This document shows positions 1 through 64,000 of a stretch of 64,000 nucleotides of DNA, piece after piece. Made by a program: the position numbers and the translations under genes. The stretch is from a virus. The DNA is taken from positions 1 through 64,000 of IMG/VR virus record IMGVR_UViG_3300047089_000152; one strand, given 5' to 3'. Positions within the stretch are counted from its first letter, which is position 1. Each line of letters begins with the position of its first letter. The notes beneath the pieces were generated by a model. That model was not told where the DNA came from and made no database searches. It saw nothing but the letters and a program-made list of their open reading frames with translations.

Positions 1-115
1 GGTGTGGGTGGGTGGGTGGTGACGTGGGTAGGTGGGTGATGTGTGAGTGGGTGTGTGAGGTGAGTGGGTGTAGTGGGTAGGGTGGGCATGGAGTGTGGGG
101 TGGTGTAACGTAAAG
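1..115. repeat. G/T-rich low-complexity tract at the left edge
   Basis: The plus strand is nearly all G and T, with GTGGGTGGGTGG-type runs near 5-20 and repeated GTGGGT units. Several GGG runs lie close together, so a G-quadruplex on the plus strand is possible. No gene is visible. Whether this is a genome end, an origin or simple low-complexity DNA cannot be told, because the window starts here. Confidence 0.7.
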
Positions 116-144
116 TAGTTGTGGATTGGTCTAGACCGGTGGTC

Positions 145-354
145 TGACCTGGCACTATGACGGTACGTGCACAGCTGTGACCTGGCCTTATGTACGTGAC
201 GTGGGTCACACTGCGTCATGTGACTGGTGTGACTGGTGAGGCGATTAGATATAGCATTCGATGCCTCGCTGGCCATGTCACGCTGTGTCACTGTTGATCA
301 TGGGCTGACCTGGCCTTATGACAGTGCGTGACATGGCCTTGACCTGGGCATACG
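145..354 (+). repeat. Short direct repeats TGACCTGGC(C)TTATG
   Basis: Copies of TGACCTGGCnnTATG start at 145, 178 and 306, followed by a GTRCGTG-like stretch; a looser copy (TGACCTGGGCATACG) starts at 340. They lie between the G/T-rich edge and the first promoter at 391. Spacing is irregular, so they look more like protein-binding sites or promoter parts than a minisatellite. No gene is seen in 116-432. Confidence 0.6.
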
Positions 355-390
355 CGCATAACCGCAGGTCAGAGGGGGTGTATACGGCCA

Positions 391-406
391 TGGTACGATA
401 GAGGTA
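391..406 (+). promoter_or_regulatory. Extended -10 promoter TGGTACGATAGAGGTA
   Basis: TG-G-TACGAT (-10 at 394-399) followed by AGAGGTA matches the motif repeated before many genes at 30-46 kb. It stands 34 bases before the first gene and may drive the long plus-strand block. No clear -35 is seen. Confidence 0.55.
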
Positions 407-432
407 GTTCACGTTCCGATCGGAGGTTGGTT

Positions 433-834
433 ATGGATACGCACACAACGCGCGACACGGTTACCGTCACGCTGGTAAACGTCAAGTGCGCATGTGACGA
501 GTGGGTCATGTGCCCCACCCATGAGGCACAGAACGACGCAGTCGTGGCAGGTCAAGACATGTTCACGACCATGATGGGTGAGGCTGGCATCACCCGCATG
601 GCCAGGCACTACCGCACGTACCGTAGCGAGGTTGCTGCGGCCGGTAGCTTGGACGCTCAGTTGGAGCGGTACGAACTGTTTACGGCCATGGTCTCGGAGC
701 GTCCGTGTACCGCTCCGATTGACCCCATGGCTCGTAGGTGGAATCGGACGCGCACCGCGCGTACGGCTCCTGCCGACGCTAGCCTGACCGACAGTCCGGT
801 TGCCGTGACCGACCGCAGTAAGCGCACCTGGTGA
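433..834 (+). CDS. Hypothetical protein, 133 aa
   Basis: ATG 433 is chosen because CGGAGG at 421-426 sits six bases upstream; an in-frame TTG at 427 is too close to that site. The N-terminal third has a CxC...CxxH pattern (VKCACDEWVMCPTH) that could bind metal. The C-terminus is rich in Arg, Thr and Ala and looks disordered. First gene of the plus-strand block, followed by a perfect hairpin. Family not recognised. Confidence 0.7.
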   Translation: MDTHTTRDTVTVTLVNVKCACDEWVMCPTHEAQNDAVVAGQDMFTTMMGEAGITRMARHYRTYRSEVAAAGSLDAQLERYELFTAMVSERPCTAPIDPMARRWNRTRTARTAPADASLTDSPVAVTDRSKRTW

Positions 835-843
835 ATCCCGGTT

Positions 844-874
844 TGACCGGCCACGTCTCGGACGTGGCCGGTCA
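844..874 (+). terminator. Perfect 14-bp hairpin between genes
   Basis: TGACCGGCCACGTC at 844-857 pairs with 861-874 across the loop TCG. No T-tract follows, so it may be an RNA-stability or processing hairpin rather than a classical terminator. Confidence 0.6.
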
Positions 875-923
875 TGCTGGCAGTCATCCGACCGTCAGTT
901 CCCCGATTCCTTTTGGAGGAATC

Positions 924-1334
924 ATGTCAGAGTCCACCGACACCACAACCACGATCGATGCTGAGCAGTTCGCTCAGTTCCAAGCGTTCCAGGCAAAGCA
1001 GGCCGCTGACAAGGCTAAGGCTGAGGCTGCCAAGGTCGCGCGCAAGCGTGCGAACAACCGGCCGCTCGACGCTTCCGGTGAGGAAATGCCCGCTGGACAG
1101 TCCTACGTCAAGATTCAGGCCGACTACCTGGCCGCCGTGCTCGACGTCTACCAGAACGACCCCGACTCGCTGGTCAGGTCACTGACCGACGTCCTGCTCC
1201 CCACCATGCAGCGTGTTGCGCATGCCCCCCGGCTCGCGCAGGCCAGCACCTACGATCAGGAGCGCAAGGTCATTCTGGCCGGCTCTCCTCCGGAGGGTAC
1301 GCTGCCCGTCCCTACCCCGAAGTCCGGCAAGTAG
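924..1334 (+). CDS. Hypothetical Ala/Lys-rich helical protein, 136 aa
   Basis: ATG 924 follows TTTTGGAGGAATC. Residues 1-50 are low-complexity and helical (DAEQFAQFQAFQAKQAADKA), likely a short coiled coil; the middle is more ordered. Its N-terminal pattern D-A-x-Q-F/Y-A-E/Q-F resembles the start of the SprT-like protein at 2895, which suggests a shared helper segment. Abundant short proteins of this kind occur early in actinophage genomes, but the role is unknown. Confidence 0.7.
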   Translation: MSESTDTTTTIDAEQFAQFQAFQAKQAADKAKAEAAKVARKRANNRPLDASGEEMPAGQSYVKIQADYLAAVLDVYQNDPDSLVRSLTDVLLPTMQRVAHAPRLAQASTYDQERKVILAGSPPEGTLPVPTPKSGK

Positions 1335-1342
1335 TCACCCCG

Positions 1343-1379
1343 CTAGGGTGGGGCACCGTGACACGGTGCCCCACCCTAG
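1343..1379 (+). terminator. 16-bp hairpin after the 136-aa gene
   Basis: CTAGGGTGGGGCACCG at 1343-1358 pairs perfectly with 1364-1379 (loop TGACA). No T-tract. The rest of 1335-1500 holds only a TTGACA at 1401-1406 without a convincing -10. Confidence 0.6.
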
Positions 1380-1500
1380 GTCGACCGCGTGTCCCGTGTT
1401 TTGACAGTCACGGTCGGGCATCGGCACCTTACGTCCTATGGTGCGTGTCCGACCGTGGCTGTAGATGCACGTTCATCCAACCCGCATGGAGGTATCCGTT

Positions 1501-1695
1501 ATGTCCACCGACCCGACCGACCTGTCGGAACTGACCGACCTGTCGGAAACTCAGACGGGTCGGTGGCATCGCACTGTGTTCGACATTCTCATCCGTGACG
1601 AGATTGTCGCGCACCAGATTGTCGACTACCTGCCGGATGGCACGGTGGAATCCCGGACTGTCCAGCGCTGCAATCCGTGTCGCTGCTGGCAGTGA
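1501..1695 (+). CDS. Hypothetical protein, 64 aa
   Basis: ATG 1501 with GGAGG eight to ten bases upstream. The N-terminus repeats TDLSEL/TDLSET, from a duplicated CGACCTGTCGGAA in the DNA. The C-terminus ends in RCNPCRCW, with three cysteines in six residues. Stands alone between two hairpins. No family recognised. Confidence 0.65.
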   Translation: MSTDPTDLSELTDLSETQTGRWHRTVFDILIRDEIVAHQIVDYLPDGTVESRTVQRCNPCRCWQ

Positions 1696-1708
1696 CACGT
1701 CCTGACTG

Positions 1709-1744
1709 AATCCCCGCAACCCGCGTGGTTTGCGGGGATTTTCG
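1709..1744 (+). terminator. Intrinsic terminator
   Basis: AATCCCCGCAA (1709-1719) pairs with TTGCGGGGATT (1730-1740), followed by TTTTC. One of the few hairpins in the left block with a T-run. Confidence 0.75.
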
Positions 1745-1782
1745 TCGTCGTCCCCAACCTCACCTGTGGAGGTGAATCCGTA

Positions 1783-1953
1783 ATGTCTGAAAATCCCCTG
1801 CGTGTCCTTGTCGCTGCTGGTGATCAGGATGCGCGTCGGCTCCTGGCCGACGTGCCTCGCATGGATACGCGTACGTGGCCGCGTTGGCTGCGCGAGCGTC
1901 CGATCGGCTGGGAAGGTGCCCAGCAACAGCAAATCGTCCGGTGTGCGTCGTGA
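1783..1953 (+). CDS. Hypothetical protein, 56 aa
   Basis: ATG 1783 follows GTGGAGGTGAATCCGTA. An amphipathic start (ENPLRVLVAAGDQDARRLL) is followed by a Trp/Arg-rich part (RTWPRWLRERPIGWEG). Its stop codon overlaps the GTG of the next gene in a GTGA, showing translational coupling. Unknown function. Confidence 0.6.
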   Translation: MSENPLRVLVAAGDQDARRLLADVPRMDTRTWPRWLRERPIGWEGAQQQQIVRCAS

Positions 1954-2180
1954 ACGCCAAGTCGTGCACCGCTGGTATCAGCGTTTGTGACGGTAGCTGT
2001 AACCGGGAGTGGGTGCAGATCACCCCGTCGGGGTGGTGGGCGACGTGGTTGTCGTGTCAAGACGGTGGCCAGGTCATCAGCGGTTCCGGTGTGACGTACA
2101 CGGGTACTCTGCCTGACGGTCGCACGGTCGCGCGGACATTCGACGGTCGAGAGTGGACCCAGGTTCGGGTGCGTGCGTGA
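1950..2180 (+). CDS. Hypothetical Cys/Trp-containing protein, 76 aa
   Basis: GTG 1950 overlaps the upstream stop (GTGA). The protein has three N-terminal cysteines (KSCTAGISVCDGSC), then WWATWLSCQDGG and a beta-rich C-terminal half of alternating Gly/Thr/Val, suggesting a small beta-sheet domain. The stop overlaps the next ATG (TGATG). Family not recognised. Confidence 0.6.
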   Translation: MNAKSCTAGISVCDGSCNREWVQITPSGWWATWLSCQDGGQVISGSGVTYTGTLPDGRTVARTFDGREWTQVRVRA

Positions 2181-2560
2181 TGCCCGCCCCGACGCTGGCC
2201 GACGCGTACCTGGATTTGCGTGTGTCGCTGGCCGACGCGCGTGACGAGTACAACATGGCTCTCATGCGTGCGAAACGTGCCCAGGACCGGGACGTGCGTA
2301 ATGCTCACCTGCGGTGGTCGACCGCGTGTAAACGGGCGCGTGACGCAGCCCGGAAACGCCGTGCGTGGCGTGCGAAACTGCGCGGGTTCGACGACGCTCA
2401 GCTAGCGCAGCTGTCCGGGACTATCCAGTGGAATCTGGGACCCGGAAATGCTCTGCGCCGCACACCTGAAGATTCTGCGCGTGACACCCAGAACCTGGCG
2501 ATGGTACGCGCGGAGATTACCCGGCGGTGTGAGAACCCAGGATCGGAGGTGATTCTGTGA
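2180..2560 (+). CDS. Hypothetical Arg/Ala-rich helical protein, 126 aa
   Basis: ATG 2180 overlaps the previous stop. Residues about 5-75 form an almost unbroken charged helix (LADARDEYNMALMRAKRAQ, then KRARDAARKRRAW), likely coiled coil and nucleic-acid friendly through its basic charge. The next gene starts on this gene's TGA. Unknown function. Confidence 0.65.
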   Translation: MPAPTLADAYLDLRVSLADARDEYNMALMRAKRAQDRDVRNAHLRWSTACKRARDAARKRRAWRAKLRGFDDAQLAQLSGTIQWNLGPGNALRRTPEDSARDTQNLAMVRAEITRRCENPGSEVIL

Positions 2561-2781
2561 TATCTGCCCTTGTGCATGAGTGTGTCTCAACCCGGGCTGC
2601 GTGTAACCGCGCGGATGTCCGTGAACGTCTGCGGCTCCGTGAACCCAGGTTCGCTGCGCAGCTTGACTACGCGGTGCGCGCATTGACGTGCATCCACCCG
2701 GGTTTGTTCGCGGCTTACCCACCCAACGCGACGGAGCATTGCTGGTATTGCAACCAGGATGTGCCGTACACCGAATTGTGA
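2557..2781 (+). CDS. Small Cys protein, 74 aa
   Basis: GTG 2557 overlaps the upstream TGA and has GGAGGT six bases upstream. The C-terminus carries CWYCNQDVPY, a CxxC pair typical of half a zinc ribbon; other Cys/His residues (HEC, CN, CIHPG) could complete a site. Directly followed by stem-loop A1. Confidence 0.6.
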   Translation: MISALVHECVSTRAACNRADVRERLRLREPRFAAQLDYAVRALTCIHPGLFAAYPPNATEHCWYCNQDVPYTEL

Positions 2782-2782
2782 G

Positions 2783-2868
2783 AACGCTACGGCAAGCGCC
2801 GGGGCATCCCAACCCAGTACGGGGGCGGGGATGCCCCGGGGTGTGCCGCATCGTGGCATAACCCAGGA
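2783..2868 (+). ncRNA. Family A stem-loop, copy A1
   Basis: Starts right after the stop codon with AACGCTacGGCA. A 12-bp stem pairs 2799-2810 with 2828-2839; beyond it GTGTGCCGCATCGTGG lets GGCA pair with TGCC as a short outer stem. Similar flanks recur at 4742, 5023, 5836 and 6160 with different stem sequences. Role unknown: terminator, RNA-processing site or translation control of the next gene. Confidence 0.6.
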
Positions 2869-2894
2869 TCAAGAAAAGTTCGGAGGTGACAATC

Positions 2895-3524
2895 GTGGAA
2901 GTTGATGCTGCACAGTACGCGGAGTTCCTGGCATACCAGTCCGGTGAGGCTGCGCGTGAACAGGAACGTGTAGCCGCCCAGTGGGCGGCGTGGGCCGGGC
3001 AGGTCGGCGGTGAGCCGTGGAAGATAGGCCGGGCGCATGACTTGGCGGTCGCGTTGATGGCCGACCATAGCGTGTCCGCGTGGACCCTGAAATTCGGGAA
3101 TGCGCTAAGGAAAGACGGTTCGGTCCATTACCTGCACAGGCCAGGTAGCCGCATGTGGGACGGGAAGCCCGGGACGCTCACGCTGTCCGGGCCGCTGATG
3201 TCGCTGTGGACCGCAGAGCAGCAGCGTGAAACGATCCTGCATGAGATCGCTCACATCATGTGCCCGGACAACGGCCACGACGCAGTGTGGGGATACCACT
3301 GCGCCCGGCTGGGTATCGAACCGCGTACCTGCTGGGACGAATCCCGGATGGCGTCTGCGCCGCCCGTGAAACAGCGTGTGCGCCCGTGGGTGGGTACGTG
3401 CAAAGGCGGGCACGCGCACAAGCCGCGTGCCCGTAAGCCGACCGCGCGGTATAGCTGCGCTGCGTGCAGCCCGGGCCGGTTCGACCCGGGTGCTCTTGTC
3501 ACGTGGGCGCTGAGGTCGCCGTGA
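2895..3524 (+). CDS. SprT-like zinc metalloprotease
   Basis: GTG 2895 lies eight bases after CGGAGG; an in-frame GTG at 2886 overlaps the Shine-Dalgarno. The 209-aa protein contains LHEIAHIM (HExxH zinc-protease motif, about residues 118-125) and a downstream GHDAVWGYH that supplies the third histidine, as in SprT/Spartan proteins. A C-terminal CAAC pair (about 194-197) fits the family's zinc ribbon. SprT-like proteases cut DNA-crosslinked proteins in cells; the phage substrate is unknown. The first 40 residues are an extra helical segment resembling the start of the protein at 924. Confidence 0.8.
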   Translation: MEVDAAQYAEFLAYQSGEAAREQERVAAQWAAWAGQVGGEPWKIGRAHDLAVALMADHSVSAWTLKFGNALRKDGSVHYLHRPGSRMWDGKPGTLTLSGPLMSLWTAEQQRETILHEIAHIMCPDNGHDAVWGYHCARLGIEPRTCWDESRMASAPPVKQRVRPWVGTCKGGHAHKPRARKPTARYSCAACSPGRFDPGALVTWALRSP

Positions 3525-3682
3525 AATGCGGGAAGCTGTGCTTCGCGACGGCAAGCCAGGCACGCGCGGCGATGCGTAAGGTACCAACCGATGCTAACGG
3601 CAGGTTCCCCACGCACGTGTACAGGTGCGGGCAGTGTAAGGCGTGGCATTACTCCAGCAGCAAACAGCGGAGGCGACAGTGA
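3521..3682 (+). CDS. Mini zinc-ribbon protein, 53 aa
   Basis: GTG 3521 overlaps the SprT stop in a GTGA. MKCGKLCF at the start and YRCGQCKAWHY near the end give two cysteine pairs, the layout of a small zinc ribbon; the tail is basic (SSSKQRRRQ). Probably a DNA- or RNA-binding accessory protein, translationally coupled to its neighbours. Confidence 0.65.
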   Translation: MKCGKLCFATASQARAAMRKVPTDANGRFPTHVYRCGQCKAWHYSSSKQRRRQ

Positions 3683-3900
3683 TGATCCCGATGGAATCCG
3701 ATGGATGGTGGGTACCCGTGAAACCTCGCAGGAACGAGGTAGCGAACCCGTCGTGTGAGTGCGGTCACGCGCAGGACGGGCACTGGCGGCGGGGCGGTTT
3801 CTGCCTGCGGCTGCATGCCCTGTATAAGGGTGCGCCCCTGTGCGGGTGCAGGCAGTTCACCAGGCGTGCCGCACCGGCCGTATCAACCCGGGGAGGTTAG
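3682..3900 (+). CDS. Small Cys/His protein, 72 aa
   Basis: ATG 3682 overlaps the previous stop (TGATG). Contains PSCECGHAQDGHW and later CLRLH and CGCRQF, a CxCGH...H...C...CxC series consistent with a metal site. The same CxCGHxxxxH start occurs in the 50-aa protein at 46131. Function unknown. Confidence 0.6.
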   Translation: MIPMESDGWWVPVKPRRNEVANPSCECGHAQDGHWRRGGFCLRLHALYKGAPLCGCRQFTRRAAPAVSTRGG

Positions 3901-3902
3901 CC

Positions 3903-4346
3903 ATGACAGCGGAGACAGCTCAGCCTGTAGTGCACCTGTCGTTGTTCTGCAAGCTCCAGTTCGTCCACGATCAGGATCGTGGACACCGGCAGTGTTCGGG
4001 TACGTGCGACGGTCACGGTTCCGGGATGCCATGCAGGCGGCGGTGCGCGTGCGTGTGCCACGCGCGCGGACAGAATCCCGAACAGATCACCCGCGAGTCT
4101 TTCCTGTCGCTGGTTCACGGTGAGCTGGAATCGTGGCTTCCGCGTGAACCCCGAACCCGTACGTCGTGGTGGATGTTCGTGCAGGAGATCGCCGCTGCCC
4201 GGTTCAACGCGGCGTACGCGGAGGATTTCCCGAAGGAACGGGACCCGCAGGAAGTAGCCGCTATGCGCGCGGAACGCGGGCGCGGACGTGAAAGCCTGCG
4301 GCCGGGTGACAGGGCCTCAACGAGGCAGGTCCCGCCCAAGGAGTAA
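3903..4346 (+). CDS. Cys-rich N-terminal domain protein, 147 aa
   Basis: ATG 3903 after GGGGAGGTTAGCC. Residues 15-60 hold a dense Cys/His cluster (CSGTCDGHGSGMPCRRRCAC, then VCH), likely binding one or two zinc ions. The second half is helical with conserved-looking WWMFVQEIAAARF and a charged tail. Unknown function; the largest of this run of Cys-rich proteins. Confidence 0.65.
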   Translation: MTAETAQPVVHLSLFCKLQFVHDQDRGHRQCSGTCDGHGSGMPCRRRCACVCHARGQNPEQITRESFLSLVHGELESWLPREPRTRTSWWMFVQEIAAARFNAAYAEDFPKERDPQEVAAMRAERGRGRESLRPGDRASTRQVPPKE

Positions 4347-4480
4347 CCCCCTAGACGCGGGCGGGGATCTGGTGGCTGTGAATAATCCCTGGTACGCGCC
4401 CCCATCGTGTCCGGGGGCGGAGGTTAGCCCCAGTTCCCCGCCCGTCCACGCAGTTTTCACCCCAGGAAAGGTATTTAGTC
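4347..4480 (+). other. Structured intergenic region
   Basis: CGGGCGGGGA at 4358-4367 can pair with TCCCCGCCCG at 4435-4444, enclosing a second 7-bp hairpin (CGCCCCC 4397-4403 with 4413-4419). It precedes the membrane-protein gene, whose AGGAAAGG site follows. A leader structure or terminator is possible; no gene is convincing here. Confidence 0.45.
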
Positions 4481-4918
4481 ATGTCGAAGGACAGGACCAA
4501 GGATGGTCCCAGCAGCGTCGACGACTACCGGTGGCGGGTAACTGTCCGTAACAACGTTACGGGGTTGCTGCGTGAATACCGGGTAGCAGCCACGTTGATC
4601 GCGTTGGCGTTCTGCGTGATGGTCACGGCTGTCGTGGCGTTCCCTGACAGTTTCGCCGGGCCGTTTCTGTTCCTAGCCGGGTACGGCATAGCCGTGTCCG
4701 GTTTTATCAATTTCGCGATACGTGAACTCGGCACGTTACAGAAACGCTGCGGCACAGCTGGGCACCGCCCATCACGCGCACTGATTCGTGGTGATGGGCG
4801 GTGCCCAGGTATGCCACATCGGTGTATCAATCCAGGGGAAGGAACCCCGTGTTTCGTCACCCGCTTATCGGCAGCGCCGACCCTGTCCAGGACGTGCGGT
4901 TCGTCGGTGTGCTCGTAG
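4481..4918 (+). CDS. Two-helix membrane protein with read-through tail
   Basis: ATG 4481 after CAGGAAAGG. Two hydrophobic segments (VAATLIALAFCVMVTAVVAF and AGPFLFLAGYGIAVSGFINF, about residues 35-55 and 60-80) make a small inner-membrane protein. The reading frame does not stop where family A element A2 begins: the position of the TAG seen before copy A3 is CAG here, so 60 more residues are translated through the hairpin and into the next gene. The tail therefore looks acquired by stop loss, not functional design. Confidence 0.65.
   Translation: MSKDRTKDGPSSVDDYRWRVTVRNNVTGLLREYRVAATLIALAFCVMVTAVVAFPDSFAGPFLFLAGYGIAVSGFINFAIRELGTLQKRCGTAGHRPSRALIRGDGRCPGMPHRCINPGEGTPCFVTRLSAAPTLSRTCGSSVCS
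4742..4835 (+). ncRNA. Family A stem-loop, copy A2
   Basis: Flanks AACGCTGCGGCAC and GGTATGCCACATCGGTGTAT enclose a perfect 18-bp stem (4758-4775 with 4791-4808). GGCA and TGCC pair outside it. It lies inside the extended frame of the membrane protein and ends ahead of GGGGAAGGA, the ribosome-binding site of the next gene. Confidence 0.65.
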
Positions 4919-5022
4919 AATCCGCCCTCGTATGCAGATGCGGCGGGGAGCCCACCGTGACTCTACCTGGCCCGGACGGCGACCTGCATGTCTGTAACGA
5001 GTGTGCTACTCGTCTCGTCTAG
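4849..5022 (+). CDS. Mini zinc-finger protein, 57 aa
   Basis: GTG 4849 has GGGGAAGGA six bases upstream. LVCRCGGEP and LHVCNECATRL give CxC...CxxC, a probable zinc ribbon. Overlaps the last 70 bases of the extended upstream frame. Followed immediately by copy A3. Confidence 0.6.
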   Translation: MFRHPLIGSADPVQDVRFVGVLVESALVCRCGGEPTVTLPGPDGDLHVCNECATRLV

Positions 5023-5095
5023 AACGCTGCGGCACGCGGGGCGCAGCCCGAACCCTGCACCGGGTACGGGCTGCGCCCGGTATGCCACATCGTGT
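5023..5095 (+). ncRNA. Family A stem-loop, copy A3
   Basis: Begins on the upstream TAG with AACGCTGCGGCAC; a 12-bp stem pairs 5039-5050 with 5067-5078; GGTATGCCACATCGTGTAT closes it. This copy shows the normal stop position relative to the element. Confidence 0.65.
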
Positions 5096-5129
5096 ATGCC
5101 GAATTCAACACTGCTCATCGGAGGACCCC

Positions 5130-5483
5130 GTGAAAATCAGGAGCCTGCTCATCGCCGGTACGATGCTGGCCGGAACCCCGCTTGGTTTCGCTGCGCTGGC
5201 CAGCCCCGCGGACGCGGCTGTCGTGTCCTGCTCGACTATCCACACGGACAAGACGTCGACCACGTCGACCGGGTCGTGGTCCCACACCGTCACGAACGAG
5301 AACAAGTGCGGCCGGGACTACGACAAGTGGACTGTGCGGATCTCCCACTCCTACACCGGCGCGCACTCCGTCACCCACACGTACAGGGACGAGGACTACC
5401 CGCGGTACAACCAGACCGCGGTCCGGGACTCCTGGTCCAAGACCGGCCGTTACACCCACACCGTGACCGTCACCGTCGGCTGA
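5130..5483 (+). CDS. Secreted protein, 117 aa
   Basis: GTG 5130 with CGGAGG seven bases upstream. Residues 1-30 are a signal peptide: MKIRS, a hydrophobic core, then SPADAA for cleavage. The mature part of about 87 residues has two cysteines (VVSCST and NKCGRDYD) that may form a disulfide, and it is rich in Thr, Ser, His and Tyr with alternating polar/apolar beta pattern. Exported from the host cell after infection; it may act on the envelope or block superinfection, but no family was recognised. Confidence 0.7.
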   Translation: MKIRSLLIAGTMLAGTPLGFAALASPADAAVVSCSTIHTDKTSTTSTGSWSHTVTNENKCGRDYDKWTVRISHSYTGAHSVTHTYRDEDYPRYNQTAVRDSWSKTGRYTHTVTVTVG

Positions 5484-5490
5484 CAGCGTG

Positions 5491-5536
5491 CGGCCCCCGG
5501 ATCACTCAGGAGCGAACCGTGCCGATCCGGGGGCCG
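5491..5536 (+). terminator. 13-bp hairpin
   Basis: CGGCCCCCGGATC (5491-5503) pairs with 5524-5536 over a 20-base loop. No T-run. It does not carry family A flanks. Confidence 0.55.
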
Positions 5537-5565
5537 CCGCATCACCACATCTGAGGAGGTGAAAT

Positions 5566-5835
5566 ATGCTCACCAGGCATTTTTACGCGCGTCGGCTCCG
5601 AGCCCACTTCGACGACGAGGCACACGCCAGGACTTCGATGCTCGCTTCTTACTGCGACTGGTGCGCCGGCAGGCGGCAGGTTCGTGTCGTTGTGGACGGG
5701 CAAATCAGCGGGCAGGCTTGCTACAACCACCTATCCCGGGTGATGTACGAACTCATACAGGCAAATCCAGGTGTCGCAGTGCACCCCGAATTCAAGGAAA
5801 CTAAGCGGCCACCCAGACCAGTCATCGTCAACTAG
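5566..5835 (+). CDS. Hypothetical protein with CxxC, 89 aa
   Basis: ATG 5566 follows GAGGAGGTGAAAT. Contains SYCDWCAGRRQVRVVVDG, a CxxC knuckle leading into beta strands, then a helix with ACYNHLSRVMYELI. The pattern resembles a small zinc ribbon plus helix. Function unknown; followed by copy A4. Confidence 0.65.
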   Translation: MLTRHFYARRLRAHFDDEAHARTSMLASYCDWCAGRRQVRVVVDGQISGQACYNHLSRVMYELIQANPGVAVHPEFKETKRPPRPVIVN

Positions 5836-5925
5836 CACGAACGACAGGCGGGGAGCCGCCCGGGTGAGCCATATCGCCCGGGCGGTTCCCGGTATGCCGG
5901 ATCGGTGTATCAAACCAAGGAAAGG
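5836..5925 (+). ncRNA. Family A stem-loop, copy A4
   Basis: Diverged left flank (CACGAACGACAGGC), a 14-bp stem with one G-U pair (5851-5864 with 5877-5890) and the typical right flank GGTATGCCGGATCGGTGTAT. GGC/GCC outer pairing is kept. Confidence 0.6.
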
Positions 5926-5933
5926 AGCCGGTT

Positions 5934-6161
5934 ATGGCTAGGGCCACAGGTACGAAGCGCACCGAGCCGATGCCCGCGCACAGGCTGCTGGCCGCACTCA
6001 TCAGGGCGATGGAGGCGGGCGTGGACAACCAGGAAATCCTCATGGCCATGAGGTTCGCCGACAGGGCCGAGGGTGTGAAGCAGTCCCCCGTGTGGGGGAT
6101 GGTCACCGACGACATGAACGCAGCCGCCGACAAGATGAACGCGCTGCAAGACCCCACGTAA
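5934..6161 (+). CDS. Hypothetical helical protein, 75 aa
   Basis: ATG 5934 after GGAAAGGAGCCGGTT. Predominantly helical (AHRLLAALIRAMEAGVDNQE, later DDMNAAADKMNALQ), acidic to neutral, no cysteines. No domain recognised. Confidence 0.65.
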   Translation: MARATGTKRTEPMPAHRLLAALIRAMEAGVDNQEILMAMRFADRAEGVKQSPVWGMVTDDMNAAADKMNALQDPT

Positions 6162-6258
6162 CGCTGAACGGCACGCGGCGTGCCACCCGGTCCCACCAGA
6201 ATGTGCAGTGGGCCCCGGGTGGCACGCGGTACGCCGGGTCGGTTGTGCCACAGGTTAA
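6160..6258 (+). ncRNA. Family A stem-loop, copy A5
   Basis: ACGCTGAACGGCAC and a right flank ending TCGGTTGTGCCACAGG enclose a 12-bp stem (6179-6190 with 6215-6226). The next ribosome-binding site (AAGGAAGGAG) follows directly, as in copies A2 and A4. Confidence 0.6.
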
Positions 6259-6272
6259 GGAAGGAGACAGTC

Positions 6273-6413
6273 ATGCCCAGGTTTTCGTACATGGTGGTGT
6301 CCGCTGTCTTGGACGACCATGTATCAGATGAGGAAGCCAGACGGACCGTCCGGGACATTCTTGGCCCGGACTACGTCGTGACCGAAGGGATTGTCGATGA
6401 GCCAGCAGCTTAA
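6273..6413 (+). CDS. Hypothetical protein, 46 aa
   Basis: ATG 6273 follows AAGGAAGGAGACAGTC. Short alpha/beta-like sequence (MPRFSYMVVSAVLDDHVSDE, then helix EARRTVRDILG). The next gene overlaps its last 17 bases. Unknown. Confidence 0.6.
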   Translation: MPRFSYMVVSAVLDDHVSDEEARRTVRDILGPDYVVTEGIVDEPAA

Positions 6414-6570
6414 CCTCCGGTACAACGCCGAGGTTGAACGTACAGGTGAGGACCCTTCCACGCAGAACTACATCACGTACTCGGCGGCAGCGACGCTGCT
6501 CCGGTCCCTGCGTGAAGGTGACGCCGCCGTCTTCAACGCCGTCGCCGGGCCGGGCGCGGACGAGATCTGA
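6397..6570 (+). CDS. Hypothetical protein, 57 aa
   Basis: ATG 6397 lies inside the end of the preceding gene; AAGGGATTGTC provides a weak ribosome site. Sequence has a beta-like start and a helical middle (SAAATLLRSLREGDAAVFN). Stop overlaps the next ATG. Confidence 0.5.
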   Translation: MSQQLNLRYNAEVERTGEDPSTQNYITYSAAATLLRSLREGDAAVFNAVAGPGADEI

Positions 6571-6725
6571 TGCCAAGGTTCGTGGTCCTGGATTGTGAGA
6601 CAGGGCATCGCAGGGCGTGTCATTCTCGCCCGTGGCGGATCTGGAGCATCACGTATTGCGTATGTGACTGCCACGCGTGGTGGTCACGGAAAAGGAGAAG
6701 GAAACATGCCAAGGACGAGAACTGA
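6570..6725 (+). CDS. Small Cys/Trp-rich basic protein, 51 aa
   Basis: ATG 6570 overlaps the upstream TGA. VVLDCETGHRRACHS, then WSITYCVCDCHAWW and a basic tail KRRRKHAK: five cysteines and three histidines, plausible metal binding. Its last 20 bases overlap the next gene. Translation is inferred from coupling only. Confidence 0.45.
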   Translation: MPRFVVLDCETGHRRACHSRPWRIWSITYCVCDCHAWWSRKRRRKHAKDEN

Positions 6726-7065
6726 CCCTGTGATGGTCCACCTGGAAAACTACACGTACAAGCCACGCGACGAAAAGGTGAACGAGCCGCTGGTTGATCA
6801 CATGCGCAGCGACCACCCGTCAGCGTGGGCCCGTTGGATGGTGGGTGACACGCTGGGTGACATCGAAGACCAGCATTACATCGAACACGGGAAGCTGACC
6901 AGCGAAGCTGAGATGGCCCGGGAGATCGAAGCTGACAACCGACGCGAACAGATCCCCAGCGACCAGTGCCCGCGTTCCGCGGAATGCGACTGTCGGCCGG
7001 GCGCATGCAGCATGCTCGACGCGTCCGTCGCCCGGCACCCCGCCGGTAAGAACAGGAGCATGTGA
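6706..7065 (+). CDS. Hypothetical protein, 119 aa
   Basis: ATG 6706 with AAAAGGAGAAGG upstream. The N-terminal 40 residues are beta-like; a helical middle (SAWARWMVGDTLGDIEDQHY) is followed by CPRSAECDCRPGACS, four cysteines in a loop. Unknown function. Confidence 0.65.
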   Translation: MPRTRTDPVMVHLENYTYKPRDEKVNEPLVDHMRSDHPSAWARWMVGDTLGDIEDQHYIEHGKLTSEAEMAREIEADNRREQIPSDQCPRSAECDCRPGACSMLDASVARHPAGKNRSM

Positions 7066-7370
7066 TGCAGCAGGTTCCGCAAGACACAGTGACACGCGTC
7101 GTCGTCGGTGACGACTTCTACGGGTACCGGATGCCGGTCCCGTCGGAGTTCACCCCGGACCCGATGGCAGACCTGGACGAGAAGTGGTCCGTGCTGGAAG
7201 GCATCGGGATCCCGCGTCGCGACGAAACGACACCGCTGCGTGCGTGGCGGGATGCGGTAGCCGACGAGACCGGTGTGCCCCGCGCGCAGCTGGACACCGA
7301 ACAGGGGGGTGTCCTCGACCTGGGGTTCACACCCATGTACGTCCGCACGTTCGTCCTGTTCCTGGCCTAA
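7065..7370 (+). CDS. Hypothetical protein, 101 aa
   Basis: ATG 7065 overlaps the previous TGA; AGGAG is nine bases upstream. Starts beta-rich (DTVTRVVVGDDFYGYRMPVP), then a helical segment with WRDAVADETGVPRAQL. No motif recognised. Confidence 0.6.
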   Translation: MQQVPQDTVTRVVVGDDFYGYRMPVPSEFTPDPMADLDEKWSVLEGIGIPRRDETTPLRAWRDAVADETGVPRAQLDTEQGGVLDLGFTPMYVRTFVLFLA

Positions 7371-7373
7371 GCC

Positions 7374-7487
7374 ATGTCTTCAAGGCGTAAGGCCATCAGG
7401 AACCTGAAACGGTGGAACAGGTACTTCTCGCATTACCGCGGGCATGTGCCCACGCCAGGTTTCTGGCGGGCTTTCAACCGCACGTGA
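7374..7487 (+). CDS. Very small basic protein, 37 aa
   Basis: ATG 7374 lies four bases after the preceding stop. Sequence is Arg/aromatic rich (SSRRKAIRNLKRWNRYFSHY, then GFWRAFNRT). Net charge strongly positive; could bind nucleic acid. Supported only by frame and spacing. Confidence 0.45.
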   Translation: MSSRRKAIRNLKRWNRYFSHYRGHVPTPGFWRAFNRT

Positions 7488-7522
7488 CATCATCGCGCGC
7501 CCGGCGCGTAATCCGGGCATAT

Positions 7523-7599
7523 GCCACTGGCACATGGCGCCGGCCTCGTACGTGGGTATTTGCCCCTGGGGTGCAGCTGTTCGATCCAGCTAGGTGGCA
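7523..7599 (+). other. tRNA-like fold, probably not a tRNA
   Basis: GCCACTG at 7523-7529 can pair at six of seven positions with AGGTGGC at 7592-7598. A perfect 5-bp T-arm with a TTCGATC loop lies at 7575-7591, and overall length fits a tRNA. The D arm is not canonical and the anticodon stem keeps only three pairs, with no T at the position before the anticodon; no CCA follows. Confidence 0.25.
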
Positions 7600-7602
7600 C
7601 GA

Positions 7603-7658
7603 ACCGGGCGCGCACGATCTCCGTGTTAACAGCACGGCATCTCACGTGCGCGCCCGGT
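7603..7658 (+). ncRNA. 14-bp hairpin before the 88-aa gene
   Basis: ACCGGGCGCGCACG at 7603-7616 pairs perfectly with 7645-7658; the 28-base loop contains a smaller CCGTG/CACGG hairpin. The ribosome-binding site AAAGGAGGA follows 15 bases later. The architecture resembles families A-C but the flanks differ. Confidence 0.55.
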
Positions 7659-7685
7659 CCCCACATAGAACGAAAGGAGGACAGC

Positions 7686-7952
7686 ATGGCCGACAAGATC
7701 GTGGACGGCGAAACCTATGACTGGTCCACGGAAAGAACCGGTGGCGGGCGGACCGCTAAGGGGTATACGAAGTACCTGCATCTCCTCGACGGGAAAGCCC
7801 GTGAACTCGACATCTACGACTACGGGCACACGAACCCGGTCAACTTCCTGATCGCGCTGCGGAGGGTCGCGCGTGTGCACGGTCTCGCCGCCAAAACCAA
7901 GGTTGTGGACGACCACACCGTCGCATTCCAGATCACCGGGAGACGTAAATGA
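7686..7952 (+). CDS. Hypothetical protein, 88 aa
   Basis: ATG 7686 after AAAGGAGGACAGC. Compact alpha/beta pattern: KYLHLLDGKARELDIYDYGH, a helix (PVNFLIALRRVARVHG) and a final strand. No cysteines. Stop overlaps the next ATG (ATGA). Unknown. Confidence 0.65.
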   Translation: MADKIVDGETYDWSTERTGGGRTAKGYTKYLHLLDGKARELDIYDYGHTNPVNFLIALRRVARVHGLAAKTKVVDDHTVAFQITGRRK

Positions 7953-8353
7953 ACGCGTCCGTGTTCGACGCGATCCGGGTCGCGCAGGACCTGACCACAC
8001 CGGACTCCACGAACTACGAATACATCCGCGGGCAGGCAGACCTGATCTGTCACCTGTTCGGCCTGTCCACGGACGAGTGGCGGGACGAGGTGATAGCGGA
8101 GATCAGGCAGCAGTCCGGCAAGTACGTGAATGTGGAGCCCGTCCGGGAGCCTTTGAACGTGACCATCACGCCGGATGCGCGTGATCGGATACGCGACCTG
8201 CACAAACCCAACACTGACCTGTCACCTACGCCCTACTGCACCAACGCGAACGGCATCCCGGGTAACCACAGGGACGTAACGGCGTGGCCGTGTGTGGTGA
8301 TAACGCTCCTAGAAGCGCTGGAAGCCGCAGAGAAACAGCTAAGCCTCGACTGA
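7949..8353 (+). CDS. Hypothetical protein, 134 aa
   Basis: ATG 7949 overlaps the upstream stop. Contains LSTDEWRDEVIAEIRQQ, close to AEEWRDEIAY in the protein at 18079. The C-terminal half (NANGIPGNHRDVTAWPCVV, then a helix) is unlike anything recognised. Confidence 0.6.
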   Translation: MNASVFDAIRVAQDLTTPDSTNYEYIRGQADLICHLFGLSTDEWRDEVIAEIRQQSGKYVNVEPVREPLNVTITPDARDRIRDLHKPNTDLSPTPYCTNANGIPGNHRDVTAWPCVVITLLEALEAAEKQLSLD

Positions 8354-8370
8354 AAAGGGGATACAGGCAA

Positions 8371-8688
8371 ATGGAAAAGAACACTGAACTGGCATACGAG
8401 ACGCTGGACTACATCCGCGAGCACCCCGAGGAATGGGACCAGAATCAGTTCGTCTGCGGTACTACAGCGTGTTACGCCGGGCGTGCCGCGCTTATCAGCC
8501 TGGGACTTCAAAACCAGTCCCAGTACCATGAATACCGGATAAATAACGGCTTCGACACCGAAGCGATCGCAACGCGTGCGCTCGGCTGGACCAAACAGGA
8601 AGCCTCTCACGTGTTCTACAGGTTCACGAAGGACTTCGCGGTGCTGGAACGCGCCGTCAAGGAAGTACTCAACGGTGAGGTCCACTGA
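8371..8688 (+). CDS. Hypothetical protein, 105 aa
   Basis: ATG 8371; AAAAGGGG lies upstream. Helical throughout with a conserved-looking core CGTTACYAGRAALISLG and WTKQEASHVFYRFTKDFAVL. The CGTxxCxAG pattern is typical of an actinophage hypothetical family I cannot name. Followed by a hairpin. Confidence 0.65.
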   Translation: MEKNTELAYETLDYIREHPEEWDQNQFVCGTTACYAGRAALISLGLQNQSQYHEYRINNGFDTEAIATRALGWTKQEASHVFYRFTKDFAVLERAVKEVLNGEVH

Positions 8689-8704
8689 ACCTCCGGTGAC
8701 ATTC

Positions 8705-8744
8705 AGCATCGCCACCCGCCCCCGTCCGGTCGGGTGGTGTTGCT
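8705..8744 (+). terminator. Hairpin ending in TTGC...TGCCAGCCGG
   Basis: 8705-8718 pairs with 8731-8744 with one mismatch (AGCATCGCCACCCG against CGGGTGGTGTTGCT). The downstream TGTGCCAGCCGG recurs after a similar stem near 18110-18155, so this may be a fourth, two-copy family. Confidence 0.5.
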
Positions 8745-8786
8745 GTGTGCCAGCCGGTGCGCAAACGATAGAAGGGAGGGGCAGTT

Positions 8787-9275
8787 ATGCCCCACCGATT
8801 TGACCCGTTCGGGGTGGACGAACCAGGAGACCAGGAAGAGGAAACGCTCCGCCGCCTCGACGCGAACCTGCTTGGCGGCGGCCCGCTGCCGCCGCGTGGG
8901 ACGATCGAGCAGTTCATCCAAGCTGCGGGCATCGTCGGCGACGGTGAGCAGATCCAGTTCATCGGGATCGCTGTCGGTGTCTCCAGCATGCCGGGCGTAG
9001 CCGGGCGTTCCCTCTCGTGGGATGCGGGTGACCCGCTGCCGCACACGTCACGGACGTTCGACGACCCGCCGTTCGCGTACACACCGTCCGAGTGGCGGGA
9101 CATGCTGATCCGGGGGGTCAGCCTGGCTGAGGACGAAGACGATTTCACGTTCGACCTGAAAGCGTCCCTCGGCCAGGACATGATCCACTCGCATCACGTC
9201 CCCGTCGACACGGCGATCGACGGGTGCGGCGAGTTCGCCGCGTGGCTGTGGTCCGAGTTCCGTACGGTGCCGTGA
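8787..9275 (+). CDS. Hypothetical protein, 162 aa
   Basis: ATG 8787 with GAAGGGAGGGG upstream. Acidic, proline-containing N-terminus (DPFGVDEPGDQEEE), then a mixed alpha/beta body with WRDMLIRGVSLAEDEDDFTF and CGEFAAWLWSEF near the end. Unknown; coupled to the next gene by TGATG. Confidence 0.65.
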   Translation: MPHRFDPFGVDEPGDQEEETLRRLDANLLGGGPLPPRGTIEQFIQAAGIVGDGEQIQFIGIAVGVSSMPGVAGRSLSWDAGDPLPHTSRTFDDPPFAYTPSEWRDMLIRGVSLAEDEDDFTFDLKASLGQDMIHSHHVPVDTAIDGCGEFAAWLWSEFRTVP

Positions 9276-9487
9276 TGGTGCTCAGGCCGAAAGAACGTGA
9301 GATCAGGGTGCGTGAGATACGCAACACGCTGCTGATCGCCACGCGGGCGCAGACACCGAGCGGTGCGCTGAAGCTTCTACGTGAGGCCGCGGATCAGCTG
9401 ACCGTACTGCTCAAGCTGGAAACGGGAGGAGAGACAGCGAACGAGGCGGACGGGAACGTACGGGGAGCGCACGCAGCGCAGCCGTGA
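9275..9487 (+). CDS. Hypothetical helical protein, 70 aa
   Basis: ATG 9275 overlaps the upstream stop. Two charged helices (KEREIRVREIRNTLLIATRA; ALKLLREAADQLTVLLKLE) and a Gly/Ala tail. Could dimerise. Unknown. Confidence 0.55.
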   Translation: MVLRPKEREIRVREIRNTLLIATRAQTPSGALKLLREAADQLTVLLKLETGGETANEADGNVRGAHAAQP

Positions 9488-9759
9488 AAGGTAAACGGTG
9501 TCCTGACTGCGGCCAGCCTATGACCCGGTATGTTACTGGCTGGAAGTGCATGAACGTCAAGGCGCACGCCAAGTCGCTCCGTAACCCGAACAAGGGTGCT
9601 GCCAGGAATCCCCGCGGTGTCAACCAGACCGCACAGAAGAAACCGTCCAAGGGCAGGTACGTTCTGACAGACTGCCCGAACTGTGAGAACGGTCAGCGTC
9701 TGAACCCTAAACGGTGCACACTGTGCAAGAAGCGCGGACGGGTCTGGACGATTAAGTAG
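9484..9759 (+). CDS. Double zinc-ribbon protein, 91 aa
   Basis: GTG 9484 overlaps the previous TGA (GTGA). Two cysteine modules: CPDCGQPM...WKC at residues 5-25 and CPNCENG...CTLCKKRGRV at 65-88, separated by a basic linker. The second resembles a DnaJ-type or rubredoxin-like knuckle. Probably nucleic-acid binding. Followed by stem-loop B1. Confidence 0.7.
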   Translation: MKGKRCPDCGQPMTRYVTGWKCMNVKAHAKSLRNPNKGAARNPRGVNQTAQKKPSKGRYVLTDCPNCENGQRLNPKRCTLCKKRGRVWTIK

Positions 9760-9762
9760 CAG

Positions 9763-9830
9763 CATCCTGCCAGGAGGAGCGTGCAGGTCCACAATGGACC
9801 TGCACGCTCTGCTTGCCAGAGAGGCAGCAT
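9763..9830 (+). ncRNA. Family B stem-loop, copy B1
   Basis: CATCCTGCCAGGAGG, then a perfect 14-bp stem (9778-9791 with 9795-9808, loop CAA), then CTGCTTGCCAGAGAGGCAGC. The right flank can itself fold as TGCC/GGCA. Four further copies follow up to 15.1 kb, each with a different stem. Confidence 0.65.
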
Positions 9831-9852
9831 CAACTAGGAGTTTGAGATAGTC

Positions 9853-10428
9853 ATGAACATCACAGAACCGCCGACCACACCCATCGCGACGTTGCCGCCG
9901 AGACCAGACCATCACAACCGTAATCGTGTCCTCGCAGGCGCGGGCGCGGTCGTGGCGCTCGTGATCGGGATCGCTGTCGGTGCGTCAGCTAGCGGCACTA
10001 CCACCGTTACCAAGCCCGTTCCCGGTCCGACAATCACCGCGACACAGACGGTTGCAGGTCCCACGCCGACCGTCACGCAGACGACCCATGTCAAGGTCAC
10101 CCAGACAGTCAACGTGCCGCCGCCCGCGCTGACCGTGGCGTCGTACCACGGTACGGGTAGCTGGAACAGCCCGCAGTTCAACGTGTCCGACGGTGCGGTG
10201 CTGACCGTCCGGTTCTCCTACTGGAACAACACCAGCGGGTACGGCGGTGACAACTTCATCGCCGACATCGTGTCCAGCGGCGACAACTTGTCGCTCGCCA
10301 ACGACATTGCCGTCTCCGGTGGTAAGACCACCACGGTGTATCCCGACACCAGTCTCGGTGGCAGCAACCTGTACCACCTGGAAGTGCAAGCGACCGGTCC
10401 CTGGTCGGTCACCATCAGCTCCAACTGA
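9853..10428 (+). CDS. Membrane-anchored surface protein, 191 aa
   Basis: ATG 9853; only a weak TAGGAG site upstream. A cytoplasmic proline-rich start, one transmembrane helix at about 28-48 (VLAGAGAVVALVIGIAVG), a Thr/Pro stalk at 50-95, and a C-terminal beta-rich domain (GTGSWNSPQFNVSDG to GPWSVTISSN). This is the layout of actinobacterial type II membrane proteins with an outside domain. A role in superinfection exclusion is possible but is only inference. Confidence 0.7.
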   Translation: MNITEPPTTPIATLPPRPDHHNRNRVLAGAGAVVALVIGIAVGASASGTTTVTKPVPGPTITATQTVAGPTPTVTQTTHVKVTQTVNVPPPALTVASYHGTGSWNSPQFNVSDGAVLTVRFSYWNNTSGYGGDNFIADIVSSGDNLSLANDIAVSGGKTTTVYPDTSLGGSNLYHLEVQATGPWSVTISSN

Positions 10429-10430
10429 AT

Positions 10431-10506
10431 CCCTGGCAGGAGGAGGGGACACGCGCGCTCTGACCGGTGGTGCGCGTGTCCCCTCTGCTTGCCACGGAGG
10501 CACAGC
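10431..10506 (+). ncRNA. Family B stem-loop, copy B2
   Basis: CCTGGCAGGAGG, a 13-bp stem (10444-10456 with 10472-10484), then CTGCTTGCCACGGAGGCACAGC. The left flank is CCTGGCAGG rather than CCTGCCAGG. Confidence 0.65.
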
Positions 10507-10519
10507 AGAAAGGACAACC

Positions 10520-10834
10520 ATGATGAGCAAGAGGACACGTTTGATTGCTGCTGGTGTGCTCGCAGCGTCCGCGTTGACAGCAGGCTGTTCCAGCCCGCAG
10601 CTGAAAGACCTCGGCGGGACCGGGCAGGCGAACCCCGACTACATCATCACATACCTGAACGTGTCAGAGTTCCCGAACATAACCCTGGTCTGCATCAAAG
10701 GCGTCGGGTTCGCGACCACAACCCGCGACTATGAGCCGCTCACCAGGATCCCCCAGTGGGACGCTTTCTGCGCCACGAAGGAACCAGCGAGCGGTCAGCC
10801 GATACCGACGCAGAGTCCTGCCACCACCGGCTGA
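10520..10834 (+). CDS. Lipoprotein, 104 aa
   Basis: ATG 10520 (or 10523), with AAAGGACAACC upstream. A basic start, hydrophobic core and lipobox ASALTAGC place the mature N-terminus at Cys of CSSPQ. The mature 80 residues contain two cysteines (LVCIKG and AFCATK) that may be linked, and a Pro/Thr tail. Such phage lipoproteins sometimes block DNA entry of related phages; that is inference. Confidence 0.7.
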   Translation: MMSKRTRLIAAGVLAASALTAGCSSPQLKDLGGTGQANPDYIITYLNVSEFPNITLVCIKGVGFATTTRDYEPLTRIPQWDAFCATKEPASGQPIPTQSPATTG

Positions 10835-10847
10835 GGAGAACACGCAC

Positions 10848-11213
10848 ATGAAAGAAGCCCGAGAGATCTACGCAGAACTCCAGTCGGTTACGTATTTCAC
10901 GGTGACCGACGATCACCTCAAACTTATGCGCCGCGCCTACGTGTCCTGGGACGACTGCGAGTTTGGCGCCCCTGCTGTCGACTGCAAGCGCCCGTACGGG
11001 AACTCCGATGTCCTGGCCGACATAGCGGAGATCCTGGAAGTACCGGACGATCAGTGGAAAGACGCGGACGGGGAGCCGTTCCACGCGGCGGAGGCGCTCA
11101 TACGTTTGCATGCCGAGACGGCGGTCGTGCTGCAAATCGCGCTGTCTACCGGCCAGTTCAGCACCGGCCGTTACGTACGCGAAAAGTTCGGCACGTGGCG
11201 GCCACTAATCTAG
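10848..11213 (+). CDS. Hypothetical protein, 121 aa
   Basis: ATG 10848 after GAGGAGAACACGCAC. Helical with YFTVTDDHLKLMRRAYVSWD and a segment CKRPYGNSDVLADIAEILE, then a region with HAAEALIRLHAETAVVLQIA. The signature CKRPYGNS..DIAEIL is seen in actinophage hypothetical proteins; no function known to me. Confidence 0.7.
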   Translation: MKEAREIYAELQSVTYFTVTDDHLKLMRRAYVSWDDCEFGAPAVDCKRPYGNSDVLADIAEILEVPDDQWKDADGEPFHAAEALIRLHAETAVVLQIALSTGQFSTGRYVREKFGTWRPLI

Positions 11214-11215
11214 GC

Positions 11216-11311
11216 ATCCTGCCAGGGAGAACACGCCCAGGCACGGCCCGCGCTTGCTAGCGGCTTGCACGGTACGGGTCTGGGCGTGTTCTTCTTGCCA
11301 GAGAAGCAGCG
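11216..11311 (+). ncRNA. Family B stem-loop, copy B3
   Basis: ATCCTGCCAGGGA, a 12-bp stem (11229-11240 with 11280-11291) closing a 39-base loop, then TTCTTGCCAGAGAAGCAGC. The largest loop in the family; it could hold further structure. Confidence 0.6.
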
Positions 11312-11329
11312 GACACGAAACGAGGAATC

Positions 11330-11569
11330 ATGAAAACGAGAACACGACCTATCCCGCATGTCCAACAGTGGCAGTGCGGGTTCTGCGGGCCTGGTGCGCG
11401 CGGTGACCCGCATGTCTGCCATGACAGCCGGGGCAGGTGCAGGGGCACGTGGGATTTCTTCGTACCCCATACCCTGGGAAACGAGTATGGTGCGGTGACC
11501 TGCGCGTGCGCCGCGTCTGGGCACCACAAGACGGTCGCCCGGGTCGTGAACTTTGCCTGGCTGTCATGA
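11330..11569 (+). CDS. Cys/His-rich protein, 79 aa
   Basis: ATG 11330 after CGAGGAATC. Contains WQCGFCGPGARGDPHVCHD, then CRGTW and VTCACAASGHH: seven cysteines and several histidines in a zinc-finger-like arrangement. Its stop overlaps the next ATG (ATGA). Confidence 0.6.
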   Translation: MKTRTRPIPHVQQWQCGFCGPGARGDPHVCHDSRGRCRGTWDFFVPHTLGNEYGAVTCACAASGHHKTVARVVNFAWLS

Positions 11570-11835
11570 GACAGGATGAGGCTGAGAGGCTCGCAGCGGC
11601 GCATGTCCGCACTATGAGACGGTTCGGGTTGCTGATGTGGCTTGTTATCCTCCCAGCGCTGGGACTGTTCTTGTACTTGGGGGTTTTCGCGCCCGGGTAC
11701 CACCCGCAGCGCCACTCAGCGCCCCCGACGTTCAGCTGCTCGTCTCAGCGTGCAGCGTCGCAGGTGCTGGGTGACGGCGGTGCGATAGCCCCGTTGTGCG
11801 GGAACACGCCATACCCTGACGCGCCGGGCACGTAG
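11566..11835 (+). CDS. Single-pass membrane protein, 89 aa
   Basis: ATG 11566 overlaps the upstream stop. A charged helical N-terminus, one membrane helix at about 20-42 (GLLMWLVILPALGLFLYLGV), then an outside tail with two cysteines (TFSCSSQ and PLCGNTPY) that could form a disulfide. Function unknown. Confidence 0.65.
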   Translation: MRQDEAERLAAAHVRTMRRFGLLMWLVILPALGLFLYLGVFAPGYHPQRHSAPPTFSCSSQRAASQVLGDGGAIAPLCGNTPYPDAPGT

Positions 11836-11863
11836 CCCGCTGGGCGGCGGTAGAAGAGGAGAA

Positions 11864-11992
11864 ATGAGATTCCTGGTCAAAGTGGATAGGTGGCTGCACC
11901 GCGTGATGCGCGGGCGCTGCTACTGTCCGTGGTTGTGCCTGAAAATTTCCTACTACCAGGCCATGAAAGACGAGAAGAAGAAAGGTAAGTAG
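11864..11992 (+). CDS. Small basic protein, 42 aa
   Basis: ATG 11864 after AAGAGGAGAA. Arg/Trp-rich start, a central CYCPWLC motif and a Lys-rich tail (KDEKKKGK). Ends just before a strong terminator. Confidence 0.5.
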   Translation: MRFLVKVDRWLHRVMRGRCYCPWLCLKISYYQAMKDEKKKGK

Positions 11993-12014
11993 CCGGTCCT
12001 GATCTGCGCATTAC

Positions 12015-12048
12015 ACCCGGATCCCGTTGTGTGGGGTCCGGGTTTTTT
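12015..12048 (+). terminator. Strong intrinsic terminator
   Basis: ACCCGGATCCC pairs with GGGGTCCGGGT (12015-12025 with 12033-12043, one T-G pair) and runs into six T residues at 12043-12048. The clearest rho-independent terminator in the left block, directly before the ATPase gene. Confidence 0.85.
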
Positions 12049-12069
12049 GCGCTCACCAGGAAGGTGAGC

Positions 12070-13722
12070 ATGTCGACAACAGAAAGGGCAGAAATGCCAG
12101 CGGATCGTAACAGTCGGGAACGGACACAGCTCGCGCAGATGTTCAAGAAGGAGATGTCCCGGGTCGCAGCCGAGCAGATCAAGGCCGCGTCCAGGCCGCC
12201 GACAGAGCAGGAGAAGCGCACCGCGGCGATCATGGCCAACCTGGACGAGCTGGGCGGCAAGATCGTCGGCGACGACAACATCGTCTTCGAGGGCACGCAG
12301 ATCAAGCTGCCCAGGGACATGGAGGGCAAACTCGACGAGGTCGTCGCGTTCATCGAGCAGTACGCCGAAAACCAGAACGCGCACTTCAACATGAAGCGCG
12401 CGTTCAACTACCGGCCACACGACGTGGCGGCTGCGTTCGGCCGCACGATGAAGAAGCTGTTCGGCGTGTCCGGGGTCGGGAAGGCGCAGTTCTCCATGTT
12501 CGGGATCATCCCACCGGAGTACATCAGCGTGAACTCCGGTCCCAACGGGGAAACCATCCAGGTCCCGTGGGGGAAGGTCGAGTTCTCGCTGCTCGAAGCC
12601 GAATTCTACATCGGTGCGACCAAGAGCGCAGAGTTCGGGACCGTCGGCGAGATCACCGTGGACGCACCGAAGAAGAACCGCAACAAGATCGACGGGTTCT
12701 TCAAGGTCCTCGCGGAGGAACTGCAACTCAGGTCGATTTACCGTGGCCACGCGATCACCGCGCACCCGAAGGAGCCTCAGTTCCTGGACCTGAACGCGAT
12801 CAACCCGGCGCGGGTCATCTACACCGAGGACGTGGAGACGCAGCTGCGGGTCAACCTGTGGGCGCCGCTCCAGTACTCGGAGACGCTGGCTGCGAGGAAT
12901 ATCCCGTTCAAGAGGGCCGTGCTGCTGTTCGGCCCGAACGGCACGGGTAAAACCCTCGCGGGTGGCCTGGCAGCGATGCTGTCCACGCAGAACGGGATCA
13001 CGTACATCCTGGTGCGTGCGCAGGACGACCCGATGGCCGCGCTGGAAACCGCGGCCATGTACGAACCGGCCGTGGTCATGGTCGAAGACATCGACACGGT
13101 CGCGTCTGCTAACCAGGACAGGAACCAGATCAAGCTGGTCCTGGACAGGCTGGACAACGTGGCCGCGAAGGGCCGCAAGATCATGGTCATCTTCACCACC
13201 AACGAAGTGGCCGACCTGGACCGGAACGTGCTCCGGCCCGGGCGTATCGACGCTGCGATCGAAGTCGGTGCCCTGGACCGTCCCGGGTACGAGCGGCTCG
13301 TCAAGGCGCTCATCGAACCGGAGTTCCTCTCCGACGACATCAACTACGACACGGTGTGCGAGGCGATGTACTACTACGACGAGGTCGCCAAGGAAAGGAA
13401 GGGGTTCCTGCCCGCGTTCGCTACCGAGGCGATCCAGCGGTCCATGCGGTACCGGATCATGGAGAACCATGGTGAGCCGGGTGTCATCACCACCGACAAC
13501 CTTGTGGACGCGTGCAAGGGCATGGCGTCGCACATCGTCCTGATGGACGCCGCGGAACGCGCCGACGACAAGAAGACGACGATGGAAGCCGCGTTCAGCG
13601 AGGCCATCGGCGCTGCCCTGTCGGACACGACAGGGACGTTCGCGGAGATCGAGGAAGGCGCAGGTATGCACTCCGTCTTCGAGAACGTGCAGGTGGAGTA
13701 CTCGACGGACGGCCATTCCTGA
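12070..13722 (+). CDS. AAA family ATPase
   Basis: ATG 12070 follows AGGAAGGTGAGC. The 550-aa protein has about 250 N-terminal residues without a named domain, then an AAA module: Walker A GPNGTGKT (about 287-294), Walker B VVMVEDID (about 334-341), a sensor-like IFTTNE and an arginine-finger region LRPGRID (about 388-394). The AAA core resembles CDC48/proteasomal-ATPase-type modules, which remodel protein complexes; the N-terminal part likely sets the substrate. It lies between an intrinsic terminator and stem-loop B4, so it may be its own unit. Long antisense open frames across it are shadows. Confidence 0.85.
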   Translation: MSTTERAEMPADRNSRERTQLAQMFKKEMSRVAAEQIKAASRPPTEQEKRTAAIMANLDELGGKIVGDDNIVFEGTQIKLPRDMEGKLDEVVAFIEQYAENQNAHFNMKRAFNYRPHDVAAAFGRTMKKLFGVSGVGKAQFSMFGIIPPEYISVNSGPNGETIQVPWGKVEFSLLEAEFYIGATKSAEFGTVGEITVDAPKKNRNKIDGFFKVLAEELQLRSIYRGHAITAHPKEPQFLDLNAINPARVIYTEDVETQLRVNLWAPLQYSETLAARNIPFKRAVLLFGPNGTGKTLAGGLAAMLSTQNGITYILVRAQDDPMAALETAAMYEPAVVMVEDIDTVASANQDRNQIKLVLDRLDNVAAKGRKIMVIFTTNEVADLDRNVLRPGRIDAAIEVGALDRPGYERLVKALIEPEFLSDDINYDTVCEAMYYYDEVAKERKGFLPAFATEAIQRSMRYRIMENHGEPGVITTDNLVDACKGMASHIVLMDAAERADDKKTTMEAAFSEAIGAALSDTTGTFAEIEEGAGMHSVFENVQVEYSTDGHS

Positions 13723-13725
13723 CCC

Positions 13726-13785
13726 CTGCCAGGAAGGTCCCGCCCAGGCGCACGCGGCCTGGGCGGGGCCTGCTCGACAGGAATC
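13726..13785 (+). ncRNA. Family B stem-loop, copy B4
   Basis: CCCTGCCAGGAA, a 14-bp stem with one G-U pair (13736-13749 with 13757-13770), then CTGCTCGACAGGAATCAGC. The right flank has diverged from TTGCCAG. Confidence 0.6.
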
Positions 13786-13841
13786 AGCAAGTCTGCCCTA
13801 TGCCACTCATCAGGGGCTTCACAAGGAGGAGAAACAAGACA

Positions 13842-14942
13842 ATGGCACTACAAGATGTATCAGGAAGGACGGTCATCGTCGGCGGTGGTCTCCACGCAGC
13901 CGTGGTAGCCGCGACACTGTTCGCGTGCAATAAGCCAAGGCCAATCGTGGTAGAGCGACGGTCGAAGACAGGGGGCATATTCGCTGACCTGTCCAATTTC
14001 CGGATGAACTCCGCGAACGGTGCGGGTATCAGGTCGGTGGGCAGCCCGGGCCCGACCAGGATCCCGTCGATGTCACCGTCGGATGACATCAACTGGGTTC
14101 CCAACGCCACGCGCCAGGTCGCGTCCTCGTCGGGGATGGTGGAGTACCCGTACTCCTACGACATGGCCAAGCTGATCCAGGAAACACTAGCAGCGCACGC
14201 TCAGGTGTACACCAGCACCGAGATCACGTTCGACCAGTACGGTGGCTGCACTACGAACGATAGTTATATCGGGAACGCTAAACGGGTCATTTTCGCTGCC
14301 GGTCTCGTAGAACCCCCGGGCATGCCGACAGGCCCGGGGATCATGAGCGGTTACGCGTTCATGAAGAGTCCAGTGCGTAACCTGGCCGGTAAGAAGATCG
14401 CTCTGGTCGGTGCCGGTGACACCGCGTCGCAGGTCGCAGAGTTCATGGTCGGGCAGGGTGTATCAGCGCCTACCTCATTCCCTGATCGCGTCGACTGGTT
14501 CGGCGGTCTTTCCATGCCTACCACGAAACAGGAGTGGATGCTTAAAAGCCACGCCCGGTGGGCTGGGATCGGCCGTCACCTCCCCGACGAAGACAGGTCA
14601 AGGTCCGAAGGTGTTTTCAGCCCGCACATCGCACGGGGTGACGTGGCCTCGCTTGGCAGCGCCGCGTGGGTGAACGGGGAGGTTTACGACCTGGTCGTCA
14701 TGGCGACAGGTTTCGCCGTGGCCCAGTGCCCTGTCACGGCTGAATCTGCGATGAAGATCGGCGAGAAAATCGTCGCGAAATTCTACGACCTTGGTGACGG
14801 ATCCGCGCGCGTGTTCCGGGTCGGTACCTGCGCCTCGCTCAACGCGACGTTCAAGCCGTACCAGTCGCGTTTCCCCGCCGCGAAGGAAGCCATCTTCAAC
14901 CTCGGGCCGCGAACCGCGGCGTTCGCTGGGAGCCTGTCCTAG
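13842..14942 (+). CDS. Flavin-dependent NAD(P) oxidoreductase
   Basis: ATG 13842 with AAGGAGGAGAAAC upstream. Two dinucleotide-binding folds: an N-terminal VIVGGGLHAAVVAATLFA (GxGxxA-type FAD site, about 8-26) with an acidic end VERR, and a second VGAGDTASQVAEFM (about 187-200) for NAD(P)H. ATGFAV near 285 fits the closing motif of flavin monooxygenases and thioredoxin-reductase-like enzymes. At 366 aa it is shorter than typical flavin monooxygenases. Substrate unknown. Unusual cargo for a phage; followed by a ten-codon open frame. Confidence 0.75.
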   Translation: MALQDVSGRTVIVGGGLHAAVVAATLFACNKPRPIVVERRSKTGGIFADLSNFRMNSANGAGIRSVGSPGPTRIPSMSPSDDINWVPNATRQVASSSGMVEYPYSYDMAKLIQETLAAHAQVYTSTEITFDQYGGCTTNDSYIGNAKRVIFAAGLVEPPGMPTGPGIMSGYAFMKSPVRNLAGKKIALVGAGDTASQVAEFMVGQGVSAPTSFPDRVDWFGGLSMPTTKQEWMLKSHARWAGIGRHLPDEDRSRSEGVFSPHIARGDVASLGSAAWVNGEVYDLVVMATGFAVAQCPVTAESAMKIGEKIVAKFYDLGDGSARVFRVGTCASLNATFKPYQSRFPAAKEAIFNLGPRTAAFAGSLS

Positions 14943-14960
14943 AAAACGAAGGAGTATTTT

Positions 14961-14993
14961 ATGTCAGATCTCAATCTCACCGGCCTGGCTTAA
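14961..14993 (+). CDS. Ten-codon open frame MSDLNLTGLA
   Basis: ATG 14961 has AAGGAG six bases upstream (14949-14954), a better ribosome site than many genes here, and stops at TAA 14991. It could be a leader peptide, a precursor peptide or the remnant of a gene lost by mutation. Translation is supported only by the ribosome site. Confidence 0.35.
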   Translation: MSDLNLTGLA

Positions 14994-15009
14994 TACCAGA
15001 ACCGCTGAA

Positions 15010-15080
15010 TCCTGCCAGGAAGGGCCACCGCATCGCTGTGTGCGCTGTGATGCGGTGGCCCTGCTTGCCAGGAGGCAATC
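15010..15080 (+). ncRNA. Family B stem-loop, copy B5
   Basis: TCCTGCCAGGAA, a perfect 13-bp stem (15022-15034 with 15049-15061), then TGCTTGCCAGGAGGCAATC. Last copy of this family. Confidence 0.65.
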
Positions 15081-15102
15081 GCATGCGAAGTGAAAGGAAA
15101 AC

Positions 15103-15669
15103 ATGATGGCGAAGAAGCCTGTGAGACCGCTGCGGAACCTCGCAGCGACCATCACTGTGCTCACCGACCGCAACGCAACGGTCGCGTCGGTGACCCTGGT
15201 GGACACGTATCTCGGGGTGCTGGACGGTGGGATGGGCACAGCGACCGGTTCGTGTAAACGGGAACAGGGCGACGTGTACGACGAGACGATCGCTCTCGAC
15301 CTGGCAGTTGGCCGGGCACTGATCAAACTAGGCTGGCATATGGTACGCCGCGCACACAGGAACGTCACCAGCGCAACGCTAGCTAAGCGGAAGAAGGAAA
15401 TACTTCGTTCTGTTCGCGGTCCGCGTCACGCCAAGCCCGGCGGGCAGATTCAGCTCCCGGTAATCCTGGAGGTGCGCGGCCTGGAAGCGGCTAAACGCGC
15501 AGCGCGGCGTCGCGGCGACAGGGCAGCCCTGGCGGCACTGGTAGCACAGGAGGCACTGATCCAGAACGCACCCCCGGACGCAGGCAGCGGACCGCAGGTC
15601 CCCGGCGGCGGCTACCACCGTGACAACGGCCTGCCCACCATCGAGTCGAACACCAAGGAGACATCATGA
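15103..15669 (+). CDS. Hypothetical protein, 188 aa
   Basis: ATG 15103 or 15106; AAAGGAAAAC precedes. The N-terminal half alternates beta and helix (NATVASVTLVDTYLG, GDVYDETIALDLAVGRALIK) in a pattern like the alpha-beta domains of small actinobacterial double-stranded-RNA-binding-like proteins. The middle is strongly basic (KRKKEILRSVRGPRHAK) and the C-terminus is low complexity. The stop overlaps the next ATG. Confidence 0.65.
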   Translation: MMAKKPVRPLRNLAATITVLTDRNATVASVTLVDTYLGVLDGGMGTATGSCKREQGDVYDETIALDLAVGRALIKLGWHMVRRAHRNVTSATLAKRKKEILRSVRGPRHAKPGGQIQLPVILEVRGLEAAKRAARRRGDRAALAALVAQEALIQNAPPDAGSGPQVPGGGYHRDNGLPTIESNTKETS

Positions 15670-16394
15670 GTCCCCTCATCGGGATCACCACGTACAACGG
15701 GACGAACCTGCTGGCTGACCTGGACGATCCAACGGCGTACCTCCCGCGCGTGTACAGCGACGCGGTACGCAGGGCTGGCGGTCGGCCCGTCCTGCTCCCC
15801 GCGGGTGGCGAAGGTGATGAAGCCACCTGGACGGTCGGTAACGTAGACGGGATCATCCTGCCAGGCGGCCCCGACCTGAACCCGGCCCTGTATGGCCAGC
15901 CCCTGCACGACGAGACATCCCAACCTGACGATGAACGTGACGCGTGGGACATGGCAGTGGCGAAGAACGCGCTGATGTACGGTGTTCCGCTCCTCGGTAT
16001 CTGCCGTGGCATGCAGGTCATGAACGTGGCCCTCGGCGGTACGCTGCACCAGCACATCCCCGACCTGTTTGAAGACGTCGTCGACGAAGGCCAGCTTGTC
16101 GAGCATGACTTCTACGGGCGCGGATTCGGCGAGCACCTGGTCATAGTCGGAGGTGGCGGGCTGCTGGAGTCGATACTAGGCGGCGAACCGATGAACGTTC
16201 CCACCCACCACCATCAGGCTATCAACGAGGTGGGTAACAAGCTGATCCCGGTCGGGGTCGCGTCGGACGGAATCATCGAAGCGGTCGAAGTGGAATCCAG
16301 CGACCAGTTCGCGGTCGGTGTGCAGTGGCACCCCGAACGCGGCGACGACCCGCGGCTGTTCGACGCGTTCGTCATAGCGGCCAGCAATGGGTGA
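15666..16394 (+). CDS. Class I glutamine amidotransferase-like peptidase C26
   Basis: ATG 15666 overlaps the upstream stop (ATGA). The 242-aa protein has the nucleophile elbow LLGICRGMQ (Cys about 117) and a distal QWHPER His-Glu pair, plus ILPGGPDLNP for the oxyanion loop. This is the signature of PuuD-type gamma-glutamyl-GABA hydrolases, which release glutamate from gamma-glutamyl compounds. Full length for the family. In a phage it might supply or remove a gamma-glutamyl modification; the neighbouring oxidoreductase suggests a small metabolic module. Confidence 0.85.
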   Translation: MSPLIGITTYNGTNLLADLDDPTAYLPRVYSDAVRRAGGRPVLLPAGGEGDEATWTVGNVDGIILPGGPDLNPALYGQPLHDETSQPDDERDAWDMAVAKNALMYGVPLLGICRGMQVMNVALGGTLHQHIPDLFEDVVDEGQLVEHDFYGRGFGEHLVIVGGGGLLESILGGEPMNVPTHHHQAINEVGNKLIPVGVASDGIIEAVEVESSDQFAVGVQWHPERGDDPRLFDAFVIAASNG

Positions 16395-16614
16395 CACCAG
16401 CATCCCCGAACCGGAACGGCACTGGTTTTACCTCCGCTGCCCGGCGTGCCACACGCGGATCTGGAACCAGATGTTCACCACGGACCTGACGTACAAGATT
16501 CACTACCGGGGACACATCATCGAAGACTTGATAACCGCTGTAGATACCCTCGCGAAAGGAGGCGACCCGCGGTGCCTACCCCAAGACAGATACCTGACAC
16601 GCTGGCGACCCTGA
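16387..16614 (+). CDS. Hypothetical protein with CxxC, 75 aa
   Basis: ATG 16387 overlaps the peptidase stop by eight bases. WFYLRCPACHTRIWNQMF starts a zinc-ribbon half; no second cysteine pair, though CLPQD occurs later. Next gene overlaps its end. Confidence 0.55.
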   Translation: MGDTSIPEPERHWFYLRCPACHTRIWNQMFTTDLTYKIHYRGHIIEDLITAVDTLAKGGDPRCLPQDRYLTRWRP

Positions 16615-17027
16615 CCCCGCTACCGGAGCGGAAGGACGGGTGGGAGCCGCGTCAGCGGCGCGCCAGGTCGAATGTGCGCGGCACCCGGGCGAACACCCTG
16701 CCGGATACCATGCCAGGTGAGAAAACGTGGCGTATCGTCCCAGACAATGCGACGATACGGACGTGGGGCAGGGGCAGAGGATACCGCGTGTCAGACCACG
16801 GCAGGATCTCCAGGTTCATCCGGTCGGAGTTCGCGGAGTTCATGAAGCTGAACGCGTCGTGGACCGTGAAGATAGTGTCCATCCAGCCGCCCGGCGCAAC
16901 ACAGGCCAGGGCGTTCTTCCAGGTGCGTCAAGGTTCGTACCTCGTCAAGCAGACCACCGACCTGTTCTACGTCAAACGTGAACTGGGTGAAGAAGTGTAC
17001 GCCCTGCTACAGGAGACGAGGAAATGA
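16572..17027 (+). CDS. Hypothetical protein, 151 aa
   Basis: GTG 16572 with AAAGGAGG about ten bases upstream. Basic, disordered first 60 residues, then a compact beta-rich part (WRIVPDNATIRTWGRGRGYR, RISRFIRSEFAEFM) and a C-terminal helix ending EEVYALLQETRK. Family not recognised. Confidence 0.6.
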   Translation: MPTPRQIPDTLATLTPLPERKDGWEPRQRRARSNVRGTRANTLPDTMPGEKTWRIVPDNATIRTWGRGRGYRVSDHGRISRFIRSEFAEFMKLNASWTVKIVSIQPPGATQARAFFQVRQGSYLVKQTTDLFYVKRELGEEVYALLQETRK

Positions 17028-17057
17028 CAGTCATAGCCATCAGAGAAGGAGGAGACG

Positions 17058-17243
17058 ATGCCACGCCCCAAGAAGCCGAAACCACCCCGGACCAGGGACA
17101 GTAAGAAACAGCCTGTCACTGTCGGGAAGCTTCCCGTCGTCAAGTGTGAGCTGTGCAAGCGGAAGATGGCGTTCCGGCCGGACAAAACGACAGGTCAGAA
17201 GGTACTGAACGACCACTACAAGCAGGTGCATGGCATTGGCTGA
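17058..17243 (+). CDS. C2H2-type mini zinc finger, 61 aa
   Basis: ATG 17058 after AAGGAGGAGACG. A basic lysine/proline-rich tail (MPRPKKPKPPRTRDSKK) leads to CELCKRKMAFR...LNDHYKQVH, a CxxC...HxxxxH finger of eukaryotic-like C2H2 spacing. Likely DNA-binding. Confidence 0.7.
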   Translation: MPRPKKPKPPRTRDSKKQPVTVGKLPVVKCELCKRKMAFRPDKTTGQKVLNDHYKQVHGIG

Positions 17244-17646
17244 CCAGCACAACCACGTAACCATGGACATCAAACCGCCCGGGGAGTGCCCCGCCTGCGA
17301 CGCGTACCACCGCAGCCAGGAACAGGGACACCGGGCGGAACCCCTGATCGGGGGGGAATCTCCTATCGGGGGGGAATCACGCGACGGGGGGGAAAATCAC
17401 TTCACCCAGCAGGCCATCGACGTCGCTGTCGATTACGCGCAGCGTGTCGTGCTCATCCAGTGGCTGCTGGATCTGGGCCTCGACGGTGAGGCGGACAACC
17501 TGCGTGACGCAACCGAAAGTGACGCCGCGCAAGCAGCCTACGACATCGCCGCGAACATCGTGGATATCTGCGGCAACGCGGAGCTACCTGAGCTGGCTGG
17601 CAAACTCCGTGACTGGGCTGACCAGCACGAAAAACTGGCACCGTAA
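17230..17646 (+). CDS. Hypothetical protein with 18-bp repeat, 138 aa
   Basis: ATG 17230 overlaps the upstream gene. ECPACDAYH near the start is a CxxC knuckle. Residues about 38-58 come from three 18-bp DNA repeats, each with a run of seven G (17350, 17368, 17386), encoding IGGESP-like units; such runs are prone to slippage, which would shift frame. The rest is helical (AIDVAVDYAQRVVLIQWLLD...). Confidence 0.65.
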   Translation: MALADQHNHVTMDIKPPGECPACDAYHRSQEQGHRAEPLIGGESPIGGESRDGGENHFTQQAIDVAVDYAQRVVLIQWLLDLGLDGEADNLRDATESDAAQAAYDIAANIVDICGNAELPELAGKLRDWADQHEKLAP

Positions 17647-17714
17647 CTGGCCGCTGGCCGTGCCACCCAAAGCGAAACTCTGGGTGGTGCGGGGAACGTC
17701 CAGTTCGCGAAGAA
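17646..17714 (+). ncRNA. Family C structured element, copy C1
   Basis: An outer stem ACTGG (17646-17650) / CCAGT (17700-17704) and an inner stem GCCACCCA (17662-17669) / TGGGTGGT (17681-17688) flank an internal loop made of CCGCTGGCCGT on the left and GCGGGGAACG on the right. The loop strands match copies at 21768, 22545 and 23964 while both stems differ in sequence. Confidence 0.6.
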
Positions 17715-17728
17715 GGAGACCGAAGACC

Positions 17729-17968
17729 ATGAGTGAACCGAAACGTCCCGACTGGCCAGGTGAGGCTGACTGGAAACGGGCGCAGTCGGCTAGGAAGGCC
17801 ACCACCGCCGCTATCGGAGCTGAACTTATTAACGCCTTCAACCAGGGATGGACGGACCCGTCCGACATGGCGGGTCATGGTCACGAAACCAGCACCGGGT
17901 TCGAGTTCCACCTCGAACGTGACGGCGTGACCTACACGATCGCCGTGTCCAGGGACATGGGCACGTGA
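17729..17968 (+). CDS. Hypothetical protein, 79 aa
   Basis: ATG 17729; AAGGAGACCGAAGACC precedes. Acidic/aromatic start (PKRPDWPGEADWKRAQ), a helix (AAIGAELINAFNQGW) and a beta C-terminus (FEFHLERDGVTYTIAVSR). Unknown. Confidence 0.6.
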   Translation: MSEPKRPDWPGEADWKRAQSARKATTAAIGAELINAFNQGWTDPSDMAGHGHETSTGFEFHLERDGVTYTIAVSRDMGT

Positions 17969-17972
17969 CCTT

Positions 17973-18098
17973 GTGCCTATCACCGCGAGGTGCGGGAAGC
18001 ACTGCAAGTCGAAACGAATCGGCGGTCGGCTCGTAGAAAAACACTGCAACTGCAAACTGTGCCACGGGAAATACTCCAATGGAGGAGATAAGAAATAA
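17973..18098 (+). CDS. Cys-rich basic mini protein, 41 aa
   Basis: GTG 17973, five bases after the previous stop; no strong ribosome site. RCGKHCKSKRIGGRLVEKHC then NCKLCHGKYS: six cysteines and three histidines, very basic. Probably a zinc-binding nucleic-acid protein. Too short for most gene finders. Confidence 0.5.
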   Translation: MPITARCGKHCKSKRIGGRLVEKHCNCKLCHGKYSNGGDKK

Positions 18099-18330
18099 CC
18101 CCGTGGACGCGTTGCATCATCACCCCGTGCGGGTGGTGGTGTTGCGTGCCAGCCGGCTGGGCATCGACCTCGACAACCAGCACCTCTACGGGTTCGCGTT
18201 GCTGATGCCCGACTCAATAGAACAGGAGGTGTGGGACGCGCTCGCCGAAGAGTGGCGGGACGAGATCGCGTACAGGACTACCACACGCGTCCCGGCCGCC
18301 GTGCAGGAGCAGCTGGTTCTGACGGGGTGA
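18079..18330 (+). CDS. Hypothetical protein, 83 aa
   Basis: Start uncertain: ATG 18079 overlaps the preceding gene; GTG 18103 or 18127 are alternatives. A hairpin with the TTGCxxTGCCAGCCGG motif lies inside the first 75 bases, which argues for a later start. The C-terminal AEEWRDEIAYRTTTRVP recalls the protein at 7949. The last 50 bases overlap the antisense HNH gene. Confidence 0.5.
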   Translation: MEEIRNNPVDALHHHPVRVVVLRASRLGIDLDNQHLYGFALLMPDSIEQEVWDALAEEWRDEIAYRTTTRVPAAVQEQLVLTG

Positions 18331-18652
18331 ACCCGGGGACTGGGGTGAGTACCTTACGCCGGGCGTATTCCAGCGGCCTGGCCTGTCTCACCTGGTTGCA
18401 TCGGTGCCCGCATTCCGGGCACCGATGCGGCCCCCCGTGGATGGGTCGCAGGTTGGTCAGCTCGAACCGCAAGTGCGGCGCTTCGCACACAGTGATGACG
18501 TGGTCGACCTGCCCACCGTCTACCCCGCCGGGTATCGGGTGGTAGCAGACGTGGCACACGGGACCGTAGGTGGCGTAGACGAGGCGGCAGAGCTGCTTCC
18601 ACCGGTACCCGCCGCGTCCCATCGGGCCCGTCCCGGCGGACTTGACTGCCAT
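18278..18652 (-). CDS. HNH endonuclease on the opposite strand
   Basis: Only convincing minus-strand gene in the first 26 kb besides the one at 26308. ATG at 18652 chosen. The 124-aa protein has CHVC, then QVDHVIT (HNH Asp-His), FELTNLRPIHGG (Asn and His) and CPECGHRCNQ, a full HNH nuclease with zinc cysteines. Such free-standing HNH enzymes act as homing or packaging nucleases. Its antisense placement inside a plus-strand gene train suggests insertion. Confidence 0.75.
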   Translation of the reverse strand: MAVKSAGTGPMGRGGYRWKQLCRLVYATYGPVCHVCYHPIPGGVDGGQVDHVITVCEAPHLRFELTNLRPIHGGPHRCPECGHRCNQVRQARPLEYARRKVLTPVPGFTPSEPAAPARRPGRVW

Positions 18653-18683
18653 GCCTAAAGGATAGAGGAAGTGGATGTGAGCT

Positions 18684-18851
18684 GTGAGCAACACGAACTG
18701 TACCCGTGGGGGTGAGTGCGGGGCGAATCACCGTGCGTACTGCAAGAAGTGCAGGGATGGTTTCCACTGCGGTCGGCATTTGAGGGGCTGCCACGATTCG
18801 TGTAGCAGATCGACAGGCTATCCTTCCAGGCGCAAAGACCCGCGAAGATAG
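18684..18851 (+). CDS. Cys/His-rich mini protein, 55 aa
   Basis: GTG 18684 chosen; GAGGAA lies thirteen bases upstream. Eight cysteines and four histidines in 40 residues (CTRGGECGANHRAYCKKC, then FHCGRHLRGCHDSC), enough for two zinc sites. Basic tail. Frame runs cleanly to TAG 18851. Confidence 0.55.
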   Translation: MSNTNCTRGGECGANHRAYCKKCRDGFHCGRHLRGCHDSCSRSTGYPSRRKDPRR

Positions 18852-18863
18852 GAGAACAACCAC

Positions 18864-19145
18864 GTGGAAGCGGTCAAGATACCCAAAGGTGACCGGGTAC
18901 TGCTCGTGAACCCGGAGCATCCCCGTCGTTTCCGGTTCAAACGGTGGGCTGGGCAACTACCAGACGGTGGCGTGCTCACCGCTACGGGACTGGCGGCGGG
19001 GTGCTGCGGTCACTACTCGTTCTTCCGCTGGCGTATCCTGCTTCACCGTCACCGTTACGACAGGCCGGTGCCTGAAGACATGAAAGCTGCGCTGCGCGGT
19101 GAAGCTCCAGTACCAGAGTGGTTCCTGAAAGGAGAACAACCATGA
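18864..19145 (+). CDS. Hypothetical protein, 93 aa
   Basis: GTG 18864 with AGGAGAACAACCAC upstream, a site repeated before the next two genes. Beta-rich start (GDRVLLVNPEHPRRFRFKRW) suggests a small barrel; CCGHYSFFRW in the middle. Unknown. Confidence 0.65.
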   Translation: MEAVKIPKGDRVLLVNPEHPRRFRFKRWAGQLPDGGVLTATGLAAGCCGHYSFFRWRILLHRHRYDRPVPEDMKAALRGEAPVPEWFLKGEQP

Positions 19146-19237
19146 CGAAGAGGTGCCCTAACTGCGGTGCTCAGAATGATCTGAGAAACCTGGTATGCAG
19201 GGCTTGCAGGGCCTCCCTGCCCCCCAGCAGTACGTGA
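19142..19237 (+). CDS. 31-aa zinc ribbon
   Basis: ATG 19142 (ATGA overlap) after AGGAGAACAACC. KRCPNCGAQ and VCRACRAS form a complete CxxC...CxxC ribbon in 31 residues, one of the smallest in the window. Confidence 0.65.
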   Translation: MTKRCPNCGAQNDLRNLVCRACRASLPPSST

Positions 19238-19252
19238 GAAAGGAGAACAACC

Positions 19253-20011
19253 ATGACTACACCTGCTAGTACGGCGCCGTGGCGGCAGATTATCGCCCCG
19301 GACAGGCTGCATCCCGGCCCGGATAACCCGCGTGAGGATCCGGGGGATATCCCGGCGCTGACCGCTTCGATCAGGCGGCATGGCCTGAAGCATCCTGTAC
19401 TGGTCGTGCCCCGGGGGGGTGAAAGCCAGGAATTCGACATCGAGGACGGGTGGCGTCGCTGGCTGGCGATGAGGGACTGGATGACAGGTATCCCTTGCGT
19501 GGTCATGCCTCAGCTGCCCGGTGAGAGGCGGCCGGTGCGGGCGATCTTCACCGCGCTGGTGACAGACGCGTACCGCAAGGACCTGAACCAGATCGAGCGA
19601 GCCAAGGGGTTCCAGCGGCTGCAAAAAGAATTCGGGTTCACCGCGACGGAGATCGCCGGGCAGATCGGCATGTCCGTGTCGACGGTGACGAACGCGCTGA
19701 TGCTGCTGGAACTGGCCCCCGAGACACAGCAGGCGGTCGCGGAAAAGAAGATCAGCGCCACCGAGGTAGGCGGGCTGCTCCGCAGGTACCGCGCGAAGCA
19801 GCGAAGGAAGCTGGGTAAGCAGCCGATCGCCCCGAAGTGGGAACCGGACTGGTTCACCCCTCAGCATGCGCTCGCTAAGCAGGCGGGGGAGCTGTGTGAC
19901 CGGCGTGAGCATAACATGCGCCGCCGCATCGGTAAGGTGGCGTGCGGCCAGTGCTGGGAGTCCGTCATCCGCCGCGACCAGGATAAGGTCAACGAGGCAC
20001 CCAGTGCCTGA
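19253..20011 (+). CDS. ParB-like nuclease/partition domain protein
   Basis: ATG 19253 after AAAGGAGAACAACC. The 252-aa protein begins with a ParB/Srx-type fold: DRLHPGPDNPRED, then ALTASIRRHGLKHPVLVV and the signature DGWRRWLAM (family GxRR). A helix-turn-helix follows (FGFTATEIAGQIGMSVSTVT, about 130-150), then a basic region and a C-terminal CGQC. ParB-like phage proteins regulate transcription or act in partition; DNA binding is well supported, the role is not. Confidence 0.8.
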   Translation: MTTPASTAPWRQIIAPDRLHPGPDNPREDPGDIPALTASIRRHGLKHPVLVVPRGGESQEFDIEDGWRRWLAMRDWMTGIPCVVMPQLPGERRPVRAIFTALVTDAYRKDLNQIERAKGFQRLQKEFGFTATEIAGQIGMSVSTVTNALMLLELAPETQQAVAEKKISATEVGGLLRRYRAKQRRKLGKQPIAPKWEPDWFTPQHALAKQAGELCDRREHNMRRRIGKVACGQCWESVIRRDQDKVNEAPSA

Positions 20012-20183
20012 CGTAGTGCCAGCTGGGACGAAACTCCCTGCTGATGCGTATGCGCGGCTGCGGTGGCTCGCTTACAAGCGGAATACCACTGTCAGCGCGA
20101 TCATCGCGTCGTATGTGGCGCGGTGTCTCGCGGAGGAAGACCTGCGCGGGTTCGTACCCTCGGACGATCCGAAGGATTCCTGA
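20004..20183 (+). CDS. Ribbon-helix-helix regulator, 59 aa
   Basis: GTG 20004 overlaps the ParB-like gene by eight bases. TKLPADAYARLRWLAYKRNT then VSAIIASYVARCLAEE is the strand-helix-helix layout of Arc/CopG/MetJ-type dimeric repressors. Coupled to the ParB-like protein, so it may regulate the same targets. Confidence 0.65.
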   Translation: MPDVVPAGTKLPADAYARLRWLAYKRNTTVSAIIASYVARCLAEEDLRGFVPSDDPKDS

Positions 20184-20434
20184 TGCCTACATGGCCGTGC
20201 CCTCAGTGCGGTGCGAAGAAAGGCGACCCGCATAAGCCTACGTGCAGCAGAGCGCGGGCCGGTCGCAGGAAACCTACATCGAAACGGGTGCAGCCCAGCG
20301 GCCTCCCCAGGGGTAAAGGCAGGTTCTCCACGTGCGTGAACCACAAACCTGTCGTGTACAAGACGCGGGGTGACACCGAGTACCTGCAATGCAGCACGTG
20401 CAGCAGACACCTCGGCAGCCGGAAGAAGAAGTAA
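20183..20434 (+). CDS. Zinc-ribbon protein, 83 aa
   Basis: ATG 20183 overlaps the previous stop. CPQCGAKKGDPHKPTC at the start and LQCSTCSRHLGSRKKK at the end give two cysteine pairs with a long basic linker. Likely nucleic-acid binding. Confidence 0.6.
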   Translation: MPTWPCPQCGAKKGDPHKPTCSRARAGRRKPTSKRVQPSGLPRGKGRFSTCVNHKPVVYKTRGDTEYLQCSTCSRHLGSRKKK

Positions 20435-20447
20435 GAGGAGGTCAGCC

Positions 20448-20738
20448 GTGGCGGATGAGCGTGACCGTTTCATGGTCGCGATGCACCAGATGCGGGACTC
20501 GTTCCAGGTCTTGAAGGAACACGCCGAGTGGGGTTACTACGAACAGGAGAACGGTGACTTCTACGACGGATACGCCGAAGCGAAGCGTATCTTCGGGGAC
20601 GTGCTGCTCCAGCGTGACACCCAGCCTGAGAAGGATGAGAAGTACTGGGAAGAGGTGGAACGTGCTGTCGGTAAAGGCACGCGGAGCATCCTGTGGGGCA
20701 CATCCACCCGTTCGCTGCGCAGGGCGCTCGCCCGGTGA
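20448..20738 (+). CDS. Hypothetical helical protein, 96 aa
   Basis: GTG 20448 after GAGGAGGTCAGCC. Charged helical protein with aromatic core (HAEWGYYEQENGDFYDGYAE). No motif recognised. Confidence 0.65.
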   Translation: MADERDRFMVAMHQMRDSFQVLKEHAEWGYYEQENGDFYDGYAEAKRIFGDVLLQRDTQPEKDEKYWEEVERAVGKGTRSILWGTSTRSLRRALAR

Positions 20739-20739
20739 G

Positions 20740-21027
20740 ATGGTCATCTTCATGGCTTTCGCGTATGGGTGGAAGGGCAGGGACGACGAGGAACCCGGCG
20801 TGGACATTCCAGCACTTGCGATGCGCGCTTTCTTCGACGACCCGGGCGTGACCGAAGATGAGAAAGACAAACTCGCCTTCCGGTGGGCGTTGGACGCGGA
20901 GGAGTGGCTGAACAGGAACGTCGCACCCGAGGGGTACCTCTTTGGGTGGCACGATTTCGTGTTCTACCTGAATCCCACCCAGTGGTGGGAGCCGATCGGC
21001 GGACCCGACCAGCTGTGGCTCCCATGA
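20740..21027 (+). CDS. Hypothetical acidic protein, 95 aa
   Basis: ATG 20740 two bases after the previous stop; ATG 20752 is an alternative. Acidic with WALDAEEWLNRNVAPEGYLF and WHDFVFYLNPTQWWEP. The stop overlaps the next start. Unknown. Confidence 0.55.
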   Translation: MVIFMAFAYGWKGRDDEEPGVDIPALAMRAFFDDPGVTEDEKDKLAFRWALDAEEWLNRNVAPEGYLFGWHDFVFYLNPTQWWEPIGGPDQLWLP

Positions 21028-21302
21028 CCGTGTTCGGTGAAGACGGGATGGTCGTCTGGACGGAGGAGGACAAGCAGGAAGCTGACTGCGTACGCAGGAT
21101 GCGCGGTGTCAACACGGACATGCATGCCGTCGCGGACTATCACCGGAACCTGTCGGCTATCCGCAGCGTGCTGATCGGTGAGCTGGTACACCGGTTCGGC
21201 TGGTCGCAGCATGACGTCGCAGCCGAGCTGGGAATATCGCAGGCACGCGTCCACAAGATACTGAAGGAGCTTGATGAACGGAAACAAGAGGAAGTGGGCT
21301 GA
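21024..21302 (+). CDS. Helix-turn-helix protein, 92 aa
   Basis: ATG 21024 (ATGA). The C-terminal LVHRFGWSQHDVAAELGISQ then ARVHKILKEL (about 58-85) is a clear helix-turn-helix of the ParB/sigma-4 kind; the N-terminus is acidic. Probably a transcriptional regulator. Confidence 0.7.
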   Translation: MTVFGEDGMVVWTEEDKQEADCVRRMRGVNTDMHAVADYHRNLSAIRSVLIGELVHRFGWSQHDVAAELGISQARVHKILKELDERKQEEVG

Positions 21303-21417
21303 GCGCCGGAAGCTTTTTGAGAAGCTGGCGAAGTCGCAGGCGCGTGCCAGGAGACTCGCCGAGAAGCAGGCCGCGGCGGACCGGAAACAAGTAGAAGGCA
21401 AGAAAAAGAACAGGTAG
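21274..21417 (+). CDS. Basic helical mini protein, 47 aa
   Basis: ATG 21274 inside the end of the upstream gene, with GAAGGAGCTTG in front. Almost all Lys/Arg/Ala/Glu (KRKWAERRKLFEKLAKSQ...), one long charged helix. Similar in character to the proteins at 24673 and 25354. Confidence 0.55.
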   Translation: MNGNKRKWAERRKLFEKLAKSQARARRLAEKQAAADRKQVEGKKKNR

Positions 21418-21423
21418 GGGTCG

Positions 21424-21750
21424 ATGGACCGTGAGGAACTGAGGCGCATCCTGGACCAGGTGACCGGTGAGATCCTGGACGAGATGCGACTTGATGGTTT
21501 CTACTACCAGGGAAGGAAGAGGTATGACCCGCAGGTGTGGGACATCAACAACGGGTACTGCGACAGCTGGGCTTTGCGCGCCGCGGAGCTGATACCTGGC
21601 GCGTTCACGGCGTGGATAGACCCGGACGTGGATCATTGTGTCCTGGTGTATGACGGGAAGTTCTACGACGCGGACTGCCCCGACGGCGTGGACAAGTGGT
21701 CTGAGCTGCCCATGTTCGCTGACCCGCAACAAGACAGACCGGATCAGTGA
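21424..21750 (+). CDS. Papain-like-fold protein candidate, 108 aa
   Basis: ATG 21424 with AGGTAGGGGTCG in front. A Cys-His-Asp series NGYCDSWAL (about 40-48), DHCVLVYDGKFYDADCP (about 78-94) follows the order seen in small NlpC/papain-fold families where NGxCxxFA precedes HVxVxxxGxYxDxxG. Could be a cysteine protease or amidase; catalytic use is inference. Confidence 0.55.
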   Translation: MDREELRRILDQVTGEILDEMRLDGFYYQGRKRYDPQVWDINNGYCDSWALRAAELIPGAFTAWIDPDVDHCVLVYDGKFYDADCPDGVDKWSELPMFADPQQDRPDQ

Positions 21751-21767
21751 AGAAGGGAACAAGAGAC

Positions 21768-21834
21768 TTGATCGCTGGCCGTGGCACCCCACCGGATATG
21801 GGGGTGCTGCGGGGAACGATCAACCGACGTTCCA
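21768..21834 (+). ncRNA. Family C structured element, copy C2
   Basis: Outer stem TTGATC (21768-21773) / GATCAA (21818-21823), inner stem GCACCCC (21784-21790) / GGGGTGC (21801-21807), conserved loop strands GCTGGCCGTG and GCGGGGAAC, then ACGTTCCA. A TACACT (-10-like) follows at 21841-21846. Confidence 0.65.
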
Positions 21835-21870
21835 CTGTAGTACACTATGCGCACAGAGAGAGGAAAAGCC

Positions 21871-22008
21871 ATGTTCAATGGTAGTAGCGCCTACGACGAC
21901 TCAGGCAGTGTCAGCCTCGGTAACAGCCACGCCAACAGCACCGGCCCCATGGGGTCCGGTCCGCGGTTGTTCAACCCGTATCCCATCGAGAAGTACGCCA
22001 CGGCATGA
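21871..22008 (+). CDS. Gly/Ser/Asn-rich peptide, 45 aa
   Basis: ATG 21871 after GAGAGGAAAAGCC. Low-complexity MFNGSSAYDDSGSVSLGNSH, then PRLFNPYPIEKYATA. First of four consecutive tiny genes. Unknown. Confidence 0.55.
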   Translation: MFNGSSAYDDSGSVSLGNSHANSTGPMGSGPRLFNPYPIEKYATA

Positions 22009-22103
22009 ACGGGCAGGGCGGGTCCGGTGCGTCGACACGCGGCGGTTCCACAGAGCCGTTCTACATCAGGCTCCTCCGCCCCATCCAGCCCGGCGCGATC
22101 TGA
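22005..22103 (+). CDS. Gly-rich peptide, 32 aa
   Basis: ATG 22005 (ATGA overlap). GQGGSGASTRGGS, then FYIRLLRPIQPGAI. Supported by coupling to the upstream gene only. Confidence 0.45.
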   Translation: MNGQGGSGASTRGGSTEPFYIRLLRPIQPGAI

Positions 22104-22121
22104 GCACCTAGAAGGAGTCCC

Positions 22122-22262
22122 ATGATGTTCGACTTCGCCCTCAACCCCAACGGGGAGTCAGGGACCAGCCGTGGCGAAGATCCCCGTCTCCTAGGATCCC
22201 GTCCCGCCACGCTCGGCGCGCGCGTCCTGTACGCCGGTGGTGAGGAACCCTTCAACCTGTAG
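22122..22262 (+). CDS. Hypothetical peptide, 46 aa
   Basis: ATG 22122 or 22125 after GAAGGAGTCCC. MMFDFALNPNGESGTSRGED, then VLYAGGEEPFNL. Shares the Phe/Asn/Gly flavour of its neighbours. Confidence 0.5.
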   Translation: MMFDFALNPNGESGTSRGEDPRLLGSRPATLGARVLYAGGEEPFNL

Positions 22263-22272
22263 GAGGCCCAAC

Positions 22273-22407
22273 GTGGACAGCGGATTCAACGGGAACAGCT
22301 TCAGCGATTGCTCCCTCTGGGCACAGGACGCTCCCATCCGGCCGGTCGCACCCTACAAGCTGGGCATCAGCCAGGAAGCCATGCTGTACGGCCAGGGGAT
22401 GGTGTGA
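22273..22407 (+). CDS. Hypothetical peptide, 44 aa
   Basis: GTG 22273 after GTAGGAGGCCCAAC. DSGFNGNSFSDCSLWAQDAP and an Ile/Tyr-containing tail. Last of the four tiny genes. Confidence 0.5.
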   Translation: MDSGFNGNSFSDCSLWAQDAPIRPVAPYKLGISQEAMLYGQGMV

Positions 22408-22544
22408 CCTGGTAGCCTCACCCGTCCTGCCCCACCTGAGACTCAGTCGGGGCGCCGGGTGTCGATGACCGGTTAACAACAGTGCCCTGCTCAAGGTCAT
22501 GGATAAGGCCGGAAGGGTGATTAGCCCCGACTGAATGCCAGCGC
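22408..22544 (+). other. Intergenic, no gene seen
   Basis: Contains a small CTGAG/CTCAG hairpin near 22438 but no supported open frame or promoter. Confidence 0.4.
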
Positions 22545-22610
22545 TGGCCGCTGGCCGTGACCCCCGCCCGGATTGCGCGGGCGGGGGTCGCGGGGAACGG
22601 CCAACGTTCC
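22545..22610 (+). ncRNA. Family C structured element, copy C3
   Basis: Outer stem TGGCC (22545-22549) / GGCCA (22599-22603), inner 12-bp stem GACCCCCGCCCG (22559-22570) / 22578-22589, loop strands GCTGGCCGT and GCGGGGAAC, then ACGTTCCA. Confidence 0.65.
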
Positions 22611-22635
22611 AACGGGAAGAAAGGGATCAAAAAAC

Positions 22636-23019
22636 ATGAGCAGACGAACCAAGTTCTCAGCCGCGGCGATAATGGCTGGGCTGACCCTAGCAGGGTGCGG
22701 GACCGCGTCGTCCTCAGGTCCGGGAGCGGTCAGCTCCCAGCATTCGGTACTGAGGTCAGCAGAGGCAGACCCGAGCGTTAAGGCGGCCATCGACAAGGCC
22801 AAACGGGACGTAATCAACCCTTGCATCGACGGCAGCACCGGCGTCAGCTCGTTCATCGCCTGCGCCAAGGGCAAGGTGCCCAAGTCGCAGCGCGAGACGG
22901 TCGGCAAGTGCCTGGTCAAGGGCGCGCTGGCCGCCAAGAAGGGCCACACGACCTACGAGGTCGAGCAGGCGCTGATCAGCACGATCGGCCCGGCCTGCAT
23001 CGCCCCGGCCCTGCCGTGA
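22636..23019 (+). CDS. Lipoprotein, 127 aa
   Basis: ATG 22636; GGGAAGAAAGGG lies upstream. Lipobox MAGLTLAGC gives a lipidated Cys at about 21. The mature part is helical with three more cysteines. From about 22790 the codons switch to almost exclusively G/C-ending ones, unlike the CGT/GGT-rich neighbours, suggesting recent transfer. Coupled by GTGA to the next gene. Confidence 0.7.
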   Translation: MSRRTKFSAAAIMAGLTLAGCGTASSSGPGAVSSQHSVLRSAEADPSVKAAIDKAKRDVINPCIDGSTGVSSFIACAKGKVPKSQRETVGKCLVKGALAAKKGHTTYEVEQALISTIGPACIAPALP

Positions 23020-23948
23020 ACACCCAGGCTGCGCCCGTCAGCAGTTACAAGCCGATACCGAAGATCAAACCGTGGTCCCTGCTGGGACTGGAATCGCTGG
23101 CCTGGGGTGTGGTGATCGGCCACGTCATCAAGTGGGCCGTGGACTGCTGGTACTTCATCATCAGCCAGCTCACCTGGTCTTTCACGTACGCCAAGGGCCA
23201 CGACACCATCAACTACTGGAACCTCACCGACATCTGGGACCGCCTGCCCTACTGGGTAGGACACACCCTGAATAACGTCGGCATCCGCACGAGCTGGACC
23301 GCCTGGCTCATGCTGGCATCGACCCAGCAGGGCTTCACCGAGCCCCGTCACCTGGCCCGTGGCGTGATCATCGGCCTGATCGCAGGCGTGTTCGTGCAGA
23401 TGCTGTTCGCCAAGCCGCAGCAGTACGGCGCGGAGGACGTGAGCACCTGGCAATACGTCCTGGCCCTGCCCAAGTCGCTGCTCTACGCCATTCCCGGCGT
23501 CGGGGCGATCGGCATCCTGGCCTACTACATGCCCTACCTGCTGAACCACGGCTGGCAGGTGCCCGGCAACAACCTGCTCAGCAACGAGATCAACGGCTGG
23601 GTGGCCGCCGGGAACTGGATCGGCATCGCCATGGGACTGGCCGGGTCACTGGTCTTCGCCAAGTACGCCAGCCGCAAGCCAGCCCAGGAAGCCCAGTGGT
23701 TCTACGCAGAGCGCAGCGCCGCGAAGATCAGCAGCGAGTCCACGCTGGGCAAGCTGCGCGGCACGCGGGTGATCGGCACGCCGTCACATCGGGTCCGGGT
23801 GCACTGGCTTATCGACAATGCGATCACATGCGTCGAGCGTGGCTCCTGGTCCGTGCGGCTGCTGGTCGGCGCGGCGTTCGTCATCCTGATCTCGGCGGGC
23901 GGTGGGGCCTTCATCACGCTGGCCGGGCCAGGGGCAGGGGCGCACTGA
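23016..23948 (+). CDS. Multi-pass membrane protein, 310 aa
   Basis: GTG 23016 overlaps the lipoprotein stop. At least five hydrophobic segments (near 20-45, 95-115, 120-140, 150-180, 205-225 and 285-305), with Trp/Tyr-rich loops. G/C-ending codons as in the lipoprotein, so both probably arrived together. A joined lipoprotein-membrane pair suggests an envelope complex, perhaps superinfection exclusion; no family recognised. Confidence 0.7.
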   Translation: MNTQAAPVSSYKPIPKIKPWSLLGLESLAWGVVIGHVIKWAVDCWYFIISQLTWSFTYAKGHDTINYWNLTDIWDRLPYWVGHTLNNVGIRTSWTAWLMLASTQQGFTEPRHLARGVIIGLIAGVFVQMLFAKPQQYGAEDVSTWQYVLALPKSLLYAIPGVGAIGILAYYMPYLLNHGWQVPGNNLLSNEINGWVAAGNWIGIAMGLAGSLVFAKYASRKPAQEAQWFYAERSAAKISSESTLGKLRGTRVIGTPSHRVRVHWLIDNAITCVERGSWSVRLLVGAAFVILISAGGGAFITLAGPGAGAH

Positions 23949-23963
23949 AACAGAAGGGATAGT

Positions 23964-24027
23964 TAGCCGCTGGCTGTGACGCCCGACCCTGGTATGGGCG
24001 GGCGTCGCGGGGAACGGCTACGTTCCA
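23964..24027 (+). ncRNA. Family C structured element, copy C4
   Basis: Outer stem TAGCC (23964-23968) / GGCTA (24016-24020), inner stem GACGCCC (23978-23984) / GGGCGTC (24000-24006), loop strands GCTGGCTGT and GCGGGGAAC, then ACGTTCCA. Confidence 0.65.
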
Positions 24028-24045
24028 CGGAAAGAAGGACAGAAG

Positions 24046-24255
24046 ATGGACAAGGTCATCCTGACCCGGGTCTACGTCGAAGCCAGGCAAGAAGGTCAAG
24101 AAGAAACAACCTGGACGGTCCAAATCTGGGAGTCGGCGTACGTCACGGAACCCGGCGTGCCCCCGGACATTCTCCGGCCGCTCCGCGGCTACGGAACAAC
24201 ACAGGAGGAAGCAGTCGCCAGTCTCCTCCACGACAGGTACGTGGAAGGAGCGTGA
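24046..24255 (+). CDS. Hypothetical protein, 69 aa
   Basis: ATG 24046 after AGAAGGACAGAAG. Beta-rich (VILTRVYVEARQEG, TWTVQIWESAYV) with a short C-terminal helix. Unknown. Confidence 0.65.
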   Translation: MDKVILTRVYVEARQEGQEETTWTVQIWESAYVTEPGVPPDILRPLRGYGTTQEEAVASLLHDRYVEGA

Positions 24256-24261
24256 GCTGGA

Positions 24262-24492
24262 CTGAAAGGGCACCAGTGCCTGGCCTGCTCCTCTGAGATA
24301 CAGGCCGGGCAGGAAGAGGAACCGGTCCGGAGCAGGTCCGGTAAACCACGGCACCGGCACGTGAACTACCAGGACTGCCAGGCTGCACTGTCAGGTCGCA
24401 GCGAGATGAGCGCCGCGCTGCACTTGGATCGTGTCAAGCAGCGTGACGGGCACGTCGCTAACATGCCAGGCGCGGATGACATGGAGGAATGA
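24262..24492 (+). CDS. Probable CTG-start Cys protein, 76 aa
   Basis: The frame is open from the upstream TGA to TGA 24492 but has no early ATG, GTG or TTG. CTG 24262 stands eleven bases after AAGGAG and gives KGHQCLACSSEIQAG, a CxxC zinc-type start followed by a basic stretch and a helical C-terminus. GTG 24361 would give only the last 43 residues and lose the CxxC. Start uncertain. Confidence 0.45.
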   Translation: MKGHQCLACSSEIQAGQEEEPVRSRSGKPRHRHVNYQDCQAALSGRSEMSAALHLDRVKQRDGHVANMPGADDMEE

Positions 24493-24749
24493 TGGAAGAC
24501 CCTGCCACGTGGGGTGACGCGGAGAAGATCGTCCGGCGGGTCCTGGATGATTTCTTCAGGTACCAGAAGCTAGCGGCCACGGACCCCTTGAAGTTGATGC
24601 TCGGGTGGTCGCTGGAAATGCGTATCACCAGCGCCCTGCGCACAGCAGGGCTACTGAAGGATGAGGTGCGCGGTGAGGAAACCCCGGTGGCTGAAGTCCA
24701 GGAGGCGGAGGTCCGCGGAGAAGCAGGCCAAGGTGAGGCGGGACGCTAA
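24492..24749 (+). CDS. Hypothetical helical protein, 85 aa
   Basis: ATG 24492 overlaps the previous stop (TGATG). Helical (AEKIVRRVLDDFFRYQKLAA) with a low-complexity Glu/Ala/Gly tail that overlaps the next gene in another frame. Unknown. Confidence 0.6.
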   Translation: MEDPATWGDAEKIVRRVLDDFFRYQKLAATDPLKLMLGWSLEMRITSALRTAGLLKDEVRGEETPVAEVQEAEVRGEAGQGEAGR

Positions 24750-24801
24750 GGACAGGTACCGGCGTGTCAAGTCGAACGGTAACCCGGCCGCCACCAAATA
24801 A
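24673..24801 (+). CDS. Basic mini protein, 42 aa
   Basis: GTG 24673 nested in the end of the upstream gene. Nearly all basic (RKPRWLKSRRRRSAEKQAKV...). Resembles the product of 21274 in composition. Overlap of 77 bases makes translation less certain. Confidence 0.45.
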   Translation: MRKPRWLKSRRRRSAEKQAKVRRDAKDRYRRVKSNGNPAATK

Positions 24802-24825
24802 TACCTCGGAAGGGTTCTGGCCGTC

Positions 24826-25170
24826 ATGGGGCTGTTCAACAGCAGTAACTCCTGGACTGCGCAGGCGAAGGCTAACTCCCCGCCCGGTAACAAGGGGCAG
24901 TCCTGGTCTCAGGTTCAGGCTAAGCAAGCCAAGGAACGCAAGAAGGAGATCGTTGAGGCAAACAAACGTAAAAAGCAGGCGCGGCGTGACCTGGCGAGAC
25001 GTAACAGGAACCCGCTGCGGCGCACCCCCGGGTGGACGCAGGTCGCGAAGGGTGCGGACAAGAAAACCCTCAAGAAAGCCCAGGAGAAACGCGACAAGAA
25101 GCAACTAGAAAAGGACATCAGGAAGGCTGAGCGTAAGGCGAAGCGTAGAGCGAAGGGGTTCTGGGGCTGA
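24826..25170 (+). CDS. Lys-rich coiled-coil protein, 114 aa
   Basis: ATG 24826. Starts MGLFNSSNSWTAQAK, an N-terminal motif shared with the protein at 25863, then a long Lys/Arg/Ala/Glu helix. Probably nucleic-acid-binding or structural. Confidence 0.65.
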   Translation: MGLFNSSNSWTAQAKANSPPGNKGQSWSQVQAKQAKERKKEIVEANKRKKQARRDLARRNRNPLRRTPGWTQVAKGADKKTLKKAQEKRDKKQLEKDIRKAERKAKRRAKGFWG

Positions 25171-25218
25171 GAACCCCGTAAAAGGGGGGAATCCCCTAGA
25201 CAGGAAGGTGTAACTTCA

Positions 25219-25350
25219 GTGAGTGAAGACAAGACGGGGAAAGACAAGCCTAAGCCTACTGGTCACCGAAAGCCTAATAGCGAGAACAAGGGCCGCGGGA
25301 CCAGGACCGGGGCGGGGAACCACGCGAAGCCGCAGCCGAAAGCGAAGTAG
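25219..25350 (+). CDS. Disordered basic peptide, 43 aa
   Basis: GTG 25219; AGGAAGGTG twelve bases upstream. Lys/Gly/Pro-rich without hydrophobic residues (SEDKTGKDKPKPTGHRKPNS...). Intrinsically disordered. Confidence 0.5.
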   Translation: MSEDKTGKDKPKPTGHRKPNSENKGRGTRTGAGNHAKPQPKAK

Positions 25351-25353
25351 GCT

Positions 25354-25848
25354 ATGCCTTTCTTCCCGCCCCGGAAGACGGGGCCCTCGAAAAGCGGTGA
25401 CCTGTTCCGCACCGCAACCGGGAAACAGAGCAAACCGCTGCCACGTAAAACAGCCCAGCATCCCGGGTACCGCAGCCAGAAAGAAGCTGACCGTGGCGGT
25501 ACCCGCCGCGAACTGGCCAGGTACCGGGCAGAAGAAGCCAGAGATGCCGCCCTAGCTAAACTGGAACGTAAGAGGGTAGCGAGACAGTCGGCTCTTGAAA
25601 AAGCTGAGGAGCTGAAAGAGAAAGCCCTCCAGCGCAGGCGCGAAGCAGAGGATGCGGCCAACCGGAAACGGGAAGCCGAGAAGACCGCGGCGAAGGAGGT
25701 CGAGCGGAAGATAACCGCGAAGAATCTCCGCCTGCAACAGAGAGAAGCGAAAAGGAAACGTACAGCGGATCGGAAGGCACGACGCGAAGAAGCGAGGCAG
25801 CGTCGGAGGAACGCGGCCGAATTTAAGGCCGCCAGGAAGAAGAAATAA
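25354..25848 (+). CDS. Basic coiled-coil protein, 164 aa
   Basis: ATG 25354 right after the previous stop. After a Pro/Lys-rich start, residues 45-160 form one continuous highly charged helix (RAEEARDAALAKLERKRVAR...). Such proteins may coat or bundle DNA, or bind RNA. Composition bias prevents a family call. Confidence 0.65.
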   Translation: MPFFPPRKTGPSKSGDLFRTATGKQSKPLPRKTAQHPGYRSQKEADRGGTRRELARYRAEEARDAALAKLERKRVARQSALEKAEELKEKALQRRREAEDAANRKREAEKTAAKEVERKITAKNLRLQQREAKRKRTADRKARREEARQRRRNAAEFKAARKKK

Positions 25849-25862
25849 GGAGGGTCGATTAC

Positions 25863-26210
25863 GTGCCCTGGCTTTCTAGCAGCAAGTCCTGGACTAACCA
25901 GGCGCGGGAGCCGCGGTGTAACCCGTCAAGGTCGGAGATGACGTTGACGCAGGCCGCCGCTGAGATGCGCAGGATCAACAAGGCGAAGGCCAACGCCGAG
26001 TCTAAACTTGTCAAGGCTGAAGATGACGGCAACCGGGGGGCTGCTGCCGCTTGGCGGCGGGAGATCAAGAAAATCGAAAAAAGAGCAGGTAGGCTGCGTG
26101 GGAGGTTAGGGTGGTGTCATGGAATATCTCTACGAGATGGCCGGGAAGAACCTGAAGTACAAGTACCGTGCCCGCAAGCCCGTGAGCGGTTACGGTTCCT
26201 CGTCTGGTAA
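25863..26210 (+). CDS. Basic helical protein with SWTxQA start, 115 aa
   Basis: GTG 25863 after AAGGAGGGTCGATTAC. MPWLSSSKSWTNQAR parallels the start of the protein at 24826, so the two are likely paralogues. The helical middle is followed by 35 residues that overlap the next gene and look non-native, so the true end may have been altered by a frameshift. Confidence 0.55.
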   Translation: MPWLSSSKSWTNQAREPRCNPSRSEMTLTQAAAEMRRINKAKANAESKLVKAEDDGNRGAAAAWRREIKKIEKRAGRLRGRLGWCHGISLRDGREEPEVQVPCPQARERLRFLVW

Positions 26211-26286
26211 CAGCGGCAAACCGGTCCGCGGTACCCCGCCCAAGGGGATGCCACGCCAGTACCGGGGTAAGACACGGTTCACGTAA
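26119..26286 (+). CDS. Basic Gly/Tyr-rich peptide, 55 aa
   Basis: ATG 26119, with GGGAGGTTAGGG upstream, starts inside the previous frame. Sequence YLYEMAGKNLKYKYRARKPV then Gly/Ser/Pro. Unknown. Confidence 0.5.
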   Translation: MEYLYEMAGKNLKYKYRARKPVSGYGSSSGNSGKPVRGTPPKGMPRQYRGKTRFT

Positions 26287-26307
26287 GCAACGCTGTGCTG
26301 ATGCTGT

Positions 26308-26547
26308 TCACCTACCGGGTTCGCGCCGCTGGGTGAACGGCACGAGGACAGCATGCACCGACATTACAGTGGCCGAGTCATACAGCAGTGCGGGCCTGCC
26401 CGGCCGACCAGAACGGCGGTACCCGCACGGCTCCAGGCCGACCGCGCGGACCATGTGGTGCACCTGCTCGACCGTGACAGGCGGGTCCAGCAGGTCCGCC
26501 AGCTCACCCAACGTCAAACCAGCACCCATCCTACGGAGGATACCCAA
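26308..26547 (-). CDS. Helix-turn-helix protein, minus strand, 79 aa
   Basis: LTLGELADLLDPPVTVEQVH then HMVRAVGLEP and a GRPALLYD segment form a helix-turn-helix plus wing as in AlpA/MerR-like excision or repressor proteins. The plus-strand frame across it is far less protein-like. No clear ribosome site; ATG at 26547 or 26529. Its start faces the next plus gene head to head. Confidence 0.55.
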   Translation of the reverse strand: MGILRRMGAGLTLGELADLLDPPVTVEQVHHMVRAVGLEPCGYRRSGRPGRPALLYDSATVMSVHAVLVPFTQRREPGR

Positions 26548-26678
26548 TGAAACTTAAGCTGATGATGTGGGCCGACGAGGTCGGCCACCGCATCCACCTA
26601 CCCCGGTGGGTTATCTGCGACCGGTTCGAGCGCTATATCAACCCGACCTCGAAGGATACCCCCACCCATGGACATTGA
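26547..26678 (+). CDS. Hypothetical protein, 43 aa
   Basis: ATG 26547 after CTACGGAGGATACCCA, a strong site. KLKLMMWADEVGHRIHLPRW, then a charged C-terminus. Unknown. Confidence 0.55.
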   Translation: MKLKLMMWADEVGHRIHLPRWVICDRFERYINPTSKDTPTHGH

Positions 26679-26829
26679 GACTGCGATCGTAGCGGCGCTC
26701 CAGCTGGCCGAAGGTGAAGGGTTCGAGGTTCCCGACCCGTTCCCCCGACCGGACGGGAAACTGGGACTCACCTACAAAGGCAAAGAATACGTGGTGATGA
26801 TCGAGGAGGTGCGTGCACGTGCCTCATAG
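26668..26829 (+). CDS. Hypothetical protein, 53 aa
   Basis: ATG 26668 overlaps the upstream gene. A helix (ETAIVAALQLAEGEGFE) and two strands (KLGLTYKGKEYVVMIEEV). Unknown. Confidence 0.55.
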   Translation: MDIETAIVAALQLAEGEGFEVPDPFPRPDGKLGLTYKGKEYVVMIEEVRARAS

Positions 26830-27022
26830 AGGTAAATGTGAAGGTTGCGGGAAGTGGTCTTCGGTACTCAGACCGAAATTCGGCAAGTGGCTGTGCGTCA
26901 CCTGCCGCACAGGGAAGTTACTGGACCAGTCCGCAGCGCCAGACGAGTACGGCACGACCGTCGATCTTGCTGAGATCCATTCTTGCCTGCGGTGGGCGGC
27001 GGCCGTCGAGGTCCTCGCATGA
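26819..27022 (+). CDS. Zinc-ribbon protein, 67 aa
   Basis: GTG 26819 chosen with GAGGAGGT nine bases upstream. KCEGCGKWSSV...WLCVTCRTG forms a zinc ribbon; the C-terminus is helical. The last 105 bases overlap an antisense gene. Confidence 0.55.
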   Translation: MPHRGKCEGCGKWSSVLRPKFGKWLCVTCRTGKLLDQSAAPDEYGTTVDLAEIHSCLRWAAAVEVLA

Positions 27023-27568
27023 GGGTCTGACGCATACCACGACCCCTGTCGACAGCGCAACCCGGAGAGAATACGTAGAGCAAAACGGGCACGTCGGCGG
27101 AAGCCCCCCAGGACCTGGGCGTATCCTTTCCCACTTCGGAACTTCGTCAATTGCAGGTAGCTGCCCGATACTTGTAGCTGCCCTGTCGATGAGCCGAGCG
27201 GCGAGCTGCCGTGCGTGCGGGCTGACTGCTTCAGCCAATCTTTCTATTGAATTGAGCGCTGCCAGGGTTGAGGAATTGCTTCCGCCTCGCATACGCCCGG
27301 GATGCCCTGCTACCACGATCCGCAGGCTCGCTTCGAGCCGCCGTATCATCTGGTGCGCGTCCATGAGCGCGTTGATGCAAGCGGTGTTCCCGGGTGTTTT
27401 CGATTCGGGTACAGACCGGCTGCCTACACTCGGCTCTGCGTCTTTGTCTACGATGAGAACACCCAAGGTAGGAAGTCCCCCGTCGGCCTGGTCGGAGTTC
27501 ACGTCGATGTCGTCGAACACTCGCAACTGATCTTTCAGTTCTGCACAGGCGGCGGTCAGATCTCTCAC
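26918..27568 (-). CDS. Hypothetical protein on the minus strand, 216 aa
   Basis: GTG at 27568 with GAGGG upstream. The N-terminal 150 residues are helical (MRDLTAACAELKDQLRVFDD, ACINALMDAHQMIRRLEASL); the C-terminus has CPFCSTYSLRVAL...VVCVRPSC, a zinc ribbon. This is the arrangement of a hypothetical-protein family common in actinophages near regulatory genes. An extended -10 promoter lies at 27674-27682 on the minus strand. Confidence 0.7.
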   Translation of the reverse strand: MRDLTAACAELKDQLRVFDDIDVNSDQADGGLPTLGVLIVDKDAEPSVGSRSVPESKTPGNTACINALMDAHQMIRRLEASLRIVVAGHPGRMRGGSNSSTLAALNSIERLAEAVSPHARQLAARLIDRAATSIGQLPAIDEVPKWERIRPGPGGLPPTCPFCSTYSLRVALSTGVVVCVRPSCEDLDGRRPPQARMDLSKIDGRAVLVWRCGLVQ

Positions 27569-27673
27569 GCAGGGCCCTCACGGTCGGATGCTGGTGTGAA
27601 GCACCGGCTCCATCCGCGCCTCCCACCGGGGTCCGGGGCGGTGGCGGCTATGGCCGCGGCGACATGGACCCGG

Positions 27674-27682
27674 AGTCTAGCA
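27674..27682 (-). promoter_or_regulatory. Minus-strand extended -10 TGCTAGACT
   Basis: Read on the minus strand this is TG-C-TAGACT, about 110 bases upstream of the GTG at 27568. It also lies 26 bases before the plus gene at 27708, making this a divergent junction. Confidence 0.4.
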
Positions 27683-27707
27683 CGACCACATCAGAGAGGA
27701 TCACATC

Positions 27708-27911
27708 ATGTATTACGTAGCAACCGTTACCATCTACCGTCGCTCAGGCACAGAACCAGCAGGAGTGACCACGGTAGAGGTCACCACCGAGGTCGAGGCG
27801 TCGAACTGGGGTGAGGCGGCTAACAAGGCTACCGAGAACGTGCTAGACGACCACATTCATGGCGGCCTGGTCGGCAGCCGAATATTCTCAGTCGAGCTGC
27901 GTGCAGTATGA
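27708..27911 (+). CDS. Hypothetical protein, 67 aa
   Basis: ATG 27708 after GAGAGGATCACATC. Beta strands (YYVATVTIYRRSG, TVEVTTEVEASN) then a helix and strand. Looks like a small alpha/beta domain; unknown. Confidence 0.65.
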   Translation: MYYVATVTIYRRSGTEPAGVTTVEVTTEVEASNWGEAANKATENVLDDHIHGGLVGSRIFSVELRAV

Positions 27912-28117
27912 GCAGGCCAGTGACTGACGCCGAGTCCGAGCAGGAGCAGCGCACCGCTGCGCGAGCAGGACCGGCTGAGAACGTGGTAAGCACCGCGTGC
28001 CCTGAGTGCGATGTCCGGTTCGCCATGCTGGCGCAGCGGTGCGCTACTGGCTGGCACCTGCGCTGCACCGAGTGCGGGTGGGCCGGTACCGGAGAGCTGA
28101 AGTCGGAAGCATCATGA
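27908..28117 (+). CDS. Zinc-ribbon protein, 69 aa
   Basis: ATG 27908 (ATGA). Acidic disordered start, then ACPECDVRFAML...LRCTECGWAGTG, a classic CxxC...CxxC ribbon. Coupled on both sides. Confidence 0.65.
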   Translation: MSRPVTDAESEQEQRTAARAGPAENVVSTACPECDVRFAMLAQRCATGWHLRCTECGWAGTGELKSEAS

Positions 28118-28515
28118 AAGCAGCGCACATCCCTAAGATTGAGCGCAGGCTGGCGGTGGCCGTGGAGACGCTGCTGCCCGAGTCGACCAGCCGGGGCGAC
28201 GTGGAGTCGCCTGGTGACCGGCTCCGCCGGCTGCTCGTCCGGTTGGATTCCGCTGAGTTCGACGGTAAGGGCCGTCCCGAGGTGGGCTGGCGTGCTGCTG
28301 TGAACGACATCGTGGAGCTGCTGGACGTCGACGTGCCCGACCTAATCGACGCGGTACGCGAGGCGCAGGGTGCGCTACACAAATACTGCCGCCACTGCGG
28401 GGAGAGGCGGATCGGTCTGCTCATGGCCACCCCCGAGGACCACCACGTGTGGGAATGCCGGGACGTGGACGGCTGCGACACCAGGAAAGAGAGGAAAGGA
28501 CGAGATGAAGCCTGA
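28114..28515 (+). CDS. Hypothetical protein with C-terminal zinc ribbon, 133 aa
   Basis: ATG 28114 overlaps the previous stop. A helical body (ERRLAVAVETLLPES; AVNDIVELLDVDVPDLIDAV) and KYCRHCGERRIG...WECRDVDGC. Unknown. Confidence 0.65.
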   Translation: MKAAHIPKIERRLAVAVETLLPESTSRGDVESPGDRLRRLLVRLDSAEFDGKGRPEVGWRAAVNDIVELLDVDVPDLIDAVREAQGALHKYCRHCGERRIGLLMATPEDHHVWECRDVDGCDTRKERKGRDEA

Positions 28516-28591
28516 CACCTACCACCAGCCGGTCACCGGGATGTGGCTGTTCCAGGTCACGCGGTCCACCGTGGACGAGGTGGTGTCGTGA
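28505..28591 (+). CDS. Hypothetical peptide, 28 aa
   Basis: ATG 28505 after AAAGGACGAG, inside the previous gene's end. KPDTYHQPVTGMWLFQVTRS... Coupled by GTGA to the next gene. Confidence 0.4.
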   Translation: MKPDTYHQPVTGMWLFQVTRSTVDEVVS

Positions 28592-28758
28592 CTCTTCAAG
28601 AAGAAGTGACCAAGTTCGTTAGGAGCGCGCTGGAAGAGGTGACCGAGGGGACCGAGACAGAGGTCACGGTACCTGCACGGTCAATTGGTGACCTGGTAAT
28701 CACGACACCAGGCTGGCAGGCCGTCCTGAAGATCACCCAGATGAGGCGAACTGCTTAG
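28588..28758 (+). CDS. Hypothetical protein, 56 aa
   Basis: GTG 28588 overlaps the previous stop. A helix (LQEEVTKFVRSALEEVTEGT) then strands. Last gene of the long plus-strand block; its TAG overlaps the TAA of the converging minus gene. Confidence 0.5.
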   Translation: MTLQEEVTKFVRSALEEVTEGTETEVTVPARSIGDLVITTPGWQAVLKITQMRRTA

Positions 28759-29144
28759 CCTATTTGCTGACCGTTCGCTGTCCTGGCTTGTGCTGCGCGT
28801 GCTTCGCGGAGGCTCTCTACGGTGGCGTTGACGATCATGTCGATCTCTTTCTGGGTGGGTTGCCAGGATGGGAACGGTCGGAACTGCATGATTTCCCTGC
28901 CTGGCCCGGTCAGGTCGACGCCGCGTATGGCGATCGCGACCCCGACCGTCATCGCGTTGACCATCGGTACGACGATGAAGTCCCACGCGCGGATTTCCAG
29001 GCCGAGCAGGGGGGTTTTCTTCAGCGCGTCGGAGATCATCGGGACGATCCGTTCCCGCATCGAATCGTAGGCGGGGGGTCCATGACCCAGCGTCTTCCCT
29101 GACAAGATGTGTTCCGGCCGGGCCGGCAGGTCGTCACGTTGCAT
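28755..29144 (-). CDS. Hypothetical protein, 129 aa
   Basis: ATG at 29144. A hydrophobic middle (LGLEIRAWDFIVVPMVNAMT then VGVAIAI) suggests a buried beta/alpha core; the end is helical (KEIDMIVNATVESLREARAA). Sits downstream of the endolysin in the minus-strand group. Unknown. Confidence 0.6.
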   Translation of the reverse strand: MQRDDLPARPEHILSGKTLGHGPPAYDSMRERIVPMISDALKKTPLLGLEIRAWDFIVVPMVNAMTVGVAIAIRGVDLTGPGREIMQFRPFPSWQPTQKEIDMIVNATVESLREARAAQARTANGQQIG

Positions 29145-29148
29145 GCGT

Positions 29149-29358
29149 CTACTTTAGTCGCAGCCAGTCGGGTTCTTGTTCGGGGGGGAACCGTTCGGAG
29201 ACCTCACCCGGGTCGCAGTCAGGGTGTGACGCGAACCCTGCCTTGTACAGGACGGGGTCCATGGGACGGGCGCACACCCAGCAGCACCAGCGGCCAGTCC
29301 ACTCATCAAGTTTCAGGCCACCCAGGTGTGCTGCTGCGCGGCGCTGCGACCTGGACAT
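29149..29358 (-). CDS. Zinc-ribbon-like protein, 69 aa
   Basis: ATG at 29358 chosen over upstream in-frame starts because it follows AGGGTACGC and the sequence becomes protein-like there. Contains WCCWVCARPMDPVLYKAG and HPDCDPGE, a CCxxC...H..C metal site. Unknown. Confidence 0.55.
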   Translation of the reverse strand: MSRSQRRAAAHLGGLKLDEWTGRWCCWVCARPMDPVLYKAGFASHPDCDPGEVSERFPPEQEPDWLRLK

Positions 29359-29524
29359 GCGTACCCTGGACACGTTCCCGCCCCATCTTCTCGATCCTGT
29401 CAGCTGTGCGTTCCAGCACGCGGATAACCACACGCAGCGAGAACGGCCGTTTCTCCGGGCCCCGCGCTCTCAGCACCCACGCTGCGTCGCGTAGGGATCT
29501 AGCGTCGGCTTCGTTGGACCGCAC
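29306..29524 (-). CDS. Hypothetical helical protein, 72 aa
   Basis: GTG at 29524, four bases after the endolysin stop. Helical and basic (DARSLRDAAWVLRARGPEKR, RVVIRVLERTADRIEKM). Overlaps the start of the next gene. Confidence 0.5.
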   Translation of the reverse strand: MRSNEADARSLRDAAWVLRARGPEKRPFSLRVVIRVLERTADRIEKMGRERVQGTHVQVAAPRSSTPGWPET

Positions 29525-29527
29525 CGG

Positions 29528-30397
29528 TCAGTCCATCCACAGTTTGATGCCTTTGGGGAGCGGGGTGTCCCACGGTTGCGTCCCGGTCAGGACACGGTCG
29601 AGCCACAAGCCAAGGTCGTTGCCGAACGTGCCGTAATGTATGGCGGTCATCCGCAGGATCGCGTTGGCGGGGTAGCCGAGTTTGGCGGCGATCTGCGCGA
29701 GGTTGAACATGCCCGCGGTGATGTACTCGCCGTGGAACTGGGTGTCGACCGGTGGTGCCGACCATCCGAGCGCGGCCAGGTCCGGGAGGGCACCGTGGTA
29801 GATGGACGTGTCGACCCGCCCGCACCCGGCCCAGGTGGTGATGTTCGCGCCCTTGATGCCGTCTGTGGACTGCCACAGGGTGTGCGGGAGCAGCCCCAGC
29901 TCGGATGACTGGTAGGCGGCGACCCAGGTGCGCCGGGCGGAGTTGAAGATGGGTGTGAGTCCGGTGGCGACAGCGAAATTCTGCCCAGAGTACAGCCAGG
30001 ACCGGACGTTCAGGGGCTGCGTGTCGAGGCCGTAGAACGCGTCGACGTGGGTCAGCCACGCGTCGGCGCGGCCAGCCTGGTTTCCGCTGCCCTCTTCCAG
30101 GTCGCAGATGAATACGGTACCCGGTGCGATAGCGGACCGGGGGCCAACCCAGTTGCAGAACTGGGTGGCCTGCGCTGTGGCGTCCTGGCTGCCGACGAGG
30201 TAGTGGTAGAGGCCGATGAAGCTGTACTTGTTGACTTTCAGCGCGGTGTAGTTGGAGACGAACATGTTGTCCAGATGGTGGCTGCCGTACCCTACCCGGC
30301 AGATGCCAGCCCCGCCGTTCTGCTTCTTGATACCCGCCCAGTCAGGGGCGGTAAGCCCAGCCTGGAATTCTGACACGTCCGGCAGTAGCACGGTCAC
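29528..30397 (-). CDS. GH25-type endolysin (lysozyme)
   Basis: GTG at 30397 follows AGGGAGACACC. The 289-aa protein opens with LPDVSEFQAG (the family's DVSxxQ), has VGYGSHHLD, YHYLVG, the catalytic acidic pair in FICDLEEGSG (about residues 94-103) and WLYSGQ and VAAYQSS, covering the GH25 muramidase barrel to about residue 190. The last 80 residues (TQFHGEYITAGMFNLAQIAA to the end) likely bind the cell wall. It cuts peptidoglycan at the end of infection. Translationally coupled to a small membrane protein that could help export or hole formation. Confidence 0.85.
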   Translation of the reverse strand: MTVLLPDVSEFQAGLTAPDWAGIKKQNGGAGICRVGYGSHHLDNMFVSNYTALKVNKYSFIGLYHYLVGSQDATAQATQFCNWVGPRSAIAPGTVFICDLEEGSGNQAGRADAWLTHVDAFYGLDTQPLNVRSWLYSGQNFAVATGLTPIFNSARRTWVAAYQSSELGLLPHTLWQSTDGIKGANITTWAGCGRVDTSIYHGALPDLAALGWSAPPVDTQFHGEYITAGMFNLAQIAAKLGYPANAILRMTAIHYGTFGNDLGLWLDRVLTGTQPWDTPLPKGIKLWMD

Positions 30398-30540
30398 GGT
30401 GTCTCCCTGCGGTGCAATAGCGTCTTGGTCATGCGCCAGATTTCGTGGCGTTCAGGGTCGGAGCGTGCAGCGTGGATGAACCCTCGGGTGAAGCCGTAGG
30501 TGAAGCAGGCTATGACCACGGCGGCCAGCATGAATGTCAC
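30394..30540 (-). CDS. Small membrane protein before the endolysin, 48 aa
   Basis: GTG at 30540; its stop overlaps the endolysin start (GTGA). One membrane helix (TFMLAAVVIACFTYGFTRGF) and a basic cytoplasmic tail. Position suggests a holin-like or lysis-timing role; inference only. The start lies at the predicted transcription start, so it may be leaderless. Confidence 0.6.
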   Translation of the reverse strand: MTFMLAAVVIACFTYGFTRGFIHAARSDPERHEIWRMTKTLLHRRETP

Positions 30541-30546
30541 CTTCTT

Positions 30547-30611
30547 ACAGTATCATGGTGCGGGTCAGTTTAGGACAGGGGCACTACCCGCTGATACGCG
30601 CGTGGTACAAT
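30547..30611. promoter_or_regulatory. Divergent promoter pair
   Basis: Minus strand: TGATACTGT (30547-30555) with -10 TACTGT, seven bases before the GTG at 30540. Plus strand: TGGTACAAT (30603-30611) followed by AGTGGT, driving the RecT-like gene. Both match the window's extended -10 consensus. Confidence 0.65.
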
Positions 30612-30643
30612 AGTGGTCCTGCTACCACGATTCTGGGAGAACA

Positions 30644-31774
30644 GTGACCCCCAACCCCCCCGAAGAGACCGCTGTCGCGCGCCGCGACCCCCAGCTTGAC
30701 CTGTCCGAGGTCGCGTTGGACGGGCCGCTGAAAAACATGGCGCAGGCGTGGGCCATCGCGAAAGTCCTCGCGCAGTCCTCCATGGTCCCCCACGCGCTCC
30801 GCGGTTCCCCGCAGAACTGCCTCGTCACGATGATGCTCGGGCAGGAACTGGACCTGACCTGGACCCAGGCCACCCGGGGTATCTACGTGCTGCCCAACGG
30901 CACCCCCGGGCTGCGCGGCCAGCTTCTCCTCGCCCTGATCCGCAAGGCCGGGCACCGGTACACCTTCGAGCGTACCGACGACTCGTGTACCTGCACGATC
31001 AGCCGCAAGGACGAGGATTTCAAGATCCCCCACGTGGGGTCGTTCACCCTGGACGACGCGCTGCTCGCCGGGCTGGTCTCCAAGAAAGACGGGAAGCTGT
31101 TCGCCCGGTCTTCCAGCGGGAACCCGCTGCCGTGGGAGCAGTACCGCCGTGACATGCTTCAGTGGCGGGCCGTCGCCCGCGCCGCTGGTATCGGCGCACC
31201 CGAGGTTATCTACGGGTTCGACATCGCCGGTATCGGTGACAACGCTGAAGGTCCCGCAGCTCCTGGCCCGGTTCCGTCACAGCCCTCGGCACCGGGCCAG
31301 GTTTACACCGCCGAGGTCGTCACCCCCGAACAGGACGCCCGGCAGAAGCTGGCCGAGCTGAACGCTGAGATGGCCGCGGGCACAGCCCAGACGCACGACG
31401 ACCCTGCTTTTCAGGGCGAGCATGGAGTTTCTGGCCAGGCAGATCAGGCTGATACTGCTCCTGCCGGGACGCTGAATTTCCAGCCCGCCGCACCGCCCGG
31501 ATACGACGACCTGGACCAGCTTTTGAAGCGGTCCGGGTTCCACGGTGACGCGCAAGACGACCTGGTGTCGGCGCTGGTCCACCGGAAAGTCAACGGCCTG
31601 ACCGACCTGTCCAAAGCTGAGGTGCTGATCACCCACGACGTGGTCACCAAGGCCATCCGTGGTGCTTCTACCACCGGGGCGAGGCGGGCAGCGCTGAACC
31701 AGGTAGCCTCAGCGGAACGCGACGCGATGGAATCCGCCACGGCCGAAGCTGACGAATGGACGGCGACGGAATGA
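30644..31774 (+). CDS. recT: RecT-family single-strand annealing protein
   Basis: GTG 30644 after TGGGAGAACA. The central part AWAIAKVLAQSSMVPHALRG, LVTMMLGQELDLTWTQATRG and IYVLPNGTPGLRGQLLLALI, with QYRRDMLQWRAVARAAG later, follows the RecT/Bet annealing-protein pattern. About 376 aa; the last 150 are acidic, Gln/Pro-rich and then helical. It coats single strands and anneals complementary DNA in recombination, and pairs with the exonuclease 600 bases downstream. Confidence 0.8.
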   Translation: MTPNPPEETAVARRDPQLDLSEVALDGPLKNMAQAWAIAKVLAQSSMVPHALRGSPQNCLVTMMLGQELDLTWTQATRGIYVLPNGTPGLRGQLLLALIRKAGHRYTFERTDDSCTCTISRKDEDFKIPHVGSFTLDDALLAGLVSKKDGKLFARSSSGNPLPWEQYRRDMLQWRAVARAAGIGAPEVIYGFDIAGIGDNAEGPAAPGPVPSQPSAPGQVYTAEVVTPEQDARQKLAELNAEMAAGTAQTHDDPAFQGEHGVSGQADQADTAPAGTLNFQPAAPPGYDDLDQLLKRSGFHGDAQDDLVSALVHRKVNGLTDLSKAEVLITHDVVTKAIRGASTTGARRAALNQVASAERDAMESATAEADEWTATE

Positions 31775-31965
31775 GAGAAAGCCTGGTCATGGGGACACCG
31801 GTCAGGTTGTGCTGCTCCCGGCAGCACTGGGGTCCCGTCTGCCCGGACGGCAGGGTGATGTGCTGCGTCTGCTACGGCAGGTACGAACCTGACGAGCTGC
31901 ACGTCGACGGGACCGGTACGACGTGGGACATGTGCGCGAACTGCGGGAAGGACGTGGCCGGGTGA
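31771..31965 (+). CDS. Zinc-binding mini protein, 64 aa
   Basis: ATG 31771 (ATGA). LCCSRQHWGPVCPDGRVMCC, VCYGRYEPDELHVDG and MCANCGKDVAG give eight cysteines. Family of small Cys proteins between recT and the exonuclease gene. Confidence 0.6.
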   Translation: MRESLVMGTPVRLCCSRQHWGPVCPDGRVMCCVCYGRYEPDELHVDGTGTTWDMCANCGKDVAG

Positions 31966-32138
31966 TCTGTAAACCCTGCCGGAACCTGGACCACGACGGG
32001 TGCCCGGAGGTAGCCCGGCAGGCTGACCCGGACCTGCGTCCCATCGACAAGATCGCTGGTGCCGCGTGTTACTGCGCGCACCAGCCCGGTTCGTGCCTGC
32101 GCCCGGACCGGCAGGCAGACCCGAGGAGGGGAGCGTAG
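31962..32138 (+). CDS. Cys-rich mini protein, 58 aa
   Basis: GTG 31962 (GTGA). ICKPCRNLDHDGCPEVARQA then ACYCAHQPGSCL: C-x2-C...H..C...CxCxxH...C. Likely zinc-binding. Confidence 0.6.
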   Translation: MICKPCRNLDHDGCPEVARQADPDLRPIDKIAGAACYCAHQPGSCLRPDRQADPRRGA

Positions 32139-32261
32139 ATGGCTAGGAAAATATGCCCGTACAAGTGGCCCAGCGCCGACGGGAAGCACACGCATTCCTG
32201 CAAGTACCTAGAAGGTCACAAGCACGGGCATGAGTGCCTGTGCGGGGCGCTGCCCCGGTGA
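32139..32261 (+). CDS. His/Cys-rich mini protein, 40 aa
   Basis: ATG 32139 directly follows the previous stop, with GAGGAGGGG upstream. KICPYKWPSADGKHTHSCKY then GHKHGHECLCG: six His and four Cys in 40 residues, a metal-binding composition. Confidence 0.55.
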   Translation: MARKICPYKWPSADGKHTHSCKYLEGHKHGHECLCGALPR

Positions 32262-32368
32262 TGGCCACTAAGGATAAATGCTGCCGTGGATGGTACCGGT
32301 GCACGTGCGTCAAGACGTGTACCTGCCGGTGCGGGGCGTGCAGATGCTCCACGCGGAGACGCCGGTGA
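32261..32368 (+). CDS. Metallothionein-like micropeptide, 35 aa
   Basis: ATG 32261 overlaps the previous stop (TGATG) and its TGA overlaps the GTG of the exonuclease. Nine of 35 residues are cysteine: CCRGWYRCTCVKTCTCRCGA then CRC and an Arg tail, i.e. CC, CxC, CxCxC, CxxC and CxC. That spacing is like metallothioneins or zinc knuckles. Possibly a metal donor or cofactor for its neighbours. Confidence 0.55.
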   Translation: MATKDKCCRGWYRCTCVKTCTCRCGACRCSTRRRR

Positions 32369-33396
32369 ATATCCCCTCGACCGCCGAACTTCTACTCCGC
32401 GCCGACTGGGCGCGTCCCCGGTCTCGGCAGACAGCGCTGGGCATGTCCGACCTCGGTGGGTGTCGTCGCCGTGCCGGATATCAGCTGGCCGGTTACCAGC
32501 CGGAGAAACCAAGCGGATCAATTCAAGCTGTCATTGGCACGGCAGTGCATGATGCCGTGGATGCCGCGCTGAAAAAGATGCGCGAAGACGGGATCATTCC
32601 CGCCGACTCGGTCATCAACGAGGCCGTCTCGTTTGGTGGCGTCGTAGGGCACCCGGACCTTTATGTGGACGGGGTACTCAGGGATGTTAAAACTCTCGGG
32701 TATGGGGCGCAGCTGGCGAACGCGAAGCTGTACGGTCCGAAGCGGCAGCATCTGTGGCAAGTCATGACGTACGCCGCAGCCTGTATCCTCGCGGACCGGC
32801 CGGTGCGCACTGTCCAGATTGATTACCTTGTCAGGGATTCCGGTGAAAGCTGGATATGGGAAGGGCCGTTCGATTTCGGGCAGGTCCGCGAGGCGATGCA
32901 GTGGCTGGAATCGGTGCGGGAAACGCCGCTGGAATTCCTCGCCAGGGATTACGCTCCAGATTCGGCGACATGCAAAGGCTGCCCGTTCTTCAACGCCTGC
33001 TGGGACGGCCACGTGGTCGACCGTGACGAACGATCCGTCCTGCTAGTCACCGATGACGACGCGGTGCAGTGGGCGCTGCGACTGGAAGTAGCCCGGGAAC
33101 GGATCAAGACGGCGAAAGAAGAAGAAGCCCTGTCGAAAGGCGCGCTCGACGGGCTACGCCCTAACGACAAGGGAAAGGCGGAAATAAAATTGACTGGCTA
33201 CCCGAAGACTCTGCGCTGGACAGTCACTACGCGGAAGAATCTGGACACCGAAGTAATAAAGCAAGATTATGCGAGGGGCGGCATTATGCCGCCCCTCGCA
33301 TCGAGCGAAAGCGTCCGGTTGGAGTTGCTCGCGCCGCGGGATGAGGATTTATCCTGCCTATCCAATCCCGGCCGCTCCATGCCAAGCCATGCCTAG
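32365..33396 (+). CDS. Cas4/RecB-like PD-(D/E)XK exonuclease
   Basis: GTG 32365 (GTGA overlap, CGGAG upstream) is preferred to an upstream in-frame ATG that would overlap two genes. The 343-aa protein has IGTAVHDAVD, GHPDLYVDG...RDVKTL (active-site Asp...Asp-x-Lys, about 95-110), LWQVMTYAAA (family QxxxY-like motif) and a C-terminal CKGCPFFNAC that with an upstream Cys fits a Cas4-type iron-sulfur site. It likely resects DNA ends for the RecT-like protein. Its last fourteen residues are encoded by a pentamer-repeat element, so the C-terminus has been replaced. Confidence 0.75.
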   Translation: MNIPSTAELLLRADWARPRSRQTALGMSDLGGCRRRAGYQLAGYQPEKPSGSIQAVIGTAVHDAVDAALKKMREDGIIPADSVINEAVSFGGVVGHPDLYVDGVLRDVKTLGYGAQLANAKLYGPKRQHLWQVMTYAAACILADRPVRTVQIDYLVRDSGESWIWEGPFDFGQVREAMQWLESVRETPLEFLARDYAPDSATCKGCPFFNACWDGHVVDRDERSVLLVTDDDAVQWALRLEVARERIKTAKEEEALSKGALDGLRPNDKGKAEIKLTGYPKTLRWTVTTRKNLDTEVIKQDYARGGIMPPLASSESVRLELLAPRDEDLSCLSNPGRSMPSHA

Positions 33397-33408
33397 CCGC
33401 GCCTATCC
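33357..33408 (-). repeat. Pentamer repeat, minus orientation
   Basis: CC occurs at 33357, 33362, 33367 and every five bases to 33407, i.e. GG plus three variable bases on the minus strand, eleven perfect steps. It covers the last codons of the exonuclease and the bases after its stop. Confidence 0.75.
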
Positions 33409-33422
33409 CTTGCTACGTTCAT

Positions 33423-33431
33423 GGTATCATA
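33423..33431 (+). promoter_or_regulatory. Extended -10 TGGTATCAT
   Basis: -10 TATCAT at 33425-33430, followed by ATAGGAC. About 30 bases upstream of the next start. Confidence 0.55.
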
Positions 33432-33462
33432 TAGGACGGGGAACGCACAAAAGGAGGTCGCT

Positions 33463-33690
33463 GTGGACGAGAGGGATGACTGGCTGGACCTGCCGCTGTC
33501 GGCTGAAGCGAAGCGGTTCATCGAGGCCACCCGGCAGGCCAGCATGACAGAACGCGAAACGATGATGGAATTCGCGGCCATCCTGTGCCGCTGCACTCCG
33601 TGGTATGACTACAGGAATCCGCGGGCTCCGCAAGAATCTTGCGTCGTGCATACAACAGTCATGTTTGACATGAAAGGCGGCTGGACGTGA
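33463..33690 (+). CDS. Hypothetical protein, 75 aa
   Basis: GTG 33463 with AAAGGAGGTCGCT in front. Helical acidic start (DDWLDLPLSAEAKRFIEATR), ILCRCTPWYDY in the middle. Unknown; coupled by GTGA to the next gene. Confidence 0.6.
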   Translation: MDERDDWLDLPLSAEAKRFIEATRQASMTERETMMEFAAILCRCTPWYDYRNPRAPQESCVVHTTVMFDMKGGWT

Positions 33691-33791
33691 AATGCAGGCA
33701 CGAGAAGTGCGGCATCTGCGGGAAATGCTTCATCCGCAGGTGCCCCGCCCGGGGCTGCACGTGCAACGTGCCGTGGCCCGGAGGTACGTAA
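33687..33791 (+). CDS. Cys-rich micropeptide, 34 aa
   Basis: GTG 33687. KCRHEKCGICGKCFIRRCPA then RGCTCN: seven cysteines and a strongly basic charge. Second metallothionein/zinc-knuckle-like peptide after the one at 32261. Confidence 0.5.
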   Translation: MKCRHEKCGICGKCFIRRCPARGCTCNVPWPGGT

Positions 33792-33800
33792 CCTGCTTTC

Positions 33801-34139
33801 TCACGCGGGATTACCCCCGATCTTCGCCATGAATTCCTTGATGCCCCGGGCGGCCTTGTCTCGTCCCGACTCCGTGTCGAGGTCAGCGACGATGACACCC
33901 GTGGCGATCTTCCATATCCCCGGGGGGACGGGCGTGCCGGGCTGGACCAGGGCGAGTATCGGCTTATCCAGCATGATCGCCATGCCCAGCTCGACCGCGA
34001 ACTTGATGTCGACCTTCCCGGCTTCGGGGATCAGGGACATGACGTACGCGGATTCCTGCATCGCCTTGACGGTGTGCTCACGCTGGTGGGCGACGAATCT
34101 GTCCCATTCTGGGCCCTGCGCCCAGTCGCCGTCGTTCAT
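33801..34139 (-). CDS. Nucleoside 2-deoxyribosyltransferase-like protein
   Basis: ATG at 34139. AYVMSLIPEAGKVDIKFAVE, ELGMAIMLDKPILALVQPG and GVIVADLD follow the fold of the 2-deoxyribosyltransferase/TIR-like superfamily (D...E-x-G-x-A...kP). 112 aa, short for an enzyme. It could salvage or cleave nucleosides; activity is inference. Confidence 0.55.
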   Translation of the reverse strand: MNDGDWAQGPEWDRFVAHQREHTVKAMQESAYVMSLIPEAGKVDIKFAVELGMAIMLDKPILALVQPGTPVPPGIWKIATGVIVADLDTESGRDKAARGIKEFMAKIGGNPA

Positions 34140-34155
34140 TGTTCCTCCGCTTGTT

Positions 34156-34497
34156 TCACCGTGTCAGGATTGAGACGGCCAGCGCGACCAGTACCAGGGT
34201 TACCGCCAGGGCGATGATGATGACAGCGAACGTCAGTGCGCGTGTCAGCGGGGGGGTGTCCGCGCTGGACCTCTTCCCGAGGATGGGCAGCCCCGACGCT
34301 GGCGTGGCGTTGGTGGCGACGGTCACGAAATCTTGCATTTCCTGTTCGGTCGGCGGGTCGTTGTTGAGCCGTTCCAGCGTGCGGACCACGGTGGGCTGGG
34401 ACACGCCGACCTCACTGGCGACCCGCCGGCCGGGCCATCCCAGGACCTTCGACAGAAGCCAGATGCGCATATCCACGGGGGAGGGCATCGTAGTCAT
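34156..34497 (-). CDS. Helix-turn-helix protein with membrane tail, 113 aa
   Basis: ATG at 34497, overlapping the stop of the XRE gene. WPGRRVASEVGVSQPTVVRT (about 20-45) is a helix-turn-helix; the last 30 residues (LTFAVIIIALAVTLVLVALA...) are one membrane helix. A membrane-tethered DNA-binding protein could report envelope state or anchor DNA. Coupled to the XRE regulator. Confidence 0.65.
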   Translation of the reverse strand: MTTMPSPVDMRIWLLSKVLGWPGRRVASEVGVSQPTVVRTLERLNNDPPTEQEMQDFVTVATNATPASGLPILGKRSSADTPPLTRALTFAVIIIALAVTLVLVALAVSILTR

Positions 34498-35072
34498 TCA
34501 CCCTCCTGCTTTCCGCCTTCGGTGGCGTAATAGATGTCGTTTGAAGCTTCCTGGTACGCGGCGATTGCCTCGGCTTCTTCGGCTTCGCGGGCGAGGATGT
34601 CCCGTACGGGTTCGCCGTCGCGTGCTTCGGGGATGAGGACTTCGCCGGGTACCTGGAGGTCTTCGATGTCCAGGTTTGGTTTACCGCGTTCGGTGCGGGC
34701 ATAGTTCAGCGCGTCGATCAGCTTCCGCAGCGTGGTGATCTTCGGTCGTTTACGACCGCCGGTTTCCAGCTTGGCGATTTCGTCGCGGGACACGCCGATA
34801 CGCAGGCCGGGTTTGCTGAGGTCGACACCGGCTGCGGTGAGCATGGTGCGGAGGGTCTGGACGGCCTGGCCGGGGTGTTCAAGTACCTGTACCTGGTCTC
34901 CAGGCTTCACGTCGTGGGCTGCGGCTAGCTTGGCCAGGTCCAGTGCCTGGGATAGGTGTGCTAGCTCGATACGTTCAAGCATGGCGCTTTTACGGGCGGC
35001 AGCCATCCGTTCCGGGTCTACCATGACACCGATGGCTGGCCGGGTCAGGCGGGGCGCGTCTGGCTGTGTCAT
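34494..35072 (-). CDS. XRE-family regulator, 192 aa
   Basis: ATG at 35072 chosen; the upstream in-frame start overlaps the promoter. Central LRIGVSRDEIAKLETGGRKR then PKITTLRKLIDALN (about 98-130) is an XRE-type helix-turn-helix. Flanked by an N-terminal helical part and an acidic C-terminus. Divergent from the lsr2 unit across a 118-base region with a promoter on each strand, so it may act as a repressor of that unit or of itself. Confidence 0.7.
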   Translation of the reverse strand: MTQPDAPRLTRPAIGVMVDPERMAAARKSAMLERIELAHLSQALDLAKLAAAHDVKPGDQVQVLEHPGQAVQTLRTMLTAAGVDLSKPGLRIGVSRDEIAKLETGGRKRPKITTLRKLIDALNYARTERGKPNLDIEDLQVPGEVLIPEARDGEPVRDILAREAEEAEAIAAYQEASNDIYYATEGGKQEGE

Positions 35073-35190
35073 CCTTAAATGGTACCAGGTTGGACGGGGA
35101 CGGTACACGGCACGGTTTCCCTACCCTAGGACAGCGTGATACAGTAGAGGTACAAGACGGTATCCGCTACCGAGGAAGAAACCAACCCAC
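35073..35190. promoter_or_regulatory. Divergent regulatory region
   Basis: Minus strand TGGTACCAT with -10 TACCAT at 35082-35087, nine bases before the XRE ATG, so near-leaderless. Plus strand TGATACAGTAGAGGTACAAG with -10 TACAGT at 35140-35145, 45 bases before ATG 35191. Good place for an operator. Confidence 0.6.
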
Positions 35191-35565
35191 ATGGCACTCA
35201 CAAACGCCGCGTCCGGTGCAGACCACCTCGTCTCCCTAGACGACGAACGGCTGTCCTGCAAAGGCGACCGGCACAACTTCCCCAAACTCCGCGTCGGCAC
35301 CCTCCCCGCAGGGATGACCGCGCGAACCGTCCGCAGCGGCGTCTACCAGCTCACCTACATCTGCCCCGACTGCGGGACGGTACGACAGAAAACCACGCAG
35401 CGCGGCGGCCTCGTCGGCAACGCCAAGTACACCTACCAGCACCCCCCAGGCTACCTCGCCCCGAAAGGCGCGGGCCTCACCAAAAGCGACTACACCGCGG
35501 AACTCGCCCGCCGCGCAGCCCCCTACATCCGCGAAGCCGGGCGGCGTGAACAGGTGACAGCATGA
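35191..35565 (+). CDS. Zinc-ribbon protein upstream of lsr2, 124 aa
   Basis: ATG 35191; GAGGAAGAAACC lies upstream. Contains YICPDCGTVRQKTT and, earlier, LSCKGDRHNF, a probable zinc site; C-terminus helical. Overlaps lsr2 (ATGA), so the two are co-expressed. Confidence 0.65.
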   Translation: MALTNAASGADHLVSLDDERLSCKGDRHNFPKLRVGTLPAGMTARTVRSGVYQLTYICPDCGTVRQKTTQRGGLVGNAKYTYQHPPGYLAPKGAGLTKSDYTAELARRAAPYIREAGRREQVTA

Positions 35566-35969
35566 GAGAACTACAGCTCATCCTGTCCGACGACCTCACC
35601 TACGCGCAAACCGGTGAGCGGGTCCCCGCCGACGAAACCGTCGTGCTCGCTTTCGACGGGAAAACACGTGAACTGGACCTCACCAGCGAACACGCGAAAG
35701 AACTCCGCGACCTCATCGGCCCGTACCTCGAAGCCGGGCACCACCCCACCCCGCAGGCTTCCAAACCCCCGCCCGGCGTCGAAAGAGAAGAAAGTTCCAT
35801 CACCGTGGCCCGCGCCCGGCAGCAGCTCATCCGCGACTGGGCCGACGCCCGCGGGATGCGATCCCCCGACGGGAAACGACCCGTCTACCGGACTGAAAGC
35901 GGTGGATATTATTATTCGTATCGGCTGATGCGGCAATACGAAGCGCACCTGGCATCGCAAGGCGAATAG
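35562..35969 (+). CDS. lsr2: Lsr2-like nucleoid-associated protein
   Basis: ATG 35562. The N-terminal ADETVVLAFDGKTRELDLTS then EHAKELRDLIGPYLEAG follows the Lsr2 dimerisation domain, and the C-terminal LIRDWADARGMRS...YRLMRQYEAH follows its DNA-binding domain. 135 aa; the linker is longer and the AT-hook-like RGR core is not intact. Lsr2 bridges AT-rich DNA and silences foreign genes in actinobacteria; a phage copy may compete with the host protein or control phage genes. Confidence 0.75.
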   Translation: MRELQLILSDDLTYAQTGERVPADETVVLAFDGKTRELDLTSEHAKELRDLIGPYLEAGHHPTPQASKPPPGVEREESSITVARARQQLIRDWADARGMRSPDGKRPVYRTESGGYYYSYRLMRQYEAHLASQGE

Positions 35970-35971
35970 CG

Positions 35972-36184
35972 TCAGCCGAACACGGCTGAGCGGGCGCGGA
36001 GAAACTTGCGGGCGCAGAGTACGGGGTCTTTACCGATGCGGGCGAAGCCGATCGCAAGGTCGGCGGCTTTCTGCGGTGCGACTCCTCCCGCAACGAGCAC
36101 ATCGTATGCTTCTTCGACGCCCGGGGCCGGGGTGAGTATTGTGATGCCGCTCACCCCGGCCACGAATATCCGCATCCCGTCCAT
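35972..36184 (-). CDS. Hypothetical protein, 70 aa
   Basis: ATG at 36184 overlaps the upstream stop. Strand-rich start (MRIFVAGVSGITILTPAPGV) then helices (AADLAIGFARIGKDPVLCAR). Unknown. Confidence 0.55.
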   Translation of the reverse strand: MDGMRIFVAGVSGITILTPAPGVEEAYDVLVAGGVAPQKAADLAIGFARIGKDPVLCARKFLRARSAVFG

Positions 36185-36354
36185 CAGAACAGTGGCGTCT
36201 CTTCGTACCCTGGCATGACAGAGTTGACCCGCACCAGGTCCCAGCCGCCACCGGCGTCTATCTCAGCCTGGGCGGCCTCGTCGGTGACCGGTATCCACAC
36301 GTGGCCGGCGACACGGTACCAGCCGTCTTCCCGGGGAGCCTCGGGGATAGTCAT
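36184..36354 (-). CDS. Hypothetical protein, 56 aa
   Basis: ATG at 36354. PREDGWYRVAGHVWIPVTDE, then an acidic helix and strand; looks like a small beta domain. TGATG coupling to the next gene. Confidence 0.55.
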   Translation of the reverse strand: MTIPEAPREDGWYRVAGHVWIPVTDEAAQAEIDAGGGWDLVRVNSVMPGYEETPLF

Positions 36355-36363
36355 GGGCCGATA

Positions 36364-36684
36364 CTACTCCGTCACCACGATCTGAATACCCGCACACTCG
36401 TCAGTCAACAGGACTGGCCCGGCAGGCCACAAGGTGTGCGCTACGGGTATCTCGGCTGGGTCCTGGTAGCGGCCGGTCAGCCACCCTTGCTCCAGCGCCT
36501 CGGCGGGATGACCATGAACCCACCTGTGACACGCCGCGCACAACGTGACACGGTTGCAGGCGCGTTCGTCGCTGCCCGCCGACCTGAGCATTCTGTGGTG
36601 CACGTGCAGGTCGCGTGTGCTCCCGTCACGTGCGCACCGGTTCCCGTCGCGTTGGCGAATCTCCGCGTCGGGCACGTTCACCAC
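36364..36684 (-). CDS. HNH endonuclease
   Basis: Start set at GTG 36684; the longer frame upstream is not protein-like. DAEIRQRDGNRCARDGSTRD, LHVHHRMLRSAG, NRVTLCAACHRWVHGHPA: Cys pairs, HH and N...H of an HNH nuclease in about 60 residues. Probably a nicking or homing nuclease; HNH enzymes also serve phage packaging. Confidence 0.7.
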   Translation of the reverse strand: MVNVPDAEIRQRDGNRCARDGSTRDLHVHHRMLRSAGSDERACNRVTLCAACHRWVHGHPAEALEQGWLTGRYQDPAEIPVAHTLWPAGPVLLTDECAGIQIVVTE

Positions 36685-36711
36685 AGCGTAACCACCCCGT
36701 CGCAGGTTATC

Positions 36712-36719
36712 TGTATAAT
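36712..36719 (+). promoter_or_regulatory. Promoter with perfect -10 TATAAT
   Basis: TATAAT at 36714-36719 preceded by TG. The ATG at 36727 begins about where transcription should start. Confidence 0.55.
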
Positions 36720-36726
36720 GGTATGT

Positions 36727-36861
36727 ATGAGTACCAAAGAAATCTGTGTGCGGAAGGCACGCTATTCTTCCGTGCTCAGCTGCAAGCACTACGTTCTAGT
36801 CGGCCAGCCTATCTTCCGTGTCGAGGGACGGTGGATCTGCAAGGAATGCTTCTGGGTGTAA
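36727..36861 (+). CDS. Leaderless zinc-ribbon protein, 44 aa
   Basis: ATG 36727 (ATG 36718 is an alternative) has no ribosome site but sits at the expected transcription start. STKEICVRKARYSSVLSCKH, then GRWICKECFWV: two cysteine pairs. Overlaps the end of the antisense gene at 36796. Confidence 0.55.
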   Translation: MSTKEICVRKARYSSVLSCKHYVLVGQPIFRVEGRWICKECFWV

Positions 36862-37158
36862 CCGGCCCACAGCCCGGTGCCGGGCGTCATCTGACGCCCG
36901 GTCAACGATGACCGCCAGCTGGTCTACGACTTTTTGCTGCGCGATCCTGGCCCGTTTGGCTTTACGCCGCTTACCGATCTCCACCCACCGTTCCCGTTCC
37001 TGTTCACGTGACCTGTCCATCGAAAGGGTCGACCGGCACTGCCCGGTGTGACCGGCGGGCCGCCCGCACGCGGGCGGGTCCAGGAGTGCACCCCAGATTT
37101 TTTCGTAACGGATCATTTCCCGGCCGCACCGTGGTGTCACGCCGTGCTGGTTGGGCAT
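36796..37158 (-). CDS. Hypothetical protein with N-terminal Cys motif, 120 aa
   Basis: ATG at 37158. TPRCGREM...PACGRPAGHTGQCRS gives C...C...H...C near the start, then a long basic helix (REQERERWVEIGKRRKAKRA). Unknown. Confidence 0.55.
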   Translation of the reverse strand: MPNQHGVTPRCGREMIRYEKIWGALLDPPACGRPAGHTGQCRSTLSMDRSREQERERWVEIGKRRKAKRARIAQQKVVDQLAVIVDRASDDARHRAVGRLHPEAFLADPPSLDTEDRLAD

Positions 37159-37589
37159 GCGCACCCCGCGACGTGAACCATGCCACCCAGCGGAGACCGG
37201 TAACACAACCGGTGCGGCTCCAACCGGGTCCAGTCCGGGCGGCCCGAAACCGCGGGGCGGGGAAGCGGAATACCCGGCCTGGCGTGCCGGTCACACTCCG
37301 CGAAATCCCACTCGTACACGGTGGCATGACACAACGGGCATTTGCGGTTCTGCCGCAGCTGCTGGTACCGCAGCGGGTGGCATTGCGGGCAGCGGGACAC
37401 CGTGTGCCCCATGTCGATCAGCCTGGTGGCCTCGTCACAGTACGAACACCAAGTTTCGGGTGCGCCGCGCGGGGTAGCCGGTGGTCGCGGTGCCTCGCGT
37501 GGCCTGGTGACCTCCTGCTGTTTCGCCTGCAACCGGGGGCAGTTCTTCCCCATGTGGTCGTCTTCGCCGCAGTAGAAACAGTTCGTCAC
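37137..37589 (-). CDS. Zinc-knuckle protein, 150 aa
   Basis: GTG at 37589 overlaps the upstream stop. CFYCGEDDHMGKNC is an exact C-x2-C-x4-H-x4-C retroviral-type zinc knuckle (about 4-17). Two more modules follow: WCSYCDEATRLIDMGHTVSR with CPQC, and CPLCHATV...CDRH. Likely RNA or single-strand DNA binding. Such knuckles are rare in phage proteins. Confidence 0.65.
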   Translation of the reverse strand: MTNCFYCGEDDHMGKNCPRLQAKQQEVTRPREAPRPPATPRGAPETWCSYCDEATRLIDMGHTVSRCPQCHPLRYQQLRQNRKCPLCHATVYEWDFAECDRHARPGIPLPRPAVSGRPDWTRLEPHRLCYRSPLGGMVHVAGCACPTSTA

Positions 37590-38233
37590 AGGCTGGTCCC
37601 TCCGGGCTCCGGGTGGTACGGCGTCACGTGCCTGGGGCATTTGCACACGCCGGGCCGGATACCCTCCATGATCTGCCGGACCCGTTCCCTGGTCACGTCG
37701 AAGACCCCGCCGATCTCGTCCAGGGTACACCCCGCGGCGCGCAGCTCCCTGATCACCCGTTCCCGCACGCACACCGGCGTGGTAGCCGGTTCATATTCCA
37801 CGTAAGCCTGCGTGATCAGCAACTTCTGACCCCGCCGTTTCTCCCGCAGCTCCGCGTTCCGCTGGGCCACCTCCGCGTCCCGGGCTGCCCGCAGCCCCTC
37901 GGCCATACCCGACGCCAGGTACCCGACACCCTCCTCGGTGATGAACCACCGGTAGGTGGGAACGTTGTTGTAGTACGGGGACGGTTCCTTACCCCCCCGA
38001 CGGGTGCGGCCACGGCCGGTCTGCCGTTCCAGGATCTGATTCGTCCACGTCAACCGGCGTTGCAGGTTCGACATCGACGGGGTCGTGACCTTCCCCTTGA
38101 CCGGTTTGAACGGCGGGTCGGGGATGGTGAACTGCCGGGCCATGTCACCAGCGAGAAGACCCTGTTCGCCTGCTTCCTTCAACAGTTCCAGGACGCGGCG
38201 GGGGTTGGGTGGGTTGTGCGTTGACTCTGACAT
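37586..38233 (-). CDS. Protein with sigma region 4-like helix-turn-helix
   Basis: ATG at 38233. Residues about 160-195 (VIRELRAAGCTLDEIGGVFD then VTRERVRQIMEG) match the sigma-70 region 4 pattern, especially VTRERVRQI. The N-terminal half looks like a winged helix with a basic linker (RQTGRGRTRRGGK). No region 2 is visible, so it is not a complete sigma factor; a -35-binding regulator or anti-sigma-like adaptor is likely. Confidence 0.65.
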   Translation of the reverse strand: MSESTHNPPNPRRVLELLKEAGEQGLLAGDMARQFTIPDPPFKPVKGKVTTPSMSNLQRRLTWTNQILERQTGRGRTRRGGKEPSPYYNNVPTYRWFITEEGVGYLASGMAEGLRAARDAEVAQRNAELREKRRGQKLLITQAYVEYEPATTPVCVRERVIRELRAAGCTLDEIGGVFDVTRERVRQIMEGIRPGVCKCPRHVTPYHPEPGGTSL

Positions 38234-38241
38234 ACCGTTGA

Positions 38242-38270
38242 CCGTAACCTCACCATGCTGGTCGTGTCAA
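38242..38270 (-). promoter_or_regulatory. Minus-strand promoter with TTGACA
   Basis: Minus strand TTGACA (38265-38270), 17 bases, then TTACGG (38242-38247). The predicted start of transcription falls near the ATG at 38233. Confidence 0.5.
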
Positions 38271-38305
38271 CCGGACGGGAACCGTAGCAGCGAAGAGAGG
38301 TAGCA

Positions 38306-38671
38306 GTGAGTACGAGAGAGTGTCTCAGCAAGAGCGGACAGTGCCTGAAATCCGTCTCCGCGAACGTCAGGGATCACCCTGCCTGCGTGGACGGGTGCGA
38401 GATGTTCCGGCATGTCCACGACGAGAACCTGAACTGCCTGGCCTGCTATTACGGTGAGCCGCCCCAGTTCTCGGACGACCCCCAGTTACTTGTCCTTGGG
38501 TTTCTTCTCCTGCGCAGGTTTGGCATGCGGGCCCTTCGGGCTGTCCGCGTCACGACGCCGCTGGAGGTAGCTGCCGCGCGTTTTCCGCGTGGACGCGCCT
38601 CCCTTGGTCTGCTTCCCCTTCTTTTTCTTACCCATGAGACCGCGCTCCCTTCCTGCGGCGGTGACGGATGA
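38306..38671 (+). CDS. Cys-containing protein, C-terminus doubtful, 121 aa
   Basis: GTG 38306 with GAGAGG in front. The first 60 residues look real (STRECLSKSGQCLKSV, then CVDGCEMF and CLACYYGEP). The remainder runs antisense to two small minus-strand genes and is Leu/Arg-rich, so the natural end may be different. Confidence 0.4.
   Translation: MSTRECLSKSGQCLKSVSANVRDHPACVDGCEMFRHVHDENLNCLACYYGEPPQFSDDPQLLVLGFLLLRRFGMRALRAVRVTTPLEVAAARFPRGRASLGLLPLLFLTHETALPSCGGDG
38486..38635 (-). CDS. Lys-rich mini protein, 49 aa
   Basis: ATG at 38635; GGGAG upstream. GKKKKGKQTKGGASTRKTRG, then RRRDADSPKG; fully disordered and basic, similar in style to those at 24-26 kb. Confidence 0.5.
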   Translation of the reverse strand: MGKKKKGKQTKGGASTRKTRGSYLQRRRDADSPKGPHAKPAQEKKPKDK

Positions 38672-38774
38672 CGACCCGGGCGTGCCAGCGGTTCATCTTC
38701 CTCCGCAGCCTGCGTTTCTCCGCTTTCACCCTGACTTGCCGAGCGTAGACGTAGCCTTGCATCACAACCTCCAT
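38628..38774 (-). CDS. Basic mini protein, 48 aa
   Basis: ATG at 38774. Beta-like start (EVVMQGYVYARQVRV), then KAEKRRLRRKMNRWHARVVI and an Arg tail. Overlaps the next start by eight bases. Confidence 0.5.
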   Translation of the reverse strand: MEVVMQGYVYARQVRVKAEKRRLRRKMNRWHARVVIRHRRRKGARSHG

Positions 38775-38775
38775 G

Positions 38776-39143
38776 TACGTTGGTCCCCTGGTCCAGGTGT
38801 CCACCGTAACCCGAATCCTACGTTGACCTGGGTTTTCGCAAGTAAGCAACGCTCTTTGTTGCGCTGCTCTTAGGACCTTGACCTTGATGGTCAGCGGAGC
38901 TGACCGTTAGGGCAGAGCCGCGGCCCGCTGTTCAGTTGTCCAGGCATGGTGATCTGAGACACGGTGGCCGTCTCTTGTCCGTTCCGTGTCCTACGTGATA
39001 CTATGGGCATGCCGAAGTGCCAGCCCCATCTTCGCACGGTCCGGGGGCGCCCCGCAAGGGGTTCGGGCCGTGCTTCAACTTTTGGCAGGATCTCACGGTC
39101 GTGGCAGGATCTCACGGTCAGACGCCAGTGGTACACTAAAGGT
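38776..39143. other. Regulatory intergenic region with 18-bp tandem repeat
   Basis: TGGCAGGATCTCACGGTC occurs at 39083-39100 and again at 39102-39119, just upstream of the TGGTACACT promoter at 39129-39137. A GCAAC/GTTGC hairpin lies near 38842. No gene is convincing in this stretch. Confidence 0.55.
39129..39137 (+). promoter_or_regulatory. Extended -10 TGGTACACT before a leaderless gene
   Basis: -10 TACACT at 39132-39137; ATG of the GIY-YIG gene begins six bases later, and no ribosome site exists. Confidence 0.65.
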
Positions 39144-39740
39144 ATGGCCGACGACTATGAGTTCTACAGGCGGGAAGGTCGACTCGATCACGCACAGCAG
39201 GTACTGCTTGGTGACCTAGAAGCGCGGCGAGAACTTCAGGAGTCGATCAACGATCTCCGCCGTGAGCATTGGGAGCTAAAAAAGCAAGTCACCGAAGCTG
39301 CCGAACAGCTGAGGCTGACACAACTCAAGTATCACACCGTCAGCACCGAACTTGCGATACGCATGCAGCTTGCTGACGAGCTACCACGCTACGAGCACTG
39401 GGCCATCGACCTGATCAGGTCGATGGCAACATTCGACCGGCGTCACCAGAAGTGGGAAAATTGCCCGGAGATCGAAGGTGTCTACGTCCTATACCAGGAC
39501 GAAGAACTACTCTACGTCGGCGAAGCCGCTAACATCCGCAAGCGACTGCGGAACCACCCGCAGCGCGGGTTCACGACAGTAAGGTACTGCGAAGTGCTCG
39601 GCGGCAAAGACGCTCGCTGCGCGACCGAAACCAAGCTTGTCAGAGCGCTGAACCCTGCTGGCAACGGTCGGGAGACCAGAGGCACTGTGATAGTTAAGCC
39701 CCTGGATGTTACGAGCGGTATGCGTATCCCAGTTCGCTGA
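39144..39740 (+). CDS. GIY-YIG nuclease with coiled coil
   Basis: ATG 39144. The N-terminal 80 residues are a coiled coil (RRELQESINDLRREHWELKK...). From about 115 the nuclease domain runs: GVYVLYQDEELLYVGEAANI (GIY...YIG), RKRLRNH (catalytic Arg), and ATETKLVRALNP (Glu and Asn). 198 aa. Such proteins are homing-like or host-directed DNA nucleases. The coiled coil suggests dimerisation. Confidence 0.75.
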   Translation: MADDYEFYRREGRLDHAQQVLLGDLEARRELQESINDLRREHWELKKQVTEAAEQLRLTQLKYHTVSTELAIRMQLADELPRYEHWAIDLIRSMATFDRRHQKWENCPEIEGVYVLYQDEELLYVGEAANIRKRLRNHPQRGFTTVRYCEVLGGKDARCATETKLVRALNPAGNGRETRGTVIVKPLDVTSGMRIPVR

Positions 39741-39768
39741 GTTTCTTGTCCCGCGTAGGCTGACCCGC

Positions 39769-40149
39769 ATGAAAACCTTGCTTCTCGCCGTCATGGTCAC
39801 GGTGTCGGCCGCTGCATGCTCCAGTAGCAGCACGACAAGCACCCCGCCACCAGCACCGACGTCCGCGACACCAAGCCTGTCGTCAGCGGCACCGTCGCAC
39901 ACCAAGACGCCCACACCGGCACCAACGCATACCCGCGCGGCAACTCCACCACCGACACGGACACGTGCCGCAGCGCCGCCTCCGGCCCCAGCTCCAGTGT
40001 CCTGCCACCCCACCAGCAGCACCGGGCACTGCTACAAGCCCGGCCAGTTCTGCCCGCAGGCTGACCACGGACTGACAGGAAATACCGCGTCCGGTGAGTC
40101 CATCACCTGCCGGTACGTCAGCGGCCGGTGGCACTGGGAACCATCCTGA
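39769..40149 (+). CDS. Lipoprotein with Cys-rich C-terminal domain, 126 aa
   Basis: ATG 39769. Lipobox MVTVSAAAC; then a Thr/Pro/Ala-rich linker of 65 residues and a C-terminal CHPTSSTGHCYKPGQFC...SITCRYVSGRWHWEP module. That GHCYxPGxxC...C...GxWxW pattern is frequent at the ends of actinobacterial surface proteins. Likely surface displayed. Confidence 0.7.
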   Translation: MKTLLLAVMVTVSAAACSSSSTTSTPPPAPTSATPSLSSAAPSHTKTPTPAPTHTRAATPPPTRTRAAAPPPAPAPVSCHPTSSTGHCYKPGQFCPQADHGLTGNTASGESITCRYVSGRWHWEPS

Positions 40150-40157
40150 GACAATGA

Positions 40158-40166
40158 TGGTACACT
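40158..40166 (+). promoter_or_regulatory. Extended -10 TGGTACACT
   Basis: -10 TACACT at 40161-40166 followed by GTAGGTAC, the full consensus. About 65 bases upstream of ATG 40237. Confidence 0.65.
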
Positions 40167-40236
40167 GTAGGTACGACAAGGGGTAAGTAGGTCGCCGCAG
40201 GGTGGCCGCATGCCCCCGGATCTGGAGGAAAAAAAG

Positions 40237-40656
40237 ATGGTGCGTGTATGGCAAGTTCGTCACACCTTCACATCCAGTAATGGTGAGACATACCGTAATG
40301 AAAAGGGAGGCGAGGTCGGTATAGAAACAAAGCCCGGAAGTCCGATCTGGGTCAAACCAGATGACCTCGATGAATTGATCGAGTCGCTCCTGGAAGTAAA
40401 AAACCATCCTGTGGAGCCATACAAGGCACCGGGATTCAGAGAAAGAACCAGCAGTGACGAGCAGATCGTGCGAGTGGATGGTGGTTACGCCTACACATGG
40501 CCAGGCGAGCCGCTCGCGATCGGTGACCGTGTACTGCTTCCCGAGAACTGGCTCAGTGCCGTGAAACACGGTCACGGACCGTTCCAGGGAACGGTAACAG
40601 GCTTCGGCACCGACTACGACGGTGTAATGTCAGCCGTTATCAAAAAGATCGACTGA
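40237..40656 (+). CDS. Hypothetical protein, 139 aa
   Basis: ATG 40237 with CTGGAGG eight bases upstream. Beta-rich; a C-terminal GYAYTWPGEPLAIGDRVLLP...GTVTGFGTDYDG segment resembles a KOW/SH3-like barrel. Unknown. Confidence 0.6.
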   Translation: MVRVWQVRHTFTSSNGETYRNEKGGEVGIETKPGSPIWVKPDDLDELIESLLEVKNHPVEPYKAPGFRERTSSDEQIVRVDGGYAYTWPGEPLAIGDRVLLPENWLSAVKHGHGPFQGTVTGFGTDYDGVMSAVIKKID

Positions 40657-40682
40657 CGGGGGCGGCGGGGGGCCTTACTTGC

Positions 40683-40730
40683 CTTGTGCGAAGCAACTAC
40701 CTGACCTGGGACGCTAAGCGTACACCTGTG
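40683..40730 (+). repeat. 48-bp regulatory repeat, copy 1
   Basis: Same sequence as 41818-41865 at 45 of 48 positions, with a shared ACGCTAAGCGT palindrome at 40711-40721. Lies directly upstream of a -10 element TATGCT at 40737-40742 and a leaderless ATG. Confidence 0.75.
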
Positions 40731-40736
40731 AAGGGG

Positions 40737-40742
40737 TATGCT
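40737..40742 (+). promoter_or_regulatory. -10 TATGCT
   Basis: Seven bases before ATG 40749, so the mRNA likely starts at the ATG. Confidence 0.5.
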
Positions 40743-40748
40743 GGTGAC

Positions 40749-41078
40749 ATGGCCAAAGGAAACCTCCCGTTCGAGTCCCTCACCGCGGCGACAGCCGCAG
40801 GTCCCGGAGCTGTGAACGACCTGCAAGACACCCTCGCGCTGCATTCGCTGACAGCCCAGATAACCGACTTTGCCGGTACAGGAAACTGGACGATCAGGCT
40901 GGAAGCCTCACTTGACAACGTAAACTTCGTGGCATTGCAGAGCCAGACCCTCAACGAAGACGTCAACATTCACTTCGTCGGCGTGGTCACCTTCCCCGCC
41001 CGGTACGTCCGCGCTAACCTACTCCTAGACTCCGGGGTGACGAGCATCACGGTTACCGCCTGGGTGGCAAGCGCCTGA
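40749..41078 (+). CDS. Possible capsid/tail decoration protein, 109 aa
   Basis: ATG 40749, leaderless. NLPFESLTAATAAGPGAVND, then beta strands GTGNWTIRLEASLDNVNFVA and a closing ARYVRANLLLDSGVTSITVT. This beta-sandwich pattern is typical of small phage decoration or fibre proteins and of discoidin-like domains. Its own promoter argues for separate control from the tail genes. Confidence 0.55.
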   Translation: MAKGNLPFESLTAATAAGPGAVNDLQDTLALHSLTAQITDFAGTGNWTIRLEASLDNVNFVALQSQTLNEDVNIHFVGVVTFPARYVRANLLLDSGVTSITVTAWVASA

Positions 41079-41084
41079 GCTGTG

Positions 41085-41795
41085 ATGATCGCCCACTTCT
41101 ACCACACGTGGGTCGACGGCGAATGGGAACGCCCCGCTGCCGCGCATGTGATGGCTATGGGTGCGGCCGGTTTGCGCCCGGACGTGTTCGCGGTCGGGGT
41201 TGTGGGTTCGGCGGAACGACGTAAGGCCGCGCGGGGCTGGTGGCGTAAGGCTGCCGTGGCTGATTCGGTTGAGTTCACCGAAGCCGACGCCGGGTACGAG
41301 CAGGTGACGTTGCGGCGGTTGCGGGAATGGGTGGCTACAGCGGATCCGGCCACCCCAGTGCTGTACGCGCATTCTAAGGGTGCATACAACCTGTCACCGA
41401 TCACGGCGGTACACCGGGACGCTATGACATCAGGTGTGGTACGGCGATGGCGTGGAGCCGTCGCCGCGCTGACGGACCACGACGTGGCAGGCTGTTTCTG
41501 GAGCCTGGGGACACAGCCGCATTTCACGGGGAATTTCTGGTGGGCGCGGGCGGGGTATCTGGCTGGCCTGCCGGTGGTCGCGGATACGGACCGGTTCGCG
41601 GCGGAGTTGTGGTTGGGTCAGGATGACCCGGCTTGGTGTGAGCTGGGGGAATTCACTTATGCGGAGATGTGTGAAGCGGTGCTGGGGCGGCCAGAGTTGG
41701 ACGCTCCGGGGTTGGTGATGCCTCCGGGCGTGTCCCTGCTGGGGTCTCCGGCACCTGCCGCAACGATTCCGTATGGCCGGGCCGAGCGTATGTGA
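41085..41795 (+). CDS. Glycosyltransferase-like protein, 236 aa
   Basis: ATG 41085 (GTG 41082 possible), six bases after the previous stop. LYAHSKGAYN near 98, an H-R-D-x-M helix and HFTGNFWWARAGYLAGLPVV near 150 follow a pattern seen in polysaccharide glycosyltransferase-like proteins of phages and capsule clusters. May decorate the structural protein encoded before it. Enzyme activity is inference. Confidence 0.5.
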   Translation: MIAHFYHTWVDGEWERPAAAHVMAMGAAGLRPDVFAVGVVGSAERRKAARGWWRKAAVADSVEFTEADAGYEQVTLRRLREWVATADPATPVLYAHSKGAYNLSPITAVHRDAMTSGVVRRWRGAVAALTDHDVAGCFWSLGTQPHFTGNFWWARAGYLAGLPVVADTDRFAAELWLGQDDPAWCELGEFTYAEMCEAVLGRPELDAPGLVMPPGVSLLGSPAPAATIPYGRAERM

Positions 41796-41817
41796 GGTGC
41801 CAATAGTATTTGCTTTG

Positions 41818-41865
41818 CTTGTGCGAAGCAATTAACCGACCTGGGACGCTAAGCGTACACCTGTG
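41818..41865 (+). repeat. 48-bp regulatory repeat, copy 2
   Basis: Matches copy 1 at 45 of 48 positions, including the ACGCTAAGCGT palindrome (41846-41856). It ends one base before the TACAAT -10 at 41867, so it occupies the position of an operator or activator site. Confidence 0.75.
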
Positions 41866-41872
41866 GTACAAT
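41864..41872 (+). promoter_or_regulatory. Extended -10 TGGTACAAT before a leaderless gene
   Basis: TACAAT at 41867-41872; ATG at 41879. Confidence 0.65.
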
Positions 41873-41878
41873 AGACCT

Positions 41879-42706
41879 ATGGCCACCTACAAGACGCTGC
41901 GCAGTGACGACCCGAAAGTCCAGCAAGCCCGGCAACGCGCCGGGAAAATCGTCGGGGCGATGAACGACCTCGCCGCCCTCGTCCAACAGTCGTGGGACGC
42001 GAAAGACTGGCGCGTCCTCGGCTATGACTCCTGGCAGAGTTACACGGTCGGGGAGTTCGGCCACGGCGACACCGCCATCAAAGCCCGGCAGGTCATCGTG
42101 TCCATGCTCCGAGGAACCGGACTGTCCCAACGCGCCATCGCCGCGGAGACCGGCGCGTCCGTCGCGACCGTCAACAACGACATTGCCGACCTGTCAACCG
42201 CACCCCCGGAGGGTGACCCTACGACGATCGACCGGCGACCCCGGCCGACTGTTCAGGAACCTGAACAGTCACTCAGAGTAACCGGGCTGGACGGTAGGAC
42301 ACAACCCGCCAGCAGAGGAGGCATGACAGGAGACCAGCGCAGAGAACGGGACCGGCTACTGCGGGCGCAAAGACGGCAAAGAGAAGCGGCCCTCCGCGAA
42401 ACCCACGCCGCCGACGCCGCCCGGCCGGTACCTGACATGATCCACGGTCACCCCGTGACCGTCACCTGCCCGATGTGCGTAGAACTGGCACGCCCAGCCC
42501 GCGAAGCACCCGTTGAACCACTAGCTGGACATTCCGTCGAAACCCGGCTTCGGCTGCTGTTCGCCGGGTTCCTCGACGGTCTCACCCCCGACCAGCTCAC
42601 CGCCCTGCACGACCACTGGGACGAGATCATGAACGAAACCGTCACAGACCGGATCACTAGCTGGGCCGCCGTCGGCCGTACCGTCGCGCAGGAAAGGGCA
42701 AGCTGA
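41879..42706 (+). CDS. DNA-binding helix-turn-helix protein, 275 aa
   Basis: ATG 41879, at the transcription start. GTGLSQRAIAAETGASVATV then NNDIADL (about 80-105) is a helix-turn-helix. The preceding WRVLGYDSWQSYTVGEFG is typical of ParB-like/winged-helix regulators in actinophages. A later CPMC pair and helical C-terminus. Perhaps the regulator that reads the 48-bp repeats. Confidence 0.65.
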   Translation: MATYKTLRSDDPKVQQARQRAGKIVGAMNDLAALVQQSWDAKDWRVLGYDSWQSYTVGEFGHGDTAIKARQVIVSMLRGTGLSQRAIAAETGASVATVNNDIADLSTAPPEGDPTTIDRRPRPTVQEPEQSLRVTGLDGRTQPASRGGMTGDQRRERDRLLRAQRRQREAALRETHAADAARPVPDMIHGHPVTVTCPMCVELARPAREAPVEPLAGHSVETRLRLLFAGFLDGLTPDQLTALHDHWDEIMNETVTDRITSWAAVGRTVAQERAS

Positions 42707-43125
42707 TGAACGGTCAGACTGTCCCCCGGCCCCGGCCGTGCGCGTCGTGTCCGTACCGTAGAGACGTGCCGTCCGGTGTGTGGGCCGCGGAAGAATATGA
42801 CAAGCTACCCCGCTACGACGGGGACACGGGTGAGCAGGCGATGGCCGGGGCGTTCGGCGTGTTCATGTGTCACCAGGCTGACGGGCACCTGTGTTCAGGT
42901 TGGGTAGCCGCCCACGACATGCAGCACAACCTGGCGATACGCATGGCCCGCGACGTGGACATGCCAGCGGTCCTGTCGTACACCACGGACGTGTCGGTGT
43001 TTGGTTCCGGTGCGGAAGCCGCGGCGCACGGCAAGGCCGACATCGAGACCCCGGGGCCGGAAGCTATGCGGACCGTGGAGAAGATCACCGTGGTACGCGG
43101 TAGGCGCGGGAAAGGGAAAGGATGA
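42706..43125 (+). CDS. DUF6283-like Cys protein, 139 aa
   Basis: ATG 42706 (TGATG). CASCPYRRDVPSGVWAAEEY, KLPRYDGDTGEQ, FMCHQADGHLCSGW fits the actinophage/actinobacterial family known as DUF6283, with four conserved cysteines that may bind a metal or an iron-sulfur cluster. Function unknown. Family number is from memory. Confidence 0.6.
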   Translation: MNGQTVPRPRPCASCPYRRDVPSGVWAAEEYDKLPRYDGDTGEQAMAGAFGVFMCHQADGHLCSGWVAAHDMQHNLAIRMARDVDMPAVLSYTTDVSVFGSGAEAAAHGKADIETPGPEAMRTVEKITVVRGRRGKGKG

Positions 43126-43283
43126 GGCGGCCTAGGACGGAGCTGGAAGCGTACCGGTGTCCTGATTGCGGGTACACGGCGTTGATACAGCGGCTGGCTA
43201 GCCGGAGGAAGCTGACGGGGCATTTGAAGTGGTTGTGGTGTGTGCGGTGTGAGGTGCCCACGAATCATGTACTGGTCCCCTAG
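43122..43283 (+). CDS. Zinc-ribbon protein, 53 aa
   Basis: ATG 43122 (ATGA). YRCPDCGYTA...WCVRCEVP with a basic helix between. Ends before a promoter and a pentamer array. Confidence 0.6.
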   Translation: MRRPRTELEAYRCPDCGYTALIQRLASRRKLTGHLKWLWCVRCEVPTNHVLVP

Positions 43284-43296
43284 CCTGGACGGTTGT

Positions 43297-43304
43297 GGTA
43301 CGCT
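43297..43304 (+). promoter_or_regulatory. Extended -10 TGGTACGCT
   Basis: -10 TACGCT at 43299-43304, followed by GTGGGTACAGC. It reads straight into the pentamer array without a gene, so the first transcript made would be the array itself. Confidence 0.5.
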
Positions 43305-43324
43305 GTGGGTACAGCAAACGGACC

Positions 43325-43450
43325 GGAAGGGAAAGGCTGGGCGCGGCAGGCATCGCAGCGGCCGGGATAGCAGCGGATCGGAGCGGCAGGACAGGATTGG
43401 CAGGGCACGGCTGGGCTAGGTGTGGCTGGGCTGGGAACGGAATGGATTGG
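43325..43450 (+). repeat. Pentamer array, about 125 bp
   Basis: GG recurs every five bases, in places every four then six, across 43325-43450 with C almost absent from the GG positions. Same type as the main array at 44791. Confidence 0.7.
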
Positions 43451-43476
43451 ACACTAGCCGCACCGCATGCTACAGT
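43447..43476 (+). promoter_or_regulatory. Promoter TTGGAC-18-TACAGT
   Basis: -35-like TTGGAC 43447-43452, 18 bases, extended -10 TGCTACAGT ending 43476, then AGAGGTATAG. Drives the gene at 43521. Confidence 0.6.
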
Positions 43477-43520
43477 AGAGGTATAGTCAACGGACGAGGG
43501 CATGAAAGGAACAACGCACC

Positions 43521-44186
43521 ATGCCACCACGCAAGACCACCACAGGCGGACCAGTCCAGCTCACCAGGCTGGCAGAAGAAGTCGCCCAAATCCACATCGC
43601 CGGGGCTACGCCACTTATTATTCATAAATGGTCGGAAAAGGCGCTCAACCAGATGCGGATCGCCCAGTCCGGGGCAATTAAGCCGCCCCGCGAACCCAAG
43701 AACGCCGAAGAAAACGCCCACGCGGCAACATACTGGGTCGACGTCGCCGAGACGATCCCCGGCATCCCCAGCGTCTCATTCAAGGCCGCCATGGTCGGAG
43801 CCTGCCGGTTCTTCGACGGCCTCCCCATGACGACAGCAAAATTGCTGTTCTTCGTCGACGGGGTCGTCAGCGAAGCCAAGGGCGACGCGCCAGCACGCGA
43901 CCTGCTCGTCCCGATTATCTCCGGCCCTGGGGAAATGCGGGAAGACACCCCGCGCAACGACAACGGAAACCCGGACCTCCGGTACAGGAATCAGTTCTTC
44001 CCGTGGAAAGCCGTACTCAACGTGCGGTTCATGCCCGCGAAGATCGCCCCCGAATCCGTCATCGCGCTAGCTGACGCCGCCGGTCGTGGCGGTGTCGGAG
44101 AATGGCGTCCATCCGCACCGAAAAGCGCGACTGGCACATACGGCCAGTTTCGTGTCATCACCCGGAAGGAATGGGAGTCGGCCTAA
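43521..44186 (+). CDS. Conserved phage protein, 221 aa
   Basis: ATG 43521; AAAGGAACAACGCACC upstream. Signature segments: IHIAGATPLIIHKWSEKALN, VSFKAAMVGACRFFDG, LLVPIISGPGEMREDTPRN, RYRNQFFPWKAVLNVRFMPA and GVGEWRPSAP...GTYGQFRV. I recognise this as a widespread siphophage family near recombination genes, function unknown; the last motif recalls ferredoxin-like RAMP folds, which is speculative. Confidence 0.65.
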   Translation: MPPRKTTTGGPVQLTRLAEEVAQIHIAGATPLIIHKWSEKALNQMRIAQSGAIKPPREPKNAEENAHAATYWVDVAETIPGIPSVSFKAAMVGACRFFDGLPMTTAKLLFFVDGVVSEAKGDAPARDLLVPIISGPGEMREDTPRNDNGNPDLRYRNQFFPWKAVLNVRFMPAKIAPESVIALADAAGRGGVGEWRPSAPKSATGTYGQFRVITRKEWESA

Positions 44187-44187
44187 A

Positions 44188-44745
44188 ATGGCGACCATCA
44201 CCGTCGAACAGCAGTGGGCGTTCAAATCGGGTGCGCGTGTCCCGGGTGGCGTCCACGCCGAGGATGTGGTGCGTGAGAAGGAACAGATGGAAGACCACCT
44301 GGGCCGCCTCGCCACCACGGAGGAAGCCGCGGAAATGGTCCTCCGCTGGCCTACCAAGTACAAGGCGCACCGGGCGTTCGCACCGGCAACCGAGAAAGAA
44401 GCACTCCACGAAGCAGTGGTACGCGGTGTTCGGAGCGCCTGGAGTTCCGTGATTCAGGTCGACGTCGAAATCACCGAGGTCACCAACCGGATTTCCGGTG
44501 ATATCGAGATCGCAACCAGGCGTGTCGACGCACCCGAAGTGAGATGGTTTCACGCCGTGCCAGCACGCGTCGGCGACACGCAACGAGTTTATGACTCGTT
44601 GCCGAATATCGCAGCCGATGCTGACAAGGAAGCGGCGCTGTCCGAAGATCTCGCCACGCAAGCACGCAACTTCTCCGCAAAAGTAGCCAGCGTCACTGGC
44701 GAGCTGGCGCGGTTGCACAAGTTGCGCAGCACCGCCGGAAATTAG
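44188..44745 (+). CDS. Hypothetical protein, 185 aa
   Basis: ATG 44188 after the previous TAA. Helical start, then ALHEAVVRGVRSAWSSVIQV and beta strands (VDVEITEVTNRISGDIEIAT); long C-terminal helix. Probably partner of the preceding protein. Confidence 0.6.
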   Translation: MATITVEQQWAFKSGARVPGGVHAEDVVREKEQMEDHLGRLATTEEAAEMVLRWPTKYKAHRAFAPATEKEALHEAVVRGVRSAWSSVIQVDVEITEVTNRISGDIEIATRRVDAPEVRWFHAVPARVGDTQRVYDSLPNIAADADKEAALSEDLATQARNFSAKVASVTGELARLHKLRSTAGN

Positions 44746-44748
44746 ACC

Positions 44749-44786
44749 ACCAGGTTCCGGCCGGGGAAACTCGGCCGGAACCTGGT
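44749..44786 (+). terminator. 15-bp hairpin
   Basis: ACCAGGTTCCGGCCG (44749-44763) pairs with 44772-44786, loop GGGAAACT. No T-tract; it closes the operon right before the main array. Confidence 0.6.
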
Positions 44787-44790
44787 CGGT

Positions 44791-46075
44791 AAGGGGAGTG
44801 GAGGGGCAGGGACTGTCGTGGCAAGGAACGGCAGGGCACGGAGTGGATTGGCAGGATAGGCTCGGCGCGGCCAGGCGGGGAGCGTTTCGGAGTGGCATGG
44901 ATTGGCTGGGACTGGCAGTATCGGATCGCAGTGGTCAGGGTAGGCAAGGCCCGGCCAGGCGGGGCTCGGTATGGCCTGCACTGGCGGGGAACGCAATGGA
45001 GTGGCAGGACCGGTGTGGAATGGCTGGGACGGGAACGGCGCGGTAGGGAATGGAGTGGCAGGAACGGTGGGGCCGGGCGCGGCGCGGCTAGGCTCGGCGC
45101 GGACGGGCATGGATTGGCTGGGCAGGACAGGATCGGAGAGCAGGGGGCTGGCGCGGCATGGCACGGAGAGGCAGGAGAGGAACGGTCGGGACAGGAGCGG
45201 CAAGGAGCGCACCGGCAGGCAGCGGCAGGGAATGGCATGGAACGGACTGGATTGGCAGGACAGGACCGGCATGGCCAGGAGGGGCATGTCCTGGAATGGA
45301 ATGGCAGGAATGGCTGGGTACGGCGGGGCCGGGCGAGCATTGGACAGGACCGGCAGTCGCGGAAGGGCTCGGCAGGGACCGGATTGCAGCGGCGAGGATG
45401 GGCTAGGCAGGAGCGGAACGGCAGGGCATGGCCTGGATCGGAGCGGCTGGGCAGGATAGGCATGGATCGGCCTGGGTAGGCAAGGAGGGGCTGGGACGGG
45501 ACCGGATTGGCAGGGCAGCAGTGGAGAGGCAAGCCGTGCAATGGCGGGGCGGGGCGTGGCATGGACTGGACCGGCAGGACTGGACTGGACTGGATTGGAG
45601 AGCAGGGCAGTGGCAGGGATCGTAGGGGTTCGGACGGGCAGGTTAGGCTTGGACGGGCTAGGCGTGGCATGGGCCGGCAAGGAACGGCTCGGAGCGGCAG
45701 GGATTGGCACGGCTCGGAGTGGCAGGACCGGACGGGTACGACGTGGCGTGGCTGGCATTGGCAAGGACTGGCAGGAGTGGATTGGCAGGGCCGGGCTTGG
45801 CATGGCGTGGCTGGGAATGGCGTGGCAGGACAGGTGGGGCTTGGCGGGCCGGGGATCGGCACGGATGGGCATGGCATGGCCCGGTAGGGCATGGCAGCAT
45901 TGGACTGGACCGGACCGGCAAGGCTTGGCTTGGCTGGGATCGGATGGGAACGGCAGGAGCGGAGCGGACTGTCGTGGCATGGCATGGCCTGGCGTGGCGC
46001 GGATCGGACGGGCAGGATAGGTCGGGCGTGGAATGGAACGGACGGGCTGGGCATGGAACGGCAGGATAGGAGTGA
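44791..46075 (+). repeat. Main pentamer array: GG plus three bases, about 1.3 kb
   Basis: For about 1285 bases GG recurs with a period of five, the three bases between being varied but enriched for CAG, CAT, ATT, ACA, ATC, AAC, CTC. Examples: GGCAGGATAGGCTCGG; GGCATGGCATGGCCTGG. Short slips of one base occur. Long frames on either strand (up to 475 codons on the minus strand) arise because five and three are coprime and CCNNN rarely contains stops; they look like artefacts (Pro/Ser/Arg low complexity). The strand is G-rich and C-poor. No gene supported inside. Confidence 0.85.
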
Positions 46076-46130
46076 CCCGCAGGGCTACTGTCGGGGTGGG
46101 CCGCGTGCCCCGGCAGAAGTTCGGCGGTGG

Positions 46131-46283
46131 ATGATCTTGTGCTCGTGCGGCCATCCTGCGGTCGAGCATGACCTGAACCGTTCGGAGACTAAGCGAACAG
46201 TTTGCCTGACCACCGAACGGACTACGAAATGTCCGTGCGTGCTATATTCACCAGACCTTCGTGATACACTAGAGGTACAATGA
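46131..46283 (+). CDS. CxCGH-type mini protein, 50 aa
   Basis: ATG 46131. LCSCGHPAVEHDLNRSETKR, then KCPCVLYS: CxCGH...H...CxC like the protein at 3682. Its stop overlaps the ATG of the ParB-like gene, and the next promoter lies within its end. Confidence 0.55.
   Translation: MILCSCGHPAVEHDLNRSETKRTVCLTTERTTKCPCVLYSPDLRDTLEVQ
46262..46270 (+). promoter_or_regulatory. Extended -10 TGATACACT before a near-leaderless gene
   Basis: TACACT 46265-46270, AGAGGTAC follows, ATG at 46280. Confidence 0.65.
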
Positions 46284-47149
46284 ACGAGACCATAGAACGA
46301 GAAGACCGCAGGGCCGTCACCGCGCTCACCTCCGGGGAAAACGCCACGAAGGTCACCGTCAAAACAAGCGACGGCAACTACGAAGAACGACAGCTAACCG
46401 TCCACGGGCTCGCACGGCTGATTCCCGTGATCGCACTGGGCGACATGGACCGGCTGATAGACGACGTGCGCGAACACGGCGTCCTCGAACCCCTGATCAT
46501 GTTCCAGGGACAAGTCCTTGACGGACGCAACCGGCTCGCCGTAGCTTCGGTCGTCGGCGTACCCGTGCAGCTCACCGAATTCGACGGAGACGAAGCCGCA
46601 GCCAGAAACTTCGTCTGGTCCGCGAACGCTGCGAGGCGGCACCTGTCCGTCCCCCAGATCGCGCTGGCCGCTGAACGGTTCGGTTTCGTCGACGCCGCCA
46701 AAGCCGAAGCAGGCCCCGACGACCCCAACCTGGATATCCGCTCGACGGTCGCACCATGGGCGCGAATCGCCGCGCGAAAGGTCGGTGCGATCACCCCGGC
46801 TACACTGGAACGGTTCCAGCAAGCCAGGATCCCCGAGGCACCCGACACGATGCGCCGGGTCGATTCCGGTGAGATCCGCCGGGTCGACGTCGCGGTCAAG
46901 GAAGCGGTCGCGGAGCGGACCGTGCTCACCGGCCGTCTCATCCAGGTTCCACCCCCGGTTGCGCGTACCGCGTGGGACCGGCTGGGCTGCGCGCGGGGTG
47001 ACGTTCTCGCCGCGGAACGCGCCATCCTGGCAGGGGACTGGGGTGGGATGGAAAGGGACCAGTTCGCTGTCCGCGCCCGTGAAATCCAGGGAGCCCTGAT
47101 CAGGATTCAGAATTTGTATCGTTATGGATCGGGCGGCAGGACCGGTTAG
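46280..47149 (+). CDS. ParB/Srx-domain protein, 289 aa
   Basis: ATG 46280. LTVHGLARLIPVIALGDMDR, LIDDVREHGVLEPLIMFQGQ and VLDGRNRLAVASVVGVPV (about 40-105) form the ParB N-terminal nuclease-like fold with its DGxxR motif. VWSANAARRHLSVPQIALAA fits the following HTH-like helix. The end, GSGGRTG, is encoded by the start of a pentamer array, as in the exonuclease gene. Likely DNA-binding regulator. Confidence 0.75.
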   Translation: MNETIEREDRRAVTALTSGENATKVTVKTSDGNYEERQLTVHGLARLIPVIALGDMDRLIDDVREHGVLEPLIMFQGQVLDGRNRLAVASVVGVPVQLTEFDGDEAAARNFVWSANAARRHLSVPQIALAAERFGFVDAAKAEAGPDDPNLDIRSTVAPWARIAARKVGAITPATLERFQQARIPEAPDTMRRVDSGEIRRVDVAVKEAVAERTVLTGRLIQVPPPVARTAWDRLGCARGDVLAAERAILAGDWGGMERDQFAVRAREIQGALIRIQNLYRYGSGGRTG

Positions 47150-47204
47150 GACGGGCTAGGAATGGCTGGGCTGGGCATGGACTGGAATGGCAGGAATGGA
47201 ATGG
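47126..47204 (+). repeat. Pentamer array, about 80 bp
   Basis: GG every five bases from about 47126 to 47204 with slips near 47135 and 47193. It supplies the last codons of the ParB-like gene and the start codon region of the next gene. Confidence 0.75.
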
Positions 47205-47473
47205 CTAAGCCGGATTTCGCCCACGGCGTGCAAGGCTACAACTGGCACAAGTGCCGGTGCGAACAGTGCCGGGCGGCTAACTCCGCCCGGTCCCGTACCT
47301 CCCGCGCTGCCCGCAAAGCACGCACCGCGGCGGGTGACCCCGCCGTCCCGCACGGGACCAGGGGCGGGTACACCAACTGGGCGTGCCGGTGCCTGCCATG
47401 CTCCCAGGCCAACAGCGAGGCGTGCCTGGAATACCGGAACGCCCACAGTAACCGTCAGGACATCGTGACCTGA
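47201..47473 (+). CDS. Cys-rich small protein, 90 aa
   Basis: ATG 47201 lies within the final pentamers, whose AGGAATGGA may act as ribosome site. FAHGVQGYNWHKCRCEQCRA and a second YTNWACRCLPCSQAN are two similar CxCxxC modules, an HG..GY...C.C..C family common in actinophages. Probably zinc-binding. Confidence 0.6.
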   Translation: MAKPDFAHGVQGYNWHKCRCEQCRAANSARSRTSRAARKARTAAGDPAVPHGTRGGYTNWACRCLPCSQANSEACLEYRNAHSNRQDIVT

Positions 47474-47549
47474 CACCGTGGCCAGCCCCGTACCACTGGT
47501 GTAGTGTGACCGGGGTACGTTCAATGCTGGCGGAAACAGAAGGGCATAC

Positions 47550-48194
47550 ATGTTTACTTCTCTACGGCGCGGCCTCCTGGTCGCTGCTGCTACCGCTGTC
47601 GCGCTGGGTGGTTACGCCCTGAGTGCCAGCGCTGCTACACCTGGCTGTACCGCAGTGGCGGGGAACGCCTGCGGGTCCTGGAACACTGAGGTGCCGGGAC
47701 TGCCCGACCTCGACGTGCAAGGCGGCGCAGCGGTCAGCGGCAACAGCCTGATCGTCTTCACCCGCAGCAACCATGACAAGGCCGAGGATTTCATGGTCCA
47801 GATCGTCGCACCGGGAGCGACCTCTAAGTACACGGTTGGCGGCTTCACGGCCGGGGTCACCACTCCTCCCGCTGGCAGCGTGGCTATCCGCTACGCGCCC
47901 AATGGCGTGGACTCCGGGCTTTGCGTCTCGACGGTCAACCCGAACGGGCACGCTGCCGCGCAGCTTCGCGTGTGCAGCAATAACACCACCCAGTTCAACC
48001 CGTTCCAGACTTTCACCTCGCCTGTGGCGTCTGGTGACTTCACGGCGGTTCAGTTCACCGAGGTGATCCACGGCTACGTGATGACCGACCCCGCCAACAA
48101 CGGCTCGATTGGCGTCAAGGGCGCTCGCGTCCAGGTGATCTTCGCCAACAACCTTCATCACACCGGCCAGTTCTGGGGACAGAACGGCGCATGA
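47550..48194 (+). CDS. Secreted protein, 214 aa
   Basis: ATG 47550 after AGAAGGGCATAC. Signal peptide LRRGLLVAAATAVALGGYAL then SASA cleavage. The mature part is beta-rich with four cysteines (PGCTAV, NACGSW, GLCVST, RVCSNN) likely in two disulfides. G/C-ending codons differ from most phage genes and point to recent host origin. Unknown function. Confidence 0.7.
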   Translation: MFTSLRRGLLVAAATAVALGGYALSASAATPGCTAVAGNACGSWNTEVPGLPDLDVQGGAAVSGNSLIVFTRSNHDKAEDFMVQIVAPGATSKYTVGGFTAGVTTPPAGSVAIRYAPNGVDSGLCVSTVNPNGHAAAQLRVCSNNTTQFNPFQTFTSPVASGDFTAVQFTEVIHGYVMTDPANNGSIGVKGARVQVIFANNLHHTGQFWGQNGA

Positions 48195-48307
48195 CGAAAC
48201 GGCAGGCGGCAGCCGGCGTGGCCTACGTGCTCTGCGCGTTCCTCGCCATCGCCGGCTTCTGCCTGCTCATCGCCGCGCTGATCATCGCCATGCCCGGCAT
48301 CGACTAG
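48191..48307 (+). CDS. Membrane peptide, 38 aa
   Basis: ATG 48191 (ATGA). One long hydrophobic segment (VLCAFLAIAGFCLLIAALII). Coupled to the secreted protein; may be a small transmembrane helper or holin-like peptide. Confidence 0.5.
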   Translation: MTKRQAAAGVAYVLCAFLAIAGFCLLIAALIIAMPGID

Positions 48308-48320
48308 GAAAGGTTCACGC

Positions 48321-48935
48321 ATGAGATTCAGGAAACGTATTCTGGTAACCGCGGCGGCCCTGGTAGCGTTCGCCGGCCTGGCGCTGTCCAGCCCAGCTGC
48401 CCACGCCTCGACACCGTCGATCTGCGGGAACGGCGGCACCGGGTACTGCCTCAACGCCTGGGGTGGCGGCGGCACCGACCTGCCAGTCAAGATGTACAAC
48501 GGCGGGGTAGCCAACGACGCCTACAACTTCCAGCAGATCGTGTTCATGTGCCACGACGGGCACGTCCACGCAGCCGCCCCGTACGGCCCGTGCCCGTTCA
48601 ACAACAGCAGCCTGGACTCGCAGATGAACGGCGCGGTGATCTTCGAGATCGCCTCTGGCAGGGACGGCCTGTGCGTCGGTTCAACGTCCTCAACTGTCGG
48701 CTCGACGGAGGAAGCCTGCCCCGATAGTTTCGGTAACTTCGGCGGCTGGGGCACGATCTACGCGCAGGCGGGTAACTCCAGCTGTCAGAGCCCGAAGTTC
48801 TTCGCGGAAAGCCGGTACTGGTCAGACGCCTACGGCGGGCTGTCCAGCCTCGCGTCCGGAGGGAACGTAGGCAAGCAGGCGTTCACCTCCCCGAACACCT
48901 CGGGGGCGACCTGCTGGGGATGGGTCAACACCTAG
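48321..48935 (+). CDS. Secreted protein, 204 aa
   Basis: ATG 48321 after TAGGAAAGGTTCACGC. Signal peptide ILVTAAALVAFAGLALSSPA ending AHA. Eight cysteines in the mature part; GTGYCLNAWGGGG and GLCVGSTSST recall beta-trefoil/ricin-like actinobacterial proteins and parallel the protein at 47550. Host-like codons. Confidence 0.65.
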   Translation: MRFRKRILVTAAALVAFAGLALSSPAAHASTPSICGNGGTGYCLNAWGGGGTDLPVKMYNGGVANDAYNFQQIVFMCHDGHVHAAAPYGPCPFNNSSLDSQMNGAVIFEIASGRDGLCVGSTSSTVGSTEEACPDSFGNFGGWGTIYAQAGNSSCQSPKFFAESRYWSDAYGGLSSLASGGNVGKQAFTSPNTSGATCWGWVNT

Positions 48936-48940
48936 CCCAC

Positions 48941-48990
48941 GACACAACGAAGCCCCGCCGGTGGGAACACCGGCGGGGCTTCACTGTGTC
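48941..48990. terminator. Bidirectional terminator between converging operons
   Basis: A perfect 15-bp stem (48949-48963 with 48968-48982, loop GGAA) inside an outer GACACA/TGTGTC pair. Confidence 0.8.
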
Positions 48991-49016
48991 AGAGGTCGCG
49001 CTGTACAGGGTTCACC

Positions 49017-49478
49017 CTACCAGACGCGGAAGAACATGGTGGGCCCTCCACCCCACCAGCCTATCCACCCGATCTGCTGCCCGGTGGAGTGCGCACCGAA
49101 AGTCTGATGCCACCACGCGGTCACCAGCTCCACGTGACCCGACCCGTAGAACGCCAAATCTCCACGCTGCGGGGCATACACGCGGTGCAGGTGCCCGGAC
49201 GCCAGCATCGAATACGTCGAATGCGGCAGGGAGATCCCCGCGTGGGCGAACGCGACCATCACCAGGCCGGAACAGTCGTAAGACGGCCCGGTGCCACCCC
49301 ACGCATACCAGTGGCCGTAAGCGTTGGCCGTGGCCCAGTTCAACGCCACGTTCCCCGCATGCGAACCGCCCAGCACCATCGCATGCGACGTGGCCGCGTG
49401 GGCTGGCGGGGCCAGTGCCGGGGTGGCGAACAGCAGCCCACCCAGTATCGCCGCGACAGCCAGCAGCCGGCGCGTCAC
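49017..49478 (-). CDS. Secreted NlpC/P60-type peptidoglycan hydrolase
   Basis: GTG at 49478 (GTGA overlap with the upstream gene). Signal peptide RRLLAVAAILGGLLFATPAL then PPAHA. WGGTGPSYDCSGLVMVAFAH has the catalytic Cys, LPHSTYSM follows, and RGDLAFYGSGHVELVTA gives the His, as in NlpC/P60. 153 aa, a single domain. Cuts peptide stems of peptidoglycan; secreted by the host machinery. Confidence 0.8.
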   Translation of the reverse strand: MTRRLLAVAAILGGLLFATPALAPPAHAATSHAMVLGGSHAGNVALNWATANAYGHWYAWGGTGPSYDCSGLVMVAFAHAGISLPHSTYSMLASGHLHRVYAPQRGDLAFYGSGHVELVTAWWHQTFGAHSTGQQIGWIGWWGGGPTMFFRVW

Positions 49479-50296
49479 TTGCACACCCACTGGGCGAAGG
49501 TGTCACCGGACGCCTTGAACTTCGCGACGGCGTTGAGGGCGTTGACGTACGGGTTGTAGAGGTTGCCCGGCACCACCTGGCCCAAAATTTGCCAAAGCGA
49601 GGTCGCCCCGGAGGGGTTGTATGCGTAGACGTTCCCGCCTGATTCGCATTCGGCGATCTCCGCGGCGTGCGCCGCCGCCCATGCGGGGCCGCCAGCGCTG
49701 ATCCACAGGGCTTCCAGCCCCGCGTAGGAGTAGTGCAGCGAACCGGTCACCGCGGACCGGCGGACACTGGACTGTCGGGCTACCGCGTGGGCAGCGGCGT
49801 GGCACGGCACGTCCCAGCCGTCCCTGTCGTTGTCACCGCACTCGTTGGGGTAGCCGTACGTGATACCCCACACCTTCCCGTTGCGGGTCACAGCGTGCCG
49901 TACAGCGGCATGCGGGGCATGGTAGGTGGACCCGAGGTGGAGCAGCTTCGGGGGGTCGGTGCACCGGGTCAGGTTCAGGACCTGGCCGGGGAAGATCAGG
50001 TTCGGGTTGCGCCCGATGGTCTTCTCGTTCTGGTGGTAGAACCCGGTCCAGTCGTTCGCGACCCCATGGCAGTACTGTACGGCCAGGCCAGCGAGGGTGT
50101 CCCCCGCCCGGACGGTGTGCTGTACGGGGAGTCCCGCGTGGACGGGCAGCGCAGCGACTGCCAGCCGCAAGCCGACAGTGTCCGGTGCAGGTCGCACAGC
50201 TACCGCCGCGGGCGACGCATACGCGGCCGGGATCAGGGTAAACGTGCTAACAGTGGTGAAAGCGAGGGCGAGTGCACCCGCCAGCATACGTTTCAT
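49475..50296 (-). CDS. Secreted LysM plus transglycosylase-like protein
   Basis: ATG at 50296; AAAGGAAAACC upstream. Signal peptide to about residue 28 (AAYAS). A LysM domain follows, HTVRAGDTLAGLAVQYC to PNLIFPGQVLNLTRC (about 60-112). The C-terminal AEIAECESGGNVYAYNPSGA then SLWQILGQ resembles soluble lytic transglycosylases/Rpf-like domains, with Glu of ECESGG as catalytic acid. 273 aa. Works with the coupled NlpC/P60 enzyme on the cell wall. Confidence 0.8.
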   Translation of the reverse strand: MKRMLAGALALAFTTVSTFTLIPAAYASPAAVAVRPAPDTVGLRLAVAALPVHAGLPVQHTVRAGDTLAGLAVQYCHGVANDWTGFYHQNEKTIGRNPNLIFPGQVLNLTRCTDPPKLLHLGSTYHAPHAAVRHAVTRNGKVWGITYGYPNECGDNDRDGWDVPCHAAAHAVARQSSVRRSAVTGSLHYSYAGLEALWISAGGPAWAAAHAAEIAECESGGNVYAYNPSGATSLWQILGQVVPGNLYNPYVNALNAVAKFKASGDTFAQWVCK

Positions 50297-50456
50297 CGGT
50301 GAGGTTTTCCTTTCGGGAAAGGTACCTCGCTGAAACGTAGACCAGCGCTCCCCTCGCTGTCACCGTTTCGTGATGAGTCTTCCTGATTCACCCGATAGTC
50401 CACGATTCACGCAGGTCAGCCGTCTGGGTGAATCGCCGCGGTTCGGTTACAAGACG
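50297..50456 (-). promoter_or_regulatory. Leader region of the hydrolase operon
   Basis: On the minus strand a CCTTTC/GAAAGG hairpin overlaps the ribosome site just before ATG 50296, which could hide it. Repeated GATTCAC/GTGAATC segments occur at 50383-50435. A clear promoter is not identified. Confidence 0.35.
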
Positions 50457-50494
50457 AGAAAATACCCCGCAGCGCAACGCTGCGGGGTATTTTC
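50457..50494. terminator. Bidirectional intrinsic terminator
   Basis: AATACCCCGCAGCG (50461-50474) pairs with 50478-50491 over CAA; T-run on the plus side and A-run (T on the minus strand) before it. Confidence 0.8.
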
Positions 50495-50526
50495 AGGGAG
50501 CCCAGGGGCAGCCCTTTTTTCGAGTA

Positions 50527-50790
50527 CTAACGCAACCCGCTGAGTGGTCCGCCGGTCACCCCTGTCACGTCCGGGGTGTTGACACGAGGTCTCAGTCCCG
50601 GACGGGAAGTGTGCGGGGCCATGTATGCGGCCACGGTGTGACCGATCCAGGCGAGCGCGAACGGAAGCACGTCCAGGACCGGCTGCGGGACCCCGTTATG
50701 GAACGCCGGGATGTACGATACAAGCGCCCACACGACCAGCCCCGTCACGCCCCCTGCAACAGCCCCCGCCTTGACCTTGGTCTCTACCAT
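50527..50790 (-). CDS. Holin candidate, 87 aa
   Basis: ATG at 50790. Two membrane helices: VKAGAVAGGVTGLVVWALVS (about 5-28) and VLPFALAWIGHTVAAYMAP (about 40-60), short charged N-terminus and polar tail. Size, topology and position next to lysis and tail genes fit an actinophage holin. Holins make holes in the inner membrane to time lysis. Confidence 0.65.
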   Translation of the reverse strand: MVETKVKAGAVAGGVTGLVVWALVSYIPAFHNGVPQPVLDVLPFALAWIGHTVAAYMAPHTSRPGLRPRVNTPDVTGVTGGPLSGLR

Positions 50791-50797
50791 GGGCGCA

Positions 50798-51583
50798 TCA
50801 TAACCCGTGCACGAGGGTAATGATAGAGACAATCACCCCGGTAGCGACGATAAGCGCTACGACGATCGACACGACCGCGTTCTGAGACAGCCGCTGGTCG
50901 GTGCGCGCCTCCGTGTGTCCCCTGTCTGAGCCCTCACCCCGGTCGATGCGTTCTTTCAGTTCACTGATCCGGTCGGTGAGACTCTTATCCAGCGCGGTGA
51001 TCTGCGTCCCCACCAGGTCGATCTGCTTGGTGAAGTTCGTCTCCGTCTTCGTCGCGGCGGTGGTGTTCGCGTCGTTCTGCTGGGACACGGATTCTTTCTG
51101 GGCGAGGAGCGCAGCGTCCAGAGCCTCCTTGCTGGACTTCTTGTCTTGCTCGCCTCGCGTGTCCCGTTCGGTGAACTGCTGCTGGATCGCGTTGAACCGC
51201 TCCTCGTGGAGCTGACGCAGCCCTTCGACGGCGATCTTGATGTCTGTCTGGAGCCGTTCCCGCAGCGCGTCGGACTGCTCAGGGCCCTGGTTGATCACGC
51301 CATCCAGGATCTTCATGATCTTCTCAAGCCCGGCGATCCGCTGGGTCAGTAGCGCTTCCAGGGAGTTGACTGAGTTCGCGATGTCGATCTGCCGCTGGGT
51401 GGCACCTTCGCGGATGGTGACCTCGTTGCGGCCGATCCGGGCTTCCAGGATTTCTTTGACGGAAACCAGTTCGCGGCGCAGGTCATCCTTGGCCTGGGAG
51501 ACTGCGTTGTTGGTCAGCTCGGTGGGGTCCTGCGTCACCCACCAGCCTTGCCCCGGCGGTGGGCTTTGTCCCGGGTCGGTCAT
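50798..51583 (-). CDS. Coiled-coil membrane protein, 261 aa
   Basis: ATG at 51583. Residues 25-215 are one long coiled coil (AKDDLRRELVSVKEILEARI...), followed by a C-terminal membrane helix (AVVSIVVALIVATGVIVSII). Such proteins lie beside holin genes in actinophages and may link membrane and lysis timing. Acts in the cell membrane with the coil in the cytoplasm or beyond. Confidence 0.65.
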   Translation of the reverse strand: MTDPGQSPPPGQGWWVTQDPTELTNNAVSQAKDDLRRELVSVKEILEARIGRNEVTIREGATQRQIDIANSVNSLEALLTQRIAGLEKIMKILDGVINQGPEQSDALRERLQTDIKIAVEGLRQLHEERFNAIQQQFTERDTRGEQDKKSSKEALDAALLAQKESVSQQNDANTTAATKTETNFTKQIDLVGTQITALDKSLTDRISELKERIDRGEGSDRGHTEARTDQRLSQNAVVSIVVALIVATGVIVSIITLVHGL

Positions 51584-51628
51584 GCTTTTATTATCAGGGA
51601 CCAGCAGTCACGGCGGTGTAACGAAATT

Positions 51629-51934
51629 TTAGGCGGGGCCGCGGACACCAGCCAGCGCGGAATCGAAGTTGAACGTCGCGGGCTGCGTACCCACCCCGTA
51701 GTACACCTGAGCGACCGCGAACAGGTTGTTCGACTTCGTCCAGAACGTCGCCGCGTCAGCGGAGGAGAACCCGAGCGTTACCAGCGCCGCGGTCTGCGCC
51801 GCCTGGTCCGCGCCGAGCGTAGCGATCCAGTTCCACAGCTTCACGACAGCCGACATGTCGGCCTGCATCCCCTTCGCGACGCTGGTGAGGATGTTGTTGG
51901 CCTGGTCGCTGCTCGTAGTGACACCTACGGTCAT
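51629..51934 (-). CDS. Minor structural protein, 101 aa
   Basis: ATG at 51934, one base from the stop of the large tail protein. Helical (QANNILTSVAKGMQADMSAV...WTKSNNLFAVAQVYYGVG) without charge clusters. Its place directly after the tail-tip gene suggests a small tail component. Confidence 0.6.
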   Translation of the reverse strand: MTVGVTTSSDQANNILTSVAKGMQADMSAVVKLWNWIATLGADQAAQTAALVTLGFSSADAATFWTKSNNLFAVAQVYYGVGTQPATFNFDSALAGVRGPA

Positions 51935-54900
51935 TCAGTTCCTCCTCGTTTTCCTCGTACGGTACACGATCGCGGAGTGTCCGGTACCGACAGTGCTGGA
52001 CCAGTTGCAGTACATCGCGATGGAGTGGCTGGCGGTCGTGTCGAACGCGCAGTTGACGGCCACGTTGTTGATGGTCGCGAACTGGTTGGCGATACCGCCG
52101 ATGTTGACGCCTTTCCGTGTGACCCCGCCGTCTAGCGCGCAGTTTACGGTCCCACCGGCCCCGGTCGTCTGGACGGTGGCGCGGAGCCGCAGGCAGAACG
52201 CGTAGGTCAGTCCCGTCTGGTTGATGACCGTCCCGACCGTGACAGAAGACGTACCGCTGAACGCCACACCGTCAAGGAAAAGGTCCAGTGTGAAGGTGGC
52301 CGACGTTCCAGCCGGGGTCGTATACGTCCCGTCGCATTCAAGCTCAAACTCGGACCCGGCGATGGCCTCATTCGCCACGTAGTTCAGGGTGCTCGACAGG
52401 ATGTGCGGGATCGTCTGCGTGTTCATCGTGAAGTTCGTCAGGTCGACCACGCACCGGTCGATGATCAGGTCGTTCCCGGCGCTGGACAGGTACCGGAGCC
52501 TACCCTGCGAGCTGGTATACAGCTGGCTGGCCCCGGACAGCGCCGCGGGTGCGCCGGACTGGCTGACCAGGGTGAGCTGCTGACCCATGATCCCGACCGG
52601 GTAATTGTTCCCGACCGTGTCCGTGCCCGCGACCGGGGCGATCGACGTAATCAGGTTCCCCGCCCCGACCGAACCGGTGTAGGCCAGGTAGTCGGGGAGC
52701 GTGTCGGTGCTGACCGACAGGAATTCCGCCGCCTGGATGATCGTCGCGTCGACGAACCCGGCGTAGACCTGCCCGGCGGCGATCAGCGACGCGGTGAGCG
52801 TGCCAGTGGCGATGTTGGACGCGACGATGGTGCCCGCCGCGATCAGCGAAGATATGATCGTCCCCGCCTGGATCGTGTTCGTCGCGTTGAACGTGATCGG
52901 GTTCCACGCCGACCCGTTCCACTGGGAGATCAGGCCGGTGGCCGAGTTGATCCAGATGTCGTTCAAGTTCGGGTTGGCGGGGGCGTTCACGGAGATCGTA
53001 ACGGCGTTCCCGCCCAGGGTGTGGATGGTGATCCCCTGGTTCAGCATCGACGGGGTGATCGACCCGTTCGCGATCAGCCCGGCCAGGCCCAGCGAGCCCT
53101 GCGCCTGGGAGGAGACGGGGCTCCCACCGGGGATCTGCGCGGTCTGGATGGTCCCCGGGTTGAAACCGGTCTCCCACGGGGTTTCGGGGACTGCGTTGAA
53201 CGCGAACGTCCACTCCTTCGCGTTCAACGTCTCGTTGTAACCCCACACCAGCTGCTTGATGACCGTGCTGGTCAGGAACGACGGGGGGTTCGTGATCTGG
53301 AAGTAGTCACCCAGGTCAAGGTTCGGGAGGGTGGAGAACAGGGTCGCTGACGTCGACCTGATCATCTTGACGGACACGACCGGGAACCGGACCTCGTCGA
53401 CAGCCCCGACGTTCAGGAGGAAATTAGCTATGCCAGGGCATTGCGTGTCAACCGCCGCGTTGACGCTGCGCGTGTACCCGTAACCGTTCCCGATACCGTT
53501 TGGCGGGTTCAATATCGACATCGCACCGGCCGTCAAAATAGCCTGCTGCGTGTACCCCGTCCAGTTCGTGATCGTGATATTGTTCCGGGTCATCTGGTCG
53601 TCATACGCCGGGGCGAGGGACGCGTCGATGACCGCCGCGGTGTAGTTGAACGTGACCGACACGACCTGGTTCGCCATCGACGCGTTCGTCCGGTACCCCA
53701 GGCCGAACTGGTCTTTCGTCTCATACAGCAGCCCGCAGTCGGTGTCCTCAATCGACTGGAGCACGTTGGAGATCGTGTCGTCCAGCTGGGGCCCCAGCGA
53801 AGCTGACGCGGAACTGGTCCCGATCGTCTCCGTTGCTATGCCCTGCTCGGCGCAGACGCGGGTGAACCTGTCCAGCGCCTTCTCACCCACATACCCGTTC
53901 AGGGCTGTAGCAGCCGCGACCATCGACGTGGGGGCACCGTAGTTGACGTGGAGATGCCCGAACGCCGTGTCCATCAGCGCGAACGCACGCGAAACCTGAA
54001 TCCGGGTGACCGCGGCGATCGTCGCGGTGGTCAGCGTGCCCGTCACCGACTCGGTGATACCGGAGGCTCCCTGCTGGATAATCCTGAGCGCGAAGTTGAT
54101 GTTACCACCGGAAGGGACAAGTTCCATGGACACCAGGTACGATGCGCCTTTGACGTTCGTCGTGGTCGTCCCGGAGAACACCACCGCCCCACCGGAGTTC
54201 ACCCCCTGCATTTGCAGGGTCCCGGCCGCGTTCAGGTACAGCTCGAACTTCCGCACCGTCCCCGACGGGGAGTCGATCTCGACCAGGTTCCAGTTCGTGG
54301 TCCCAGAACCTGAATCACCCGCAGGGGGCACGGTAAGCAGGAACCGGGTCACGTTATTCGTCGGTGTCCCACCGGCAGGGACAGTCGCGATGATAGAAGC
54401 CCCGTTAAGGACCGGGATCGCGTCGCTGCCGTGGAACGACTCACTCGACGCCAGCGACAGTCCCGCCTGCCCCCCCACGAACTGCTGCAACGCGTTTGCT
54501 GTGCCAGCCGGTGACCCGAACGGTACCAGCTGCCCCGACCCTGTCCCGTCCTCGCACGGCCAGTACGCCTGCACCGCAGGGCCCGTCAGGTTGTCCACGT
54601 ACCGGCGGAACGCAGAACCTATCGTGGTCAGCTGCTGGGAGATGCGCCGCCAGATCCCCGACGCGACCACGTCCACGGACACGTCCCGGCCGGACGGGTC
54701 CCACCGGGGTGGCCACTCTGACACTTCACCCCAGAACCGGAAACCGGCATAGTTCTGACCCGCCGTCGACGTGGCCGACAGGAATACCCTGATCTGCGTG
54801 TTCCTAGTGATGTTCGGGAAATACGCCCCGGCGCTGTTTTTCGGGGTGAACCGGCCGTCCCGGTCGTTCAGGGTCAAAGTCAGCTGCGCGGGCTGGATTG

Positions 54901-55177
54901 TCGACGTCCAGTCCGCCCGTCCCATCCCCGTGATCTGCACCGGGTTCCGCTGGTACACGTACTGGGTGACGTCCGTCCACACACCGCCCAGCAGCAGGTC
55001 AACCCGCAGCCCAAGCCGCTGCGCGGGGAACGTCGACGCTGTGACAGTAGTACCCGGGATCCCCGCCAGCCCCGACGCGGTAGCCAGCTGAGCCAGCACA
55101 GCCGTGGTCGACACCGTCGACTGGAGGGCGGTACCCGCACCGGAAGCGAGCTGCGCGGGGGCATTGGTGGCTGGCAT
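51935..55177 (-). CDS. Minor tail / tail-tip protein, 1080 aa
   Basis: ATG at 55177. The N-terminal 200 residues (VDLLLGGVWTDVTQYVYQRN to WRRISQQL) fit the baseplate-hub type minor tail proteins of siphoviruses. Residues about 205-420 look like a LamG/concanavalin-type jelly roll (AYWPCEDGTGSG..., VLNGASIIATVP, FALRII). The second half holds fibre-like repeats (GTIISSLIAAGTIVASNIAT then GTLTASLIAAGQ) and C-terminal beta domains. Probably carries receptor-binding parts. Gene order after the tape measure supports this. Confidence 0.8.
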   Translation of the reverse strand: MPATNAPAQLASGAGTALQSTVSTTAVLAQLATASGLAGIPGTTVTASTFPAQRLGLRVDLLLGGVWTDVTQYVYQRNPVQITGMGRADWTSTIQPAQLTLTLNDRDGRFTPKNSAGAYFPNITRNTQIRVFLSATSTAGQNYAGFRFWGEVSEWPPRWDPSGRDVSVDVVASGIWRRISQQLTTIGSAFRRYVDNLTGPAVQAYWPCEDGTGSGQLVPFGSPAGTANALQQFVGGQAGLSLASSESFHGSDAIPVLNGASIIATVPAGGTPTNNVTRFLLTVPPAGDSGSGTTNWNLVEIDSPSGTVRKFELYLNAAGTLQMQGVNSGGAVVFSGTTTTNVKGASYLVSMELVPSGGNINFALRIIQQGASGITESVTGTLTTATIAAVTRIQVSRAFALMDTAFGHLHVNYGAPTSMVAAATALNGYVGEKALDRFTRVCAEQGIATETIGTSSASASLGPQLDDTISNVLQSIEDTDCGLLYETKDQFGLGYRTNASMANQVVSVTFNYTAAVIDASLAPAYDDQMTRNNITITNWTGYTQQAILTAGAMSILNPPNGIGNGYGYTRSVNAAVDTQCPGIANFLLNVGAVDEVRFPVVSVKMIRSTSATLFSTLPNLDLGDYFQITNPPSFLTSTVIKQLVWGYNETLNAKEWTFAFNAVPETPWETGFNPGTIQTAQIPGGSPVSSQAQGSLGLAGLIANGSITPSMLNQGITIHTLGGNAVTISVNAPANPNLNDIWINSATGLISQWNGSAWNPITFNATNTIQAGTIISSLIAAGTIVASNIATGTLTASLIAAGQVYAGFVDATIIQAAEFLSVSTDTLPDYLAYTGSVGAGNLITSIAPVAGTDTVGNNYPVGIMGQQLTLVSQSGAPAALSGASQLYTSSQGRLRYLSSAGNDLIIDRCVVDLTNFTMNTQTIPHILSSTLNYVANEAIAGSEFELECDGTYTTPAGTSATFTLDLFLDGVAFSGTSSVTVGTVINQTGLTYAFCLRLRATVQTTGAGGTVNCALDGGVTRKGVNIGGIANQFATINNVAVNCAFDTTASHSIAMYCNWSSTVGTGHSAIVYRTRKTRRN

Positions 55178-55185
55178 CTAACGGC

Positions 55186-58100
55186 TCACCTTTCCTGTAA
55201 GTGACTGCCCCAGGCGCGCTGGACCGATCCGCCGCCCTTGACCTTGACGTTTTTCTTCAGCCACGAGATCAGGAACGCGTCGAACGCGTTCCCCGACGGG
55301 GTGATCTCGAACGTGACGGTGGGGCCACCTGAAGCGCTGACCGCCTCATTCCGCCCGGTCCCGTTGTACGCCATCGTCAAACCGGGTTTCAGCCATCCGC
55401 CCCGGTCATAATTGACCATCCCGCCCAGCATGAACGGTGCCACCGAGGAGATGAAAGCCCCCAGGTTCCCGGCGACGTCACCACCGTACGTGTGGGTCAC
55501 CGGGGGTAGCACCGGGCCGGGGGGCGGGGGAGTCACCCCGGGGTGCGCCGCGATGAACGCGTTCGAGTAGCCGAGCATCTTGGAGATAGCGTTGACGGTT
55601 GCCTTGTCCCTGCCTAGTTGCGCTTTCCAGCCCTTCACCGGCCCGGCCAGGGATTTCAGGCTGCCAGCCGCGCGGATCTCCTTGTCCAGGCCGAGTTCGT
55701 TCACGCCCAGCTGGCCGCGCCACGCACGTTCAACGGTCAGCTCGCTGCCCAGCACACCCAGACGGCGGGTCTCATCCGCGGCTGTCGCGGCCCAGAACTT
55801 GTGCTGCCCGGAGGATAGTCCCTTAGCCCCGGCCAGCGCCTTGGCCCGGCTGACCGCTGCTTGCATCGCTGCTATCTGCTGGTTCACCACGACCGGACCC
55901 CACGCGGCGCCGAACCCGCCCCCACGCTTAGACTGCCATGCCCTCAGATACGCGGACCCGCGTGACGCGACCGACCCGCCGGCAGCGTACCCGGGGACCA
56001 TGCCACCCGAACCGTAATATCCGACACCGCCAGGGTGCGCGTAATACTGGTTCCACGCGTTCACCGGGTTGCCGTACCGCTGCGCGATGTACGCGTACAT
56101 CCAGGACAGCTGCGGGCCTGCGTGCGACCCTCCAGCAGCCTGCGCGGCGAACGGCATCTTCGTCGGGGGCAGCGCCTGCGGGATGCCGTACGCACCCGAG
56201 GAGGGGTTCCGCGCGAACCGGTTGTATCCGGCCTCGTGCATTTCCAGGGTGTTGAACGACGGCCACATCGACGAAGGCCACGGGAACATGCTCCTGGCTA
56301 TGGCCAGGTTGGCTGCCGCATCCCCGCCGGTAGGCCCAGCACCGGACACACCCCCTGAAGCAGCCGCGGCAGCCGCGGCCTTCACCGCGGCGGCCTCGGC
56401 GGCTTTCAGCGCGGCCCGCATCATCGACACCATCGACGCTTGCATCGTGGTGCTGAACTGGTGGTACTTATTCACCGCGTACTGGCCGGAAAGCACGGTC
56501 CGGTCACCGGCCTGGACCAGGCCACCACCTGAGAACCCGGGTAGCATCCCCCGCAGGTGATCAACCGCACCGGCGTTGACCATCTTCGTCGGGACGACCA
56601 CCTCACCGGGCATCAGCATCGCCGCGACACTATCCTTACCGGGCGTACCCCCGGTGACATACCAGCCCGCCGCGGCCTGCTTCTGCTTCCCTGTCGCCGC
56701 GTTGATCTCCGACAGGGAAAACGAACCCTTACCCGTCATGAGCAGCTCGAACGCCGCGGACTTAGGTATCCCCAGCACCTTCGCGATCATCCCGGCGATC
56801 TTTCCGGTGCTGTCATTCGCGGCGCGGCCAGCGGTGACAATCTTGTTCGCCGTGTCCACCAGCGCCTGCGACCCGCTATGCGCGGCTGCGGGCAGCTTAG
56901 AACCAAGCCTCTGATCCATAGCGTCCAGGACCGCTGTCGCCTGCGGCCCCTTGATACCCAGGTCTGCGAGGTCTTTCAGCAGGGTCTGGCGGGCCCCGTG
57001 CCCGGCCGCTGTTGCTTGCGTCCCGTGAATGACAGATTTCGCGTACGCGTTCATCGCGCCCTGCAACCCGACCGCGTTCTCCACCGCGACCGCCATGTCC
57101 TTCGACAGGTCCTGAGCCAGCGTCGCACCCAGCTTCTGCGCGTCCAGGGACATGTTCGAGAACGAGATCGCCGCTGCCGCGGCGGCCTTCTGAGCCGCAC
57201 CCAGCGGGTCCTTCGTTTTACCCGCCCATTTAGATAGCAGCTGAAGGTTCGTGGTGGCCGGACCCCCCGCTTCCTGCGCCAGAGCAGAGATCTCCGCCGC
57301 GGCCACCTTCGATGTCCCGGCCATCGGGATCATCACCTGCACGACTTCCTTGATCGCCGCGATCTGCTGAGACGAAGCAGTCCCGGTCAGCCGGAACGCG
57401 TCAGCCATCTGCGTCGCAGCGTTGAACGTGTCCTGGAAGTCGGTTTGCAGCTGCAACGACGCGTCCGTGACCCTGCGGGACACACCCGTCAGGCCGGTGC
57501 CCAGCCCGGAAATCGCCGCGCCCGCCACACCCGCGTCGTTGCTGAACCGTTTCAGCGTGTTCGCGAACGTCAAGAACCCGGATACGGGGCCCGCCACGAT
57601 CTTGTCGAAGGTGTCAAACGCCGTGTTCAGCGACTGGACGTTCTTCAGCTGGTCGGACTGCGCGATAGTCAGCACGTTGATCGCGCTGCCCAGCTGGGTC
57701 GCGCCCACCCCCATGTTCGCGTAACCCTGAACGACACCGTTGATCTGAGTAAGTGCCTGCGTCCACTGCTTGCTGTTCCCCAGGAAATCGGAGACCTTCA
57801 CCCCGGCCAGCGCCGCCAGGGCCATCGCCCCGGACAGCCCGTCAGTCCCGAACGCGTGCGTGATACCAGCTAGCCGGCCCGTCACCAGGGTCAGCTGGCC
57901 CGCCAGCTTGTTATGCTCCTCAGCTAGCCGCTGCACGTCCTGCGCCGCGTTGGATATGCCGCTAGCCTGCAACGCGATCTGCAACGCGGCCAGGTTACCC
58001 CCGGACGTTTTCAGCGCGCCGCTGAGCTTGCCCGTCTCATTCGACAGTTTCGCTGTCGTCTGCGACAGGGCGTTACTGAGCGTGTTGATGAGATTCAGGG

Positions 58101-59928
58101 GGGTCGCGTGGGCGACCAGCCGGTCCATTGACTCGTTGAACCTGTCAACCGCCGACTTGCCCCGGCCCAGCCACAGGTACAGAGCCGTCAGCGCCGCGAC
58201 CGCGACCACCCCGATCGCGATCCACGGGTTAGCGGCGATCAGCCCCCCGAAAGACTTCGCCAAAGCAACCACCCGGCCCGGGAGAGCCTTAAGGTTGTTA
58301 CCCAAGTCGCGGAACGTCGCCCCGAGGACAGCGAATTTCGTCCCCCCGCCCGCCGCTGCCAGGTCCTTCACAGCGGTCCCGGCCAGTCTCGTCCCCACCG
58401 CCGTCGCGGCGAGCTGTTCCAGCGGTCGCAGCAACCCGATCAGCGCGGTTGTTGCCAGCCCTGACCACAACCAGATCCCGTGGACAGCCACGACCACCGC
58501 GAGTATCGGCAACGGCAGTTTCGTGAAAATGTCGAAGAGTCTCGCGGCGGCACCGACGATGCTCAGCAGAGCCTCAGCGATACCGGTCTGCTGGGTGACC
58601 CGGATCAGTCTCCCGAACGCGTCACCCAGCGACACGGCGATACGGCCGAACTCTTGCAGGTCACGCTTACCCGCGGCCAGGAAGTTCGACAGGCCGGAAC
58701 CGCTAGTCGTAGCCAGGACGGTGATCTTAGCGGCCAGCCGGTCGATGAAAGCGCCCGTATCGACGGCGAGCTTGTTGAAAAGCCCGGTCTTGGTCCCTAC
58801 GATCGCGATCGCGTCACCGTACAGCTGCCACACCTGCGGCCGGACCGTGTTGTGAAGCTTCTCCAGGTTCCCCGTCATCGGCGGGATCGTCGCGTTCAAA
58901 GCGTCGGAGACCGTGTGAATGTTCTGGAGCCTGTTGAACACTGCGCGGGCCGCGTCAGCCCCCGCGATACCGAACGCTGCCAGCCCCGCAGCTGCGGTGA
59001 CCAGCGCCGGGATGATCACGGCGAGGGTTTCTATAACGGTATCCAGGGCGATATGCCACCCCGACACGGCGGACAGCCCCCCGAACAGCGCCACCCGGGC
59101 GGTCAGCGCCCCGATACCGAACCGGCCGAACGCCCCAGCCCCCTGTATCAGCCTGTTGTTCGTCGCCGCGACCACAGGGTTGAGCCGTTTAAACGCCTCC
59201 TCCAGCCCGAGGAGCTGCCCCTCAGCCGCGGCTAGCCCCGCCAGGTCGACCTTCCCGCCCAGCTTCAGGTCAGCGGCCTCACGTTTAAGCTGATCTATCG
59301 CCCCTTCAGACACCGCGATAGCCGTTATCAGCGCCTTGGCGTCGGCGCCCACCACGATTTTCCTCGCGTAACCCTTCAGCAGCGCGATCTGCGCGAGGAC
59401 AGCGTCGAGTTCCTTCTCAGCCTTGTTCCTGTCGACGTCCAGGGGCAGACCTTCAGGGTCACCCAGCGAAGCGCGCAGGTGGAACGCTTTTTGTTCCAGC
59501 CTCGCGATCTGCAACAGGGCCTGCTTCGCGTCCGCGTCGATCTTCAGACCCGAAGCGTCCTCCCGCAGCTGCGCCAGGTTCGCGCGTTCCTTCGCGATCG
59601 CAGCGTCTATCTTCCTGGTGTCCGCGTCCATCGCGATTTTCGCGACCGTATCCGCTAGCCCCTTAAGTTGCAGCTGCAACTTGCGGATAGTAGCCTCTGC
59701 GGGTTTCCCGTTCGCCCCGATCTTAACCTCGGCGAGCTGCCTGTTCAGGTCAGTCATCCGCGCTTTCAACGCGGCTATCTGCCCGCGGGCCTGCGTGGTG
59801 TCCGCGGTGACAGGGATTTTCCCCTCAAGCCCCGCCAGGGCCTTCGTCACACCGGCGATCGCCTGGCTGCGGAACATCTTCGTGTCCGCCTCAATCGAGA
59901 CGAACACCTCACCGATACGGCTAGCCAC
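55186..59928 (-). CDS. Tape-measure protein with lytic domain, 1580 aa
   Basis: Start at 59928. Its length would set tail length in a siphovirus. Starts with coiled coils (about 20-235), contains hydrophobic helices near 270-325, 470-500 and 565-585, and a mostly helical middle. Around 1205-1310 a transglycosylase-like domain appears: MFPWPSSMWPSFNTLEMHEA, GAYGIPQALP, NAWNQYYAHPGG, the family's E...S..AYGI pattern, which would cut peptidoglycan during DNA entry. Ends near the tail-tip gene. Confidence 0.9.
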   Translation of the reverse strand: MASRIGEVFVSIEADTKMFRSQAIAGVTKALAGLEGKIPVTADTTQARGQIAALKARMTDLNRQLAEVKIGANGKPAEATIRKLQLQLKGLADTVAKIAMDADTRKIDAAIAKERANLAQLREDASGLKIDADAKQALLQIARLEQKAFHLRASLGDPEGLPLDVDRNKAEKELDAVLAQIALLKGYARKIVVGADAKALITAIAVSEGAIDQLKREAADLKLGGKVDLAGLAAAEGQLLGLEEAFKRLNPVVAATNNRLIQGAGAFGRFGIGALTARVALFGGLSAVSGWHIALDTVIETLAVIIPALVTAAAGLAAFGIAGADAARAVFNRLQNIHTVSDALNATIPPMTGNLEKLHNTVRPQVWQLYGDAIAIVGTKTGLFNKLAVDTGAFIDRLAAKITVLATTSGSGLSNFLAAGKRDLQEFGRIAVSLGDAFGRLIRVTQQTGIAEALLSIVGAAARLFDIFTKLPLPILAVVVAVHGIWLWSGLATTALIGLLRPLEQLAATAVGTRLAGTAVKDLAAAGGGTKFAVLGATFRDLGNNLKALPGRVVALAKSFGGLIAANPWIAIGVVAVAALTALYLWLGRGKSAVDRFNESMDRLVAHATPLNLINTLSNALSQTTAKLSNETGKLSGALKTSGGNLAALQIALQASGISNAAQDVQRLAEEHNKLAGQLTLVTGRLAGITHAFGTDGLSGAMALAALAGVKVSDFLGNSKQWTQALTQINGVVQGYANMGVGATQLGSAINVLTIAQSDQLKNVQSLNTAFDTFDKIVAGPVSGFLTFANTLKRFSNDAGVAGAAISGLGTGLTGVSRRVTDASLQLQTDFQDTFNAATQMADAFRLTGTASSQQIAAIKEVVQVMIPMAGTSKVAAAEISALAQEAGGPATTNLQLLSKWAGKTKDPLGAAQKAAAAAAISFSNMSLDAQKLGATLAQDLSKDMAVAVENAVGLQGAMNAYAKSVIHGTQATAAGHGARQTLLKDLADLGIKGPQATAVLDAMDQRLGSKLPAAAHSGSQALVDTANKIVTAGRAANDSTGKIAGMIAKVLGIPKSAAFELLMTGKGSFSLSEINAATGKQKQAAAGWYVTGGTPGKDSVAAMLMPGEVVVPTKMVNAGAVDHLRGMLPGFSGGGLVQAGDRTVLSGQYAVNKYHQFSTTMQASMVSMMRAALKAAEAAAVKAAAAAAASGGVSGAGPTGGDAAANLAIARSMFPWPSSMWPSFNTLEMHEAGYNRFARNPSSGAYGIPQALPPTKMPFAAQAAGGSHAGPQLSWMYAYIAQRYGNPVNAWNQYYAHPGGVGYYGSGGMVPGYAAGGSVASRGSAYLRAWQSKRGGGFGAAWGPVVVNQQIAAMQAAVSRAKALAGAKGLSSGQHKFWAATAADETRRLGVLGSELTVERAWRGQLGVNELGLDKEIRAAGSLKSLAGPVKGWKAQLGRDKATVNAISKMLGYSNAFIAAHPGVTPPPPGPVLPPVTHTYGGDVAGNLGAFISSVAPFMLGGMVNYDRGGWLKPGLTMAYNGTGRNEAVSASGGPTVTFEITPSGNAFDAFLISWLKKNVKVKGGGSVQRAWGSHLQER

Positions 59929-59931
59929 AGG

Positions 59932-60369
59932 TCACACCTGACCCTGGAGAGCCCACAAGGACTCCATCAAGAACGGGTACGGCCTCGCACCAGGATGATG
60001 CACGAGCGGCCCGAAATACCCCGTCGCGTAATTCGACAGCGACCAGGCCCCAGACGATTCGATGACGTGCGGTTTCGTGCCCCTCTCCAGGAACTGCGCC
60101 GCACCCGACGCGGACACCTCAGACCACGGCGTATCCGAACCGATCGCATGCAGATACGAATGGATCGAAGCGGCCGTCCCACCCGGTGGGGTCGACGTCC
60201 CCGGCCGCCCGCTCTTACCCGGCGACCCCACCACCCGCTTACGGACCTTCGCCCGGGCATACACCGCCGCCCGGCCACCCAGCTCCTGCATCAGATGCGC
60301 GACAGGGCCAAGAGGGTCATTCAGGAAAGCGCGGATCTCAGCCTCGCTGAACTTCACGCGTACACCCAT
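59932..60369 (-). CDS. HK97 gp10-like tail component, 145 aa
   Basis: ATG at 60369 overlaps the chaperone extension's stop (TGATG). VKFSEAEIRAFLNDPLGPVA at the start, AAQFLERGTKPHVIESSG in the middle and HHPGARPYPFLMESLWAL near the end match the FLERGTxPH...HPGxxaxPF pattern of HK97-gp10-like tail proteins. Its place between chaperones and tape measure is unusual. Confidence 0.65.
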   Translation of the reverse strand: MGVRVKFSEAEIRAFLNDPLGPVAHLMQELGGRAAVYARAKVRKRVVGSPGKSGRPGTSTPPGGTAASIHSYLHAIGSDTPWSEVSASGAAQFLERGTKPHVIESSGAWSLSNYATGYFGPLVHHPGARPYPFLMESLWALQGQV

Positions 60370-61084
60370 CAGACCTCCCCGTCCCATTCGACACCCAGCG
60401 AAGCCATATGCTCGCGGAGCTGATCCTTCGCCGTCGATTCCGCACCCTGATCTGCGTACAGCTCGTCCATGAACTGCTTCTTCTGCTCCTCATCCAGCGG
60501 GTTAGTGATACACGCCAGGGCTAGGTTGCACGCTTGCCGCGGGGTGAGCGACGTGATACCGCGGCCTGTCTTGTAGATCTGACCGCCGTCGATTTCCGCG
60601 AAGTGCTCTGCCGCCCAGCCGAGGAGCTGGAAGGCGACTCGGTAGGGCGCGCCGCGATCAGCTTGATCGCCTGGGCCACCACATCCATCAGTTCCTCAGC
60701 ATCAGCCTTGCACCGCACCGCATGATCCTGGAACCTGTCCCAGTCACCTTCACCTGCGAACGCGCAGTCCCGGGCAGCGGCACTTTTCCCCGCTTCCTTA
60801 CAGCCAGGGCAGTTACCGCACGGATCCTCATCTTCCAGGATCACGTCCCGCAGGATCTCATACATCGCCGCGTACGCCCGGTCATCATCGGTCCGCAGGT
60901 TCGCCGCGTGGCTGAACTTCAGCAGCGGCATCAACCCGACCTTCTCCGAAACGCGGAAAGACTCCCCGGCCAGCGTGATAACCCTGGCCGGGGAGATGAC
61001 TTCCCCGGACAGCTCCGGGTCTGTTGCCTGCTGTAGCTCGATCGCGCCGCGTTCCGCAGCGTCGTCCATCTCTTCGTAGTCCAC
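60369..61084 (-). CDS. Tail-assembly chaperone with -1 frameshift extension
   Basis: GTG at 61084 after AAGGAGGTT. The upstream frame ends at 60521 (187 aa). An overlapping frame continues in -1: RVAFQLLGWAAEHFAEIDGG...EQKKQFMDELYADQGAEST to TGA 60369-60371, which is clearly coding. The joined product would be about 238 aa. This is the G / G-T arrangement next to tape-measure genes. The -1 frame is closed by a TGA upstream near GCTGAGGAA, so the slip lies between it and about 60630. No XXXYYYZ heptamer is visible; CGCGCCCT is a weak candidate. Confidence 0.7.
60521..61084 (-). CDS. Tail-assembly chaperone, unshifted form, 187 aa
   Basis: Same start as the frameshifted product. ARVITLAGESFRVSEKVGLM and PLLKFSHAANLRTDDDRAYA with CGNCPGCKEAG in the middle; the last 40 residues (PSSSSAGRQSTSRKSTAVRS) are low complexity because the -1 frame is the coding one there. 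It helps the major tail protein assemble on the tape measure. Confidence 0.7.
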   Translation of the reverse strand: MDYEEMDDAAERGAIELQQATDPELSGEVISPARVITLAGESFRVSEKVGLMPLLKFSHAANLRTDDDRAYAAMYEILRDVILEDEDPCGNCPGCKEAGKSAAARDCAFAGEGDWDRFQDHAVRCKADAEELMDVVAQAIKLIAARPTESPSSSSAGRQSTSRKSTAVRSTRQAAVSRRSPRGKRAT

Positions 61085-61138
61085 CGGGACAGAACCTCCT
61101 TGCCTGAGTAGCATGAATGGTGCCGTTCCCCAGCGGCG

Positions 61139-61169
61139 TGGCAGCGCCCCTTACCGGGGCGCTGCCACT
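61139..61169. terminator. 13-bp hairpin after the major tail gene
   Basis: GTGGCAGCGCCCC (61139-61151) pairs with 61157-61169. May lower chaperone expression relative to tail protein. Confidence 0.6.
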
Positions 61170-61175
61170 TACGGA

Positions 61176-61634
61176 TCAGGTACCAGCGATACCGGAAGAC
61201 GGGTAGCGGATGATCGGCGTTGCAGCATTCCACGTCGACTTCAGGCTGACCGCAGCGGAGACACCACCAGCAACCGAGTAGTCCGGCAGGACCGCGCCGA
61301 AGAAGTACTGGCCGGGGGCGGTGCCCTGCGCACCGATAGTCGACGGGTACAGGTACATGTTCCGCGAAAGACCATCCGTCGCAGCCACATACGTCTGCGC
61401 CGTGGCCGTGTCATAGAACCCCGAGAAGTCACCCGACGCGTCGGGCAGGCCAGCGACCCAGATCAGGTTCGGGTCACCCATCGCGGTCACGTCAACCTTG
61501 TTCACCACGAAGTTGATAGACCAGTCAGTCAGAAACGCCATCGGCGACGCGATAGCCGTACCGGTAGCGAGACCACCACCGGGACCGGTGACCCCGACGT
61601 AAACGATCCCGTTACGACCGTGGATACGTGACAT
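61176..61634 (-). CDS. Major tail protein, 152 aa
   Basis: ATG at 61634 after GAAGGAGCACAGCAA. SRIHGRNGIVYVGVTGPGGG, FLTDWSINFVVNKVDVTAMG and SGDFSGFYDTATAQTY match small actinophage major tail proteins, which form the tail tube. Position before the chaperones supports it. Confidence 0.75.
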   Translation of the reverse strand: MSRIHGRNGIVYVGVTGPGGGLATGTAIASPMAFLTDWSINFVVNKVDVTAMGDPNLIWVAGLPDASGDFSGFYDTATAQTYVAATDGLSRNMYLYPSTIGAQGTAPGQYFFGAVLPDYSVAGGVSAAVSLKSTWNAATPIIRYPSSGIAGT

Positions 61635-61652
61635 TTGCTGTGCTCCTTCTAC

Positions 61653-62708
61653 TCAGTGTTCCAGGAGTTCCAGCAGGCGTTTCGCGTTGCTGGTGAACGT
61701 GCGGTCAGCGATAGCCTCACGCGCTTTGTATGCCGCCTGTTCCCGTTCACTATCGTGGGCGAGCCACCAGCGGATCTGATCCCCTGCCTCTTCCGGGCTG
61801 GAGAACGTAGGGAGCATGTCCAGCACCGAATCCCCCTCCGCGCGGGGATCGCGGAGGTAGAAAAGCCCGCACGCCGCTTGTTCCACCTCACGGGGCCCCA
61901 TCGCCCACGGGACGGCGGTGCTGTCAGCGTCCGCGTCGTCGTATTCGCGGCGGTAAAAGTTGATGCCGCACTTCGCGTTGCGGTACACCTCGGCCACTTC
62001 GCTGTTGTCGACACAGTCGTCAATGTCATGGCCCATGAACCTGCGCAGCGGAGACTTCGACGCCCCCGGCCAGCAGCCCCCCAGCAGCACGTCCAGGCCG
62101 TCCAGGTTCATCCGCTCGAAAAAGTCGATGCGGGACTGGAACCCCGTCCCGATGAACGCCAGGTCCGCCGCGAGGTCCACGTTGACAGGGCCCGTGCGAG
62201 GGTAATGCACGGAAGGCCGGTACGCGTGCGGCGCATACTCCGCGACGGCACCTAGCTCCCGGTACTGCTCAATGTTCACCGGGTCGTTCAGCAAGACGAT
62301 GTCGCTGCATTCCGCGCGTTCCAGCTGCATCTTTTCCTGGTACGGCGACTCGGTGGCGAGCAGGACAACTTTCATCCGCCGCTGCTGAAGCAGGGCCATC
62401 AGCCCCGGGGTGACGAAGAAACCGGAAACGAAAATAACCGCGTCTGGCCAGAACGTGAAAGCCGCATGAGAGATGCCCTGCATCGCCATGCGCAGCGCGT
62501 CCTCGTCGTTCATCGCCCGGCGTACCAGCGGGTGCCCCGACTCGTCCACGTCCCCCGTGGAAATCAAAGCATGACCGTAAAATTGTATACGATCATCAGA
62601 ATTAAAACTGGCAACTTCACACCCAAGCTCCCGCAGCGCCTCACACCAACCGTCATGCACATCAGCCACAGAAAAATTTGGGCCTGGATGTACCACTAGT
62701 ATGCGCAC
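61653..62708 (-). CDS. CgeB-like glycosyltransferase in the tail operon, 351 aa
   Basis: GTG at 62708 after ACAGGATGATGCTTCC; upstream in-frame codons run through a pentamer array and are ignored. An N-terminal RILVVHPGPNFSVADVHDGW, LADLAFIGTGFQSRIDFFER and a C-terminal EVEQAACGLFYLRDPRAEG follow the CgeB/GT1-like family. It transfers sugars, perhaps onto the adjacent major tail protein or capsid. A moron between connector and tail genes. Confidence 0.7.
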   Translation of the reverse strand: MRILVVHPGPNFSVADVHDGWCEALRELGCEVASFNSDDRIQFYGHALISTGDVDESGHPLVRRAMNDEDALRMAMQGISHAAFTFWPDAVIFVSGFFVTPGLMALLQQRRMKVVLLATESPYQEKMQLERAECSDIVLLNDPVNIEQYRELGAVAEYAPHAYRPSVHYPRTGPVNVDLAADLAFIGTGFQSRIDFFERMNLDGLDVLLGGCWPGASKSPLRRFMGHDIDDCVDNSEVAEVYRNAKCGINFYRREYDDADADSTAVPWAMGPREVEQAACGLFYLRDPRAEGDSVLDMLPTFSSPEEAGDQIRWWLAHDSEREQAAYKAREAIADRTFTSNAKRLLELLEH

Positions 62709-62736
62709 GGAAGCATCATCCTGTCCTAAGTGTGGT

Positions 62737-62747
62737 AGGATAGTAAT
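62737..62747 (-). promoter_or_regulatory. Possible minus-strand -10 TACTAT
   Basis: Minus strand TACTAT about 30 bases upstream of GTG 62708; no -35 matched. It would give the glycosyltransferase its own start. Confidence 0.3.
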
Positions 62748-62753
62748 TGCATT

Positions 62754-62815
62754 GGAGGGGCATGGCATGGCACGGCCCGGAGTGCTGGGGTGGGGAACGG
62801 AATGGATGGGCAGGA
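62754..62815 (+). repeat. Pentamer array, about 60 bp
   Basis: GG every five bases from 62754 to about 62810 with one gap near 62785. Unlike the other arrays it lies in the minus-strand structural operon. Confidence 0.7.
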
Positions 62816-62817
62816 TA

Positions 62818-62864
62818 GATCCAGGTTGGTGCGCATCTTTTACAGGTGCGCACCAACCTGGATC
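62818..62864. terminator. Perfect 18-bp hairpin
   Basis: GATCCAGGTTGGTGCGCA (62818-62835) pairs with 62847-62864. It contains the end and stop codon of the minus gene at 62840 and separates it from the pentamer array. Confidence 0.75.
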
Positions 62865-63250
62865 AGAAATGAGCATCCCATGTATTGCTGGCCGGCGTAT
62901 TCGGTGAGTCCGTAGGTCATCACCTGCAATACGACCGTGAACTCCACCGCCCCGCCCAGGGTCGGGTCAGCCTGCACCGCCGCGTTGATGCTTTTAGTAC
63001 CGGACGTGGACACGTAGTCGTCGATTACGTCCTGGCCGGAAGCGTCGTTCGCGGCGGATACCAGCACGACGGCGAGGAGATTGACCTGGGTTTCGCCGTC
63101 CATCGTGATGCCGTAATTGACCGCTGGCCGGTTCGGGATTATGACCGCGCATGGCGGTATGACCTGCCCGGGTGCGATCGCGTGTACGTTCAGCCCGGTG
63201 GTGGATAGCCGGGTTGCGAGCGCGACCCTGATCGCTTTGACGTTAGCCAT
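62840..63250 (-). CDS. Tail terminator/connector-type protein, 136 aa
   Basis: ATG at 63250 overlaps the stop region of the 26-aa gene. VKAIRVALATRLSTTGLNVH, PPCAVIIPNRPAVNYGITMD and TEYAGQQYMGCSFLIQVG have the beta-alpha pattern of head-tail joining proteins that precede the major tail gene. Homology not certain. Confidence 0.6.
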   Translation of the reverse strand: MANVKAIRVALATRLSTTGLNVHAIAPGQVIPPCAVIIPNRPAVNYGITMDGETQVNLLAVVLVSAANDASGQDVIDDYVSTSGTKSINAAVQADPTLGGAVEFTVVLQVMTYGLTEYAGQQYMGCSFLIQVGAHL

Positions 63251-63331
63251 CTACGGGCGGTCCTTGCATGTATGGCCCTTCTTGGTCCAGTAGACCTTCC
63301 CGCATATGCCGCACGCTTTCGTCATCCCCAT
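63251..63331 (-). CDS. 26-aa zinc-ribbon peptide
   Basis: ATG at 63331, directly after the previous stop. KACGICGKVYWTKKGHTCKD: CxxC...H..C in 26 residues, tucked between two connector genes. Supported by coupling and motif. Confidence 0.5.
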   Translation of the reverse strand: MGMTKACGICGKVYWTKKGHTCKDRP

Positions 63332-63988
63332 CTATACGCCGACTTTCCCGCGGCCTCTGATGTAGCAGCGGAGCTGCTCCGCGATCCACGGGTTAGGATT
63401 CAACCGGACAATGCCGAGGTCAGCCATACCCATGACACCCCAGGGGGCGTCTTTCAGCTTGAACCAGTCCGAGGCGATCAGCAGCGCCGCCTGGGTAACC
63501 ACGGGCGGGACCTGCGGCCAGCCGAACACGCCGGTGATCTGGACCCGGTCGAGGTGGACGAACGGCCAGATGAACGGGAACCAGTTCGACTGCCCGATCA
63601 CCTGAACCTGCGTGTACGGTTTCGGTTCACCGGAGGCGAGCTGGTTGAACTGGCCGTCGCCGACGCGGAGCATGTAGTTGGTGTTCTGCGTCCATGTCGT
63701 CTCGTACACCCCGTCCCCGTCACTGTCGATTTTCAGGGACGTGACGGACACCAGGTCATCGACGGGGAGCAGCCAGATGTCCTGCGGCTGGTATGTGCGC
63801 GTGTCGGTGAACCGGAAGAAATGCCTCCCGCAGTACGTGTCAATCCACCGTGACGTCGCCAGGCAAACCGAAGCGATCACCGAATCGGTGGCAGGGTCGG
63901 TTTGCCCGAGTCGGTCTTTCAGCTCCTCGGGTCCCACGTACCAGCGTGGCTGGTCCAGCGCCAGTACCCGCCACGTTCCGGGCTGCAC
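63332..63988 (-). CDS. Head-tail connector (adaptor-like), start uncertain
   Basis: The frame stays open to the window edge, so the start at GTG 63988 may not be true. PEELKDRLGQTDPATDSVIA, ATSRWIDTYCGRHFFRFTDT and WLLPVDDLVSVTSLKIDSDG fit the gp6-like head-tail adaptor family (helical bundle then beta hairpin). Portal and capsid genes should lie to the right. Confidence 0.65.
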   Translation of the reverse strand: MQPGTWRVLALDQPRWYVGPEELKDRLGQTDPATDSVIASVCLATSRWIDTYCGRHFFRFTDTRTYQPQDIWLLPVDDLVSVTSLKIDSDGDGVYETTWTQNTNYMLRVGDGQFNQLASGEPKPYTQVQVIGQSNWFPFIWPFVHLDRVQITGVFGWPQVPPVVTQAALLIASDWFKLKDAPWGVMGMADLGIVRLNPNPWIAEQLRCYIRGRGKVGV

Positions 63989-64000
63989 ATCTGATGCGGT

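Follow-up and report, generated by a model that had tools for sequence, protein, structure and literature searches.

What are the five long stem-loops that lie in the gene borders between positions 9,764 and 15,080 of this viral DNA, and in which molecule do they act? The sequence analysed (the window) spans 64,000 nucleotides and is part of a 104,150-base IMG/VR virus record. The first-pass annotation had set the five apart as family B, distinguished by its flanks from two further families, A and C, and had taken them for structured boundary elements, either spread locally by duplication or sharing an RNA-binding factor within one regulon.

Five stem-loops and their gene borders

All five family B stem-loops were recovered, on the plus strand and within 2 nt of the positions first given for them (Table 1). 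Each copy forms, on the coding strand, an imperfect hairpin of ~25-29 bp, with predicted stem energies in the window of -40 to -57 kcal/mol. The lower stem is nearly fixed (TCCTG.CA/TTG.CAGGA) and retains a C·C and an A·G mismatch, and the core between the two stems, 5'-GGAG-3'/5'-UGCU-3', is conserved and non-standard, being composed of G·U, G-C, A·G and G·U. The flanks ascribed to the family are close to those described: CCTGCCAGG is present in four of the five copies, the copy at 10431 having CCTGGCAGG instead, and TTGCCAG is present in three, its place being taken by TTGCCAC at 10431 and by TCGACAG at 13726. Families A and C were found as well, with flanks unlike those of family B.

A covariance model of family B matched all five copies with E values of 2e-12 to 1e-15; its only other matches in the same genome were the reverse complements of these copies and a weak, terminator-like match at 11,995-12,071 (E 2.6e-4). 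The curated covariance models of Rfam yielded no match in bases 1-27,000 with E up to 0.5. Hairpins scoring at least 11 numbered 21 in bases 1-26,000, against 0-2 in Markov-shuffled sequence; elsewhere in the record, 13 strong hairpins were found in 26,000-64,000 and six in 64,000-104,150. By our own gene calls, the gaps between genes make up one quarter of the first 26 kb and contain 25 of its 33 hairpins.

Table 1. Stem-loops of the window and the genes adjoining family B
Feature	Position	Strand	Remarks
Family A hairpins	2784..6236 (2784-2854, 4745-4821, 5024-5093, 5842-5899, 6169-6236)	+	family B plan, other flanks
Gene upstream of copy 1	9550..9759	+	69 aa; no Pfam or PHROG match
Family B copy 1	9764..9829 (hairpin 9764-9822)	+	hairpin and covariance-model match; lower stem, core GGAG (9773-9776)/TGCT (9810-9813), 15-bp upper stem; short P3 arm downstream (GGCAG)
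Gene between copies 1 and 2	9853..10428	+	191 aa; no Pfam or PHROG match
Family B copy 2	10430..10505 (hairpin 10430-10498)	+	hairpin and covariance-model match; core GGAG (10439)/TGCT (10486)
Two genes between copies 2 and 3	10520-10834, 10848-11213	+	no Pfam or PHROG match
Family B copy 3	11216..11311 (hairpin 11216-11304)	+	variant core GGGA (11225)/TTCT (11292); long terminal loop
AAA-ATPase gene, immediately 5' of copy 4	12070..13722	+	Pfam AAA, E 1.6e-11
Family B copy 4, between AAA-ATPase and FAD genes	13723..13790 (hairpin 13723-13783)	+	core GGAA (13732)/TGCT (13771); degenerate 3' flank
FAD/NAD(P) oxidoreductase-like gene between copies 4 and 5	13842..14942	+	weak Pyr_redox_2, E 4e-5, below curated cut-off
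Family B copy 5	15009..15080 (hairpin 15009-15074)	+	core GGAA (15018)/TGCT (15062); P3 TTGCC/GGCAA
Family C hairpins	17648..24030 (17653-17698, 21774-21818, 22550-22599, 23969-24016)	+

The direction of the genes is unchanged past every family B copy. At megablast sensitivity, the named-phage collection contained no nucleotide relative of the window. Among named phages, those of Mycobacterium and Gordonia have the best-matching homologs of the AAA-ATPase, and the window phage therefore probably infects an actinobacterium. The region just upstream of the AAA-ATPase gene (12015-12070) has a canonical U-run terminator (12015-12043) and a CTCACC-AGGAA-GGTGAG hairpin whose loop contains the Shine-Dalgarno sequence of this gene; the region weakly matches the family B model and could represent a derived copy or a regulatory leader.

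Relatives in uncultured and cultivable phages

A loose form of the flank pattern gave mostly chance matches in IMG/VR, yet it exposed three records of sister phages, G001 (82.9 kb), G003 (119.4 kb) and G002 (99.4 kb), whose AAA-ATPases are 52-54% identical to that of the window. G001 and G003 gave identical copies and were counted as one phage, G002 as the other. The exact flanks, searched with no stem required, marked five distinct places in the sister phages, each of which proved to be a hairpin, whereas matches in other contigs were not hairpins; the covariance model added one further family B copy in G002.

Related phages have family B at matching borders, which upholds the view of these structures as gene-boundary elements. 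A copy stands 3' of the AAA-ATPase gene in the window, and 3' of the AAA-ATPase and a 79-aa gene in G002 and G003, and copies adjoin the FAD-oxidoreductase gene in all three phages; at neither of these borders do the sister phages carry unrelated sequence. At most other family B borders, the adjoining genes have no homolog in the sister phages. The expectation that a gained gene always brings a boundary copy failed for the 79-aa gene, which is present in G002 and G003 and absent from the window, with one element in each. Local spread by duplication was not borne out either, upper-stem likeness being 0.465 within a genome and 0.452 between genomes, and the most similar pair of upper stems (0.89) consists of copy 4 and the matching copy of G002, both at the border that follows the AAA-ATPase. 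From these comparisons, the family B copies appear to be old and to have been retained by vertical descent at some borders, most of their neighbour genes being lineage-specific. The confinement of each family to its own stretch holds in the window phage and breaks down in G002, where family B copies (5.7-40 kb) interleave with family C copies (16-37.5 kb).

Beyond the sister phages, distant AAA-ATPase relatives (37-43% identity) yielded no family B hairpins, and the bacterial genomes searched no family B flanks. Scans of viral and bacterial contigs with the core pattern returned chance matches except for one sister copy, and model R2 matched none of 246 genomes (the class of a Streptomyces) in an insensitive search that had no positive control.

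Cluster M mycobacteriophages have been reported, in a 2021 announcement, to carry the repeats CR1-CR4, of which CR3 and CR4 are preceded by stem-loops (PMC7953290), and two genomes of this cluster, Rey (JF937105) and PegLeg (KC900379), were compared with family B. Model R1, a covariance model made from family B copies only and containing no cluster M sequence, matched PegLeg (E 2.5e-6, 1e-4 and 1.3e-4) and Rey (3e-5), with weaker matches besides, and had no match in TM4, Adephagia or McProf. A rule-based search located 13 elements in Rey and nine in PegLeg, all sense, with none antisense in these two genomes and none in the three controls, TM4, Adephagia and McProf. Motif-blind hairpin scans of Rey and PegLeg found the same core in most intergenic hairpins.

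The cluster M stem-loops share with family B the GGAG/UGCU core, a varying upper stem, sense-only orientation, a start at or over the stop codon and, downstream, the competing pairing P3 described below; unlike family B, they have a varying lower stem and are then followed by a ACACGGAGAAGGGA-type repeat before the next gene. As the sequences downstream of family B copies have no CR3/CR4-like repeat in common, family B is a variant and not a strict member of the cluster M type. Judged by sequence, the two are very probably the same motif. Intergenic stem-loops had already been noted in cluster M, and it is their structural definition that the present comparison sharpens; the literature searched, which did not include the original cluster M description, gave no account of their structure or function. 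The comparison shows one RNA motif common to cultivable mycobacteriophages and uncultured phages, with an exact core, an exact position relative to the stop codon and a competing fold, and so opens a hitherto unexplained trait of actinobacteriophage genomes to direct tests in a phage that can be grown in the laboratory.

The extended start-associated sequences (ESAS) of cluster K (PMC3203893) resemble family B in being inverted repeats of actinobacteriophages, located in gene gaps of the non-structural region and conserved with particular genes; they are 17-bp inverted repeats with sequence-conserved arms that include TTGACA, and are tied to a 13-bp start repeat (SAS). Family B was rejected as an ESAS, given that its upper stems vary, that R1 matched neither TM4 nor Adephagia, and that ESAS are without the GGAG/UGCU core. 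The 17-bp palindromes of cluster O (PMC4351075) are likewise repeated inverted repeats, many of them intergenic and of unknown function, but differ from family B in having invariant 7-bp arms and no strand preference, with one third lying inside genes.

Evidence for selection on the sense-strand RNA

With the terminal loop left out, 15 family B copies from the three phages aligned without gaps. Paired cells made up 91% of this set, a percentage that is inflated because the copies are related and were partly collected by stem or core. Compensatory double changes occupied 69 cells, compared with 22.7 in shuffles (0 of 500 reached 69) and far fewer in slid controls. Nearly all of this covariation sits in the upper stem, the sequence of which differs between copies while its pairing is kept. 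When cluster M copies were added (30 sequences), 192 compensatory cells were counted against 62.7 after shuffling, and the lower stem covaried too; the invariance of GG/UGCU in this larger set is inflated, being due in part to selection for GG/UGCU.

A G·U wobble pair forms in the RNA of one strand only, the other strand reading A·C. On the coding strand, G·U exceeded A·C by 109 to 46 (p 4e-7) in gap hairpins from the element-bearing regions of the three phages, whereas genic control hairpins were balanced, with 54 G·U and 65 A·C; G·U outnumbered A·C by 65 to 7 in the right-end region of Rey and by 62 to 17 in that of PegLeg. We reasoned from the excess in the gap hairpins and the balance in the genic controls that the sense RNA is the selected molecule. 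These patterns indicate that family B is almost certainly a functional element of the sense-strand RNA.

Action at the level of DNA, with the palindromes bound as double-stranded operators or copied by a transposase as mobile repeats (REPs), appears very improbable. CCTGCCAGG is indeed a palindrome, and the palindromes of cluster O have been read as possible binding sites for dimeric proteins (PMC4351075), but the family B stems vary in sequence and keep their pairing, G·U exceeds A·C on the coding strand only, and the elements occur in a single orientation, with 0 antisense in Rey and PegLeg. No promoter-like site was found, and copies sharing a genome lack the near-identity expected after recent transposition.

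The conserved flanks might alternatively serve as recombination borders, allowing gene blocks to be swapped by homologous, RecT-type exchange or as cassettes, with the hairpin secondary. The genes at family B borders are mostly lineage-specific, the window phage encodes a RecT-like annealing protein, and CR3 copies accompanied two gene insertions in cluster M (PMC7953290), all of which this explanation would accommodate. It sits poorly with flanks of only ~10 nt, with upper stems that are unlike between copies and with a 79-aa gene gained or lost without a copy of its own, and the strand-specific tolerance of G·U together with the compensatory changes indicates RNA; we consider it improbable.

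Stop codons, a competing fold and a possible role

Copies 1 to 5 begin 4, 1, 2, 0 and 14 nt, respectively, after a stop codon. Of 37 copies, 33 have a lower stem whose start falls at -9 to +16 nt relative to the stop codon, and half of the cluster M set (11 of 22) have a stop codon that reaches 5 nt into the lower stem; the distance from the core to the next start codon is 31-68 nt. An alternative helix, P3, can form between the 3' strand of core plus lower stem and the sequence just downstream; P3 and the lower-stem fold exclude each other. P3 takes the form of GCUUGCC/GGCAAGC, UCUUGCC/GGCAAGA, UGCUG/CAGCA or UGCUGC/GCAGCA in different copies. Over the 37 copies it surpassed shuffled downstream sequence with a combined p of 1e-9, the copies being related; support comes from the sister and cluster M copies and is weak in those of the window (single p 0.23-0.93). 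In predicted energy, the extended form has the advantage, with a median of ~3 kcal/mol.

From structure, strand and position, which can be read directly in the sequences, we infer that family B works post-transcriptionally as an RNA element between cistrons, with a fold dependent on ribosomes terminating just upstream and with mRNA processing, stabilisation or insulation as its likely output, a reading to which we assign a probability of roughly 50%. A ribosome terminating on the upstream gene would mask the 5' half of the lower stem and so release the 3' half to pair into P3. Were no ribosome terminating there, the hairpin would close over its whole ~25 bp, purine-rich core included, and would be the form recognised by an RNA-binding factor or endonuclease of host or phage origin. 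Along a long polycistronic mRNA, each block of genes would in this way be processed, stabilised or insulated. Taken on their own, sensitivity to the terminating ribosome is put forward tentatively, and processing or insulation of the mRNA as the output is likewise a proposal made with some reserve. Action at the RNA level is well supported, and the family B copies may share an RNA-binding factor, as suggested by the first-pass annotation.

The RNase III sites of phage T7 are imperfect hairpins of about two turns with a conserved irregularity, located between the genes of a polycistronic RNA. Family B resembles these sites in plan and differs from them in sequence; stop-codon overlap and P3 are not known to be among their features. 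A phage-encoded RNase III was absent from all five phages tested, and putative processing by RNase III would therefore need the host enzyme. RtcB RNA ligase was rejected as a common partner, as it occurs in both cluster M phages and is absent from the three uncultured records.

Some of the same observations would suit terminators or attenuators that lack a U-tract, that is, G+C hairpins that partly stop RNA polymerase after a gene block and so grade expression along the operon. The elements follow directly on stop codons, the stems of the window copies are very strong (-40 to -57 kcal/mol predicted), and the canonical U-run terminator at 12,015-12,043 weakly matches the family B model. No U-run, however, follows the stem of any family B copy, same-direction genes run on past all of them, and terminators have no need of a conserved lower stem, an A·G core or sequence shared across phages; we regard this explanation as unlikely. 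The missing U-run, phage RNase III and Rfam match narrow the choices without deciding between them.

The proposed ribosome-dependent RNA element may be part of something wider, in which two-state RNA switches in distantly related actinobacterial phages would read ribosome termination upstream and set message fate at gene borders, with families A, B and C as parallel versions bearing different cores; we find this generalisation rather doubtful. In family C, an internal GCTGGCCGTG/GCGGGGAACG is conserved and is flanked by two helices that vary; the family follows the family B plan with a different core, GCUGGCCGUG/GCGGGGAACG.

Other repeats were seen in these genomes. Two similar intergenic hairpins at 8707-8760 and 18108-18160 (CACCC..GGGTGGTG..TGCCAGCCGG) perhaps constitute a fourth family, and another family of gene-border hairpins (CGGGCCAG..GGCCCGGGGC), with none in the window, occurs on the reverse complement of G002 at 20279-20334 (L147) and 25640-25687 (L146). 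GG recurs every 5 bases (GGNNNGGNNN) at 43301-43475 and 44776-46070, and over shorter runs at 47134-47199 and 62754-62810; this periodicity, which reaches 21 of 30 positions per 150 bases compared with a maximum of 10 in shuffled sequence, is absent in the two sister phages. The contig start (window positions 1-110) is G+T-rich simple sequence (GTGGGTGGGTGG), and a 56-nt sequence occurs twice, at 40675-40730 and 41810-41865, the two occurrences being 89% identical and 1.1 kb apart.

Follow-up and report, generated by a model that had tools for sequence, protein, structure and literature searches.

Organization of the locus

The window, meaning the whole 64,000-nt stretch of DNA analyzed, belongs to a 104-kb IMG/VR virus record carrying terminase and portal genes. 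Dispersed over this record are arrays in which GG recurs every 5 bp, labeled here as putative genes for vrRNAs, the guides of the VIPR (Viral Interference Programmable Repeat) system described below. The features of interest are:

33354-33408, - strand: putative solitary vrRNA, the sole array with GG on the - strand
33421-33429, - strand: extended -10 word TGATACCAT, 21 bp before array 33354-33408
43296-43304, + strand: extended -10 word TGGTACGCT, 24 bp before array 43320
43320-43453, + strand: putative vrRNA array of one or two blocks, shortly upstream of vipr
43521-44186, + strand: vipr, predicted RAMP (Cas7-like) protein of 221 aa, phrog_4652, assigned by linkage, profile and model
44188-44745, + strand: candidate Vipr-accessory protein (vap) of 185 aa, remote profile match
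44795-46073, + strand: putative main vrRNA array, GGMNN blocks separated by GGCA
46280-47149, + strand: ParB-like gene directly 3' of the main array, its 3' end being the self-match of vrRNA 47139
47095-47127, - strand: site matched imperfectly by vrRNA 47139 (self-match), within the LIRIQNLYRYG codons, with the skip base at the wobble position
47139-47207, + strand: putative solitary vrRNA, NN letters matching 47095-47127 at 20/22 by the 1-nt skip rule
62733-62741, + strand: extended -10 word TGGTAGGAT, 21 bp before array 62754
62754-62813, + strand: putative solitary vrRNA adjoining the tail-terminator gene and resembling its codons 28-39
62840-63250, - strand: tail terminator gene, phrog_17840, with bases 63135-63170 as imperfect self-match of vrRNA 62754
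79506-79589, 86576-86645 and 90454-90508, outside the window in the same record: further arrays from the chain search

The lag-5 GG signal is beyond chance level, as exact 5-bp GG runs extend up to 18 units in the window and do not exceed five in 20 dinucleotide-model shuffles. A chain search (threshold 6) retrieved eight arrays from the whole virus record and none from five shuffles, and all four small relatives of the main array noticed in a previous sequence-only reading of the window were recovered (33354-33408, 43320-43453, 47139-47207 and 62754-62813). In the main array, comprising about 196 pentamers in about 1.3 kb, the third pentamer base is C in 89, A in 87, T in 12 and G in 8 of 196 units, i.e., A or C in 176, whereas the last two bases (NN) are almost evenly distributed. 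The unit is GGMNN with only two of the three variable bases free, so that the initial description of three free positions holds for the last two and has to be corrected for the third. Where GG is broken within arrays, the second G is almost always affected. That the GG spacing is the conserved feature and the array neither a gene nor a simple tandem repeat, as had also been proposed, agrees with the retained GG, the near-random NN and the intergenic position; most of the eight arrays are entirely intergenic. A coding function is ruled out by this position together with the 5-bp period. Identical repeats alternating with spacers, as in CRISPR, were not detected by TRF, the structure being pentameric instead.

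The phase is broken by the tetramer GGCA followed by GGA, with GGCAGGA spaced at 44, 49, 54, 59 or 64 bp (5n+4) or multiples thereof, and this punctuation divides the main array into end-to-end blocks of about 9-12 pentamers each. Solitary arrays comprise about 10-16 units; arrays of 5 to 8 units are absent from the 104-kb record, the minimum being about 10. GG is found on the + strand in seven of the eight arrays irrespective of flanking-gene direction. Strand polarity with replication was rejected as a rule, since one orientation per contig is usual, yet several records hold both. A common end GGATTGGCAGGA/GGCAG is observed, and hairpins lie downstream of some arrays. At 44755-44785, a strong hairpin (CCAGGTTCCGGCC...GGCCGGAACCTGG) directly precedes the main array, and the promoter word is absent there. 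The punctuation words between blocks vary by phage (L034, L118, L120, L150), including GGACTTTAG, GGGCTTTTT plus AT-rich DNA, GGCTAATG and GGCTACCTCAG, and are possibly processing sites or tails.

A RAMP protein gene is linked to the arrays

A scan of IMG/VR contigs for 12 consecutive GGNNN units gave at least 120 matching contig stretches, and among the matches listed more than 100 are genuine degenerate arrays, mostly of the GGCNN or GGYNN type. The suggested search for (GGNNN)n in other phages was thus productive and also revealed cultured carriers, namely the cluster F1 mycobacteriophages Saal, Quico, Brocalys, Donkeykong and others, the Gordonia phages UmaThurman and Ecliptus, and LittleE. 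Intergenic position applies to 180 of 197 arrays in the sampled contigs, among which the main array of the window is the largest. In a bacterial genome collection, most matches are poly-G or coding repeats, with few real arrays among the sampled contigs. Arrays in LittleE (L313; 1292-1486 and 2783-2946) and L057 are located between or beside tRNA-like sequences.

For finding a partner protein from sequence alone, all predicted proteins near arrays were clustered. One family adjoins arrays in 72 sampled array-bearing phage contigs at a median distance of 19 nt, the distance between array and gene being at most 200 nt in 61 of 71 cases. About 45 sampled array contigs lack this gene in the piece examined; most of them are fragments, and a gene-calling error accounts for at least one of the misses (L312). 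The family member of the window, 43521-44186, sits between array 43320 and the main array, lacks a Pfam match and falls into phrog_4652 of unknown function. As a single sequence, it matches the SUSP1 Vipr protein (PDB 36pp) weakly (E = 0.56), while a profile of 55 family members hits the same entry at E = 1.8e-40. The AlphaFold2 model of the window protein (pLDDT 92.9, pTM 0.88) found Csm, Cmr and type VII Cas7-type RAMPs as best PDB matches in Foldseek. Profile homology and modeled fold identify 43521-44186 as vipr, predicted to encode a single-domain RAMP protein.

A repeating protein reading each GG, as had been considered for the window, is consequently the best explanation, with RAMP/Vipr subunits as likely readers whose gene adjoins the arrays, whereas zinc knuckles, the example then given, are not supported in view of the dedicated RAMP gene. 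With the linked gene found, the ideas of a TRAP-like ring, stoperators, G4/R-loops and telomere-like, switch-region-like or DGR elements were dropped. Leader RNAs of TRAP (trp RNA-binding attenuation protein) carry about 11 triplets with 2-nt spacers between them, the same RNA spacing geometry as in the arrays; however, the TRAP protein is unrelated to Vipr and its spacers carry no information. The stoperators of mycobacteriophage L5 are likewise numerous short intergenic sites with preferred orientation, but represent 13-bp DNA sites for a repressor and not RNA guides as proposed here.

A second protein family adjoins vipr or arrays in 18 contigs. Its profile, searched against four proteins, gives the product of 44188-44745 a score of 17.2 bits (E = 7.5e-7), making this a candidate vap and presumably a remote, diverged member of the family. 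In Saal, Quico, Brocalys and Donkeykong, an array, vipr and a second-family gene lie between the antirepressor and excisionase genes, where Che8 (L323) and Fruitloop (L325), also of cluster F1, only possess small genes. Being present in some F1 phages and absent from these two, the cassette is accessory; its genes are annotated merely as hypothetical proteins (L307, L308, L309, L312). In several loci (L118, L132, L237 and 46280-47149 of the window), ParB-like genes follow vipr or arrays, perhaps as another accessory type.

Comparison with VIPR and class 1 CRISPR

VIPR is a phage-encoded RNA-guided system known from one preprint (PMC13142463; bioRxiv 2026.04.26.720920, April/June 2026), besides which no further paper on it was found in the literature. 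There, Vipr is described as an early-branching, compact RAMP with RRM core, G-loop and thumb, and vrRNAs bound to it were sequenced. They consist of 9-16 YNNGG repeats with conserved GGY, variable NN and an invariable structured 3' tail. Pairing with dsDNA occurs through the NN letters, one base being skipped between dinucleotides, usually at the wobble position, and target binding results in transcriptional repression. Guides are reported to be directed against competing phages, satellites and prophages; accessory genes (vap1-6) are found beside vipr, the system is mainly phage-encoded, and it is proposed as ancestor of class 1 CRISPR (PMC13142463).

The arrays are almost certainly of this already known kind, i.e., vrRNA genes of VIPR, a phage-against-phage weapon related to CRISPR, and the statement that no such phage element had been described is out of date since the preprint's first posting in April 2026. 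Shared with the type II reference of SUSP1 (36pp) are the phage RAMP gene adjoining intergenic GG-N-NN pentamer arrays, about 9-16 pentamers per guide, a small candidate accessory gene beside vipr and guides consistent with a one-base-skip, wobble-aligned code. In contrast to the GGY consensus, the phage studied here uses GGM (A or C), for which the preprint leaves room by allowing "a related consensus"; "staggered arrays with overlapping vrRNAs" are mentioned there as well. Moreover, the phage fuses about 20 guides into a 1.3-kb array with GGCA punctuation, distributes seven further arrays across 57 kb, the majority of them preceded by a promoter word, and possesses several guides resembling the adjacent gene. 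In the main text of PMC13142463, neither the GGM consensus nor an array of about 1.3 kb was seen, though the supplement may hold both; solitary vrRNAs that adjoin structural genes and have promoters of their own were not seen in that main text either.

Class 1 CRISPR-Cas systems with their Cas7/Csm3 backbone share the RAMP fold, the expected coating of the guide RNA by repeating subunits and periodic gaps in base pairing, but employ direct repeats plus spacers and a 6-nt period, whereas here both elements are missing, the period is 5 nt and a single RAMP gene is present.

Guides statistically agree with a one-base-skip code

The code was analyzed with 354 non-identical guide blocks by comparing the best NN match within 2 kb (arrays masked) with permuted NN order. 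Skipping one base gave z of at least 4 in nine blocks and of at least 5 in four, whereas skips of 0, 2 and 3 bases reached the lower threshold in only 1, 0 and 2 blocks, respectively, and the higher one in none. Of 14 matches inside called genes, 13 place the skipped base at the wobble position. When decoded codons were scored with BLOSUM at the protein level, z of at least 4 was obtained for 21 of the 354 blocks from 18 contigs and of at least 5 for 14, while decoy guides read backwards yielded none at either threshold. As these counts include near-identical relatives, they are not fully independent. In the natural sequences compared, the wobble-aligned one-base-skip code holds statistically for the 354 blocks taken together and not guide by guide.

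These results also bear on slippage-born, microsatellite-like repeats or G-quadruplex tracts devoid of guide function. The arrays are indeed GG-rich, and neighboring pentamers are somewhat more similar than remote ones (0.36 versus about 0.30). On the other hand, GG is kept with NN almost free, solitary arrays have at least about 10 units, GGCA punctuation is regular and vipr is linked, and this linkage together with the code test refutes such an origin, leaving it a negligible probability. Neither a G-rich structure as function nor a slippage process, both proposed for the window before, is supported given intact GG next to nearly random NN, the minimum of about 10 units and the adjoining RAMP gene.

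Matches of vrRNAs fall in or near the adjoining gene, tens to hundreds of bases away from the vrRNA. In the 104-kb record, vrRNA 47139 agrees with the ParB-like gene near its 3' terminus in 20 of 22 letters, where LIRIQNLYRYG represents residues 273-283 of 289. For vrRNA 79506, the match covers residues 218-228 of a relative of a phage SF3 radical SAM protein, and for 86576 the beginning of a small ORF in the capsid region; the match of 62754 to tail terminator residues 28-39 is weaker. For main-array guides, the protein-level test gave no neighbor match. Decoding of guides against all sampled sequence, before restriction to neighbors, did not result in an excess of matches. Mismatched NN positions are conservative, with a mean BLOSUM62 score of 0.33 versus -0.56 expected (p about 1e-4, the null ignoring transition bias). 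This suggests a neighbor rule, according to which decoded vrRNAs resemble a diverged homolog of the adjacent gene and guides may be aimed at the alleles of relatives. The rule is absent from the main text of PMC13142463, which does not contain "adjacent", "neighbor" or "self-target"; the supplement may hold it.

Given the conservative own-site mismatches, the most economical interpretation has the guide fitting the neighbor's homolog in a related phage, with the own allele having diverged. The further proposal that guides beside own genes encode foreign alleles of these, with guide and resistant allele being linked like poison and immunity, is given an even chance. Alternatively, solitary vrRNAs could repress their own adjacent gene despite the mismatches, thereby setting expression rather than attacking rivals. 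This autoregulation would fit the match in the own genome, sometimes with merely 2 mismatches in 22 letters, its distance of only tens to hundreds of bases and the own promoter of several vrRNAs. However, an exact match to the own site would then be expected, the NN mismatches are conservative beyond random, as if the guide were fitted to a homologous gene, and the targets reported in PMC13142463 belong to competing phages and satellites; hence, autoregulation is considered rather unlikely.

Perfect foreign targets were searched for directly. Four guides of the window and one F1 guide gave none or only chance-like matches without extension in viral contigs, two more F1 guides gave none there, and a mycobacteriophage guide lacked a perfect target in all 297 genomes tested from the Mycolicibacterium palauense genus group.

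Promoter words before solitary arrays

In the 104-kb record, the extended -10 word TGnTAnnnT is positioned 21-28 bp before the first GG in five of seven solitary arrays, with 52 occurrences in total in 208 kb of strand. TATAAT precedes another solitary array, the sixth (86576). Arrays antisense to neighboring genes also carry the extended -10 word. These findings suggest that solitary arrays are independent small-RNA genes in this phage. Before the arrays of other contigs, the word is not clearly enriched (7 of 136 versus 4.6 expected).

The promoters argue against arrays acting at the DNA level, e.g., as stoperator-like sites or recombination or packaging signals for a DNA-binding protein. 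Short intergenic location, a GG orientation that is uniform within the genome for nearly all contigs and an array orientation sometimes disagreeing with transcription would be compatible with such sites. Nevertheless, the linked protein is by homology an RNA-binding RAMP related to Vipr, the NN letters hold gapped coding information and Vipr-bound vrRNAs were sequenced in PMC13142463, so that DNA sites are very improbable.

Proposed mechanism and implications

With the array anatomy, the homology and modeled fold of Vipr and the conformity of guides to the skip code demonstrated in sequence, the arrays are almost certainly vrRNA genes of a VIPR system whose guides are read by Vipr with a one-base skip. 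Each GGMNN block of about 9-12 pentamers would represent one guide. By analogy with the preprint, Vipr would coat the vrRNA with one subunit per pentamer holding GG(M), the NN dinucleotides being presented to the target DNA with one base skipped in between (NNxNNx), and binding to dsDNA would silence the target gene. The solitary vrRNAs 47139, 62754, 79506 and 86576 may target related, competing phages through their homologs of the adjacent gene, while the own allele would escape a perfect match by differing from the guide at some NN positions.

VIPR biology has so far rested on a single preprint. Here, the one-base-skip code gains support from natural sequences of many unrelated phages, and the known range of the system now includes a GGM consensus, an array of 20 guides and actinophage carriers (cluster F1 mycobacteriophages and Gordonia phages). 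The suggested neighbor rule would tell where targets lie, namely in homologs of the adjacent gene, and makes target prediction and guide origin testable in cultured phages. If guides indeed encode foreign alleles, relatives bearing another allele would be silenced, and recombinants gaining the guide would also gain the protected allele.

Besides the arrays, comparison of the window with Rfam gave nothing above threshold, with only a subthreshold Thr_leader match (50385-50496, + strand; 34 bits, cutoff 55) which is probably a terminator-like hairpin. A DUF6283 protein (Pfam E = 2.3e-31) is encoded at 42706-43125, shortly upstream of the VIPR locus, and the contig starts with a degenerate GTGG/GTGGGT tandem repeat at positions 2-102.
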